Part shown: piece by piece, positions 1-64,000 of the stretch
How the letters are laid out: each line of letters opens with the position of its first letter
How positions within the stretch are numbered: the stretch's first letter is position 1
Translations under genes and position numbers: made by a program
NCBI GenBank assembly: GCA_032622095.1
Contig: CP136061.1
Span: 169,637,107 to 169,701,106, forward strand
Direction: 5' to 3'
Source of the DNA: Siphonodentalium dalli
Lineage: Eukaryota; Mollusca; Scaphopoda; Gadilida; Siphonodentaliidae
DNA: 64,000 nucleotides
The notes under the pieces: generated by a model
The model's database searches: none
Told to the model about the DNA's origin: nothing
What the model saw: the letters and a program-made list of their open reading frames with translations, nothing else

Positions 1-521
1 AGATGTCTGCGCCCATGAGCACCTTCGCGCGGCAATGTCGCGTTTGATTGATCGCAACGTTGTTGCAGTCAACATGCAGATGATTCAAGCTTGACTGCAT
101 GACACGTACATATGCATAACGTGGTAAATAGAGTATACAAGTGCCGGTAACTTTGGCCATGAATTGGTGTATCTCAATCGGTTTTACCAAAACAAATGAA
201 TTACCCGGTACGTGTACTAAAAATGATTTTTACACACAAAAAAAACCCTCTTTTTTTCGGGCGGAGATAGTGTTGAAGTAGAAAAACAACCGCCGGTAGG
301 CTTGCTGGAGGGTATGGGAGGCCTAGCAGAGGTCTCCCATAGGTGGGGGTCCGGGGGGCCGCCCCCGGGGAAATTTTGGTTTTTGTCACCTGAAAAACAC
401 CCATGAGCATGCATTTCAGGCAGTCGATTTACCCCCAATTAAGAAGTAATATTAAACACTTTTAGCTCAACTTTACTTTGTAAAGTTTGAACTGTTGCCA
501 TGGCTTGGTATCCGTCGCCCA

Positions 522-552
522 TGTGTGTGTTGGTGCGTGTGTGTGTGTGCGT
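522..552. repeat. GT-rich microsatellite
   Basis: Imperfect GT dinucleotide run. The mirror copy in the right arm lies near 38508-38538 as CA repeats. Confidence 0.8.
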
Positions 553-569
553 GATTTGTCTACAATTTC

Positions 570-2230
570 CTTTAGCACGGACTACAGGTCGTACCTTTGG
601 TCGGATCATTGTGAAATTTGTCATGGGTGTTGACATTGACATGTAGATGGGAACGAGTCCTTTTGCGGCCATATTGGATTTCAAAATTCAATCCATTAGC
701 ACGGGCTACAGCCCGGAGTATTCGTCTGATCATCATGAAATTTGTCGTGGAAGTTAATATTGACATGTAGATGGGAACAAGTAATTTTGGGGTCGTTCGG
801 CCTAAAAACATTGGTGCCAGCAGCCATCATGGATTTTACTCTTTGCATGACTAAATCCTTTGGCACAGGCACATGTCATACCTTTGTTGGGATCATTATT
901 ACATTTGTCATGTATGTTAACAATGGCATGTAGATGGGAATGAGTTATTTTGGAGTTATTCGGCAAAATAGCATGGCCGCCAGCAACCATTTTGGATTTC
1001 ACTCTTTGCATGACTAAATCCTTTGGCACGGGCTACAGGTCGTACCTTTGGTTGAATCATTGTGAAATTTGTCATGGCTGTTGACATTGACATGTAGATG
1101 GGAACGAGTTATTTTGGGGTCATTCGGCAAAATAACATGGCCGCCAGCAGCCATCTTGGATTTACTCTTTGCATGACTAAATCCTTTGGCACGGGCTACA
1201 GTCGTACCTTTGGCCGGATCATTTTGAAATTTATCATGGCTGTTGACATTGACATGTAGATGGGAACGAGTCATTTTTGGGTCATTCGGCCGAAAAACAT
1301 AGCTGGCAGTGGCCATCTTGGAATTCAAAATTCAATCCAGTAGCACGGGCTACAGGCCATACTGTTTGTCTAATTATCATGAAATTTGTCATGGATGTTA
1401 ATATTGAGATTTAGATGGGAACGAGTCGTTTTGGGGGTCATTCGGCCGAAAAACATGGCCGCCAGCAGCCATCTTGAATTTTACTCTTTGCATGACTAAA
1501 TCCTTTGGCACGGGCTACAGGTCGTATCTTTAATCGGATCATCGTGAAATATGTTCCGGATTTTGACAATGACATGTAGATGGGAAACAGGTCATTTTGG
1601 GGTCATTCGACCATAAAACATGGCAGCCAGCACGGCCCGGTAGCCATCTTGGATTTTTTCTTTGTATGACTAAATCCTTTGACACAGGCTACAGATTGTA
1701 TCTTTGGTCAGATCGTCATGAAATTTGTCATGGATGTTAACATTGATTTGTAAATGGGAACGAGTCATTTTAGGCTCATTTGGTCAAAATTCAATTCATT
1801 AGAAATTGCTACAGGCCCTACTGTTTATCTGATCATCATGAAATTTGTCATTTATGTTAATATTGAAATACAGATGGGCACGAGTCATTATTAGGTCATT
1901 CGGCCAAAAAACATGGCCGCCAGCAGCCATCTTGGATTTTACTCTTTGCACGACAAAATCCTTTGGCACGGGCTACAGGTCGTACCTTTGGTCGGATCAT
2001 CATGAAATTTGTCATGAATGTTAATATTGACTTGTTGATGGGGATGAGTCATTTTGGGGTCATTCGGCCATAAAACATGGCTGCCGGCAGCCATCTTGGA
2101 TTTTACTCATTGCATGACTAAATCCTTTGGCACTGGTTACAGGTTCTACTGTTCATCTGATCATCATGAAGTTTGTCATGGCTGTTAACATTGAAAGCAT
2201 ATGGGTCTTTGCATGACTAAATCATTTGGA
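570..2230. repeat. Divergent tandem array, family A (period about 160 bp), left arm
   Basis: About ten degenerate units. Each carries the same ordered blocks: GATGGGAACGAGTCATTTTG, then a CATTCGGCC block, ACATGGCCGCCAGCAGCCAT, CTTGGATTTTACTCTTTGC, ATGACTAAATCCTTTGGCAC and GGCTACAGGTCGTACC. The GATGGGAACGAG block falls near 646, 768, 934, 1099, 1259, 1417, 1578, 1756, 1875 and 2040. Short open frames on either strand recur with the unit and are by-products of the repeat. Confidence 0.9.
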
Positions 2231-2510
2231 ACACCCCACAGTCCACTTCCCTCATCCGATCGTCAACAAACTTCATATTAATCTTGATATTGATCTACTA
2301 GATGGAAGCTGTCAAATGTTTTTTGAATTTCATTGAAAAATATAGCCATTAGTAACCATTTTGGATTTTACCTTATATATCTCTTCATATGGATAATCTA
2401 GTATTACTTAGACCTTTCATCTTTCCGCATTCCTAATCGCTCCATTGACTGTAACACATGAAATGGTTCCCTTTCCAAGTTGAGCTACGGTGTCATTGAC
2501 ACTTTCTTTT

Positions 2511-3060
2511 TTATGTTTACCCATATCACAGACAGTATGGTAAACATAATGTCAACGTCCGGATTGACCACTCGTCGTTAGTCCGTCCGTCCATCATCTG
2601 TCTCTGTCTGTCCATTTGTCTGTCTGTCCGTGGACACTTTACGCATCGTGCGATAGCTCGAACATTTTCTATCCGATCAGAACTAAAATACAGATCGAGT
2701 TCGAATATGGGTTTGATCTGAGTTTTTTTTATGGAGTTATGGCCCTTTTTCAACTTCGAATTCATGCATGCTGTCATAACTCAAACAATTTTTATCTGAT
2801 CGGAACTAAATTTGGTATGCGAGTTTCTCAGCCCAAAATACAGATCGAGTTCGAATATGGGTTTGATCCGATATTTTTCAATTGAGTTATGGCCCTTTGA
2901 CATAGAATTCATGTATACATGCTTCAATAAATCAACAATTTTTTCAACTGATAGGAACCAAATTTGGTATGTGAGTTTCTCAACTCAAAATATAGATCGA
3001 GTTTGAATATGGGTTAGATCTGACATTTTATACCAGAGTTATGGCCCTATTTCAACTAAG
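2511..3060. repeat. Family D element: palindromic head plus about 130 bp units
   Basis: Starts with TTTATGTTTACCCAT and an inverted AGTATGGTAAACAT, then GTCAACGTCCGGATTGACCA, a run of TCCGTCCGTCTGTC words, and units built on ACCAAATTTGGTATG, AAATACAGATCGAGTTCG, AATATGGGTTTGATCCGA and GAGTTATGGCCCTTTTTCAA. The same head recurs near 3418, 13722 and 14448, so this is a dispersed element whose body is a degenerate tandem array. No protein coding is apparent. Confidence 0.8.
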
Positions 3061-3417
3061 AATTGAACAGATAACCATAGCAGTCTACAATTCATTAATT
3101 ACCAGTGGTATAAGTTTAGCTCTGTGAGAGACAAACAGTAAATCTGTATTTAATAATTGGTAATTAGAGTTATTTTTAGCTATCAGTGTGAGGCGTAACC
3201 AGAGTTACTTTTTGAGAGATAGCACACTCCCATACAGGCTGCAGCTCTATGTAATTAATTTGCACTCTTAGCCTGGGTTTCTGAGAGGGTCTCTATGCCA
3301 GGAAAGATGGGAATAAATTGTGTTTTATCACACATTCTGTCATGTTTGTCCAGTGTTTCACAGACAAAAAAATCAGATAAATGCCCATGCTAGTGGACAT
3401 AGGAAAATTTATACATA
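3061..3417. other. AT-rich intergenic sequence
   Basis: No reading frame or repeat boundary was recognised. Part of it (TTTAGCTCTGTGAGAGAC and onward) is shared with 14875-15030, so it looks like a flank duplicated together with family D. Confidence 0.5.
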
Positions 3418-3660
3418 ATTTTTATGTTTACCCATATCATAGTATGGTAATGTCAACGTCCGGATTGACCACTCGTCATTAGTCCATCCGTCTGTTTGTC
3501 TGTAGACACTTTGCGCATGTTGCGATAACTCAAACATTTTCTATATGATCGGAACCAAATTATTTTGTATATGAATTTCTCAGCACAAAAGACAGATCGA
3601 GTCAAATATGTGCTTGATCAGACTATTTTTAACTGATTTATGGTCCTTTTTGGAAAAAAA
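3418..3660. repeat. Family D head with one truncated unit
   Basis: Repeats the TTTATGTTTACCCATATCAT head, the CCGGATTGACCACTCG block and one degenerate unit ending near TTTATGGTCCTTTTTGG. Confidence 0.75.
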
Positions 3661-4153
3661 TATTCCCTCTTTAAAAAATTTTTTAGTTTGAATTCCTTGC
3701 TCTATTTAACATAAGCCTGTGATTTGTTGACAGCTCTGCTGTATAATTGATACTAATTGGTCAGCAGTGAGGTGTTTATCTTGATGGCTGTTGTGTTATA
3801 CATTATCATTATAAACTTAAATTGGAATCTCCTGACCAAGTATTCCATGTCCAGGTCACCTTTTCACATTTAACCCAAGGCTGTGGTGGTTCAGCATTAC
3901 AGATCCTGTTGCAGTGCATTCTCTTAGGCCAATAAAAATAAATTGCTAGATTTACGTCCAACTTTTTCAGAAAACTGGGGCGGGAGGGCTAATTTTATTT
4001 TTTATATTTTATTCTTCCTAACATAAATGGTCATGAAGAGTTATAGATATTGAAGCAGTGTCCTATCTTATATAATACAAGGTAATTTAGATTGTCCTTA
4101 TTTGATGAAAATAGACTGATAAATGGATCATTGAAATGTAATTTGGTGATTAA

Positions 4154-4398
4154 CCCTCCCATGACGGTAGCTTCCTGATGACCCTGTGCCAATGCATTCT
4201 CTTATATATACGAGTCGCCCATAGGGCGCCTTGCATATATAAGAGAATGCATTGGCCTAACAATATTTACCTTGATCTTGTAAGCCAGTGCATTATATTA
4301 TATATGCGAAGCTCCCTTTGGGAGACTCGCATATATAAGAAAATGCACTGGCACAGGGTCTTTAATGCTGCAGCAGCACAGCTCCCATCATGAAAGAG
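4154..4398. mobile_element. TTAA-flanked double-hairpin MITE (245 bp), left arm
   Basis: TTAA at 4150-4153 and 4399-4402 flank ends that begin CCCTCCCATGACGG and finish CCCATCATGAAAGAG, an imperfect inverted repeat. Inside are two adjacent strong hairpins. The first runs from GCCAATGCATTCTCTTATAT to its complement around a CGCCCATAGGGCG tip. The second has the same stem sequence (CAGTGCATT.../...AATGCACTGG) around CTCCCTTTGGGAG. CCCTGTGCC and GGCACAGGG bracket the pair. A TTAA target duplication is typical of piggyBac-like and some other cut-and-paste elements. The element has no coding capacity. Confidence 0.85.
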
Positions 4399-4689
4399 TT
4401 AAGGCATGAGAACTAAATTTGCATAAGAGATATGCAAATAAAAAAAACTGAGGAGGGGACTAAAAATAGGGTCCGGAGGGGATGTAAATCTAGCAATATT
4501 TTTATATTGGCCTTATATAAATGTGAGTGATCCATAAATTCCAATAATTTGTGTTTATGTTCATTGTCTATAATAGTACCTAACAGTATATGTGTACTTG
4601 TATTTTAGCTGTCGCATACTCACCATTTTGTTTTTTCTTCCTTCAAATTTTCCTTCGATTCTCACATCAACAATTTGCAGGCAAGTTTA

Positions 4690-5565
4690 GAAGATGGGAT
4701 CTTGGATTTTACTCTTTGCATGACTAAGTCCTTTGGCACACCCTACAGACTACATCCATCATCTGATCGTCATCAAACTTTATACTGATCTTCGGGGTGA
4801 CCTGATGAGGGGAGTCTCCTATTTTGACTGAAATTCGTTGAAAAACATGGCCACCAGTGGCCATCTTGGAATTTACTCTTTGTATAACTATATCATTTGG
4901 CACACTCCACAGACCATATCCCTCATCCGATCATCGCCAAACATCATGTGGAACTTCAGGGTGACCTCTAGATGGGACCCTCCTATTTTGACAAAAATTC
5001 ATTGGAAAACGTGGCCACCAGTGGCCATCATGGAATTTACTCTTTGTATGATTAAATCCTTTGGCGCACCGTACAGACCGCATCCCTCTTCCGGTCATCA
5101 CCAAACTTCATATGGATCTTCAGGGTGACCTCTTGCTAGGAGCCTCCTATTTTGACCGAAATTCATTGAAATACATGGCCACCAGCTGCCATCTTGGAAT
5201 TTACTCTTTCTATGACTAAATCCTTCGGCACACCCTACAGACCACATCCCTCATCCAATCATCACCAAAATTTATATGGATCATCGGGGTGACCTCTAGA
5301 TGGGAGCCTCCTATTTTGACCGAAATTTGTTTAAAAAATAAAGTTGCCATCTTGGAATTTACTCTTTGTATGACTATATCCTTTGGCGCACCATACAGGC
5401 TACAGCCCTCATCCGATCATCACCAAACTTCATATGGATCTTCGGGGTGACCTCTGGATAGGAGCCTCCTATCTTGACCGTACTTTGTATGACTAAATAT
5501 TTTGGCGCACACTACAGACCACAGTCCTCATCCGATCATAATCAGACTTTATATGGATCTTCAGA
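4690..5565. repeat. Divergent tandem array, family B (period about 160 bp), left arm
   Basis: About five units sharing ATGGCCACCAGTGGCCATC, TTGGAATTTACTCTTTG, ACTAAATCCTTTGGCACACC, CATCCCTCATCCGATCATC, CATATGGATCTTC and GGGTGACCTCTAGATGGGAG. The central blocks align with family A, so A and B are diverged forms of one repeat. A frame of about 96 codons at 4838-5128 spans two units and is a repeat artefact. Confidence 0.85.
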
Positions 5566-5569
5566 TTAA

Positions 5570-5820
5570 TCCTGTGTCAGTATATTCTCTTATATATGTA
5601 TGCGAGTCTCAGTGCATTCTTTTATATATGCAAGTCTCCCACTGAGAGCCTAGCATATAATAGAGATGCATTGGCTTCAAAAGTCAAAGTAAATATTGTT
5701 GTGCCAATGTATTCTCTTTTATATGCGAGGCTCCCTATAGGATAGGAGACTCGCATATATAAAAGAATGTACTGGAACAGGGTTTTCATAAAATTTAAGG
5801 AAGCTCCAGTCATGCAAGGG
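5570..5820. mobile_element. Second copy of the double-hairpin MITE, left end truncated
   Basis: The right end is intact (...CAGTCATGCAAGGG then TTAA at 5821-5824) and two hairpins with the ATGCATTGG-type stems are present. The left end starts inside the element at TCCTGTGTCAG, about 30 bp short of the terminus seen at 4154. Confidence 0.75.
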
Positions 5821-5824
5821 TTAA

Positions 5825-6146
5825 AGATAGTGAACAACAGTCATTATTTTGACAATTTATGCAGCTGAATTCCATAAATCACCTTAGGAAGTGACTCTAA
5901 TCTCTGACACCCAGAAGAATCCCTCCACCCCTATAGAACAGAAATATTGTTGAGTGGGACAATTTAAATGAATTTTTTTTTTAATAAAATGACTTCACCA
6001 CCCCTCCGGCTATTTGTTTTACCCCCCCCCTTCCCCGTTACCTTAAACACAGGTATTATTTTATTTAGTCTAAAGCTGAGATAGTGCATTCCCTTGAACA
6101 TGACACACACACACTCATATTTATATACAGAATTTTATTATTTCAG
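5825..6146. other. Intergenic or intronic sequence with C-run
   Basis: AT-rich with a short poly-C tract near 6023-6032, whose length differs from the right arm (near 33028). It ends in a pyrimidine-rich stretch and AG that form the acceptor of the following exon. Confidence 0.4.
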
Positions 6147-6210
6147 GCAGATTGGCATAAGACTGGGCCTCAAAAAAACCCACAAGCAAAAGGAAATAAT
6201 AATAGAGCAG
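6147..6210 (+). CDS. Internal exon of an unrecognised spliced gene (left arm)
   Basis: A 64 bp exon between acceptor TTATTTCAG (ends 6146) and donor GTAAAT (6211). Read with one leading base completing an upstream codon, it encodes a piece beginning QIGIRLGLKKTHK and ending IIIEQ. In this frame it joins without a stop to the exon at 7357, which supports the pair as consecutive exons. The upstream exon was not found. A helix-rich, lysine-rich segment like this could belong to a death-fold domain, but that is speculation from a short string. The sequence is identical in frame in the right arm (32796-32859). Confidence 0.5.
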
Positions 6211-7356
6211 GTAAATTGTAATCTTTGGGAACTAGAAACATTATTAAGACTTTTATCAGCTAACAAATTTTTTTTTAAATTAAACTCTCAAAAATCTAAA
6301 AAATATTTGTGATTTATCATTCCCGCACCAAGCATAATTTCAGTGTCAGCCAGTCCCAACACTTATCAGTAAAGTGATGCAGCCAATCAGGTGATTGTCG
6401 GAATTCCTATACAGCGGTTGATTCGCCACATAGCTAAAATAGCGCAATATTTTTTCTGTCACATTGATAATTTCATAGTGTTCACAAAATTAGAATAGAT
6501 TATGACAATTAATTAAACACTAAACACATCGATGACGAGTCCAGAATTGACCAATAATATCTAGCTAGGAGAATAGAAATATGTATATCTTTTCCCCAAG
6601 AATATACAGTTAAAACCAGTTTAAAGCAGGAGATCAAACCAAAATCGAAAGGATGATGTCACACATTATCATAGCCTCAGTTTTTAAATTTGTTTGTATA
6701 ATTTCTAGTTTGCATACAGTCTCCCTTCAAATTCGAAGTTTGATACTGCTGTAGGATAATTAAATCACAGCACATTATTTTGGATGTATTTGATGACTAC
6801 TAGAATAAACTCCACTAGATTGGGGATTTCCAAGTCTTAAGCCAGTAGGTTAACATGCTAACTGCTGAATTGATGTATCTGGGATACAATTGACTACAAA
6901 AAGTATGAGATAACTAATTGTGGCAGTCAACGTGTTAAGGAGATGGACAGAACATGAATTAGTAATTCTTCATTACATTTGGTATGAACCAATTTTAATA
7001 ATATTTCATCACCATGTAGCTTATCACAAAATGAAATCAGTGGGCAAACCAGGTTTTTTTTTGGATTTTTTTTTTGCCTGACTTATAATTATGTCATCAT
7101 TCATCAATTTTCTGTGATTTTTGTTTGTCGGGCTTGATAACGCCAACAATATTTTGTCGTTGCCTTTGCCACAGTATCTCAAATCAGTACCAAAATCAGG
7201 TTTATCCTGATTTTTTTTGCCTATGTTAAGCCATTAGTTTGTCAGTTTTTCTAAATGTTTGTCTGAACTCGAACACATATAAATATTTCAATGATTAATA
7301 AATGAAAAATGCAGTTTAATTGTAATTTGATCTAATGTTATTTGTTTTCATTCCAG

Positions 7357-7519
7357 ATAAACATGTCTCATGGTTCTCATGCAGAGGACATTGTTTTCTT
7401 TCAACTTAAAAAGAATTACAAGATATCAACACTAACTGCCACATCAGGAATGGCAGAAGATTTCATTCTATCAGAGGGTGGAAAGTTGGCATTGGAATAT
7501 TTTGAATATATGTCTGGAA
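7357..7519 (+). CDS. Internal exon of the same unrecognised gene (left arm)
   Basis: A 163 bp exon with acceptor CATTCCAG (ends 7356) and a consensus donor GTAAGT at 7520. The frame is open throughout: it starts INMSHGSHAEDIVFF, includes KKNYKISTLTATSG and ends LEYFEYMSG plus one base (phase 1). Splicing from 6210 keeps the frame. The composition is protein-like, with charged and hydrophobic residues alternating and no low complexity. The right-arm copy changes two codons to Asn (Lys in NYKIS, Thr in STLTA). I do not recognise the family. Both splice sites are conserved in both arms. Confidence 0.6.
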
Positions 7520-8085
7520 GTAAGTTGTTTTGATTAGATGTATAAGTGAACATGGTCATATCTATGGAAATCAGAGATATTTTGATGGTAGTGAGATAAA
7601 TGAAACAATTTATTAATTAGTATTTAAATCTTCTACCTACATCTATTTTAAGGTATTTTAAGTATATTTTTCAGAATTCAAAGCAGTTTGTCTACATTGT
7701 AATAGTCAAATTTGGTCATACAATTTCCAACTTACCATGGCAGCTGTACCTATATACAGATATAAATTTGATGAATTTTCCCATTGAAGCTGGTTCAATT
7801 GTATACTTCCAGCTCTGACTTTCTATTGTACCCAGCACTCTTAAGGGAGGGGGGGACACACATTTTGAATAAATCTAGGCAAAAATGCATGAGATTTTCA
7901 ACAAAGAATTTCTTTGGATCTATCTGATGAAAAATCTAAAATTTCACATATCCTCATCTTCATTGTATTTAGAATCTGAGCAGTTATAAAGAGAAGACAA
8001 AAACAATGGATTTCAATATATTTGAAGGGTTAAAACTAATATTTTATTTTTCCTCTTTAGTTACCAACAACTTAAAGCTTATTTT

Positions 8086-8460
8086 TTAAATTTCAAATAA
8101 CAATCCACTCACAAAATAGTTTATTACCTTCACTCTATGAGAGGAGGCTTCATTTGTGTCATAAAGTTGAGTTAAATTTGTAACTGCATGATATAACATC
8201 ATACCCCATATTACAATGAAGAATAAAGCAGCCACAAATAACTCATCCCAATCAGGGGGGGCCGGAAAAAAACTGCAGACACAGAGTGGAAAAAACTGTT
8301 TTCTTCGGTTTGGGTACCCCCCCCCAAAAACAGCAAAAACTGCAGTTTTTTTCCACTGACCATTTCCCCCCCCCCCCCCCAGAAAAATCAAATCTACCCC
8401 AGCCGGACAACAACTCGGTTTGACCGGAAACCGGAAAAAACACAGGAGCATACAATTCAC
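8086..8460. other. AT-rich sequence with long C tracts
   Basis: Holds runs of C (near 8320-8329 and 8367-8380) and two TTTTTTCC-type words. An open frame on the - strand reads through the tract, and its length changes with tract length between the arms, so it is not credible as a gene. Confidence 0.5.
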
Positions 8461-8486
8461 GAGAACGTGCTTGGTAACTTAGTTTA

Positions 8487-9451
8487 GATTATTATGACTA
8501 AAATGGTCATTGTCTACCAGTAGGAAGCAGATTTGTACCTCGTGATGTCATGACATGTACAAACATGTATATTGGTGATCGCAACGCTTTGTATGCACTT
8601 TAAAAAATGACAACTAGTCATTACCTCGACTTTGAAAAAGATGCAAATGAGATGAGTGAGATACTAGCATATAACTGTTTTCTGATACCATTGGAGGAGA
8701 AATTGTTTAATACATGGGATAGTTCTGCAGTATAAATTTGCCAGATAAGCGATCGCAGGGTAGAATTCTGCAATCGACTGGTAGACACTGACATAGTCGG
8801 CATTATTAAGAGGGTTAATTGGGTCAATATCACATGTAAACCAAGACAGTGGTTATCCAAAATTGTTTTAGGTGGATTGTACTACTCATGTATATATGAT
8901 TTGGATATTAAGGTTAATCCATATTCTATAAAATGAGATAAAATTGAAGTTGTGAGTCTGAAAATACATATTTGGAAAAAAATTACATGCAAATTTTTTC
9001 CGACAACCCCCCCCCCTAAATGAATAAGGAAAAAATTTACGTGTAAATTTTTTACGCCTAGGTACCCCCCACCCCCCAGTACGTTGTGTCCCGCAGTTTT
9101 TTTCCGGCCCACCCCTGATTATTATGACTAAAATGGTCATTGCCTAACAGTAGAACGCAGATTTGTACCTTGTGATGTCATGACATGTACAAACATGTAT
9201 ATTGGTGGATTGTACTACTCATGTATATATTAAGGTTAATCCATATTCTATAAAATGAGAGAAAATTGAAGTTGTGAGTCTGAAAATACATATTTGGAAA
9301 AAAATTACATGCAAATTTTTTCCGACAACCCCCCCCCCCCCCTAAATGAATAAGGAAAAAATTTACATGTTAATTTTTTATGCCTAGGTACCCCCCCCCC
9401 CCCACCCCCCGGTACGTTGTGTCCCGTAGTTTTTTTCCGCCCCCCCCCCTG
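8487..9451. repeat. Two-copy direct duplication; the second copy lacks 297 bp
   Basis: Copy A (about 8487-9116) and copy B (about 9117-9451) share ATTATGACTAAAATGGTCAT, the GATGTCATGACATGTAC block, GGATTGTACTACTCATG and a poly-C tract followed by TTTTTTTCCG. Copy B lacks the 297 bp between the GGTG at 8574 and the GGTG at 8871. This is either a deletion by 4 bp microhomology or an insertion in copy A with a GGTG target duplication. A further 11 bp is missing in copy B. Confidence 0.8.
8607..8936 (+). pseudogene. Possible decayed coding fragment with one in-frame stop
   Basis: From ATG at 8607 a frame of 109 codons runs to TGA (8934-8936), broken only by TAA at 8733-8735. The first part starts MTTSHYLDFEKDANEMSE. 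The part after the stop includes DRRVEFCNRLVDTDIVGI. The amino-acid mix looks protein-like, but no family is recognised, the phase does not fit the exon at 7357-7519, and most of it lies in the 297 bp segment absent from the neighbouring copy B. It may be chance. Confidence 0.25.
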
Positions 9452-9667
9452 TCCCAATGAAAACAAATGTTGGTATTCAGGCTAGTCCACTCAAGCAAGT
9501 ACTAATCAAGTTAATCAACTAACTAGAAATAGACCACAGTATTATTATACCTGGTCAGCTGGGGATTTGGCTATGGATATTAGACCTTAATTATCCCCCG
9601 CCAAATTATTTTTACCGGAGTTATTGGACTTTATTGGAGTTTATTATTTTTGTTGAATTTACCAAAT

Positions 9668-10020
9668 AGCAAATAGACGACGTCACAGGGCTCATTTCCA
9701 CAAATGTCAACGGATTTCAAAGATTTTTGGTATATGAGTTCACATGACCAGTATCTAGGACGAGTTTGCAAACCAGGTCCGGTCGGATATTTTCAGCAGA
9801 GTTATTGGACTGTGTTTATTTTTTGTGTGCAAATGGACGACGTCACATGGCTAATTTCCACAAATGTCAGTCCTAAAATGAGTTCGCAAGCCAGGCTTTT
9901 TGACAAAATTCCACCTCTTGTTGAGAATGCACTTCCCCAACTGCACATTTCGGTGGAGAACGTAAACATTATTGATAATGCACTTCCCGAACTGCACATT
10001 TCGGCGTGGGGATACTGCCG
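9668..10020. repeat. Short tandem duplication (period about 160 bp) with internal 52 bp repeat
   Basis: The GACGACGTCACA...CATTTCCACAAATGTCA block occurs near 9675 and 9835. The word AATGCACTTCC followed by GCACATTTCGG occurs near 9927 and 9979. A continuous frame of 113 codons crosses these repeats and is unlikely to be a gene. Confidence 0.65.
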
Positions 10021-10991
10021 TCTGGCGTCTGCGACTACTTGTTGATATTTATAGCCCAAAATTTGATTGATCAGCAGGCTTGGCATCGCATGAAATGCTT
10101 AAATATAGCAAACTATTTATGGTACGTTGTCTTTCTACATGAAAATAATTATGAAATTTCTTGAATTATGGAAAATTAAGTCTTCTCTTATGATCTTCAG
10201 ATATGATATGGATATATGAACTGCACTTTTGCAATTATGATGTGGTAAAATGGAGTGCAATTACATGCAAGGGCAACGGATGGATCATGAAGAATTTTAA
10301 AAAGGTTGTGTTATCAATATTGTGAACATTGTTTGCAAGTACATTTCAAGAATGCCTAGATGAACATATCTTTGATTGTTCGCATTGGTAAAATGTTTTC
10401 AATATGTCCAACGGTGCCCTATATTTGCATGATCGGATGAGAAATACACTGCACTGTTACGTAGTTGGGAGGTATATGGTACATGTCAATGCGGCAAGAC
10501 AAAACAGCGATTAGGCTAACATTTCAGGCTATATACTAATAGACATATTATTATGGACTCAGTATGATTGTGCATTGCTTCAAATGTGCTTGCTTCAGTG
10601 AGCGAGAACAAATCTAAATTTGAAATTTAGAACAACTTCAAACTGTGTTCTTTTATCACCCTCAAGAATGCCAAGAGGGTGATTCGAAAATATTCAAATC
10701 CTAAGATTGAATCGAATCGGCAGCCGATTCAAAAATATAATTGAATGTCGAAGCTTCGTAGGGGCTAAGTAGCACCACAAAAAGTTGTTCACGATTTATT
10801 TTGAACAATTAACAACGGTTTGATAGATATTTGTTGAGTTCACAAGAGGAGAATCTGAAATGAGTTTGCAAACTAGGCCAGCCATACATATTTACCAGAT
10901 TTACAGCCCTCTGATTGTAATTTTTTGGCATTGCAATTTAAATTTTTAGCCCGAACTAAAACAAATAATAACCCTGATTTAAATTATTTTT

Positions 10992-11880
10992 ATACGCCCG
11001 TTTGAAAAAACAGTCATATTATGTAAATGTGTTGTCCGTCCATCATCCGTCTGTCGTCCATCTGTCCTGTTTTGGTTTCTGGATGATAACTTTAGATTGA
11101 ATTGAGTGAACTGAACCAAATTTGTATGTTAGTTTACCACACCAAAATACAAATCAAGTTCGAAAATGGGTTTCGTCCGCATGATTTTGACTGAGTTATA
11201 TCCCTTTTTCGACTTAGATTTTACCTGATTTGCGGTTGCCGGATGATAACTTTAGATTGAATCAAGAGAACTGGACCAAATTTGGTATATTAGTTTACCA
11301 CCCCAAAATACAGATCAGGTTCGAATATGGGTTTCGTCCGCATGATTTTGACTGAGTTATATCCCTTTTTCAGCTTAGATTTTACCTGATTTGTGGTTTC
11401 CGGATGATAACTTTAGATTGAATCAAGTGAACTGAACCAAATTTGGTATATTAGTTTACCACCCCAAAATACAGATCAAATTAGAATATGGGTTTCGTCC
11501 GCATGATTTTGACTGAGTTATGCCCCTTTTTCGACTTAGATTTTACCTGATATGCGGTTTCCAGATGATAACTTTAGATTGAATCAAGTGAACTGAAACA
11601 AATTTGGTATATTACATGTAGTTTACCACCCCGAAATACAGATCAAGCTCAAATATGGGTACTGTCCGCATGATTTTGACTGAGTTATGCCCATTTTTCA
11701 ACTTAGATTTTACCTAATATGCGGTTTCCAGATGATAGCTTTAGATTGAATCGAGTGAACTGAATAAATTTGGTATACAGATCAAGTTCAAATAATATTT
11801 TGTCTTAAGTCAAAGGTTTCAAACAAATGAATTGAATCTTGCCCCACTCTACTCTAGAAACGGGCATATTATGCCATGCC
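10992..11880. mobile_element. Inverted-end element with family C tandem body
   Basis: The ends read TATACGCCCGTTTGAAAA and, inverted, GAAACGGGCATATTATG, a short imperfect terminal repeat. A CCGTCCATCATCCGTCTG run follows the left end. The body is about five units of 161 bp, with GGATGATAACTTTAGATTGA near 11081, 11240, 11401, 11562 and 11728. Each unit carries ACCAAATTTGGTATATTAG, AAATACAGATCAAGTTCGAA, ATGGGTTTCGTCCGCATGA and GAGTTATGCCC. The unit is homologous to family D. There is no coding capacity. Confidence 0.75.
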
Positions 11881-12152
11881 CCGACGGCGTGCTATTGTTT
11901 AGCATATTTTGATAATGCCCATCCCTAGATTTGCCCATCTACATGTAGGTGGGGGAAACCGCCATCGTTGGCTACTTGTCTATTCATGCTGATTGCATGC
12001 CATGCTTCAAAATAAAATCCTTCAACCCAAGCCTTTGAATTTGATCTGCATGCCATTCCACAAAATTAATTTATTGAATGTGGACCAATTTAGATTTTGA
12101 CTCTGTTATTTTGAATTACTTATATTTTTGTATCGCTTCTTTTTTTTTTTAG

Positions 12153-12270
12153 GAAATTTGACCGGCATATAGAAGATAAAGTAATTGGCTCTTTGAAGCA
12201 GACATCAATTTTCTACACAATAGGATCAAGGACAGATGATACACTTTATGCAACAAGATTGATATTATAA
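12153..12270 (+). CDS. Terminal exon of an unrecognised gene (left arm)
   Basis: Follows a strong polypyrimidine tract and AG (12151-12152). One base completes a codon, then 38 codons run from KFDRHIEDKVIG through FYTIGSRTDDTLYATRLIL to TAA (12268-12270). An AATAAA signal follows at 12333. Exon 7357-7519 ends in phase 1, but this exon needs two bases upstream (phase 2). At least one exon between them is therefore unseen, or the two belong to different transcripts. The family is not recognised. The exon is conserved at 26728-26845. Confidence 0.55.
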
Positions 12271-12332
12271 AATATGCTGCTGCTCTTAGAACATATGGCA
12301 TATGAGTCTATCAATGTTATCTTATGTATAAT

Positions 12333-12338
12333 AATAAA
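12333..12338 (+). terminator. AATAAA polyadenylation signal
   Basis: Canonical hexamer 63 bp after the stop codon of the exon ending at 12270. It is conserved in the right arm at 26660-26665. Confidence 0.6.
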
Positions 12339-12339
12339 A

Positions 12340-13259
12340 CAACTTTATTCCTATAATAGGTTTAATTATTTTTTCTGATATAAATTCATACCCTGAGCAG
12401 CCCTGAGGAGCATTAATTTCTGATTATCTGTTACCTGTCTCAGAAAGTCTTTTTAAAAGGGCAGGTCCAGTTTGAAAGTCTGTGATGTGTGAAATAAAGT
12501 ACATGTATGATGTATCACTCATCACTCAGAACTTAGAAGCTTATTTATCTAACTTGAATGTGGATCGGACCCAAATCTGGTTATATATAGTTATACACCC
12601 ATTCTTGAGAGTTAATTTTTTATACGCTGCCAAATTTCAAAACAAAATTCTACTCTTTCTTTATTCCTTCAAGTAGACCAAGTATTCAGTCATAGTTTTA
12701 TTGATAGAAATGTCACTATTGTCACTTGTTTTGATGTGTAGCATTAATTGTGCCTATACAATTCAACAGTTTTACAACAAACAACTCTGCATAAGTAATA
12801 CTGACCAAGAGGAACAAATACATGCTCAATTCTACTTTTCTTTGTTTGATGCTGTATGTTTTAGGCATGATTTAATCCAAACAACAATAAACTGATAAAA
12901 TCTAATAAAAGAAAATAACTGACATTTATTCCAATATTTGATTAGAAATGTCATAGAGGTACACTTATGTGCAAGACTTTTTCTCATAAAACATGGGATC
13001 TAAGCTCTATTTCTATTGATGTCGCTATGACTGAATAACTGGTCTACATGGTCGTATGAAGATATAATTGAATTACACCAAGAACAGGCATATAACTATT
13101 GAAAACTGGATTTGGGACTGAACCACATTTAATTGATTACACAGTGTGTTTTAGAGTTCATTCAATATCACCAAGTCTCTAGGTGGGAAAACGATGAGTT
13201 GCTTTACTAAACAAATATTTGTATGTTCAATATACATATATAGATGTTTTGTTTTTAGC
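12340..13259. other. AT-rich sequence downstream of the terminal exon
   Basis: Two open frames of 64 codons (12482-12676, 12701-12895) occur in both arms but lack splice or start context and any recognisable motif. Nothing else was seen. Confidence 0.4.
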
Positions 13260-13725
13260 ACATCCCAAAAAACATGGCTACCAGCGTCCATCTTGGATTT
13301 TACTATATGCATGATTAATCCTTTAGCACACTCTGCAGGTCACTTCTCTCATCCGTTCATCACCAATCTTCACATGGATCTTCAGGGTGCCCTCTTGATG
13401 GGAGCTTACCATTTTTCTGAACTATATTAAAAATCATGCAATTTTGGATTTTAGATTTTGAATCCATCGGAACATCCTGCAGCCCACAATTATTGATGAA
13501 ATGTTTTTTAAGCTTACAGACATGTTTGGGATCACTTCTAGATGGGAGCTATTGAATTTGAAAATTTCCGATGAAAAACATGGCCGTTGGCAGCCATCAT
13601 GAAATTATACTCTTGCATTGCTAAATCCTTTGTCACACTGTACAATCCACATCCCTCATCCGGTCATCACCAAACTTCATATGGATCTTCAGGGTGGGCT
13701 CTAGATGGGATCTTACCATTTTTCT
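13260..13725. repeat. Family B units, left arm
   Basis: About three diverged units with ACATGGCTACCAGCGTCCAT, CATGATTAATCCTTTAGCAC, CATCCGTTCATCACCAA and GATGGGAGCTTACCATTTTT. They run directly into a family D head. Confidence 0.75.
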
Positions 13726-13930
13726 GTGTACCCATACCATAGTATGGTACACATAGTGTCAACATCCAGATTGACCACTCGTCGTTCGTCCGTCTGTCTG
13801 TCCGTAGACACTTTACGCATGGTGCGATAACTCGAACATTTTTTATCCGATCGGAACCAAATTTTGTACATGAGTTTCTCATCCCAAAATACAGATCGAG
13901 TATTTTTTAACTGAGTTATTGGCCTTTTTA
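13722..13930. repeat. Family D head plus one unit, left arm
   Basis: Head TACCCATACCATAGTATGG, then ACATCCAGATTGACCACTCG and one unit ending AGTTATTGGCCTTTTT. The left arm lacks about 43 bp that the right arm keeps immediately after this point (ATGTTTACCCATACCC type sequence, 25028-25070). Confidence 0.75.
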
Positions 13931-14135
13931 TACCTGTTACAGGTTTGGGCGCCCAAACTCTGGTGGCCTAAATGTCCCCAAATTGCAAGTGGATAGTTTT
14001 ATTAAAAACTGAATTTTCTATATTTTGAAGGAAATCTTCTATTATAATTCAACAACATGCAATGCAAATCATCAATATACAGTTGATATAGAGCATTTAT
14101 TTGCTTAATCAAGTGTCCAGTGAGAAATATTTTAA

Positions 14136-14320
14136 CCCTTTAATGACTTGGGCTTCTTGAAATTTTGCAAACATTTTGTGCCAATGCATTCTCTTATATA
14201 AATGAGAGTCTCCCATCTAAGGAGCCTTGCATATATAAGATAATACATTGGCCTTTATCTTGACCTTGTAAGCCAGTGTGTTTTCTTATGCGTGATCTTT
14301 AATGCTGCACATAAGGGAGG
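14136..14320. mobile_element. Truncated double-hairpin MITE, left arm
   Basis: TTAA (14132-14135), the CCCTTTAATGACTTGGGC end, one complete hairpin (GCCAATGCATTCTCTTAT/ATAAGATAATACATTGGC) and the beginning of the second. The far end is replaced by G-rich sequence. Confidence 0.7.
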
Positions 14321-14447
14321 GGGCGACCCACTCCCATACCTACCCCCTACCTACCCCCATCTCGGGCCTACGGCCCTTGGGATATGCCTTCGGCATATCA
14401 TGGTCCCAAAACAGGTGTCCCCAAAAAATCCCTGGATCCATCCCTGC

Positions 14448-14840
14448 CCATACCATAGTATGGTAAACATAGTGTCGTCGTCCGGATTAACCACTCGTCG
14501 TCTGTCTGTCTGTCTGTCTGTAGACAATTTACGCATGGTGCGATAACTGAAATATGTTCTATCTGATCGGAACCAAATTTTGTATATGAATTTCTCAGCA
14601 CCAAATACAGATCGAGTTCGAATATGTGTTCGATCCGAGTTTTTTTTACGGAGTTATGGCCCTTTTTCGACTTAGAATTCATGCATGCTACCATAACTCA
14701 AACAAAATTTATCTGATCAGAATCAAATTTGGTATGCAAGTTTTTCGGATCAAAATACAGATCGAGTTCGAATATGGGTTTGATCCAACATTTTATACCA
14801 GAGTTATGGCCCTTTTTCAACTAAGAATTGAACAGATAAC
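14448..14840. repeat. Family D head plus units, left arm
   Basis: Head CCATACCATAGTATGGTAAA, a TCTGTC run and two to three units. Overlapping frames on both strands are repeat artefacts. Confidence 0.8.
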
Positions 14841-15299
14841 CATAGCAGTCAACAACTAATTGATTAGCAGCAGTAAAACTTTAGCTCTGTGAGAGACAAA
14901 CAGTATCTGAGTTATTGATAATTAGAGTTATTTTTAGACATTAGTGTGAGGTGAAACCAGCTATGTTTTTGAGGGACAGGACACAGGCTTACAGGCAGTA
15001 GCTCTATCTAATTAATTTGCACTCTTACTCTGGTTATTGTAAACTCTCTTAACCCAAGTATTCCATGTCCTGGCCATCTTTCACATTTAACGCAAGGCTG
15101 TGGTGGTTTAGCTGTACCAGTGCATTCTCTTATATAATGCTAATGACCCATAAATTCAAATAATTTGTGTTATGTACATTTGTCTATAATAGTACATAAA
15201 AGTATACTCTATAATTCAACACCAAAACTCTCATTTATGATTCTGATCATAGTAATTTACTATCGCCAAGGGATGGGTTAACATCTGCCGATCGTGATC

Positions 15300-15640
15300 G
15301 GCCTCTCGTTTATGACTTAGAATTCACGAATGCTGCAATAACTAATAATATTTTTTATCTGATTGGAGCCAAATTTGGTATGTGAGTTTATCAGCCCAAA
15401 ATGCAGATCGAGTTCAAATATGGGTTTGATCCGATTTTTTTTAATGGAGTTATGGACCTTTGACATAGAATTCATGCTTGCTTCGATAACCCAAACAGTT
15501 TTCATCTGATAGGAACCAAATTTGGTATGTGAGTTTCTCAATTCAAAATACAGAACGAGTTTGAATATGGGTCAGATCCTGTTTTTATACCAGAGATATG
15601 GCCCCTTTTTAACTAAGAATTGAACAGATTTGAGATTGTT
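15300..15640. repeat. Family D units without head, left arm
   Basis: Two and a half units, with ACCAAATTTGGTATGTGAG present twice, close to the inner edge of the palindrome arm. Confidence 0.75.
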
Positions 15641-16626
15641 ATGCTTGCAATGTATAGCCATAGCCACTTGCAATTAATTACCTGTGATATCAGTTAGCCC
15701 TAAGAGAGACGTCTGTAAACCTGTATTATTGGAAATAGAGTTTATATTTTTAGCCTGGTTTGTCAGGTGAATGATTATTAGAACTTGGATGTCTACAAAA
15801 TATTGGAAAATTTATGGAACGAGTTTTACCTCGCGGTCAAGTTATATAACATACTAGTTACTGACCTGAGTTCTATACAGCCATATGTTTGTAATGTTAG
15901 GCCCAAGCTTACATGGTTCTAGCATGTAACAGCGCGGGGATCAGAGCAATTGGATGGGCAGGTTTGCATTATTTATAGTAAAAAGTGACAATTGAGAAGA
16001 GGAACAAAATTGGGGAATAATAGTATAATACTAGTTAGTTTCACTTGCCATTATTTCGGGTGATAAAAAAGATATGTCAGGCCTTATTTTGAAATGTCAG
16101 ACCATGACTGTTTCATGCCTGACAAAATGTCAGAAAGTCATATAAAAATTATTTTAAGGCTTTTAGTTTGGACTTCTTGCTAAATTTTATGGGAGGCCAA
16201 ATTCACATTTAATAATGAATTGCACTTAAGTGCAATTGAATGCACGCTGTGCAAATAGCGCAAATACCACATATTGTGCTTAAGCACAAATAGGGCGTTT
16301 ACACTTAAGCGTAATGAACTAATTGCGCTTATACTATCTAACCTACCCATAAACTACTGGATGACCTGATGTATCACCTAGCAACACAAGAGGAGCATTG
16401 GGCTAATTTTAACCTGTTTTAATTAGCCTGAGTACTCGAACAGTCAACTGTGAGTATGAATTCAACAATGATAATCCCTAATTATATATTATCAGCATCC
16501 CTATATCCAAAGAATTGATGTCTCCTTCCCGGAACTCTAGTAATTTTTTATATGATGTTTTTAATGTATTTTTGCACAGATTTGGGCCATTACTAGTGCT
16601 GAATAGGTCACTCTCACTGGTATTCT

Positions 16627-16705
16627 GTGATAAAGTTACCCAGGTTCCTGAAATTGTGATAAAGTTACCCAGGTTGGAGAGGATTGTGATAAAGTTACCC
16701 AGGTT
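16627..16705 (+). repeat. Three 29-30 bp direct repeats
   Basis: GTGATAAAGTTACCCAGGTT occurs at 16627, 16656 and 16686, separated by 9-10 variable bases. Confidence 0.9.
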
Positions 16706-16777
16706 AAGAATATTTCATGTTTAGCAACAAATTATTCATTTTCGCGATCAAAATGACAAACTACAATAATAATATGT

Positions 16778-18432
16778 CTTAAGCAGTCCTTCCCACAAGG
16801 AAAACACAACGAGAGCACTTATTAGTCCTCGCAATTCAGAAGATGGGTGTAATTGCGCCCGTAATTTATTGTAAGTTGGGTTTTTATAAAACAAAATGTC
16901 ATTGTGGGATAGACCTACAGGTCTGTCCAGTTACACTTCCACATGCCCAAGAGAGACGAGTGCGAAATTTAGCACCCGTGATTTAAAAATTGCGAGTGCA
17001 TATTGGGTCACCCTATTTACCGAGAACAACCGAGAACAACCGAGAACAAGGTTTAAAATGCCTTATATACATTAAATATAGTGTTTTATTTGAAATATCT
17101 ACAGTAGACATCAATATTTTCATTAAAATGTTTACTTTTATGCATTTAACCGACATATTGTTAACAAATTGTAAGCGCCACCGAGCGACGATCTCGTTTA
17201 ACACACAGCGTATCGGCTTAATTAATTAAGCTTGTTCTCGGTTTGTAGTGTCTTCTCGGTTTGATAATTAAGCTTGTTCTCGGTTTGTAGTGTCTTCTCG
17301 GTTTGACACGAATTTAAACTTCCATCAGCTTTTATCCGGGCTTTGGACCGGCAGACAACGTGCCCCTATGTTTTGTTTGAAGTGCTTGTGCTGTTTCACT
17401 TATTACAGCACTCGAGCTCCACCATTTGAGACTCGGCAGGCACATTTACCCCATCTAAGGGGAGTGTGTGACATTGCCCTTTGGGACTTTTGTTTTTCGT
17501 CTGTTGATAGCAAAACAGTCGAAGGAGCTGATACGAATTGTAGAATTCGTTTAGACGTCTATCTCTTCGTTCCGGTGGCAAGTTTACCCAAATTTGATGT
17601 CTTACTTTGAATTTTTCCGCTAACTGAAAGTCACCAGTTGAGTCACGTGCAGCGCACTTCTAATATCCCTGAGTTGATCATTTACAATTTCATAAAGTCT
17701 GTCTGATTCACAATTGTTATTAGTCCAAAATTTAGGAATGTCTTTATTTTGCTTTCGAGCGTCAAATATTTTAGTTCGTAATCTCGGCATCCATCCCAAT
17801 GCAACAATAAAGGTCCTAAAAGTATTGGTGGATCTGAAGTTGATTTCCTTATAATATTAGGGTTTTAAAAAAATAATAGTTGTTACATAGCAAGATGCAA
17901 GATTAAATGTTCCGTCGATACCAATTATAGATCCAGTTTCAATTGCTGATTTGAGAAGTAGGATTTGTTCTTCCAAGTGACAGATTACAGAAGGTGTTTT
18001 TTTGCATCAGTTGTAATTATTTCTTTAATATATTTCTCACCTGCAATGTTATGCACTCACACATCCCAGTGATTAACAAACAGTAACACATATTAGTGTA
18101 CACAACTCAATTAATTCTAATCACCAAACAGACCCAGGTCCCGTTAATTAACACTTAGGCACGACTCATATGCCTTTGTGTTACCGCCAGCCGAGAACAT
18201 GGCGGCGACGTTTCAAGTTCTCGGTATACGTAAAATAACTACACATATGTCATTTAAATGGTCAAATATGGTACAATATCTACTTAAGAGTGATATATAC
18301 ACTATACTTGGACATTATTATGACTTATTTATTAATTTTGGACTTGTTCTCGGTTGTTCTCGGTAAATAGGAGGTCCGGTGCATATGGGTGCGACAGCAA
18401 TTGCTCCTGTCTCCTGGGAAGGACTGCTTAAG
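16778..18432. mobile_element. Middle inverted-repeat level of the nest
   Basis: CTTAAGCAGTCCTTCCCA at 16778-16795 is matched exactly in reverse complement at 18415-18432. It could be a separate element inserted in the outer one, or a secondary inverted repeat of the outer one. Confidence 0.65.
17012..18371. mobile_element. Inner inverted-repeat element (1.36 kb) with CCGAGAACAA arrays
   Basis: The left end reads CCTATTTACCGAGAACAAC followed by two more CCGAGAACAA copies. The right end is the complement with two copies. The same word in the other orientation (TTGTTCTCGG, or TCTTCTCGG) recurs four times at 17230-17303 inside a two-copy tandem, and again near 18189 and 18215. An open frame of 106 codons (17290-17610) is present but shows no recognised domain. 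Confidence 0.75.
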
Positions 18433-18999
18433 TGTTCTTAATAGGGCGGCCCCAATGCCAACCATGAATTGCGCTCAAGCAAAATTAATTGTGTTTACGC
18501 ACAATAACTGCGCTTAGCCTTACTCTAAGTGCAATTAATTGCACTTAAGCATAATTATTTGTGCTTAACTTAAGGACAATCAATTGCGCTTAAATGCAAA
18601 TTACGCAATCAATTGCGCTTAATTGTACTTACTAGTAAGTGCTTACTAGTAGTGCAATTGGTATGCACTTAAGTGCAATTGATTGCGCTTCAGCACAATT
18701 AGTTATATTAGATGTGAATTTGGTCTCCCATAATCCATATTTACCTGTTTACAAATTACAACTGTTTTTTGCCCACAGGCCACATGCACTCAGTCACACT
18801 GCCACAGGTTTCCAGCACATAAATTTACCTTACTCCTATTAATAATACCTAATTCCTATCAGATTAAGTATGCATACTATTATTACTAATCATACTCATA
18901 CGCATAGCCTAGACTAAAGCCAGTATGCGTGAGTAGGTGTGCCAGGGTACTCCGGGTAGGCCTATTTATTTTATTTTTTATTTTTTTTGCTGATCGAGA

Positions 19000-19111
19000 C
19001 TAGTCCAACAAATTAGACTATTCGATTAATACATATTTTAAAATTTGGACATAAATGTCCAAATATTAAAATAGGTCTTAATCCGAATCGTCTAGTAATT
19101 TGTTGGACCAG
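19000..19111. repeat. 112 bp imperfect hairpin
   Basis: CTAGTCCAACAAATTA at the left pairs with TAATTTGTTGGACCAG at the right, and pairing continues to a TGGACATAAATGTCCA tip. It may be a solo fold-back element. Confidence 0.75.
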
Positions 19112-21359
19112 ATGATACTGATAGTGATACTGATTCAAATCATTCAGTGATTAGTAGATCGATCATCGATCACCTGTTGTTTTACTAACTTTTTAGCTGA
19201 GTCTCCCACGTACTACGGTACTGTAGGCGGCAGGCCTACTATGAATTCTCCAAACTCCCACTGACTATATTCTATAATACACATATTGGGCATATTATAA
19301 GAATACTTTTAATCATAATATATGGAGACGAAAGTTTGTTACCAACAGCGATTTCTCAGAGCCACGATTTCTCCTTGCCAACTTTCACATTCAGAGTTTT
19401 CCACCGCCATAATTTTGTGCACTTAGATTGACGTCATTTTATACAGAAATCTGTGACGTAGACCACACCGGAAATAGCATTTCTAATAAAATACTTCTTA
19501 TATTTTAATTGCAATTTGTCCAAAAGTGAATAAAATGTATCCCACAATTAACTGTACACCAACAATGAGGGGTATTGTTTTGTTTTCACATATTTAATTA
19601 GGATAACGTGATATATATCGTATCATTGCAGCCTGGCCCGGGTATCGACACCAATTTCGTGTAACTAATATAACCTAGCTCCGGACTATATACGGTACAT
19701 GTAGGACTATACATACATGTACAGATCTTCTAGAAAGCTAGACTGTCACGGTGTTGTAATAATTATATAATCGGCGATATAGGCCCTACTTGTAACATAG
19801 GTAATGTTCATTATATAAACTGATCCTAGCAAAGTTGCTTTAGGATCCCAGTGCATCCCGGGGCCACGCCAATAGTTGTCAAACATATGATATGCTGTAG
19901 GGGCCAATATATACGATCAGATACATTATATGCATATTGATCGCGATATATATTGTGATAAAGTTATAGCCTACTCAGATTAATAACATGTCGTCAATAT
20001 ATAGGCCTATTTGTTCACTTGTACTCAATGGGGGCTATCGGTATAGTCTTGTTAAATATGCAAACAGAATTTCCATCAATCGACCAGAGTCCGGCGATCG
20101 CTTTTAAATCACGTTCATATTGTGAGATGTGTCACTTAGGCCTAATTATCAAAATTATATATCCCCAACCTGCGTAACTATAAAGGTACCGGTAATCCGG
20201 TATCACGCGTTATGGAACCTTGGTAACTTTTATCAGTAAAACCGATTATAGTGTGACCAAAGTAGCGTAGGCCTACGTGTATATATACATAATTCCAATT
20301 CCCACACTATGGTGTTCTTTTTTTTTCAGTTCGTTCATTCCGTATGCCCATCTAGCTAGAGTATAGGCCTAACGCATAAACATATATGGGAGTAGTTTAC
20401 ATGTTTTAAATGTCCGCCTGGATCTAGGAGATGGTATCCGTGCATGGCTTGGAACTATAATGCATCGCGATGCGTGCATCGACGCGATGCGGTGTCGCGA
20501 CTGAGATATTTATTAGACCTGCCTATGATCCACCTTGAGAAAATCAGTTATATCGGGACTCCACTTTGAACATCGCGCATTTCTCCGCAAGTCCCACCAA
20601 TCAGTTGGCTAAATTAATGCCAACGGGAATTTTAGTTGTTTTCATTATACAGACCACGGTGCCAATATAGAACACTGTCCGATGCGCATCACCGATCATA
20701 GCATGGCAGGTGATAAAAGCGATGGCATGTTATGAATTAACAATAATTTAAGATATGTAAATATAGGTTCTTGATAGGAACATGAATTTCAGAGAAAGTA
20801 GAAACACGCGCAATTAGGGAGTAATGCAAACTCATTTTTAGACTATTCTTTCCATTTATCAATTTTCGACTGCAGACTATAGCCATACACATATATAGCG
20901 CAACTATTTTAGCTCAATTTCACTATAGTTTTATTGCAGCTAAATCCACCCCCAGATGGAGCAAAAGATGATAGTTTACTCCTAAGCATCACTGTAATAA
21001 CCCAATGTGCCTTGCATACATAAATAAATTATACCAAAGTTTGAATCAAACATTTAGAATATATAAGAGCGTTTATGATTGAACTTTACTACCCTTTATG
21101 ATGAATGCGTGGGGATCGAGATATCGGGTTTATTAAAATGGGATTGATCCGCAATGAAATAAAATTTCAAATCTGTAGAATTGAAGTCATAATAACACTC
21201 TATATATAGCGTAATTGAGGGACCATAATTTCTCTTCTTACCTGGTTTTCTTGCTCCGATTTCGTGACATCATGCATGTACAAAACCCGCGTTGCTGCGA
21301 TCTCCAAGATGAGACAATATTATTATAATGGTCCCACACCTGGTTAAGTGAACGTAATT

Positions 21360-21606
21360 AGTGGTCCTGCTATACTCTTTTATGTTTCCTGGTATATCCT
21401 ACTGAATTATTGATGCTGGTAGGACATATAAAACATGTATCGTACGTTGTTTTGTCCATTTTTGACAATGAGAGAAAAAAATGATACATTTTCTTAACAG
21501 CACCAACTTGCCCTACCAGCATCATAGCACTTAATCAGATGGACCCTGTTAATTTGTCATCGTGGTGGTGGGTCCTGCTGAAACCTGAATTGCTATGGCA
21601 CCAGGG
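21360..21606. repeat. Dispersed repeat with GTGGTCCTGCT words
   Basis: Shares AGTGGTCCTGCT, GATGCTGGTAGG/CCTACCAGCATCATAGCAC and GGGTCCTGCTGAA with the small fold-back at 62091-62200. The paired copies suggest a longer, degraded relative. Confidence 0.5.
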
Positions 21607-21689
21607 ACGTGGCTGCACCCACCCCCTTGAATCCGACCAAACTGACAAATGTAGTAATTTATTGTTTTCTTAAACTAATTAGTAGTTTT

Positions 21690-21985
21690 CTATTGGTCAC
21701 AGGAGAGGGACCATGACACAAGCTTTCCAAGTGTTGGAAATTTTCAACCTGGCACCCCCTAAGGTTGGACAATTTCCAACTGATGGCTATTTCAGTCCAA
21801 AATTTTGACCAAAATAGAAAAATAAGCAAATATTGGTAGCCCCCCCCCCCCCCCCTCCCCCCAATAAATTGTTTGAAAATCAAACTGCAAGAACATTTTC
21901 AACCTATTGTGAAATTTCCAACTAATGTATCAGATTTACGACAAACTGTTGGGGGAGGGTGAGACACCCCCAAACCACGTCCCTG
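21690..21985. repeat. Dispersed GTTGGAAATT repeat, copy 1
   Basis: Shares the same ordered blocks as 46780-47095: TTGGAAATTTTCAACCT, CCCTAAGGTTGGA, TTCCAACTGATGGC, ATTTCAGTCCA, GAAAATCAAACT, AATTTCCAACTAATG, GTGAGACACCC and CGTCCCTG. It contains a long C tract at 21841-21863. Confidence 0.7.
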
Positions 21986-22444
21986 TATGCCACTGATATG
22001 GAAATGTACCATTATCTTTTCTAAAGTTGTCATTTTGCTGTGTTTGACTGGGGAAAAAGCTAGTATCTGCATGAAACATTCAACAACATACATATTTACT
22101 ATTACAATATTTAATTAACAGGTGTTTGCAAAATGACAGGAATATATTTTTGAATATTATATAAACTGAGCTTTACCTCCATTTGTTCAGATTGGTCAAA
22201 TGTTATATTTGTTCTTATAAAGATCAAACACTTTCCTTTGACATCACAATGAGTTACATGTAGTTCAAATGTTTCATATTGAGTGGAACTGTTAGTTTTT
22301 GTGCATTACCACAAATAATGTCAATTGTTAACATCAAATGGCATAGATGAAGATTCTGCTCAAAATAGCTGATATTTTGAGAATTTCAAGGTAACGCTGG
22401 TTGTTGGAATTGCAAATTGGCATGGTGAGAAAAGTTATAGGTCA

Positions 22445-22625
22445 CAAAACATCCATAACATAATCCCAGTTGGTGATGATTGGATCAGGGATGTGGCATG
22501 AAGGGTGTGTCAAAGAATTTAGTCATGCAGAGATCAAAATCCAAGATGGCCACCGTCGGCCATGTTTTTTAACATAATTCAGAAAAATGGTAAGCTCCCA
22601 TCTATCAGGAATGTTGAGAAGGGTT
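22445..22625. repeat. Solitary diverged family A/B unit
   Basis: GATGATTGGATCAGGGATGT, AATTTAGTCATGCAGAG, AATCCAAGATGGCCACC and GGTAAGCTCCCATCTA appear in the order of one family B unit read in reverse. Confidence 0.7.
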
Positions 22626-22731
22626 CATTTTAACTACAAAAATCTATACAAGTGAAGGGGATATAATAGGAGAATGATTGCATGAAAATATATACGAAAG
22701 CATAAAATTGATGACCAGGATTAATAATTTT

Positions 22732-22762
22732 TAGTCGAGTTTTTTGTTTCCAAAACTCGACT
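22732..22762. repeat. Short hairpin at the edge of a GC-rich block
   Basis: AGTCGAGTTTT and AAAACTCGACT pair across a 9 bp loop. A GGCGGGCGGCGG block follows at 22777-22793. Confidence 0.7.
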
Positions 22763-22830
22763 TATAGTTTGATGAGGGGCGGCGGGCGGCGGTAAGCCAC
22801 CGAAAACGAGACACAGCATCTCTGATGCCA

Positions 22831-23199
22831 CCTCTTGTAACTCTATAAAATTAGGGGACTGTACCAGGTATGTCACTTGAACACTGCATTGATAGGCTAA
22901 ACCAGAGAGCTATGTGGGAGTTGATAAACACTATCCACATACTATGGAAATGCAATAAACAACAGATGGCTATTAAAGTCATTTTATATGTGCAGCAGTG
23001 AGCATCAGATATCATTACAGGACTGTGTAACTTTATAAAAATAGTGCTACTAAATGCGGATCTCTCTGTCTGTTCAAATTATGAGAACATCCCTACAAAT
23101 GAACAGTAGACTATTCCAATTTATACTTTTAGAACTGAAGGGCAGAATCCATTGATTCATGAATGTATACACCTTTCACTGCTATGCTGAACATATGAT
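22831..23199. other. AT-rich sequence at the inner edge of the right arm
   Basis: No frame, repeat or hairpin was recognised. Confidence 0.4.
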
Positions 23200-23314
23200 G
23201 GCTAAAAATATAAACTCTATTTCCAATAATACAGGTTTACAGATGTCTCTCTTAGGGCTAACTGATATCACAGGTAATTAATTGCAAGTGGCTATGGCTA
23301 TACATTGCAAGCAT

Positions 23315-23655
23315 AACAATCTCAAATCTGTTCAATTCTTAGTTAAAAAGGGGCCATATCTCTGGTATAAAAACAGGATCTGACCCATATTCAAACTCGT
23401 TCTGTATTTTGAATTGAGAAACTCACATACCAAATTTGGTTCCTATCAGATGAAAACTGTTTGGGTTATCGAAGCAAGCATGAATTCTATGTCAAAGGTC
23501 CATAACTCCATTAAAAAAAATCGGATCAAACCCATATTTGAACTCGATCTGCATTTTGGGCTGATAAACTCACATACCAAATTTGGCTCCAATCAGATAA
23601 AAAATATTATTAGTTATTGCAGCATTCGTGAATTCTAAGTCATAAACGAGAGGCC
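23315..23655. repeat. Family D units without head, right arm
   Basis: Reverse-complement counterpart of 15300-15640. Confidence 0.75.
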
Positions 23656-24114
23656 GATCACGATCGGCAGATGTTAACCCATCCCTTGGCGATAGTAAAT
23701 TACTATGATCAGAATCATAAATGAGAGTTTTGGTGTTGAATTATAGAGTATACTTTTATGTACTATTATAGACAAATGTACATAACACAAATTATTTGAA
23801 TTTATGGGTCATTAGCATTATATAAGAGAATGCACTGGTACAGCTAAACCACCACAGCCTTGCGTTAAATGTGAAAGATGGCCAGGACATGGAATACTTG
23901 GGTTAAGAGAGTTTACAATAACCAGAGTAAGAGTGCAAATTAATTAGATAGAGCTACTGCCTGTAAGCCTGTGTCCTGTCCCTCAAAAACATAGCTGGTT
24001 TCACCTCACACTAATGTCTAAAAATAACTCTAATTATCAATAACTCAGATACTGTTTGTCTCTCACAGAGCTAAAGTTTTACTGCTGCTAATCAATTAGT
24101 TGTTGACTGCTATG

Positions 24115-24512
24115 GTTATCTGTTCAATTCTTAGTTGAAAAAGGGCCATAACTCTGGTATAAAATGTTGGATCAAACCCATATTCGAACTCGATCTGTAT
24201 TTTGTTCCGAAAAACTTGCATAACAAATTTGATTCTGATCAGATAAATTTTGTTTGAGTTATGGTAGCATGCATGAATTCTAAGTCGAAAAAGGGCCATA
24301 ACTCCGTAAAAAAAACTCGGATCGAACACATATTCGAACTCGATCTGTATTTGGTGCTGAGAAATTCATATACAAAATTTGGTTCCGATCAGATAGAACA
24401 TATTTCAGTTATCGCACCATGCGTAAATTGTCTACAGACAGACAGACAGACAGACAGACGACGAGTGGTTAATCCGGACGACGACACTATGTTTACCATA
24501 CTATGGTATGGG
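24115..24512. repeat. Family D head plus units, right arm
   Basis: Reverse-complement counterpart of 14448-14840. The GACA run is 4 bp longer than in the left arm. Confidence 0.8.
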
Positions 24513-24637
24513 CAGGGATGGTCCAGGGATTTTTTGGGGACACCTGTTTTGGGACCATGATATGCCGAAGGCATATCCCAAGGGCCGTAGGCCCGAGATG
24601 GGGGTAGGTAGGGGGTAGGTATGGGAGTGGGTCGCCC

Positions 24638-24822
24638 CCTCCCTTATGTGCAGCATTAAAGATCACGCATAAGAAAACACACTGGCTTACAAGGTCAAGA
24701 TAAAGGCCAATGTATTATCTTATATATGCAAGGCTCCTTAGATGGGAGACTCTCATTTATATAAGAGAATGCATTGGCACAAAATGTTTGCAAAATTTCA
24801 AGAAGCCCAAGTCATTAAAGGG
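24638..24822. mobile_element. Truncated double-hairpin MITE, right arm
   Basis: Reverse-complement counterpart of 14136-14320. TTAA lies at 24823-24826. Confidence 0.7.
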
Positions 24823-25067
24823 TTAAAATATTTCTCACTGGACACTTGATTAAGCAAATAAATGCTCTATATCAACTGTATATTGATGATTTGCATTGCA
24901 TGTTGTTGAATTATAATAGAAGATTTCCTTCAAAATATAGAAAATTCAGTTTTTAATAAAACTATCCACTTGCAATTTGGGGACATTTAGGCCACCAGAG
25001 TTTGGGCGCCCAAACCTGTAACAGGTATCAAAAGAGCCCTGGATCCTTCCCTGGGTATGGGTAAACA

Positions 25068-25276
25068 TAAAAAGGCCAATAACTCAGTTAAAAAATACTC
25101 GATCTGTATTTTGGGATGAGAAACTCATGTACAAAATTTGGTTCCGATCGGATAAAAAATGTTCGAGTTATCGCACCATGCGTAAAGTGTCTACGGACAG
25201 ACAGACGGACGAACGACGAGTGGTCAATCTGGATGTTGACACTATGTGTACCATACTATGGTATGGGTACACAGAA
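25068..25276. repeat. Family D head plus one unit, right arm
   Basis: Reverse-complement counterpart of 13722-13930. The extra 43 bp beyond it carries a second head-like ATGGGTAAACATAAA, as if it were the true far end of the element. Confidence 0.75.
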
Positions 25277-25738
25277 AAATGGTAAGATCCCATCTAGAGC
25301 CCACCCTGAAGATCCATATGAAGTTTGGTGATGACCGGATGAGGGATGTGGATTGTACAGTGTGACAAAGGATTTAGCAATGCAAGAGTATAATTTCATG
25401 ATGGCTGCCAACGGCCATGTTTTTCATCGGAAATTTTCAAATTCAATAGCTCCCATCTAGAAGTGATCCCAAACATGTCTGTAAGCTTAAAAAACATTTC
25501 ATCAATAATTGTGGGCTGCAGGATGTTCCGATGGATTCAAAATCTAAAATCCAAAATTGCATGATTTTTAATATAGTTCAGAAAAATGGTAAGCTCCCAT
25601 CAAGAGGGCACCCTGAAGATCCATGTGAAGATTGGTGATGAACGGATGAGAGAAGTGACCTGCAGAGTGTGCTAAAGGATTAATCATGCATATAGTAAAA
25701 TCCAAGATGGACGCTGGTAGCCATGTTTTTTGGGATGT
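25273..25738. repeat. Family B units, right arm
   Basis: Reverse-complement counterpart of 13260-13725. Confidence 0.75.
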
Positions 25739-26659
25739 GCTAAAAACAAAACATCTATATATGTATATTGAACATACAAATATTTGTTTAGTAAAGCAAC
25801 TCATCGTTTTCCCACCTAGAGACTTGGTGATATTGAATGAACTCTAAAACACACTGTGTAATCAATTAAATGTGGTTCAGTCCCAAATCCAGTTTTCAAT
25901 AGTTATATGCCTGTTCTTGGTGTAATTCAATTATATCTTCATACGACCATGTAGACCAGTTATTCAGTCATAGCGACATCAATAGAAATAGAGCTTAGAT
26001 CCCATGTTTTATGAGAAAAAGTATTGCACATAAGTGTACCTCTATGACATTTCTAATCAAATATTGGAATAAATGTCAGTTATTTTCTTTTATTAGATTT
26101 TATCAGTTTATTGTTGTTTGGATTAAATCATGCCTAAAACATACAGCATCAAACAAAGAAAAGTAGAATTGAGCATGTATTTGTTCCTCTTGGTCAGTAT
26201 TACTTATGCAGAGTTGTTTGTTGTAAAACTGTTGAATTGTATAGGCACAATTAATGCTACACATCAAAACAAGTGACAATAGTGACATTTCTATCAATAA
26301 AACTATGACTGAATACTTGGTCTACTTGAAGGAATAAAGAAAGAGTAGAATTTTGTTTTGAAATTTGGCAGCGTATAAAAAATTAACTCTCAAGAATGTG
26401 TGTATAACTATATATAACCAGATTTGGGTCCGATCCACATTCAAGTTAGATAAATAAGCTTCTAAGTTCTGAGTGATGAGTGATACATCATACATGTACT
26501 TTATTTCACACATCACAGACTTTCAAACTGGACCTGCCCTTTTAAAAAGACTTTCTGAGACAGGTAACAGATAATCAGAAATTAATGCTCCTCAGGGCTG
26601 CTCAGGGTATGAATTTATATCAGAAAAAATAATTAAACCTATTATAGGAATAAAGTTGT

Positions 26660-26665
26660 TTTATT
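26660..26665 (-). terminator. AATAAA polyadenylation signal (right arm copy)
   Basis: Reads TTTATT on the + strand, AATAAA in the direction of the exon at 26728-26845. Confidence 0.55.
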
Positions 26666-26727
26666 ATTATACATAAGATAACATTGATAGACTCATATGC
26701 CATATGTTCTAAGAGCAGCAGCATATT

Positions 26728-26845
26728 TTATAATATCAATCTTGTTGCATAAAGTGTATCATCTGTCCTTGATCCTATTGTGTAGAAAATTGATGTCTGC
26801 TTCAAAGAGCCAATTACTTTATCTTCTATATGCCGGTCAAATTTC
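26728..26845 (-). CDS. Terminal exon of the unrecognised gene (right arm copy)
   Basis: Mirror of 12153-12270. Stop codon complement at 26728-26730 and poly-A signal complement at 26660-26665. Confidence 0.55.
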
Positions 26846-27117
26846 CTAAAAAAAAAAAGAAGCGATACAAAAATATAAGTAATTCAAAATAACAGAGTCA
26901 AAATCTAAATTGGTCCACATTCAATAAATTAATTTTGTGGAATGGCATGCAGATCAAATTCAAAGGCTTGGGTTGAAGGATTTTATTTTGAAGCATGGCA
27001 TGCAATCAGCATGAATAGACAAGTAGCCAACGATGGCGGTTTCCCCCACCTACATGTAGATGGGCAAATCTAGGGATGGGCATTATCAAAATATGCTAAA
27101 CAATAGCACGCCGTCGG

Positions 27118-28006
27118 GGCATGGCATAATATGCCCGTTTCTAGAGTAGAGTGGGGCAAGATTCAATTCATTTGTTTGAAACCTTTGACTTAAGACAAAA
27201 TATTATTTGAACTTGATCTGTATACCAAATTTATTCAGTTCACTCGATTCAATCTAAAGCTATCATCTGGAAACCGCATATTAGGTAAAATCTAAGTTGA
27301 AAAATGGGCATAACTCAGTCAAAATCATGCGGACAGTACCCATATTTGAGCTTGATCTGTATTTCGGGGTGGTAAACTACATGTAATATACCAAATTTGT
27401 TTCAGTTCACTTGATTCAATCTAAAGTTATCATCTGGAAACCGCATATCAGGTAAAATCTAAGTCGAAAAAGGGGCATAACTCAGTCAAAATCATGCGGA
27501 CGAAACCCATATTCTAATTTGATCTGTATTTTGGGGTGGTAAACTAATATACCAAATTTGGTTCAGTTCACTTGATTCAATCTAAAGTTATCATCCGGAA
27601 ACCACAAATCAGGTAAAATCTAAGCTGAAAAAGGGATATAACTCAGTCAAAATCATGCGGACGAAACCCATATTCGAACCTGATCTGTATTTTGGGGTGG
27701 TAAACTAATATACCAAATTTGGTCCAGTTCTCTTGATTCAATCTAAAGTTATCATCCGGCAACCGCAAATCAGGTAAAATCTAAGTCGAAAAAGGGATAT
27801 AACTCAGTCAAAATCATGCGGACGAAACCCATTTTCGAACTTGATTTGTATTTTGGTGTGGTAAACTAACATACAAATTTGGTTCAGTTCACTCAATTCA
27901 ATCTAAAGTTATCATCCAGAAACCAAAACAGGACAGATGGACGACAGACGGATGATGGACGGACAACACATTTACATAATATGACTGTTTTTTCAAACGG
28001 GCGTAT
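27118..28006. mobile_element. Inverted-end element with family C body, right arm
   Basis: Reverse-complement counterpart of 10992-11880. Confidence 0.75.
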
Positions 28007-28977
28007 AAAAATAATTTAAATCAGGGTTATTATTTGTTTTAGTTCGGGCTAAAAATTTAAATTGCAATGCCAAAAAATTACAATCAGAGGGCTGTAAATC
28101 TGGTAAATATGTATGGCTGGCCTAGTTTGCAAACTCATTTCAGATTCTCCTCTTGTGAACTCAACAAATATCTATCAAACCGTTGTTAATTGTTCAAAAT
28201 AAATCGTGAACAACTTTTTGTGGTGCTACTTAGCCCCTACGAAGCTTCGACATTCAATTATATTTTTGAATCGGCTGCCGATTCGATTCAATCTTAGGAT
28301 TTGAATATTTTCGAATCACCCTCTTGGCATTCTTGAGGGTGATAAAAGAACACAGTTTGAAGTTGTTCTAAATTTCAAATTTAGATTTGTTCTCGCTCAC
28401 TGAAGCAAGCACATTTGAAGCAATGCACAATCATACTGAGTCCATAATAATATGTCTATTAGTATATAGCCTGAAATGTTAGCCTAATCGCTGTTTTGTC
28501 TTGCCGCATTGACATGTACCATATACCTCCCAACTACGTAACAGTGCAGTGTATTTCTCATCCGATCATGCAAATATAGGGCACCGTTGGACATATTGAA
28601 AACATTTTACCAATGCGAACAATCAAAGATATGTTCATCTAGGCATTCTTGAAATGTACTTGCAAACAATGTTCACAATATTGATAACACAACCTTTTTA
28701 AAATTCTTCATGATCCATCCGTTGCCCTTGCATGTAATTGCACTCCATTTTACCACATCATAATTGCAAAAGTGCAGTTCATATATCCATATCATATCTG
28801 AAGATCATAAGAGAAGACTTAATTTTCCATAATTCAAGAAATTTCATAATTATTTTCATGTAGAAAGACAACGTACCATAAATAGTTTGCTATATTTAAG
28901 CATTTCATGCGATGCCAAGCCTGCTGATCAATCAAATTTTGGGCTATAAATATCAACAAGTAGTCGCAGACGCCAGA

Positions 28978-29330
28978 CGGCAGTATCCCCACGCCGAAAT
29001 GTGCAGTTCGGGAAGTGCATTATCAATAATGTTTGCGTTCTCCACCGAAATGTGCAGTTGGGGAAGTGCATTCTCAACAAGAGGTGGAATTTTGTCAAAA
29101 AGCCTGGCTTGCGAACTCATTTTAGGACTGACATTTGTGGAAATTAGCCATGTGACGTCGTCCATTTGCACACAAAAAATAAACACAGTCCAATAACTCT
29201 GCTGAAAATATCCGACCGGACCTGGTTTGCAAACTCGTCCTAGATACTGGTCATGTGAACTCATATACCAAAAATCTTTGAAATCCGTTGACATTTGTGG
29301 AAATGAGCCCTGTGACGTCGTCTATTTGCT
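28978..29330. repeat. Short tandem duplication, right arm
   Basis: Reverse-complement counterpart of 9668-10020. Confidence 0.65.
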
Positions 29331-29548
29331 ATTTGGTAAATTCAACAAAAATAATAAACTCCAATAAAGTCCAATAACTCCGGTAAAAATAATTTGGCGG
29401 GGGATAATTAAGGTCTAATATCCATAGCCAAATCCCCAGCTGACCAGGTATAATAATACTGTGGTCTATTTCTAGTTAGTTGATTAACTTGATTAGTACT
29501 TGCTTGAGTGGACTAGCCTGAATACCAACATTTGTTTTCATTGGGACA

Positions 29549-30517
29549 GGGGGGGGGGGGGCGGAAAAAAACTACGGGACACAACGTACCGGGGGGTGGG
29601 GGGGGGGTACCTAGGCATAAAAAATTAACATGTAAAAATTTTCCTTATTCATTTAGGGGGGGGGGGGGGGGTTGTCGGAAAAAATTTGCATGTAATTTTT
29701 TTCCAAATATGTATTTTCAGACTCACAACTTCAATTTTCTCTCATTTTATAGAATATGGATTAACCTTAATATATACATGAGTAGTACAATCCACCAATA
29801 TACATGTTTGTACATGTCATGACATCACGAGGTACAAATCTGCGTTCTACTGTTAGGCAATGACCATTTTAGTCATAATAATCAGGGGTGGGCCGGAAAA
29901 AAACTGCGGGACACAACGTACTGGGGGGTGGGGGGGTACCTAGGCGTAAAAAATTTACACGTAAATTTTTTCCTTATTCATTTAGGGGGGGGGGGGGTTG
30001 TCGGAAAAAATTTGCATGTAATTTTTTTCCAAATATGTATTTTCAGACTCACAACTTCAATTTTATCTCATTTTATAGAATATGGATTAACCTTAATATC
30101 CAAATCATATATACATGAGTAGTACAATCCACCTAAAACAATTTTGGATAACCACTGTCTTGGTTTACATGTGATATTGACCCAATTAACCCTCTTAATA
30201 ATGCCGACTATGTCAGTGTCTACCAGTCGATTGCAGAATTCTACCCTGCGATCGCTTATCTGGCAAATTTATACTGCAGAACTATCCCATGTATTAAACA
30301 ATTTCTCCTCCAATGGTATCAGAAAACAGTTATATGCTGGTATCTCACTCATCTCATTTGCATCTTTTTCAAAGTCGAGGTAATGACTAGTTGTCATTTT
30401 TTAAAGTGCATACAAAGCGTTGCGATCACCAATATACATGTTTGTACATGTCATGACATCACGAGGTACAAATCTGCTTCCTACTGGTAGACAATGACCA
30501 TTTTAGTCATAATAATC
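29549..30517. repeat. Two-copy direct duplication, right arm
   Basis: Reverse-complement counterpart of 8487-9451. Both copies and the 297 bp difference are present, so the duplication is older than the arm divergence. G-run lengths differ. Confidence 0.8.
30068..30397 (-). pseudogene. Possible decayed coding fragment (right arm copy)
   Basis: Mirror of 8607-8936 with the same in-frame TAA and the same terminal TGA. Confidence 0.25.
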
Positions 30518-31487
30518 TAAACTAAGTTGCCAAGCACGTTCTCGTGAATTGTATGCTCCTGTGTTTTTTCCGGTTTCCGGTCAAACCGAGTTGTTGTCCG
30601 GCTGGGGTAGATTTGATTTTTCTGGGGGGGGGGGGGGGGGAAATGGTCAGTGGAAAAAAACTGCAGTTTTTGGGGGGGGGGGGGGGGGGTACCCAAACCG
30701 AAGAAAACAGTTTTTTCCACTCTGTGTCTGCAGTTTTTTTCCGGCCCCCCCCTGATTGGGATGAGTTATTTGTGGCTGCTTTATTCTTCATTGTAATATG
30801 GGGTATGATGTTATATCATGCAGTTACAAATTTAACTCAACTTTATGACACAAATGAAGCCTCCTCTCATAGAGTGAAGGTAATAAACTATTTTGTGAGT
30901 GGATTGTTATTTGAAATTTAAAAAATAAGCTTTAAGTTGTTGGTAACTAAAGAGGAAAAATAAAATATTAGTTTTAACCCTTCAAATATATTGAAATCCA
31001 TTGTTTTTGTCTTCTCTTTATAACTGCTCAGATTCTAAATACAATGAAGATGAGGATATGTGAAATTTAAGATTTTTCATCAGATAGATCCAAAGAAATT
31101 CTTTGTTGAAAATCTCATGCATTTTTGCCTAGATTTATTCAAAATGTGTGTCCCCCCCTCCCTTAAGAGTGCTGGGTACAATAGAAAGTCAGAGCTGGAA
31201 GTATACAATTGAACCAGCTTCAATGGGAAAATTCATCAAATTTATATCTGTATATAGGTACAGCTGCCATGGTACGTTGGAAATTGTATGACCAAATTTG
31301 ACTATTACAATGTAGACAAACTGCTTTGAATTCTGAAAAATATACTTAAAATACCTTAAAATAGATGTAGGTAGAAGATTTAAATACTAATTAATAAATT
31401 GTTTCATTTATCTCACTACCATCAAAATATCTCTGATTTCCATAGATATGACCATGTTCACTTATACATCTAATCAAAACAACTTAC

Positions 31488-31650
31488 TTCCAGACATATA
31501 TTCAAAATATTCCAATGCCAACTTTCCACCCTCTGATAGAATGAAATCTTCTGCCATTCCTGATGTGGCATTTAGTGTTGATATATTGTAATTCTTTTTA
31601 AGTTGAAAGAAAACAATGTCCTCTGCATGAGAACCATGAGACATGTTTAT
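31488..31650 (-). CDS. Internal exon of the unrecognised gene (right arm copy)
   Basis: Mirror of 7357-7519 with splice sites intact (donor complement ACTTAC at 31482-31487). Two missense differences give NYNIS and STLNA. There is no frameshift or stop. Confidence 0.6.
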
Positions 31651-32795
31651 CTGGAATGAAAACAAATAACATTAGATCAAATTACAATTAAACTGCATTT
31701 TTCATTTATTAATCATTGAAATATTTATATGTGTTCGAGTTCAGACAAACATTTAGAAAAACTGACAAACTAATGGCTTAACATAGGCAAAAAAATCAGG
31801 ATAAACCTGATTTTGGTACTGATTTGAGATACTGTGGCAAAGGCAACGACAAAATATTGTTGGCGTTATCAAGCCCGACAAACAAAAATCACAGAAAATT
31901 GATGAATGATGACATAATTATAAGTCAGGCAAAAAAAAAATCCAAAAAAAAACCTGGTTTGCCCACTGATTTCATTTTGTGATAAGCTACATGGTGATGA
32001 AATATTATTAAAATTGGTTCATACCAAATGTAATGAAGAATTACTAATTCATGTTCTGTCCATCTCCTTAACACGTTGACTGCCACAATTAGTTATCTCA
32101 TACTTTTTGTAGTCAATTGTATCCCAGATACATCAATTCAGCAGTTAGCATGTTAACCTACTGGCTTAAGACTTGGAAATCCCCAATCTAGTGGAGTTTA
32201 TTCTAGTAGTCATCAAATACATCCAAAATAATGTGCTGTGATTTAATTATCCTACAGCAGTATCAAACTTCGAATTTGAAGGGAGACTGTATGCAAACTA
32301 GAAATTATACAAACAAATTTAAAAACTGAGGCTATGATAATGTGTGACATCATCCTTTCGATTTTGGTTTGATCTCCTGCTTTAAACTGGTTTTAACTGT
32401 ATATTCTTGGGGAAAAGATATACATATTTCTATTCTCCTAGCTAGATATTATTGGTCAATTCTGGACTCGTCATCGATGTGTTTAGTGTTTAATTAATTG
32501 TCATAATCTATTCTAATTTTGTGAACACTATGAAATTATCAATGTGACAGAAAAAATATTGCGCTATTTTAGCTATGTGGCGAATCAACCGCTGTATAGG
32601 AATTCCGACAATCACCTGATTGGCTGCATCACTTTACTGATAAGTGTTGGGACTGGCTGACACTGAAATTATGCTTGGTGCGGGAATGATAAATCACAAA
32701 TATTTTTTAGATTTTTGAGAGTTTAATTTAAAAAAAAATTTGTTAGCTGATAAAAGTCTTAATAATGTTTCTAGTTCCCAAAGATTACAATTTAC

Positions 32796-32859
32796 CTGCT
32801 CTATTATTATTTCCTTTTGCTTGTGGGTTTTTTTGAGGCCCAGTCTTATGCCAATCTGC
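32796..32859 (-). CDS. Internal exon of the unrecognised gene (right arm copy)
   Basis: Mirror of 6147-6210 with the same frame, acceptor and donor (GTAAAT complement at 32790-32795). About 54 bp of extra sequence lies just upstream in this arm, near 32920-32970. Confidence 0.5.
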
Positions 32860-33239
32860 CTGAAATAATAAAATTCTGTATATAAATATGAGTGTGTGTG
32901 TGTCATGTTCAAGGGAATGTACAAGTATGAATGCACTATCTGTAGCCACATATTTAAATACAATGGTGTTGCTCACTCAGCTTTAGACTAAATAAAATAA
33001 TACCTGTGTTTAAGGTAACGGGGAAGGGGGGGGGGGGGTAAAACAAATAGCCGGAGGGGTGGTGAAGTCATTTTATTTAAACAAAAATTCATTTAAATTG
33101 TCCCACTCAACAATATTTCTGTTCTATAGGGGTGGAGGGATTCTTCTGGGTGTCAGAGATTAGAGTCACTTCCTAAGGTGATTTATGGAATTCAGCTGCA
33201 TAAATTGTCAAAATAATGACTGTTGTTCACTATCTTTAA

Positions 33240-33490
33240 CCCTTGCATGACTGGAGCTTCCTTAAATTTTATGAAAACCCTGTGCCTGTACATTCTTTTA
33301 TATATGCGAGTCTCCTATCCTATAGGGAGCCTCGCATATAAAAGAGAATACATTGGCACAACAATATTTACTTTGACTTTTGAAGCCAATGCATCTCTAT
33401 TATATGCTAGGCTCTCAGTGGGAGACTTGCATATATAAAAGAATGCACTGAGACTCGCATACATATATAAGAGAATATACTGACACAGGA
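33240..33490. mobile_element. Second double-hairpin MITE, right arm
   Basis: Reverse-complement counterpart of 5570-5820. Confidence 0.75.
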
Positions 33491-33494
33491 TTAA

Positions 33495-34370
33495 TCTGAA
33501 GATCCATATAAAGTCTGATTATGATCGGATGAGGACTGTGGTCTGTAGTGTGCGCCAAAATATTTAGTCATACAAAGTACGGTCAAGATAGGAGGCTCCT
33601 ATCCAGAGGTCACCCCGAAGATCCATATGAAGTTTGGTGATGATCGGATGAGGGCTGTAGCCTGTATGGTGCGCCAAAGGATATAGTCATACAAAGAGTA
33701 AATTCCAAGATGGCAACTTTATTTTTTAAACAAATTTCGGTCAAAATAGGAGGCTCCCATCTAGAGGTCACCCCGATGATCCATATAAATTTTGGTGATG
33801 ATTGGATGAGGGATGTGGTCTGTAGGGTGTGCCGAAGGATTTAGTCATAGAAAGAGTAAATTCCAAGATGGCAGCTGGTGGCCATGTATTTCAATGAATT
33901 TCGGTCAAAATAGGAGGCTCCTAGCAAGAGGTCACCCTGAAGATCCATATGAAGTTTGGTGATGACCGGAAGAGGGATGCGGTCTGTACGGTGCGCCAAA
34001 GGATTTAATCATACAAAGAGTAAATTCCATGATGGCCACTGGTGGCCACGTTTTCCAATGAATTTTTGTCAAAATAGGAGGGTCCCATCTAGAGGTCACC
34101 CTGAAGTTCCACATGATGTTTGGCGATGATCGGATGAGGGATATGGTCTGTGGAGTGTGCCAAATGATATAGTTATACAAAGAGTAAATTCCAAGATGGC
34201 CACTGGTGGCCATGTTTTTCAACGAATTTCAGTCAAAATAGGAGACTCCCCTCATCAGGTCACCCCGAAGATCAGTATAAAGTTTGATGACGATCAGATG
34301 ATGGATGTAGTCTGTAGGGTGTGCCAAAGGACTTAGTCATGCAAAGAGTAAAATCCAAGATCCCATCTTC
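33495..34370. repeat. Divergent tandem array, family B, right arm
   Basis: Reverse-complement counterpart of 4690-5565. Confidence 0.85.
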
Positions 34371-34661
34371 TAAACTTGCCTGCAAATTGTTGATGTGAGA
34401 ATCGAAGGAAAATTTGAAGGAAGAAAAAACAAAATGGTGAGTATGCGACAGCTAAAATACAAGTACACATATACTGTTAGGTACTATTATAGACAATGAA
34501 CATAAACACAAATTATTGGAATTTATGGATCACTCACATTTATATAAGGCCAATATAAAAATATTGCTAGATTTACATCCCCTCCGGACCCTATTTTTAG
34601 TCCCCTCCTCAGTTTTTTTTATTTGCATATCTCTTATGCAAATTTAGTTCTCATGCCTTAA

Positions 34662-34906
34662 CTCTTTCATGATGGGAGCTGTGCTGCTGCAGCATTAAAG
34701 ACCCTGTGCCAGTGCATTTTCTTATATATGCGAGTCTCCCAAAGGGAGCTTCGCATATATAATATAATGCACTGGCTTACAAGATCAAGGTAAATATTGT
34801 TAGGCCAATGCATTCTCTTATATATGCAAGGCGCCCTATGGGCGACTCGTATATATAAGAGAATGCATTGGCACAGGGTCATCAGGAAGCTACCGTCATG
34901 GGAGGG
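34662..34906. mobile_element. TTAA-flanked double-hairpin MITE, right arm
   Basis: Reverse-complement counterpart of 4154-4398 with both hairpins and both TTAA sites kept. Confidence 0.85.
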
Positions 34907-35399
34907 TTAATCACCAAATTACATTTCAATGATCCATTTATCAGTCTATTTTCATCAAATAAGGACAATCTAAATTACCTTGTATTATATAAGATAGGAC
35001 ACTGCTTCAATATCTATAACTCTTCATGACCATTTATGTTAGGAAGAATAAAATATAAAAAATAAAATTAGCCCTCCCGCCCCAGTTTTCTGAAAAAGTT
35101 GGACGTAAATCTAGCAATTTATTTTTATTGGCCTAAGAGAATGCACTGCAACAGGATCTGTAATGCTGAACCACCACAGCCTTGGGTTAAATGTGAAAAG
35201 GTGACCTGGACATGGAATACTTGGTCAGGAGATTCCAATTTAAGTTTATAATGATAATGTATAACACAACAGCCATCAAGATAAACACCTCACTGCTGAC
35301 CAATTAGTATCAATTATACAGCAGAGCTGTCAACAAATCACAGGCTTATGTTAAATAGAGCAAGGAATTCAAACTAAAATTTTTTTTAAAGAGGGAATA

Positions 35400-35642
35400 T
35401 TTTTTTCCAAAAAGGACCATAAATCAGTTAAAAATAGTCTGATCAAGCACATATTTGACTCGATCTGTCTTTTGTGCTGAGAAATTCATATACAAAATAA
35501 TTTGGTTCCGATCATATAGAAAATGTTTGAGTTATCGCAACATGCGCAAAGTGTCTACAGACAAACAGACGGATGGACTAATGACGAGTGGTCAATCCGG
35601 ACGTTGACATTACCATACTATGATATGGGTAAACATAAAAAT
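35400..35642. repeat. Family D head, right-arm copy
   Basis: Reverse-complement counterpart of 3418-3660. Confidence 0.75.
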
Positions 35643-35999
35643 TATGTATAAATTTTCCTATGTCCACTAGCATGGGCATTTATCTGATTTTTTTGTCTGT
35701 GAAACACTGGACAAACATGACAGAATGTGTGATAAAACACAATTTATTCCCATCTTTCCTGGCATAGAGACCCTCTCAGAAACCCAGACTAAGAGTGCAA
35801 ATTAATTACATAGAGCTGCAGCCTGTATGGGAGTGTGCTATCTCTCAAAAAGTAACTCTGGTTACGCCTCACACTGATAGCTAAAAATAACTCTAATTAC
35901 CAATTATTAAATACAGATTTACTGTTTGTCTCTCACAGAGCTAAACTTATACCACTGGTAATTAATGAATTGTAGACTGCTATGGTTATCTGTTCAATT

Positions 36000-36549
36000 C
36001 TTAGTTGAAATAGGGCCATAACTCTGGTATAAAATGTCAGATCTAACCCATATTCAAACTCGATCTATATTTTGAGTTGAGAAACTCACATACCAAATTT
36101 GGTTCCTATCAGTTGAAAAAATTGTTGATTTATTGAAGCATGTATACATGAATTCTATGTCAAAGGGCCATAACTCAATTGAAAAATATCGGATCAAACC
36201 CATATTCGAACTCGATCTGTATTTTGGGCTGAGAAACTCGCATACCAAATTTAGTTCCGATCAGATAAAAATTGTTTGAGTTATGACAGCATGCATGAAT
36301 TCGAAGTTGAAAAAGGGCCATAACTCCATAAAAAAAACTCAGATCAAACCCATATTCGAACTCGATCTGTATTTTAGTTCTGATCGGATAGAAAATGTTC
36401 GAGCTATCGCACGATGCGTAAAGTGTCCACGGACAGACAGACAAATGGACAGACAGAGACAGATGATGGACGGACGGACTAACGACGAGTGGTCAATCCG
36501 GACGTTGACATTATGTTTACCATACTGTCTGTGATATGGGTAAACATAA
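36000..36549. repeat. Family D element, right-arm copy
   Basis: Reverse-complement counterpart of 2511-3060. Confidence 0.8.
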
Positions 36550-36829
36550 AAAAGAAAGTGTCAATGACACCGTAGCTCAACTTGGAAAGGGAACCATTTC
36601 ATGTGTTACAGTCAATGGAGCGATTAGGAATGCGGAAAGATGAAAGGTCTAAGTAATACTAGATTATCCATATGAAGAGATATATAAGGTAAAATCCAAA
36701 ATGGTTACTAATGGCTATATTTTTCAATGAAATTCAAAAAACATTTGACAGCTTCCATCTAGTAGATCAATATCAAGATTAATATGAAGTTTGTTGACGA
36801 TCGGATGAGGGAAGTGGACTGTGGGGTGT

Positions 36830-38490
36830 TCCAAATGATTTAGTCATGCAAAGACCCATATGCTTTCAATGTTAACAGCCATGACAAACTTCATGATGAT
36901 CAGATGAACAGTAGAACCTGTAACCAGTGCCAAAGGATTTAGTCATGCAATGAGTAAAATCCAAGATGGCTGCCGGCAGCCATGTTTTATGGCCGAATGA
37001 CCCCAAAATGACTCATCCCCATCAACAAGTCAATATTAACATTCATGACAAATTTCATGATGATCCGACCAAAGGTACGACCTGTAGCCCGTGCCAAAGG
37101 ATTTTGTCATGCAAAGAGTAAAATCCAAGATGGCTGCTGGCGGCCATGTTTTTTGGCCGAATGACCTAATAATGACTCGTGCCCATCTGTATTTCAATAT
37201 TAACATAAATGACAAATTTCATGATGATCAGATAAACAGTAGGGCCTGTAGCAATTTCTAATGAATTGAATTTTGACCAAATGAGCCTAAAATGATTCGT
37301 TCCCATTTACAAATCAATGTTAACATCCATGACAAATTTCATGACGATCTGACCAAAGATACAATCTGTAGCCTGTGTCAAAGGATTTAGTCATACAAAG
37401 AAAAAATCCAAGATGGCTACCGGGCCGTGCTGGCTGCCATGTTTTATGGTCGAATGACCCCAAAATGACCTGTTTCCCATCTACATGTCATTGTCAAAAT
37501 CCGGAACATATTTCACGATGATCCGATTAAAGATACGACCTGTAGCCCGTGCCAAACGATTTAGTCATGCAAAGAGTAAAATTCAAGATGGCTGCTGGCG
37601 GCCATGTTTTTCGGCCGAATGACCCCCAAAACGACTCGTTCCCATCTAAATCTCAATATTAACATCCATGACAAATTTCATGATAATTAGACAAACAGTA
37701 TGGCCTGTAGCCCGTGCTACTGGATTGAATTTTGAATTCCAAGATGGCCACTGCCAGCTATGTTTTTCGGCCGAATGACCCAAAAATGACTCGTTCCCAT
37801 CTACATGTCAATGTCAACAGCCATGATAAATTTCAAAATGATCCGACCAAAGGTACGACTGTAGCCCGTGCCAAAGGATTTAGTCATGCAAAGAGTAAAT
37901 CCAAGATGGCTGCTGGCGGCCATGTTATTTTGCCGAATGACCCCAAAATAACTCGTTCCCATCTACATGTCAATGTCAACAGCCATGACAAATTTCACAA
38001 TGATTCAACCAAAGGTACGACCTGTAGCCCGTGCCAAAGGATTTAGTCATGCAAAGAGTGAAATCCAAAATGGTTGCTGGCGGCCATGCTATTTTGCCGA
38101 ATAACTCCAAAATAACTCATTCCCATCTACATGCCATTGTTAACATACATGACAAATGTAATAATGATCCCAACAAAGGTATGACATGTGCCTGTGCCAA
38201 AGGATTTAGTCATGCAAAGAGTAAAATCCATGATGGCTGCTGGCACCAATGTTTTTAGGCCGAACGACCCCAAAATTACTTGTTCCCATCTACATGTCAA
38301 TATTAACTTCCACGACAAATTTCATGATGATCAGACGAATACTCCGGGCTGTAGCCCGTGCTAATGGATTGAATTTTGAAATCCAATATGGCCGCAAAAG
38401 GACTCGTTCCCATCTACATGTCAATGTCAACACCCATGACAAATTTCACAATGATCCGACCAAAGGTACGACCTGTAGTCCGTGCTAAAG
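36830..38490. repeat. Divergent tandem array, family A, right arm
   Basis: Reverse-complement counterpart of 570-2230 with the same order of units. Confidence 0.9.
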
Positions 38491-39168
38491 GAAATTGTAG
38501 ACAAATCACGCACACACACACACGCACCAACACACACATGGGCGACGGATACCAAGCCATGGCAACAGTTCAAACTTTACAAAGTAAAGTTGAGCTAAAA
38601 GTGTTTAATATTACTTCTTAATTGGGGGTAAATCGACTGCCTGAAATGCATGCTCATGGGTGTTTTTCAGGTGACAAAAACCCCCACCTATGGGAGACCT
38701 CTGCTAGGCCTCCCATACCCTCCAGCAAGCCTACCGGCGGTTGTTTTTCTACTTCAACACTATCTCCGCCCGAAAAAAAGAGGGTTTTTTTTGTGTGTAA
38801 AAATCATTTTTAGTACACGTACCGGGTAATTCATTTGTTTTGGTAAAACCGATTGAGATACACCAATTCATGGCCAAAGTTACCGGCACTTGTATACTCT
38901 ATTTACCACGTTATGCATATGTACGTGTCATGCAGTCAAGCTTGAATCATCTGCATGTTGACTGCAACAACGTTGCGATCAATCAAACGCGACATTGCCG
39001 CGCGAAGGTGCTCATGGGCGCAGACATCTTTGTCAGGATATACCGTACTTAAATAAGTTCGTACCGAAAAGCGACAACTCCAATTAAGCGATTACCATGT
39101 GCGCTCATAGTTTTTTAACCCTAATTTATACGGTATTGTCCTGATTACGACAATAATTTAAACGCCGT

Positions 39169-39400
39169 GGCTAAAGAGCGGTATACCGCTCTTTCGTACC
39201 AAACGCTAAAGCGCGGTATACTCAAGAGTGGTGTACGCCGGTATATACCGCTATTTAGCTATACATGGTCCTGGCGCGATATTTAAAGAATGGTCTTACA
39301 TTATCATCCGTACTGCTCGATCTTTAGTGTCCGGCTATAAAGAGCGGTATACCGCTCTTTAGCCATCATAGCTAAAGAGCGGTATACCGTTCTTTAGCCC
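39169..39400. repeat. Cluster of near-identical 22 bp palindromes
   Basis: A palindrome centred on GGTATACC with arms AAAGAGC/GCTCTTT occurs perfectly at 39173-39194 and 39339-39360 and with one mismatch at 39374-39395. Degenerate half copies lie between (near 39208-39260). GGCTAAAG/CTTTAGCC flanks extend the symmetry. These may be subterminal sites of an unidentified element. Confidence 0.85.
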
Positions 39401-39650
39401 TCAGTGCTTTTAGCCACTTCGTAATTTAAACTACTAGTTTACAAAAAGTAGGCTACTAAATAGTGGTTGTATTGTCATTGTATGGCTTACAGGTCTCCAA
39501 ATATTATATATGTCGGCCCTATGTGTACCTAATTTTGTGTGTAAGCTGTATGTGCAGATAGCTTAATTAACTCAAGTACTTAATTGGTACGCGCTAATGG
39601 TGATATACGCCTGGCCATCATATAGACAATATGACCTGCCTGTAACAACA

Positions 39651-39707
39651 TTTAACCATCTCACTACCATTAATAACCTGGCTGCCAATGGTAGTGAGAT
39701 GGTTAAA
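39651..39707. repeat. Perfect 21 bp inverted repeat with 15 bp loop
   Basis: TTTAACCATCTCACTACC at 39651 and onward pairs exactly with GGTAGTGAGATGGTTAAA ending at 39707. Confidence 0.9.
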
Positions 39708-40295
39708 TGGATAATACACGCCATGTTGTATTCCAGTTTGTTTTTCATTACCCGAATGTCCACGGTAACAGTAATGTAGTATGTTCAGATATATTTAATT
39801 ATAGCATCAACACAATCATCAAAACGTCATTTAACTGCCATTGAAATAGTATTGCTTCATGGTAGCCTATGTATATATAGCATACAGGCCTATATATCTA
39901 TCAAATATATAGAGGCCTATATATATCTGACCATGCATGCATGTAATCCGTCAATATGTATTCAGACAGATTTTGTTTTCCAGGGCCGCCAGATCCGCCG
40001 ATAAAGCATCCATGGTCGACTTATTAATATATATAAAGCCTTGTTCGAGAAAGTACCAGAATGTTCCGTTTCGTGGATAACCTGTTTTCTTCATTTTGTA
40101 CGTCTCCGTTTCTTTTCATTGTCCGGAGAGTAAAGTCCCCTGTTCAAAAGATCACCATATCCTCTTATTTTGATATGTGATCCTGCCCATATTGAGCCAC
40201 GAGTGACTCCTGAGACGAGGATCACGTATCATATGATGGCTGATCCTACGGAGGATCACATATGTTTTTATATCTACACCCGTGCGCATGGCCTG
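39708..40295. other. AT-rich sequence before the satellite
   Basis: Contains ATATAGG-rich stretches and several GGATCAC/GTGATCC words in both orientations near 40150-40260. No gene was seen. Confidence 0.4.
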
Positions 40296-42663
40296 GATTT
40301 ACGGGATATTTGTCTTGTTGAGAAAACGGTACCCCAACTGCCGCCTAGATATATATAAATATATATATATCCGGTACCCCAACTGACCACTATATAGGTG
40401 GCAGTTTTGGCAGTTGGGGTACCATCTCTGTATATATATGAAGGAGTGTGTGCTTTCGTTTTATTCCTGTATTACAAGTTCCTTGGGGTCTAGTAGACAT
40501 GGTAGATTCATGTCGGGGTCATCATCCTCAAAGAATTCCAAGGAGAGGCTCCTTTAGAAATCAGTACCGCAACTTCCAAATATATATATATATATACAGC
40601 CGGTACCCCAACTGACCAGTATATAGGTTCAATATATATATTCATAATTAACTGGAAAATGGAAGTGGGGCTATTGCGAAAATATCTAGATAGTGGAGAT
40701 AGCACAATTACAAGCTGATATATTAAGTAGAATGGTGCAAGCTGTTTCCAATCGGAAATGGTGCATATACATTATGTTGGTGGCCATGAATGGCAAAAAA
40801 TGGTCAAATTTGACAAAATTAATCACGGTCACCATATCGGAGAGCTCAATCACGCGTTATTCAGTAATCACAACAAATAATTGCGTAATTTAACGCTAAA
40901 TGGTGGAACTTGTTGGCTATATATGTGTTTTTTTCCAGAATTACTGACAAATTGGACCCAAAATACAACTTAAAACAGTCATTTACGGTATATAACAGCT
41001 GGTTGCCATGGATACAGAGACCCACATAGCCACCCCAACTCGTAATAGGAACGATCTAGACCAAGAACATGTCCCATGTGCAGAAGGGATGTTATGTTAC
41101 ACCAGCGATATAGATTTACGGGATATTTGTCTTGTTGAGAAAACGGTACCCCAACTGCCGCCTAGATATATATAAATATATATATATCCGGTACCCCAAC
41201 TGACCACTATATAGGTGGCAGTTTTGGCTGTTGTGGTACCATCTCTGTATATATATGAAGGAGTGTGTGCTTTCGTTTTATTCCTGTATTACAAGTTCCT
41301 TGGGGTCTAGTAGACATGATAGATTCATGTCGGGGTCATCATCCTCAAAGAATTCCAAAGAGAGGCTCCTTTAGAAATCAGTACCGCAACTTCCAAATAT
41401 ATATATATATATACAGCCGGTACCCCAACTGACCAGTATATAGGTTCAATATATATATTCATAATTAACTGGAAAATGGAAGTGGGGCTATTGCGAAAAT
41501 ATCTAGATAGTGGAGATAGCACAATTACAAGCTGATATATTTAGTAGAATGGTGCAACCTGTTTCCAATCGGAAATGGTGCATATACATTATGTTGGTGG
41601 CCATGAATGGCAAAAAATGGTCAAATTTGACAAAATTAATCACGGTCACCATATCGGAGAGCTCAATCACGCGTTATTCAGTAATCACAACAAATAATTG
41701 CGTAATTTAACGCTAAATGGTGGAACTTGTTGGCTATATATGTGTTTTTTTCCAGAATTACTGACAAATTGGACCCAAAATACAACTTAAAACAGTCATT
41801 TACGGTATATAACAGCTGGTTGCCATGGATACAGAGACCCACATAGCCACCCCAACTCGTAATAGGAACGATCTAGACCAAGAACATGTCCCATGTGCAG
41901 AAGGGATGTTATGTTACACCAGCGATATAGATTTACGGGATATTTGTCTTGTTGAGAAAACGGTACCCCAACTGCCGCCTAGATATATATAAATATATAT
42001 ATATCCGGTACCCCAACTGACCACTATATAGGTGGCAGTTTTGGCTGTTGTGGTACCATCTCTGTATATATATGAAGGAGTGTGTGCTTTCGTTTTATTC
42101 CTGTATTACAAGTTCCTTGGGGTCTAGTAGACATGATAGATTCATGTCGGGGTCATCATCCTCAAAGAATTCCAAAGAGAGGCTCCTTTAGAAATCAGTA
42201 CCGCAACTTCCAAATATATATATATATATACAGCCGGTACCCCAACTGACCAGTATATAGGTTCAATATATATATTCATAATTAACTGGAAAATGGAAGT
42301 GGGGCTATTGCGAAAATATCTAGATAGTGGAGATAGCACAATTACAAGCTGATATATTTAGTAGAATGGTGCAACCTGTTTCCAATCGGAAATGGTGCAT
42401 ATACATTATGTTGGTGGCCATGAATGGCAAAAAATGGTCAAATTTGACAAAATTAATCACAGTCACCATATCGGAGAGCTCAATCACGCGTTATTCAGTA
42501 ACCACAACAAATAATTGCGTAATTTAACGCTAAATGGTGGAACTTGTTGGCTATATATGTGTTTTTTTCCAGAATTACTGACAAATTAGACCCAAAATAC
42601 AACTTTAATAAAACAGTCATTTACGGTATATAACAGCTGGTTGCCATGTATACAGAGACCCAA
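40296..42663. repeat. 817 bp satellite, first block (three units)
   Basis: GATTTACGGGATATTTG marks unit starts at 40296, 41113 and 41930, exactly 817 bp apart. Each unit has GGTACCCCAACTG three times (for example 40328, 40373, 40602) and one inverted near-copy (40411-40423), alternating with ATATATAT stretches. The segment 40373-40423 can fold as a hairpin. Open frames of 65-66 codons on both strands recur in each unit. They lack independent evidence of coding. The third unit is interrupted after GAGACCCAA. Confidence 0.95.
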
Positions 42664-42679
42664 CCCAGATAGCACACCC

Positions 42680-43350
42680 ACGTTGGGCCAACGTTGGGCC
42701 AACGTCATTTCTATCGTTGGGCCAACGTTGGAGTCCAACGTTGGCCCAACTATGGCTGTTGCCGCTGGCTCGGCGTCGGCTCGACGTCGGATCCCGTCGT
42801 CGACTCGATGGTGGTTCGACGTCGAGCCGACGTTGGTGTGCCGTCGGGCACCGACGTTGAAACGACGTCGAACCAACGGTGAATTCCACTAATAATACGA
42901 CGTTGGGCCAACGTTGGGCCAACGTCATTTCTATCAACGTTGGAATCCAACGTTGGGCCAACTATGGCTGTTGCCGCTGGCTCGGCGTCGGCTCGACGTC
43001 GGATCCCGTCGTCGACTCGACGGTGGTTCGACGTCGATCCGACGGTGGTGCGCCGTCGGGCACCCGACGTTGAAACGACGTCGAACCAACGGTGAATTCC
43101 ACTAATAATACCACGTTGGGCCAACGTCATTTCTATCAACGTTGGAATCCAACGTTGGGCCAACTATGGCTGTTGCCGCTGGCTCGGCGCCGGCTTGACG
43201 TCGGATCCCGTCGTCGACTCGACGGTGGTTCGACGTCGAGCCGACTTGGTGCACCGTCGGGCACCCGACGTTGAAACGACGTCGAATCAACGGTGAATTC
43301 CACTAAGAATACGACGTTGGGGCAACGTTGGGCCAACGTTGTGTTTGGGC
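42680..43350. repeat. Left subterminal array of the transposon (about 207 bp units, three copies)
   Basis: TGTTGCCGCTGGCTCGGCG occurs at 42757, 42969 and 43171. Units are dense in ACGTTG, CGACGTCG and CGTCGTCGACTCGA words and far richer in CpG than the surroundings. Long frames on both strands come from the repeat composition. Confidence 0.95.
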
Positions 43351-45599
43351 ATTGACAGGGACGGATCGAGGCTCCATTCGTAGGGTCGATTCCCCTCACA
43401 TTAGGGCGTCCTTATAAAATTAACATCCGATGAGATACAACAAACCAATATTATTTAAAGTCCCACATAATGTTTGCAACGTCAAAGTATTATAATTGAA
43501 AACAACATTCAATTTCACAAATATGAAACCAGAATAAAATGAAACATACACTGAAACATATAGAAAAAAAAGTGTATGCCGATTTAAATAAAGACAAAAT
43601 GACATGTCATTAGTTGTTGATTTTAAGAATCTTGACCATCTACTCACTCTAAAGAAAAATATTTGTTATTGGTCTCCTGAATAAAGTTATCGACAATGCT
43701 CCATTTTTTTGTTAGCTTATATATCCCTTTACCATACAAAAGAAATGTCTTTATTTCAGCTTAATTTGCGATTTTGTGCTCTCGATAATGTTGGGAACAA
43801 AATATTCAAACATTATGTGGCTTTAAACTTTGGTCAGGTTACATCTTCTTCGAACATCATTATTCTGGAGGGTGATCTGATGTAGATGTGCAAAATTTGA
43901 AACGGCTCAAAGTACATATGATTAAATTAAACCTAGTAATTGCTCATTTACGTACCAGTGCTATTATATAGAGGGAACTCTGTGCATGGTGATATACAAT
44001 GTCACATAAGAAAGAATATCGCGTTTTTGCAATCCGTTTTCTAATTAGTCCATGATACTGTAGATTCTGATTATATAAATTCAATACATGCATGTACAGC
44101 AATTAATTTTATCTGTTGACATATTATGAAATGAGCAATTACTAAGCTTATTTGTATCTATGCACATATGTATGCCACTTGTTGCATATGTTGGAATGAT
44201 TTATCTGGGAGAAATTAAACCCATGGATCCATAAAGATTAATTTATGTATACAAAACCCAACATATTATATGAAATTTAATATTTTCATCATTCCATGAT
44301 CTGTCATAAACTGGATTCAGTGTACTCATGGCTCATGCATATATGTATGCAGGAACTTGGCTTGTATGAAGCAACTGTATTGTAGGACATTGATTGACAA
44401 TTCTTCTGAAGAAATCATATCGCGAGAGAAACCATTTTATATTCACCTCCTTGAATATCTGGAATTTACCATTTTCATAGGTTATCATTACGTTATTAAT
44501 AACTGATGTATCAGATGTATAACTGCCACAACAAGATGAACACACATCATCCTTTCAGTGCCGATTATCGATACACCGATGAATGCCGAGTTTTTTTTGT
44601 GTGCATCTGATTGAAAGCACAACACAGGACAAGTAAGAATTTCCATCCAAGTGAATAACCACAAACTGACGAATTCATGTCGTACATGCATGGTGTTATG
44701 TCGGTCGCGCTGGTGTCAGTCGTGCAATAATATTCACAATATAACGATGTGCAACACGAGAAAGACCATGCTGGAATACTGTACATGTAAGTTCATATCC
44801 CCAAGCCGTTGATGGTTTCGACAGACGAGTAATCTTTGATCGAATCCGCTTGTATAGTACCGTAGCTTATACACAAAATATCCAGATCCAGAAACAGGAT
44901 AGTAAGTAAATAAGTCCTGAAAGAAACAGAGAATAACGTTAGCCCAATACAATTTCTGTGTGCAGCTTGACATTGTCACATAATGTACACATCTTGATAT
45001 ATAAGAACCAGACCAATCCGGGAAATTCCTACATGCATTTGCATGCACGAAAGTACTTTAATTATTTGACCCGTTGCCAATAATATATATAAAATATGGT
45101 GCTGTAATTATTCGAACGGTTCCCGATAGTATCTATAGGTACCGGTACCATATAAAACCTTTGCACGTGGTACGTAATCGTTACATATAGCCTACTGGTC
45201 TCGAGGAATTCGTGAGTTGGAAGGACTTGAGCACGTGCTGGTGACACCGACGCCGGTAGCGGAGGTGTTATGCGCGCGCGAAGTTTTTCTCAACTCATGA
45301 ATATCTCTGAGAACAGCAGGTATCTTATATACCCAATACCCAGGATCCCACAAGAGCCAGTGCATGGTAAGTTTTTGCTCATTGGAATTTTCCCCCAGCA
45401 AATATGAGACCGAACATATTAGTAAATTCGCAAGATATCGAATAATTATTTTAGCAGGTTTTGAATTGTTGTCAGCCGTATCATCAACGATAAAGAGCGA
45501 TTGTGTTTCAATGCCCATTTACTACTACGATGAATATTAAACAGCGGTTTGAAAACTTGCTTTATAAAAAATCTCAGCATTTGGTGACAAATCGGAATG
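43351..45599. other. Interior of the transposon, left part
   Basis: AT-rich. On the - strand a possible acceptor TTTCTTTCAG precedes an open stretch near 44919-44770 that includes DLFTYYPVSGSGYFVYKL, and another open stretch near 45300-45370 includes WDPGYWVYKIPAVLRDI. They may be exons of a captured gene or decayed element protein, but neither is recognised and no full gene can be built. Confidence 0.3.
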
Positions 45600-46500
45600 G
45601 ATATGCAGAACGGGGTTTGAGAACGTGGTGGGGGGGGGGGGGGTAATATGTCAGGGACTTTGACAGAAAACCTTCCTTTGTTGAGGGGTTACTAGTAAAT
45701 TGCAACCACCCGTGAACCAATCTGTTTTCCCAACTTGACCAAGTTTCATCTGGTCTCCCATTCGATGCTGAGTTTGAAATCCAACACACTACCATTTAAT
45801 AGCTATAATATATTCTTTGTATAAAATAATATAATGTACTCTAAATATTACATATCTGTTGGGAACCGAAACTATCCAGACGATCTCAGAAAGATTTTGC
45901 CTGAAATTCAACTTATGTTATTGAAAATTCCAAATCTTGAAATTAGCTCACCGCATAATAACGACCAAAAAGTTAGGCATTCCATGGCTGCCACGATATT
46001 CATTAGAAATTTGGAAATGTAAACTATAGAAATGATCTCAAACAGATTTTGCCTAAGATGTTCAACTTATAAAGTTATTGAAAATTTAAAATGTTGAAAT
46101 TATTTGGGGGGGGGGGGGGGGTAATACATCGACCTCGGCCACATCCATGTTGCGATCACCCTAATTATTTGTTCTAACCCACAAGTTGCCACAACCTCCT
46201 AGAGTGGGCAATCTTACTGTCATGTCAGGGACATACGTGTAAGGTTGTCCCGCCCCATTAACTTTGACCAAAATGTTCAACAGTTTGGCATTTCATGACT
46301 GACACGACATTAATTTAAGTTATTGAAATTTCCAAAATGTTGAAAAGTTTTACAAAAATTGGGGAGGGGTGGTAACACCACAATGTTCAAACCCTGTCGC
46401 CACATCCATTTTTGCACACATTACCATATTTATTCCAACCCACATTGTCACAGATATTAAATCCTTACTGTCAGAGGCGTGCGGACAACGGGGTGGGGGC
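45600..46500. repeat. Degenerate dispersed repeats with G tracts
   Basis: Two G runs followed by GTAAT (near 45630 and 46107) sit in similar contexts (ACATCCATGTTGCGATCACC, CACATCCATTTTTGCACAC), as do ATTGAAAATTCCAAAT-like blocks. These are related pieces of a larger repeat also seen at 46780-47095. Confidence 0.5.
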
Positions 46501-46779
46501 TTAATTGACAACAGCATGTTGATTGCTGATAGCAGACCACCTTTCTGCCAAACTGCTCTAAATGTAGGCCTATATTGGTTAGAACAACACACTATTTCAG
46601 TTGGTAGCTTGGTGAGCCCAAGCCAAGTAATTAATTGATATGAATACTTCAGACAAAATATGGGACGGGTAATATTTGTTTATTGGTTAAAAATGCCCCA
46701 TATGTATCGCCAAAATTATTAAAAATTTCCAAAAGTGGTGCATGTCGCCACCCCCTGCCACCACGTCTAGACTGACCTC

Positions 46780-47095
46780 AAGAATTCCAATTGTTGGAAA
46801 TTTCCAACCTGAGGTCCCCCCCCCACCCTAAGGTCGTAAAAATTCCAACTGATGCCATTTCAGTCCATTCTTTTTACCAAAAGTAGGACAATGTGCAAAT
46901 GATATTCCAAAAACAATTAATAATTGTTGGAAAATCAAACTACGAGAACAATATCAATCTATAATATTGTTGGTGTGACCGTGCGAAAGTTCCAATTAAT
47001 GTTGTGTCATGTATGAAATATCCAACTGTTGACAATTTTGAGCAAAGTTGTGGTGGGGTGGGGGTGTGAGACACCCATGCAACACCCCTGCCGCC
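46780..47095. repeat. Dispersed GTTGGAAATT repeat, copy 2
   Basis: Same ordered blocks as 21690-21985, about equally diverged throughout. This one lies inside the transposon. Confidence 0.7.
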
Positions 47096-47739
47096 ATGTC
47101 CCTAAATCCATGCATTATCACACATGGATCATGAAATTTAGATAGTAATTAGAATGACCTTTTCTTCCTCATACAGTCGGATGCCATCACACGAAACTGA
47201 CTTAAATTTAATTGTTTTCGTTTCTGAGAATTGAAGGGTTAAACATCAAATTCAAACTGTAAGTTGGTTGTGGAGGAAATGAATCCGACGACGCACGCTT
47301 ATCGTTGGAATTCCAAGTTATTCGGCATGATATTCTCAAATAAAGTACTTACCGGTACTTCTTCGGGTCCCTATAGCTGGTGATGGTGTTCCGTGGTGCA
47401 TTATCCAAATAATAATCCATTAAACCGAGAAGCTCACTCAGAACACAAATGCAAGTTCAGTCAATAAACCAAAGCGTTATTTGAAAAAGAAACACGCGAC
47501 CAGTTAAGAATGACGTTAAAATGACGCTACGACGTAATCGACCGATTTCTCCACACTATAACCAACGTTGGGCCATCGTTGGTCCAACGTCGACATCTAA
47601 CGCACTTACTAACCTCACATATCGCCTAGTGCGTTACGTTTTCAACGTCGGGCCAACGTTAAACCAGCGGTAAAACCAACGTTGCCCCAACGTTGGTTGT
47701 CCAACGTCGGGCCAACGTAGCCATGTTTGAAACGCGCAA

Positions 47740-48180
47740 AATCTGACGCATGTCAACGTTGCGCCATCGTTGTACCAACCACAAAAGCCGACGTTGCGCC
47801 AACGTAATTATTCCAACGCAAGTCGACGTTGGGCCATCGTCGTACCAACCACAAAAGCCGACGTTGGGCCAACGTAATTATTCCAACGCAAGTCGACATC
47901 TGGCCATCGTCGTACCAACCACAAAAGCTGACGTTGGGCCAACGTAATTATTCCAACGCAAGTCGACGTTGGGCCATCGTCGTACCAACCACAAAAGCTG
48001 ACGTTGGGCCAACGTAATTATTCCAACGCAAGTCGACGTTGGGCCATCGTCGTACCAACCACAAAACCCGACGTTGGGCCAACGTAATTATTCCAACGCA
48101 AGTCGACGTCGGGCCATCGTCGTACCAACCACAAAAGCCGACGTTGGGCCAACGTAATTATTCCAACGTTGGCCCAACGT
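47740..48180. repeat. Right subterminal array of the transposon (70 bp units, six copies)
   Basis: ACAAAAGC occurs at 47781, 47851, 47921, 47991, 48061 and 48131, exactly 70 bp apart. Each unit holds ACGTTGGGCCAACGTAATTA, TTCCAACGCAAGTCGACG and GGGCCATCGTCGTACCAACC. Diverged copies extend left to about 47565. Confidence 0.95.
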
Positions 48181-48196
48181 ACGTGTGCTATCTGGG

Positions 48197-51100
48197 AAAT
48201 AGCCACCCCAACTCGTAATAGGAACGATCTAGACCAAGGACATGTCCCATGTGCAGAAGGGATGTTATGTTACACCAGCGATATAGATTTACGGGATATT
48301 TGTCTTGTTGAGAAAACGGTACCCCAACTGCCGCCTAGATATATATAAATATATATATATCCGGTACCCCAACTGACCACTATATAGGTGGCAGTTTTGG
48401 CTGTTGGGGTACCATCTCCGTATATATATGAAGGAGTGTGTGCTTTCGTTTTATTCCTGTATTACAAGTTCCTTGGGGTCTAGTAGACATGATAGATTCA
48501 TGTCGGGGTCATCATCCTCAAAGAATTCCAAAGAGAGGCTCCTTTAGAAATCAGTACCGCAACTTCCAAATATATATATATATATACAGCCGGTACCCCA
48601 ACTGACAAGTATATAGGTTCAATATATATATTCATAATTAACTGGAAAATGGAAGTGGGGCTATTGCGAAAATATCTAGATAGTGGAGATAGCACAATTA
48701 CAAGCTGATATATTAAGTAGAATGGTGCAAGCTGTTTCCAATCGGAAATGGTGCATATACATTATGTTGGTGGCCATGAATGGCAAAAAATGGTCAAATT
48801 TGACAAAATTAATCACGGTCACAATATCGGAGAGCTCAATCACGCGTTATTCAGTAATCACAACAAATAATTGCGTAATTTAACGCTAAATGGTGGAACT
48901 TGTTGGCTATATATGTGTTTTTTTCCAGAATTACTGACAAATTGGACCCAAAATACAACTTAAAACAGTCATTTACGGTATATAACAGCTGGTTGCCATG
49001 GATACAGAGACCCACATAGCCACCCCAACTCGTAATAGGAACGATCTAGACCAAGAACATGTCCCATGTGCAGAAGGGATGTTATGTTACACCAGCGATA
49101 TAGATTTACGGGATATTTGTCTTGTTGAGAAAACGGTACCCCAACTGCCGCCTGGATATATATAAATATATATATATCCGGTACCCCAACTGACCACTAT
49201 ATAGGTGGCAGTTTTGGCTGTTGGGATACCATCTCTGTATATATATGAAGGAGTGTGTTCTTTCGTTTTATTCCTGTATTACAAGTTCCTTGGGGTCTAG
49301 TAGACATGATAGATTCATGTCGGGGTCATCATCCTCAAAGAATTCCAAAGAGAGGCTCCTTTAGAAATCAGTACCGCAACTTCCAAATATATATATATAT
49401 ATATATATACAGCCGGTACCCCAACTGACCAGTATATACATGTAGGTTCAATATATATATTCATAATTAACTGGAAAATGGAAGTGGGGCTATTGCGAAA
49501 ATATCTAGATAGTGGAGATAGCACAATTACAAGCTGATATATTTAGTAGAATGGTGCAACCTGTTTCCAATCGGAAATGGTGCATATACATTATGTTGGT
49601 GGCCATGAATGGCAAAAAATGGTCAAATTTGACAAAATTAATCACGGTCACCATATCGGAGAGCTCAATCACGCGTTATTCAGTAACCACAACAAATAAT
49701 TGCGTAATTTAACGCTAAATGGTGGAACTTGTTGGCTATATATGTGTTTTTTTCCAGAATTACTGACAAATTGGACCCAAAATACAACTTAAAACAGTCA
49801 TTTACGGTATATAACAGCTGGTTGCCATGTATACAGAGACCCAAATAGCCACCCCAACTCGTAATAGGAACGATCTAGACCAAGGACATGTCCCATGTGC
49901 AGAAGGGATGTTATGTTACACCAGCGATATAGATTTACGGGATATTTGTCTTGTTGAGAAAACGGTACCCCAACTGCCGCCTAGATATATATAAATATAT
50001 ATATATCCGGTACCCCAACTGACCACTATATAGGTGGCAGTTTTGGCTGTTGGGGTACCATCTCTGTATATATATGAAGGAGTGTGTGCTTTCGTTTTAT
50101 TCCTGTATTACAAGTTCCTTGGGGTCTAGTAGACATGATAGATTCATGTCGGGGTCATCATCCTCAAAGAATTCCAAAGAGAGGCTCCTTTAGAAATCAG
50201 TACCGCAACTTCCAAATATATATATATATATACAGCCGGTACCCCAACTGACCAGTATATAGGTTCAATATATATATTCATAATTAACTGGAAAATGGAA
50301 GTGGGGCTATTGCGAAAATATCTAGATAGTGGAGATAGCACAATTACAAGCTGATATATTTAGTAGAATGGTGCAACCTGTTTCCAATCGGAAATGGTGC
50401 ATATACATTATGTTGGTGGCCATGAATGGCAAAAAATGGTCAAATTTGACAAAATTAATCACGGTCACCATATCGGAGAGCTCAATCACGCTTTATTCAG
50501 TAAGCACAACAAATAATTGCGTAATTTAACGCTAAATGGTGGAACTTGTTGGCTATATATGTGTTATTTTCCAGAATTACTGACAAATTGGACCCAAAAT
50601 ACAACTTAAAACAGTCATTTACGGTATATAACAGCTGGTTGCCATGGATACAGAGACCCACATAGCCACCCCAACTCGTAATAGGAACGATCTAGACCAA
50701 GAACATGTCCCATGTGCAGAAGGGATGTTATGTTACACCAGCGATATAGATTTACGGGATATTTGTCTTGTTGAGAAAACGGTACCCCAACTGCCGCCTG
50801 GATATATATAAATATATATACAGCCGGTACCCCAACTGACCAGTATATAGGTTCAATATATATATTCATAATTAACTGAAAAATGGAAGTGGGGCTATTG
50901 CGAAAATACCTAGATAGTGGAGATAGCACAATTACAAGCTGATATATTTAGTAGAATGGTGCAACCTGTTTCCAATCGGAAATGGTGCATATACATTATG
51001 TTGGTGGCCATGAATGGCAAAAAATGGTCAAATTTGACAAAATTAATCACAGTCACCATATCGGAGAGCTCAATCACGCGTTATTCAGTAACCACAACAA

Positions 51101-51450
51101 ATAATTGCGTAATTTAACGCTAAATGGTGGAACTTGTTGGCTATATATGTGTTTTTTTCCAGAATTACTGACAAATTAGACCCAAAATACAACTTTAATA
51201 AAACAGTCATTTACGGTATATAACAGCTGGTTGCCATGTATACAGAGACCCAAATAGCCACCCCAACTCGTAATAGGAACGATCTAGACCAAGGACATGT
51301 CCCATGTGCAGAAGGGATGTTATGTTACACCAGCGATATAGATTTACGGGATATTTGTCTTGTTGAGAAAACGGTACCCCAACTGCCGCCTAGATATATA
51401 TAAATATATATATATCCGGTACCCCAACTGACCACTATATAGGTGGCAGC
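48197..51450. repeat. 817 bp satellite, second block (about four units)
   Basis: Continues the interrupted unit at AAATAGCCACC. Unit starts lie at 48286, 49103, 49932, 50749 and 51341 (spacings 817, 829, 817, 592). The 829 bp unit gains AT repeats and a few bases. The 592 bp unit has lost about 230 bp between two AT-rich stretches, removing the hairpin segment. The array stops after AGGTGGCAG near 51449. Confidence 0.95.
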
Positions 51451-51499
51451 TATGACAAATTTTATAATGATCCAATTTTATAATGACCAAAGGTACGAC

Positions 51500-51780
51500 C
51501 TGTCCCATATAAAAATGTACCTGGGTAAATCTTGGTGTTTACCTAGGTATACCCCGGTACATATAGGTTTTACCCTGGTTCCACCCAGGTCACACCCAGG
51601 TTACACCCAGGTAAATCAGGGATTTATATAGATTTACCCAGGTGTTTTCTATATATGTTAGGTATAAACCCCAGTTTACCCGGGTTTTTACGGATTTACA
51701 CCCAGGTATTTACACCAGGTATTTACACCCAGGTATTTACACCAGGGTTTCGCCCAGGTATTTACTACAGTGTTCACCCG
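51500..51780. repeat. Degenerate short tandem of ACCCAGGT words
   Basis: Many TTTACACCCAGGTA-like words at irregular spacing, for example near 51584-51622 and 51700-51770, with a few in inverse sense (ACCTGGGTAAAT). Confidence 0.75.
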
Positions 51781-51821
51781 GATATATACACCTGTGGTAT
51801 TTTGTTAAACTGTATAATCTG

Positions 51822-53613
51822 CATTGAAGTCACCTTATTAACCCTTTCTATATTACAGCACCATTGGCGTGTAGTTACCTTATTAACCATTCTATATTAA
51901 ATCATTAATTGACAGGTAGTTACCTTATTAACCCTTTCTATACTAAGTAACATTGGTGAGTAGTTACATTATTAACCCTTTCTATATTAAAGCACCATTG
52001 ATGTGAAGTTACCTTATTAACCCTTTCTTTATTAAAGCATCATTGACGCGTAGTTACCTTATTAACCCTTTCTATATTAAAATATCATTGATGTGTAGTT
52101 ACAATGTTAACCCTTTCTATAGTATAGCATCATTGGCGGGTAGTTGGCTCCTTAACTCTGTATATACCAAAGTATCATTGTCGTATATAGTTACCTTATT
52201 AACCCTTTCTATACTAAGTACCGTTGGCGTGTAGTTGCCTTATTAACCCTTTCTATATTAAAGCATTAATTGACAGGTAGTTACCTTATTAACCCTTTCT
52301 ATACTAAGTATCATTGGTGAGTAGTTGCATTATTAACCCTTTCTATATTAAAGCGCCATTGGCGGGTAGTTACCTTATTAACCATTTATGTATTAAAGCA
52401 TCATTGACGTGTAGTTACCTTATTATAACCCTCTCTATATTAAAGCATCATTATTGCTGGGTAGTTATCTTATTAACCCGTTCTATACTAAGTATCATTG
52501 GTGAGTAGTTACAGTATTAACCCTTTCTATATTAAAGCATCATTGACGTGAAGTTACCTTATTAACCATTTCTGTATTAAAGCAGCATTGACATGTAGTT
52601 GTTAACCCTTTCTATATCAAAGCATCGTTGACGGGTAGTTGCCTAATTAACCCTCTATATACTAAAGTATCATTGTCGTGTAGTTACCTTACGGTTACCC
52701 ACCCTTTCTATACTAAGTATCATTGGCGTGTAGTTACCTTATTAACCTTTTCTATATTAAAGCATTAATTGACAGGTAGTTACACTAAACAACCCTTTCT
52801 ATACTAAGTATCATTGGTGAGTAGTTACATTATAAACCATTTCTATATTAAAGCGCCATTGACGGGTAATTACCTTATTAACCATTTTTGTACCAAAGCA
52901 TCATTGACGTGCAGTTACCATATTATAACACTTTCTATATTAAAGCATCATTGACTGATAGTTACCATATTAACCCTTTCTATATTAAAGCACCATTGGC
53001 GTGTAATTACCTTATTAACCCTTTCTACGTTGAAGCAATAATTGACAGGCAGTTACCTTATTAACCCTTTTTATAATGAGTATCATTGGTGATTAGTTAC
53101 ATTATTAACCCTTTCTACAATAAAGCATCATTGACATGTAGTTATCATAGTAGCCAGTTATATATTAAAGCATCATGGACGGTAGTTACCATATTAACCC
53201 TTTCTATATTAAAGCACCATTGGCGTGTAATTACCATATTAACCCTTTCTATATTAAAACATCATTGACGTGTAGTTACCCTATTAGCCCTTTCTATATT
53301 TAAGCATCATTGACGTGTAGAACTTTATCTTATTAACCCTTTCTTTATTAAAGCATCATTGACATGTAGTTACCTTAGTAACCATTTCTACACTAAAGCA
53401 TTATTGACGGGTAGTTACCTTATTAACCCTTTCTATATTAAAGCATCATTGACAAGAAGTTAAATTATTAACCTTCTATAATAAGTATCATTGCCGTGTA
53501 GTTAGTTACCTTATAAAACCTTTCTATATTAAGACGTCGATCATTGACGGGTAGTTGTTACCTTATTAATCATTTATGTATTCAAGCATCATTGACGAGT
53601 AGTTACCTTATTA
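51822..53613 (+). repeat. 45 bp minisatellite, about 40 copies
   Basis: The unit is roughly CATTGACGTGTAGTTACC, TTATTAACCCTTTCTATA and TTAAAGCAT. CATTG marks at 52041, 52086 and 52131 give an exact 45 bp spacing. Variants (TTAATTGACAGG, TACTAAGTATCATTGG) recur at intervals, suggesting higher-order amplification. Short frames through it are artefacts. Confidence 0.95.
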
Positions 53614-54317
53614 CTTGAAGTTTATTATGACAGTATGACAATACACTACCCCGGACAAATGAAGCAATATCATACTTTATCTAACAGCCTAGCTATAATT
53701 AGTGAACATTAAACTGACAAACAGACAATTTTCAGGGCCATTATTTAATATTAAAGGGATACAAAATAAAGAGATTTCTAATTATCAGTAAGAATTATTC
53801 TCTAAGTGATACTTATTATTTCAAATAAATGATTGCATATACTATAGTAGACCATATACCAACAGGAAAATATTAGTGAATACAATTATTGTGTTTCAAA
53901 ATTCGTTTCGTTTCTGCAGCCAAATTACAATCTTAACTTTTAGTTATCGTTCTTCAAAATGGAGCGCGGATAATTCCTTGTGGTATTTTGAGTTAATTTT
54001 GTCGCGAATCAACGCGGATTGACAGAAGGAAATGGTGTATTGGCTACAAACGGATAAACTGTGGACTTATATATAAGATTCGCCGATTTCTCCCCATGGA
54101 TGTGCGCAAATATCGAAAAAGACTGAATTTCATGTGACAAAAAATATTTCAATTCCCGGAACAGTAAGAATTAAGCTGCGATAACGAAACGGATCAACTA
54201 TAGTATTGAACAGTACCTCAGCTACCTGGCCATAACCAGAATATTTTCTCAAAATTGAATTTGTGGTACCGGTACAATCATGATGTAGTGCCAGTGGCCT
54301 GCTCATAATGCACCTGT
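53614..54317. other. AT-rich sequence
   Basis: No gene or repeat was recognised between the minisatellite and the retrotransposon fragment. Confidence 0.4.
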
Positions 54318-54332
54318 CCAGAAGAAGAAGAA

Positions 54333-54848
54333 TTGAGAAGTTTGAAGATCATGGACTACGCAGACACCATCTGGGACCCCTACCAACAAAATCACATCGA
54401 CAAGCTGGAAAGAATCCAGCGTAGAGCAGCCCGTTTCATTAAAAGAGACTATAAGAGCAAAGAAGATGGATATATGACCAAGATCCTCTACGAGCTAGAT
54501 TTACCAACATTGCAGAAACGGCGGAAAATAAATCGGCTGGGATTCATGAGTAAGGTGGTGGGTGGATTGGTCCCGGCTATACCGCCTAATCAATACTTTA
54601 CACCCGAAACAAGGCGTCTTAGATCGCAGAGCAAAGTTCTGACAGGCTACGTCACCAGCCAAATTCCTCGGCACCTAATTTAAAGGAACAACAGTCAGTG
54701 CTACGAGGCTATACCATACGTGTCAGCTCAGTTTGCTAATTCCACATTTGTTCGAACTATATGCGACTGGAATCAGCTGGAGGAATCCTTAATCCTACAA
54801 CAACAGCCTGTGGATTCCTTCAAGAGTGCGCTGAAGGAAAAGATCTGA
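54333..54848 (+). pseudogene. 3' end of a non-LTR retrotransposon ORF2 (reverse transcriptase C-terminal region)
   Basis: 172 codons in one frame up to TGA (54846-54848), broken by a single TAA at 54681-54683. The segment YADTIWDPYQQNHIDKLERI followed by QRRAARFI, then LPTLQKRRKINRL, is the pattern found after the polymerase domain of CR1/jockey-type and related ORF2 proteins. After the stop, STFVRTICDWNQL and VDSFKSALKEKI match the usual end of these proteins. There is no endonuclease or catalytic YADD region: the copy is 5'-truncated, the normal result of incomplete reverse transcription, and is dead. Confidence 0.85.
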
Positions 54849-54898
54849 GACTCTCTCGCCCGCTGCGAAATTACCATAATTGGGATCTGCAGCATAAC

Positions 54899-54916
54899 CA
54901 TTCAGATTCAGATTGA
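54899..54916 (+). repeat. Simple-repeat 3' tail of the retrotransposon fragment
   Basis: ATTCAGATTCAGATT follows a short 3' untranslated stretch. Short 3' tandem tails are typical of several non-LTR clades. Confidence 0.6.
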
Positions 54917-55095
54917 TCCACGATAGTAAGGGGTCAGTACATGTAGTAAGTACTGATAGTGATAAGCCTGCTGTACAATAATACTACTTTTGCTGTTTTA
55001 CTGGTCTTAACTGAGTACTGTGTCAATGTGACATTGTTAATTCAGTTCCACTCTAATGTACATTAACTGGCAATGATGCATCTGACGCTATTAAA

Positions 55096-55315
55096 GGCAC
55101 CGGTAATCCCTAAATACCAGGAGGACGCGGCGTAGAAACTTGGTACAACAGTTGTTACACGACAAAGAAAATTATCAACAAGCTTAGTGAGCGTCATCAT
55201 CAAAATTGCAAATTAAAACACGGCAATGGTAAATTGGTAATCCCTACATACCAGGAGGACAAGGCATTGAAACTTGGGACAACAGTTGTTACACGGCAAA
55301 GAAATTTAAAACACA
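55096..55315 (+). repeat. Two-copy direct repeat (127 bp apart)
   Basis: GGTAATCCCTA, ATACCAGGAGGAC, GAAACTTGG and ACAACAGTTGTTACACG occur in order near 55102 and again near 55229. Confidence 0.85.
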
Positions 55316-55613
55316 CTGTGCACAGATGAATGTTTATACATGTACTGTGCAGTCGAGATCACCTGGACTACAAATATTTGAGGATTATACTATTTGATGA
55401 GTAGATGCGTGACTGATAAAAGAATTAGAGACTCCATATTTACTCGGAAGATAACAGTATATGATGCCATACAGTTGTTCCATAACACCTCAACCTTTGG
55501 TGGATATTAACAGTAAAACTAATGAAAATGATGAAAGCCAGACTCAACATCAAGACAACATGTGCATGCATAAGTGACGGTTCAATGATTTTGACTCCAT
55601 CAGATGATATTTA

Positions 55614-55991
55614 AGCGACACCAATTTTTAAGTCTGGTTTACGATGTGGGGAGAAAAAAAGTAGATGCAGGAGGGAAAAAAATAAAAATAAAAAAGATTG
55701 TCCCCCCAATTTATATCAAGTAAATCGTGGAATTTTACATAAATTTTACAAAAATTGTGAAAAAATGTTTTTGAATGAAATTCTGTTCAAACCAAACAAG
55801 ACATATCTTGTCATGAAATACATGAAAATATGGATCTGTAAATGATCATAAGCAGAGCCGGATGCGACAGCACATGAAAATCAGTACGCGTGTAAAATAT
55901 TTTGGGACAAAAAAATTAAAAAAAAATTTCATGAAATGGAAACAAAGTTGTAGGAGGTGTTCGTAAACCAGACTTAAAAATTGGTGTCGCC
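55614..55991. mobile_element. TTA-flanked MITE (about 378 bp)
   Basis: GCGACACCAATTTTTAAG at 55615 is matched in reverse complement at the right end (to 55990). TTA occurs at 55611-55613 and 55992-55994. A second, less truncated-looking copy in the opposite orientation starts at 63784. A 3 bp duplication would fit PIF/Harbinger-like or other superfamilies. No coding. Confidence 0.8.
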
Positions 55992-56177
55992 TTAGGCTCA
56001 TGTTAACACAGGATCACATATTCTCAAAATAATTGTCTCCCTCAAGTTGGCCTCAACCATATTAGTATTTATATTTGATAGAACCTCAGTGAGACCATGT
56101 TGAAAATTACCATCAATGCAGTTCCAGTGTTGACGCAACGCGGTCATGTTACTTCAAACCAGTTGCAATGTTCCTTA

Positions 56178-56878
56178 GGCCAAAGAAAAAAGATACTATG
56201 TTTCCGTACATCGACCGACCCTAAAAATAACCCGCCGACCCTAAACTTTTTATTGATATTTTGAGAAAAAGTCAAAATTTTCGCAATTTTAATTTCCTGA
56301 GAGTGGATCTCCTGCCTGCTTTATGTCTTGTTTGGGACTTATGGAACACTATCAACAGACATGGTGGGTGTGTATCTGTATATATACATGTAAAGAGGTT
56401 ATCACTGCATATATTAGGGGTATACATGTACTAGTAGCTACTGTTTCCAAAAACCAGGCATGCTCGGTGGGTGTACTGGCTACCCCCAGACAATGGGATG
56501 TAATCGTCACAATACATGTACGGTATAATGGCGGTATTATTGGTAAAATTCTTATAAAAAGTTAGTGACATCAATTTTGTACCAAGTTTATAGCCAAATT
56601 TATGAAAATGTGGTATTAGATATAATAAAAAACATACGTAAGCATGAAGTAAGTTTGATTTTTTATCAATCTTAATGTATATTTCCACTGTGTTGATCAA
56701 GTAATACTTTCCCCATGGCACGGGTTGGCATTTTATGTCACTTTGGTCGAGGTAGTTCAATATTTCTGCAGCTGGATAAAAAATATCAAAATAAAATAAA
56801 ATAAAAAAAATTCCCTACCTACCGGTACCTACCCTAAATTTTTTTTACCGGAAACATACAATCTTTTTTCTTTGGCCT
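56178..56878. mobile_element. TTA-flanked inverted-repeat element (about 700 bp)
   Basis: GGCCAAAGAAAAAAGAT at the left pairs with ATCTTTTTTCTTTGGCC at the right, and pairing extends through TATGTTTCCG. TTA precedes (56175-56177) and follows (56879-56881). Also mirrored are ACCGACCCTAAA-like and ACCTACCCTAAA-like words. Open frames of 80 and 109 codons inside show no recognised domain. Confidence 0.7.
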
Positions 56879-57294
56879 TTAGCATGGTAATTCGTGAAAA
56901 TAAATGTCAATGCAACTTACTCTCAGGCTCCAAATAAAAGTGCAGGCCCAAATAATAGTGCGGGGGGGGGGGGAAATTCCATTGAAAGTTAATAAAAGTA
57001 CAGACCCAAATAATAGTGCAGGGGGAAGTCTGAGCAAAACATCAACTGTGGTTAACCAAATAATTTTTATAGCAGGTTCAGGTATACGAGTCAACATGTA
57101 GTACAGGTACATGTATGTATCATGTGGTGTTTTTTTAGTTTGCCACATACTTGAATATGTACTACTCTTGAGTGCCTAATGTACGATTATTAAAATCGAG
57201 GTAAAATTCCCACCTGTACGATCGTTATTTGGTCCTGTACGTTTATTAAATTAACCAAAAGAAATAATTCACCAATCTTAAATTGTGTTATTCA

Positions 57295-57687
57295 TATAAG
57301 AAATGAACGGCGGTTTCAATGTGGTCATGGGATTTTGACCGCGAGAAAAAATCAGCAAACCCGAAGGGGTTCATGCGGTGTTTGCTGATTTTTTAACGCG
57401 GTCAAAACCCATGACCACGTTGAATCCGCCGTTTATTATTTATATTTATATACTTAAATTCATTATGAATTAGGATTGTATGTCTTTCCCACTATTTATT
57501 CATCTATTTAAACGAACGCATGGAGTTCATTTCAGACAGTTCGAATCCTTGTTTTTTGGAAAACCAAACATTTTGAGAATCCATTCATGGAGAACGGAAA
57601 AAACACAATTTAACAGTAAAGTATACACATATGACAATATGTCTTGTTTAGATAGTACCGGTAACTAATGTAGACGTGTTGATTTCA
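57295..57687. repeat. Twin unit 1: long hairpin plus conserved flank
   Basis: AACGGCGG...TGACCGCG pairs with CGCGGTCA...CCGCCGTT across 57306-57434, with AATCAGCAAAC/GTTTGCTGATT nearer the tip. A conserved downstream flank (GAATTAGGATTGTATGTC, CATGGAGTTCA and on) follows. Confidence 0.85.
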
Positions 57688-57985
57688 AGAATGATTAATA
57701 TCTGAAACTAACAATTAAGTTTCGGCTGCGGATAAGAAATCGACAACACGCCGTTCTACCATAATATAATGATATATTTGTGAGGTTCGGGGGAATATTT
57801 GTAGCGGCAAGGAAAATGATAAAACCCTATTGAGTAGCGCGGTTTTTTTTAACATCAACGCTCAGTAACACAGAGCAACAACACTGATTATAGACCGAAA
57901 CAAATTTCTTACCAAATCCGGACGTACTATATACTCAAGCAGTCGGTAATGTCCGACAATCCCCGGTGATTTCCGGGACCAATGT

Positions 57986-58046
57986 GTTCATAAACCTATG
58001 AACGACATTGGAAGTGACGTCACGTTACGTTCATAGGTTTATGAAC
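57986..58046. repeat. 19 bp perfect inverted repeat
   Basis: GTTCATAAACCTATGAACG pairs with CGTTCATAGGTTTATGAAC across 23 bp that include GTGACGTCAC. With one mismatch the symmetry extends to 57981-58051. Confidence 0.9.
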
Positions 58047-58116
58047 GCATTGCATAAGGGGGCGTGTCTACCGTAACGCTATGGGGAAATCGGAAGAGAT
58101 ATCAGGTGTATGTAAA

Positions 58117-58490
58117 TATATAAGAAATGAACGGCGGTCATGGGGTTTTGACCGCGAGAAAAAATCAGCAAACTTCGGGGTTCATGCAGAGTTTGCTGAT
58201 TTTTTTAACGCGGTCAAAACCCATGACCACGTTGAATCCGCCGTTTATTATTTATATTTATATACTTAAATTCATTATGAACTAGGATTGTATGTCTTTC
58301 CCATTATTTATTCATCTATTTAAACAAACGCATGGAGTTCAGTTCAGACAGTTCGAATCCTTGTTTTTTGGAAAACCAAACATTTTGAGAATCCGTTCAT
58401 GGAGAACGGAAGAAACGCAATTTCACAGTAAAGTATAAACATATGACAAAATGTCTTGTTTAGCTAGTAACTAATGTAGACGTGTTGATC
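58117..58490. repeat. Twin unit 2: long hairpin plus conserved flank
   Basis: Direct copy of 57295-57687 about 822 bp downstream, differing by small deletions in the hairpin and a few substitutions. Confidence 0.85.
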
Positions 58491-58593
58491 ATTTTTACAT
58501 CTGAATCATATAGAAATCTTGAATTTGTGCTGATTTAAATTTTCATAGCTTCAAAATATTAATAAACGTGCAGACCCAAATAAGCACTGTGCA

Positions 58594-58620
58594 GGGGGGG
58601 GGGGGGGGGGGGGGGGGGGG
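58594..58620 (+). repeat. 27 bp G homopolymer
   Basis: Uninterrupted G run; capable of G-quadruplex formation and prone to length error in sequencing. Confidence 0.9.
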
Positions 58621-58682
58621 AAATAATAACGTGGTTGCAGCTGGTGCATGCATATTTATTTGGAGCCCAAGAGTAAAGAGGT

Positions 58683-59787
58683 GGAGGTGAATGTTACATG
58701 TAAGTTGTTATTAACGAAATGGAACGATGCCTTTAATAGGTTCCACCAGCAATAAGTCGCGACTTCTTTATATTGGCCTGACAGATTGGTTTTTGTTGGC
58801 GTCATGCCTGTCGACCATTATGATGGCCACATATATTGTCATATAACAGCGATTTACGATCTGTCTTGTTGGCTCATAATATAAATTAAGAAAGTGGCCT
58901 TGTGTTCGTTCCTTGCGTAAAAAAAATATTTTTTAGTACAAACGTCCTCATTGATTGTGTCCCTCGACTCCTTGTGTAATTGGTCAAGTAACTTACATGT
59001 ATGTACATGTACAGACCACTCACAAATTTCTTAGAAAAGCGACCACATGTTCGAATCTACTTTGCGATTTTGGAGCAACGCATTTGTAAATGCGTTCATA
59101 TTTTAACACATTTACCTTGATTTATTCACAAACAAATGTCTTGATGCAGGCCTTAAAATCCATCAGATTTTTGGCAATAATCAAAATGTTAGTGTTTCAC
59201 TTTCTACAGGGAATCAAGACTTTTTACTAGAATCAAAATGAGAATCATGATTCTCAGATTCTGATTATAAAACAATTAATGTCAACAGTGTTTATTTATG
59301 TTTATTCCATTTTGAATGGAAAACTACATCATGAATGTCCTATTCCGAACATATACATGTACACCAGGAGTGGGAAAATAACACAGAATTATTCAGATGT
59401 GAATTTAAATTAAACAAAATTATAACTAAAATTGCAAAATACACTATCGTATCGTTATTTGGGTGTTCATACTAGTATACTTTTTCGGCGCAATGATCGG
59501 TAATTTCAATGCGACTGCGATTATTCCCAATGCAGTGCATTTAATTTAAATGCTGTCATTAAGGCATTTACAAAGTGGCGTGACACAATGCACCCTCAAT
59601 GCATTTTAAATGCAACAACCGCATTTCATTGATCCACGTTGTAAAGGACATTTATTTTTAGAATACATGTACATGTATGTACGTGTATATAACCACAAGA
59701 ATAAAGAACAAATCAACTGTTTTTATTACTTTGTAAACCTCTGATGTTTCCCATACAGTATACATTTGTATATTATAAACCATGTTA
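58683..59787. other. AT-rich sequence
   Basis: Contains AATGC-rich words near 59505-59635 and scattered TACATGTA. No gene was recognised. Confidence 0.4.
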
Positions 59788-60004
59788 CAGTAATTCTAGA
59801 GCTAATTAATCGACTCCTTAACTACAGCAGAATTATGGGTAACTTTTCAGGATTTAGTCCGAAATATGGCTTGTTGCCATTCATCGGAAAGCTCTCACCG
59901 AGAGCTTTCCGATGAATGGCATCAACCCATATTTCCGACTAAATCCTGAAAAGTTACCCATAATTCTGCTGTAGTTAAGGAGTCGATTAATTAGAGCATT
60001 ACTG
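59788..60004. mobile_element. TA-flanked palindromic MITE (217 bp), copy 1
   Basis: Starts CAGTAATTCTAGAGCTAATT and ends in its complement, with TA at 59786-59787 and 60005-60006. Almost the whole element folds on itself around TCTCACCGAGAG. Ends beginning CAGTA with TA duplication fit pogo/Tc1-mariner-type elements. Confidence 0.85.
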
Positions 60005-61496
60005 TATATCCTCTATAACTGTTTATTCAACATCACGTGCTGCAATCCATAAATGCGGTTCAGATTTCGATGTCCGGTTCAACATTATTATCATATGGTT
60101 TGATAGCAGAAATACTCAGTTTGGAATGTTATACCATACAAGTTTTACGAGTTGCTCTTGCTCAAGAATGGATAAATTTATAAACCTGATTTTTGGCGCA
60201 TTAGTTAGAATTATATTTTTGCACAAGAACACACCACAAATATCGAACTGGACATCAAAAGCAGAACCGGATTGTATCGATTGCATAAACATAAGAAGTT
60301 GGTCACTGACCGACAATTGCTATTCTCTGGTGTGGTTTATAGGACTACCGTACGCAATGCCGACTTAAAAATAAAAATTCACATAAACATCGCATGAAGC
60401 GGTCTATCCACAAACTCAGGTATTCGGTAATTCCAAATGTATGAACTATCACCATGATATCCCGGTATATCATTGTCAGGACTGTTTGTACAAAAGGTTG
60501 TTATTCTACTATGCATAATTTTGCTATATCATTGTACTCGGACTGTATTGCAATGTAATATATCAGTACATGTACCGGTATACTGGGTGCACATTATATA
60601 CATGTAGGCCTACTTTCACTTTAGTACATGTATGTGTCATAAAAGACTCATGTTGTTAAATTGAAAAAAAACATGTGTGAAAACAGAGAGAATACATGTA
60701 CATGTGCCGGTACTATATACCTCTTTGTGTGCTGTACTACCGGTACTATTCATGTACATGTACTACACTACAATAAGAGAAATTTTAATTGATTCTGCTG
60801 CCCTTGTGCCACAGGCCTCAAACAAGTATCTGTAGCCAGGCCCACCAGTACCAGGCTACTAGTAAATGAAGTACTGAAAGTGTCACATCATTAATCGAGC
60901 CCAATCTTAGTTATACTAGTCTCTTGTGTAGTTTGGGTTACTATTAATAAGATATTTAATGAATGTTTGGAATGTATGGTAGCATTCTTACCTGGATCAA
61001 CATATGCCATGCACAACGCTGGTCATCATATCATCACCGCTGTTGGCAGTAAACCGCTCATCGGCTATAACAGTTAGAGTTTTCCATACCAGGGCTAATC
61101 TAATCAGTTAAAATTAGTCATTTTAGAGGGAATACCAGCCAGTGGAAGACGTACAAAAAGTCATGTATATTCAGATATCAGTTTTCGAGAAAAAACCCAT
61201 CTTAGTCGAGCGGACTTAGAATATCGGGGTAAACTTAAATTTCATTCAGCAACACTTTCACAGCAGAATATAAAAATAGTACATTATAATCACTTACAGT
61301 ACATGTACATGTAGCCCAAGTGCAGTGCTAGCCTATATTATATACTACCAAAACTTTTGGTCAGTTTCTCGATGACTGACACTTGTAAACGCTTGAACGG
61401 GTACTATATAGTACATGTACATGTACATGTGTACCGTATGTGAATTAAAGATCTTATTAGTGACACAACAGGAGGCTAGACATACATTTGTAACTA
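60005..61496. other. Sequence rich in TACATGTA and ACCGGTA words
   Basis: Repeated ACATGTACATGTA stretches, for example 61411-61432. An 80-codon frame at 60126-60368 has no recognised domain. No gene was supported. Confidence 0.4.
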
Positions 61497-61660
61497 CAGT
61501 AATGCTCTAATTAATCGACTCCTTAACCACAGCAGAATTACGGGTATTAAACTCGGGGAGAGCTTTCCGATGAATGGCAACAAGCCATATATCCGACTAA
61601 ATCCTGAAAGTTACACATAATTCTGCTGTGGTTAAGGGGCGATTTATTAGGGCACTACTG
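61497..61660. mobile_element. TA-flanked palindromic MITE, copy 2 (164 bp)
   Basis: CAGTAATGCTCTAATTAATC at the left and its imperfect complement ending CACTACTG at the right, with TA at 61495-61496 and 61661-61662. Compared with copy 1 it lacks part of the left half near the tip. Confidence 0.85.
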
Positions 61661-62090
61661 TATCTGTTTTAGTGCACATCAAATGTATTTGTTGTCTTTC
61701 CTCTTGTAATTTGTCTTTGGTTGTGTTCGCCATTTCGATGGACAACTACATGTACTGACATCAAATGACTGAAATGAGTCAAAATTTAGCAGTGCAGCCA
61801 ATTATATAGATAAACAGAATTAAATAGCATCCAAATTCCAAATGAGCATAAATGATAAAACAAACTTTATTGAGCACTCTTTTAATACTAGTAATTACAG
61901 CTACAATGAAAGCACCTAATAAAAATTCTAAGTTTGGTAAAACTGTCTGTATACAAAGTTTATCTGGCCGTGATGAATAAAACCTATAAATGGGATCATA
62001 TACATGTATGTTAGATATCATTACATGATTATTTGAAAACACATATCCGTATGGAAAACAAACTATTTTACCACTGGCCAAGTGGTCCTG

Positions 62091-62200
62091 CTAATATGCT
62101 ATGATGCTGGTGGTCCTGCTGAATTGCTATGATGCGGGTAGTGCAATTCATAGCAATTAAGCAGGACCCAACCGCATCATAGCACATTAGCAGGAACACT
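62091..62200. mobile_element. 110 bp fold-back element
   Basis: AGTGGTCCTGCTAATATGCT pairs with AGCACATTAGCAGGAACACT, and an inner GGTCCTGCTGAATTGCTATGA arm pairs with TCATAGCAATTAAGCAGGACC. Related words occur at 21360-21606. Confidence 0.75.
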
Positions 62201-62805
62201 TGAACAGGGTATATTTACAGTGTCAAATCGAATGGGCATCTTTTAACCATATTTTTGAACAATTTCCTAGAAGTGTTCGAAAATTGAGAACTGAATTTCA
62301 ATTTTTTTTTATGAGGTTTCGATTGAAAAATTTCTAACTTAGCTCATCAGGATTAACATTGTCGCACAGCTATATTCTCTTTCCCAACAAAGTCTATAGA
62401 ACATACATGTAAAATTACAGCTATGCTTTAATTAATCAACTCGCCTTATATTACTCGGGTATTACTGCAGTATTCAGGCGGGTTCATGCGATCAACCGCA
62501 GTCAGTTATACCGCCGCAGAATGTGGTCCACCTCACATTTGCAGTTAGGCTGTATTTTTCATGCGATGTTTATATGAATTTTGTTTTAAAGTTGACATTG
62601 TAATCACACCAGAATTTTTTTTTATTGTTTCAAAATGTCTAGATAGAATTCAGAATTTTTGTGGTAAAAACAATTAACTTGGTTATCACAGTTAACACAT
62701 ATTACTGTGGTAAGATTACCAGCGGATACCGCATGTCAACAGGGACTGCATGCTCTAATTAATTATCAGGTTTAACATGTTTATACTGGATACAGTTCAT
62801 TTTAA

Positions 62806-63749
62806 AGGTACTCAATCCGGTTCGATGATACCCATATAATCAGATTCCAACATCATACATTTGTATTTAGAAAGGCTGCTTCAGTTACGTTATCAGAATT
62901 GATTAATTGCCCTAAAATAATGCTAACCACTGTCAACTAAAGTATACAATTGCCTGACATATGTTATTTATCAACATGTTGTTCTACAAAATTTGGCCTT
63001 ATTATCAACAGAAAGCCTCTTGATTTTAGAGTTATCCATCTTCATCTGAAATTTGGTCCGAGACCGTGGGCCACTATTAATTCTTGATCGTGAAAAATAG
63101 TATATTTCAAAAATTGATATCTAATAACTCTGAGCTTTGATAGGTGGTGGGTTCCTCGACTCGTACCAAATATCTTTTACCCCCCAAGTCCAAATAAAGA
63201 GTAATGTGCGAGCATTAATTCAGGGGGCCCTTAATCAAATTATGCATCTTTAAATTCAAATACAGTTTAAAGATGCATAATCCGATTAAGTGCCCCTCAT
63301 TTGCTATTTACATATACATGTATATGGAATCGGGGGGGGGGGGGGGGGGGGGTAAAAATATTTTAATCAAGTCGAGGGACCCACCTACATGTATCAAAGC
63401 TCAGAGTTATTAGATATCAATTTTTGAAATTTTAATATTTATCACCATCGATACTTAATAGTGGCCCAGAAAAATTTGACGAGCCGACGGTCTCAGACCA
63501 AATTGCGGATGAAGATGGATAACTCTAAAATGAAGAGGCTTTGTGTTGATAATAAGGTCAAACTTCGTCGAACAGCATGTTGATAAATATAACGTATCAG
63601 GCGATTTTATACTATACATGTAGTTGACAGTGGTTAGCATTATTTTTGGGCAATTAATCGATTCTGATATTACTGAAGCAGCATTTCTAAAAAAAATGTT
63701 GTTGTTGGAATCTAATTATATGGGGACCATCGAATCTGATTGAGCACCT
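62806..63749. mobile_element. TTAA-flanked fold-back element (944 bp)
   Basis: AGGTACTCAATC at the left pairs with GATTGAGCACCT at the right, with TTAA at 62802-62805 and 63750-63753. The two halves, about 430 bp each, are diverged reverse complements over nearly their full length: AATGCTAACCACTGTCAACT/AGTTGACAGTGGTTAGCATT, and AACTCTGAGCTTTGAT/ATCAAAGCTCAGAGTT. The centre holds a smaller hairpin (TTATGCATCTTTAAA/TTTAAAGATGCATAA) and, off-centre, a 21 bp G run. TTAA duplication fits piggyBac-like or Kolobok-like mobilisation. No coding. Confidence 0.85.
63332..63352 (+). repeat. 21 bp G homopolymer
   Basis: G run inside the fold-back. The opposite half has only a short C run (TACCCCCC near 63179), so the tract has expanded on one side. 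Confidence 0.85.
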
Positions 63750-63783
63750 TTAATAGTTAGCTATATGAGTTATATACACAAAA

Positions 63784-64000
63784 GGCGACACCAATTTTTA
63801 AGTCCGGTTTACGAACACCTCCTACAACTTTTTTTCCATTTCATGAATTTTTTTTTTACTTTTTTGTCCCAAATTTGTTTACACGCGTACTGATTTTCAT
63901 GTGCTGTCGCATCCGTTCTGCTTATGATCATTTGCAGATCCATATTTTCATGTATTTCATGACAAGAAATGTCTTGTTTGGTTCAGAATTTCATTCGAAA
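63784..64000. mobile_element. Second copy of the TTA-flanked MITE, cut by the window end
   Basis: GGCGACACCAATTTTTAAG then GGTTTACGAACACCTCC follows the right half of 55614-55991 in reverse orientation through TACACGCGTACTGATTTTC, TGTGCTGTCGCATCC and CATGACAAGAAATGTCTTG. Confidence 0.85.

Follow-up and report, generated by a model that had tools for sequence, protein, structure and literature searches.

Subterminal satellite arrays in a non-autonomous, probably CACTA-type transposon family of the mollusc Siphonodentalium dalli

The window, by which is meant the whole 64,000-nucleotide stretch of S. dalli DNA that was analysed (assembly GCA_032622095.1, contig CP136061.1, positions 169,637,107 to 169,701,106), carries at 42664-48196 a transposon of 5,533 bp that interrupts a local tandem array of the host. 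The boundaries had been proposed in an earlier note, made from the letters alone, and are accurate to the single base. The features of the locus are:

40296..42663, + strand: host ~817-bp tandem array, segment left of the insertion
42662..42663, + strand: left target-site duplication, AA
42664..48196, no strand assigned: complete non-autonomous DNA transposon, 5533 bp, with inverted ends, a 2-bp duplication and a matching empty site in the tandem array around it
42664..42697, + strand: left terminal inverted repeat, CCCAGATAGCACACCCACGTTGGGCCAACGTTGG, 34 nt, 94% complementary to the right arm
42680..43339, + strand: left subterminal array, ~3 units at spacings of 212 and 202 bp (TRF consensus 202-212, 90-93% matches)
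43340..47561, no strand assigned: AT-rich interior, no coding sequence recognised, without the ~1.9 kb (at ~46760) of typical copies
47353..47420, - strand: exon-like stretch with ATG, 22 intact codons (MDYYLDNAPRNTITSYRDPKKY...) and a CG/GTAAGT donor
47562..47745, + strand: irregular core words, inward of the right array
47746..48168, + strand: right subterminal array, 6.0 units of 70 bp, 95% matches, each unit made of two related 35-bp halves
48163..48196, - strand: right terminal inverted repeat, reading CCCAGATAGCACACGTACGTTGGGCCAACGTTGG on that strand, 34 nt, 94%
48197..48198, + strand: right target-site duplication, AA
48197..51449, + strand: host ~817-bp tandem array, segment right of the insertion, with empty sites at 49829 and 51238

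The interrupted array preserves a record of the insertion. Two ~817-bp units of the same subtype, at 49829 and 51238, keep the empty site GACCCAAATAGCC, while the filled site reads GACCCAA, then the element, then AAATAGCC; comparison of the two states shows that insertion duplicated AA. Both ends carry the inverted sequence CCCAGATAGCACAC, which starts with CCC. That the segment is a transposon, as had been proposed, is established by the empty site together with the 2-bp duplications that flank 13 of 13 complete copies, the window copy included.

Those copies were found by searching the host genome, whose 2.23 Gb make up nine contigs (the chromosomes), with the end pattern of the family, the approach to other copies that the earlier note had suggested; 272 places match, against none for the reversed pattern used as control. 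Among the matches listed, approximately 32 or more end pairs lie 5.5-13.1 kb apart, mostly near 7 kb. The 13 complete copies measure 5.5-13 kb, and their duplications (AA for the window copy, then AA, TA, TT, AT, CT, AT, AT, AG, AT, TT, TG and AA) show a target duplication of 2 bp without fixed sequence, in which A and T predominate. Eight whole copies were examined over their entire length beside the window copy. They have the left and right cores in common at roughly 90-97% identity and vary by inserts and deletions in the middle; in some longer copies the middle holds inverted satellite arms, as extra inserts or variants. A 10.9-kb copy at C3:58674960-58685850, on a different chromosome, is 99.2% and 99.4% identical to the window copy, which lacks 5.35 kb from the middle of that longer copy. 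Typical 7-kb copies have ~1.9 kb (1.87 kb) at ~46760, the deletion point of the window copy, so DNA has been deleted from the latter. The family is young, multi-copy and non-coding.

Each end of the element is built of repeated words. TTGG[GC]CCAA occurs 16 times in the window, always within the element and near its ends; CGTTGG falls within the element in 28 of 33 cases; and the CpG-dense CGTTGGGCCAACG words are restricted to the element ends. The ratio of observed to expected CpG is 1.56 in the left array and 1.62 in the right, against 0.78 in the interior and 0.72 in the window as a whole, and GC content, which is 0.31-0.42 in the interior, rises to as much as 0.60 in the left array. The contrast between word-packed, CpG-dense ends and an AT-rich interior had thus been read correctly from the letters. 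So had the left unit of about 207 bp, given the spacings of 212 and 202; the ‘exact’ 70-bp units of the right end are exact in length, six in number, and differ in sequence.

A single core word behind both arrays had also been proposed, and the counts agree. With the terminal repeats excluded, the two arrays have 35 ten-base words in common, plus one 18-base word; dinucleotide-shuffled arrays have a mean of 1.9 common ten-base words (maximum 10) and a longest common word of at most 14 bases. The core words are near-palindromic (ACGTTGGGCCAACGT), and ACGT words are spaced 11, 35 and 46 bp apart in the left array and in the right array alike. A CpG period of ~11.75 bp is present in both arrays; what is counted here is the agreement of the two periods, as tandem repetition inflates their apparent strength. 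The simplest account of the arrays is a common module at both ends, duplicated over unequal lengths.

Unit number varies across copies, as a comparison suggested in the earlier note now shows: the left array has 1-4 units and the right array 3-6. Units at the same position in different copies are 0.964-0.978 alike; units within one copy are 0.932 alike. As same-position units resemble each other more closely between copies than units do inside one copy, the arrays are mainly inherited through transposition and not re-amplified in each copy. The proposal that the two ends were amplified independently therefore holds in part: the unequal unit lengths (212 and 202 against 70) fit it, and the inheritance of the arrays confines it to something other than a fresh amplification per copy. 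CpG transitions are not in excess in young or diverged copies, a weak test in which the copies are not independent; in young copies, again not independent of one another, CpG core positions have changed in 1 of 555 cases, against about 2% at other positions. To the extent that so weak a test can speak, the arrays appear to bear no trace of the CpG decay that methylation in the germline would bring about.

The interior offers little that could encode a protein. The exon-like frame at 47353-47420 stays open in seven of the nine copies, while TA repeats interrupt it in two; the right array lies just upstream of its ATG. This may be the leftover first exon of a transposon gene. For a typical copy of 7.4 kb, a Pfam search of its reading frames gave no match; comparison of Harbinger and EnSpm proteins with nine elements (the window copy and the eight others) found no similarity; and the autonomous, transposase-bearing version that the earlier note had suggested looking for was not found among the copies examined. 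The host genome itself is rich in candidates. Transposase_21 (PF02992) is present at 78 loci at least, many of which have long open frames and recur with identical scores, ten of them with one 909-aa frame at equal score; C1:6370116, C1:95503381 and C6:1785449 are examples of the repeated loci; with matches so many, so long-framed and so alike, a source of CACTA transposase in this genome is likely. Among the matches listed, none of these loci is tied to CCCAGATAGCA ends, and no Transposase_21, DDE_Tnp_4 or Plavaka gene within 20 kb is attributable to an end (about 100 ends per pattern). CACTA membership of the family consequently rests on end structure.

That structure is a described one. The TRC group, the CACTA-related elements of animals, is defined by an inverted repeat starting with CCC, 2-bp duplications and Transposase_21, and the CCC start and 2-bp duplication are published for TRC ends of Schistosoma (SmTRC1), Tribolium castaneum and Aedes aegypti (PMC1636069); the S. 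dalli element has the same start and the same length of duplication. Its terminus CCCAGATAGCAC equals the Tribolium end CCCTAGTAGCAC at 9 of 12 bases and the Aedes end CCCAGTCAAC at 7 of 10, a short resemblance in which, once CCC is set aside, 6 of 9 bases agree (P about 0.01). Hydra Spongebob_HMa, or EnSpm-4N1_HM, has the terminal repeat CCCAGCCAACATTGAC, a 2-bp duplication and a length of 5.8 kb; over the printed terminus (CCCAGCCAACATTG), to which the comparison is confined, it too starts CCCAG, and its repeat contains CCAACATTG, which resembles the core word CCAACGTTGG of the window element (PMC4298943, the portion that prints these ends). Ends of the CACTA group are mostly CA..TG (PMC12730594), and CCC is the animal TRC variant of that terminus. 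The differences are also clear. TRC elements encode Transposase_21, whereas the window element is without coding sequence; long subterminal arrays are not described for TRC, SmTRC1 having one tandem-repeat region (PMC1636069), nor for Spongebob in the same portion of its source (PMC4298943).

For the arrays the closer parallel is with plants. Plant CACTA elements (Spm/En, Tgmt*) combine a short terminal repeat with asymmetric subterminal repeats of GC-rich words, which are cis-determinants bound by a TNPA-like protein (PMC2613891). Subterminal repeats of a short motif are a feature of the CACTA superfamily (PMC2613891) and are present here, likewise with a short terminal repeat, asymmetry and GC-rich words. 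The plant elements differ in their CACTA terminus and 3-bp duplication (PMC2613891); their motif is 10-20 bp long in direct and inverted copies, while that of the window element is built into tandem units of 207 bp and 70 bp. The earlier note had been unable to match the element to a described superfamily. Animal TRC/EnSpm elements nevertheless have CCC repeats and 2-bp duplications (PMC1636069; PMC4298943, in the portion cited above) as well as subterminal repeats, and end sequence and duplication place the family beside the animal CACTA branch. An undescribed superfamily or element type is not supported; the family is new, its kind is known, and its subterminal arrays are unusually large and orderly.

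The family does not stand alone. CCCAGATAGC by itself matches 2,547 places, against 1,237 for the reversed control, so such ends far outnumber those of the window family. In four other end pairs examined, termini of the CCCAGATAGCATGAC and CCCAGATAGCAATAATAT types are followed by GTTGGGCCAAC. The joint pattern CCCAGATAGCAN{2,12}GTTGGGCCAAC occurs at 504 places, with none in the control, and spans 29 bases in almost all of the matches listed. Between terminus and core word lie the spacers CACNNAC, TGACTAC/TGACATG, ATAATAT and ATGATAC. Judged by their ends, the differing spacers mark separate families with a common end plan, at least two beyond that of the window. Members of the TGAC family are mostly 0.7-1.6 kb. 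Three pairs from other families had their ends examined for duplications; a 2-bp duplication (CT) is clear in one of them but not in the other two. A fixed distance from terminus to core word across families is what would be expected of a bipartite protein site.

Taken together, these observations favor, with a probability of roughly 70%, a non-autonomous CACTA/EnSpm family of the animal TRC type, whose end arrays putatively bind a protein provided in trans. A transposase made by another element would bind the terminus as a bipartite site, consisting of CCCAGATAGCA, 7 bases and GTTGGGCCAAC; a separate TNPA-like DNA-binding protein perhaps acts alongside it. With spacings of 11, 35 and 46 bp in either array, the near-palindromic CGTTGGGCCAACG words would gather numerous molecules of the protein; the loaded arrays might then bring the two ends together, by analogy with the action of TNPA at Spm/En subterminal repeats (PMC2613891). 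Unequal unit lengths would have arisen by tandem duplication of different stretches of one module, and unequal exchange would let unit number drift within the observed limits. In an ancestral autonomous copy the right array, placed as it is before the exon-like ATG, possibly served also as a promoter. The earlier suggestion of many sites for one protein is in this way made plausible, by a word present at both ends, in all copies, and in other families at a fixed distance from the terminus; it is not proven.

The arrays might instead have no role in transposition, and represent passive satellite growth in the ends of a CACTA element. Unit number varies freely between copies, and a copy with a single full left unit has nevertheless spread, as this idea would predict. 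We think it rather unlikely, as the core word is held at a fixed terminus distance in all families, the spacing grammar is common to both arrays, and CpG core positions in young copies have changed less than others, although these copies are not independent. A more radical proposal gives the family its own, non-Transposase_21 transposase, which recognises CCCAGATAGCA plus GTTGGGCCAAC, and thus makes it an undescribed lineage. It would account for the missing link between transposase and ends among the matches listed, for ends without the CA..TG typical of most CACTA-group elements, and for a precise bipartite end plan common to several families. Yet the described TRC/CACTA plan combines a CCC start, subterminal repeats and a 2-bp duplication whose sequence is free, and an autonomous copy is commonly missing for non-autonomous families, the reach of the search being limited; we hold the proposal doubtful. 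Equally doubtful is an elaboration in which a separate lineage near CACTA has a transposase that reads the bipartite end (CCCAGATAGCA, 7 free bases, GTTGGGCCAAC) together with a helically spaced repeated module, its ~7-kb non-coding members having been bred as carriers of satellite arrays that seed satellites genome-wide.

Known superfamilies with other duplications fare less well. PIF/Harbinger needs a 3-bp TWA duplication and Tc1/mariner a TA duplication, and both are rejected by 2-bp duplications of varied sequence. ISL2EU, or another element of the Harbinger group (PHIS), is a better fit in that ISL2EU also makes 2-bp duplications, and the group thrives in this genome, with over 150 DDE_Tnp_4 matches. 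Duplications of ISL2EU are AT only, those of Harbinger TWA and of others 3 bp (PMC4482050), and AA, TA, TT, CT, AG and TG contradict the first of these; word arrays or the full terminus occur at 0 of 30 DDE_Tnp_4 loci, and the elements have no protein similarity to the group. This assignment is very unlikely. Oyster Cg_HINE Helentrons resemble the family as dispersed, non-autonomous elements that carry satellite-like arrays (PMC7492417), and inverted satellite arms in some longer copies recall Foldback or Tetris-like elements. Helitrons are of the rolling-circle type, without target duplication and with central tandem repeats (PMC7492417), where the S. dalli family has subterminal arrays, inverted ends and flanking 2-bp duplications; the satellite arms sit in mid-copy and not at the ends. 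Either origin is scarcely credible.

If the CACTA reading with bound arrays is correct, the plant theme of an end that comprises many sites for one protein would extend to an animal genome, and in unusually clear form: two satellites of unequal unit length obey one spacing grammar, and several families follow one end plan. The arrays allow end recognition by a CACTA-type transposase to be tested at defined sites, and they illustrate how dispersed arrays of satellite DNA can originate from the ends of transposons. The end pattern had no match in IMG/VR contigs, and a search of the published literature by end sequence returned only chance primer matches among those listed.

Two places in the genome were considered as leads to an autonomous partner or its ends. 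A 7.15-kb pair of the TGAC family proved, in three sampled stretches, to consist of a 165-bp satellite in two opposite orientations, with no gene. At L082, a 14-bp terminus with other DNA inside lies ~5-12 kb from a spliced gene; as all three copies have the DNA beyond the terminus in common as well, it is not an element end there. The exons of the spliced gene resemble EnSpm/Transposase_21 proteins, and its N-terminal exon matches the start of other Transposase_21 proteins.

The transposon at 42664-48196 sits in one ~817-bp unit of a local tandem array (40296-51449), of which two unit subtypes, ACCCAAATAG and ACCCACATAG, occur at the insertion site. Just past the end of this array lies a satellite of ~39 copies of a 45-bp unit (51828-53613).

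A very large inverted duplication occupies 1-39029, its arms separated by a spacer at 15756-23199:

1-350 with 38680-39029, inverted, arm pair, 100% identity
378-6080 with 32976-38682, inverted, arm pair, 99.7%
6087-13931 with 25067-32919, inverted, arm pair, 99.55%
13921-15755 with 23200-25038, inverted, arm pair, 99.5%

The arms contain ~163-bp and ~150-bp satellites and extend past the window start. Possible readings of this structure are a giant element of foldback type, a palindrome and an effect of assembly.

Elsewhere in the host genome, a 13.1-kb copy of the transposon's family on contig C1 (C1:142183141-142196288; loci L031 and L032) carries an insert of ~6.5 kb, probably a nested element, with inverted arms of ~1.3 kb and a ~111-bp tandem array. 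TGAC-type ends, which belong to a separate family with the same terminus and core word, stand as a pair 7.15 kb long on contig C2 (C2:33955503-33962655; loci L105, L106 and L107); a ~165-bp satellite occupies the sampled stretches, in opposite orientation on the two sides, and the relatives of this pair are mostly 0.7-1.6 kb. On contig C3 there is a spliced gene of EnSpm/Transposase_21 type (C3:28867929-28880428; loci L091 and L092), whose N-terminal exon has 26-32% identity to stretches directly upstream of other Transposase_21 domains.
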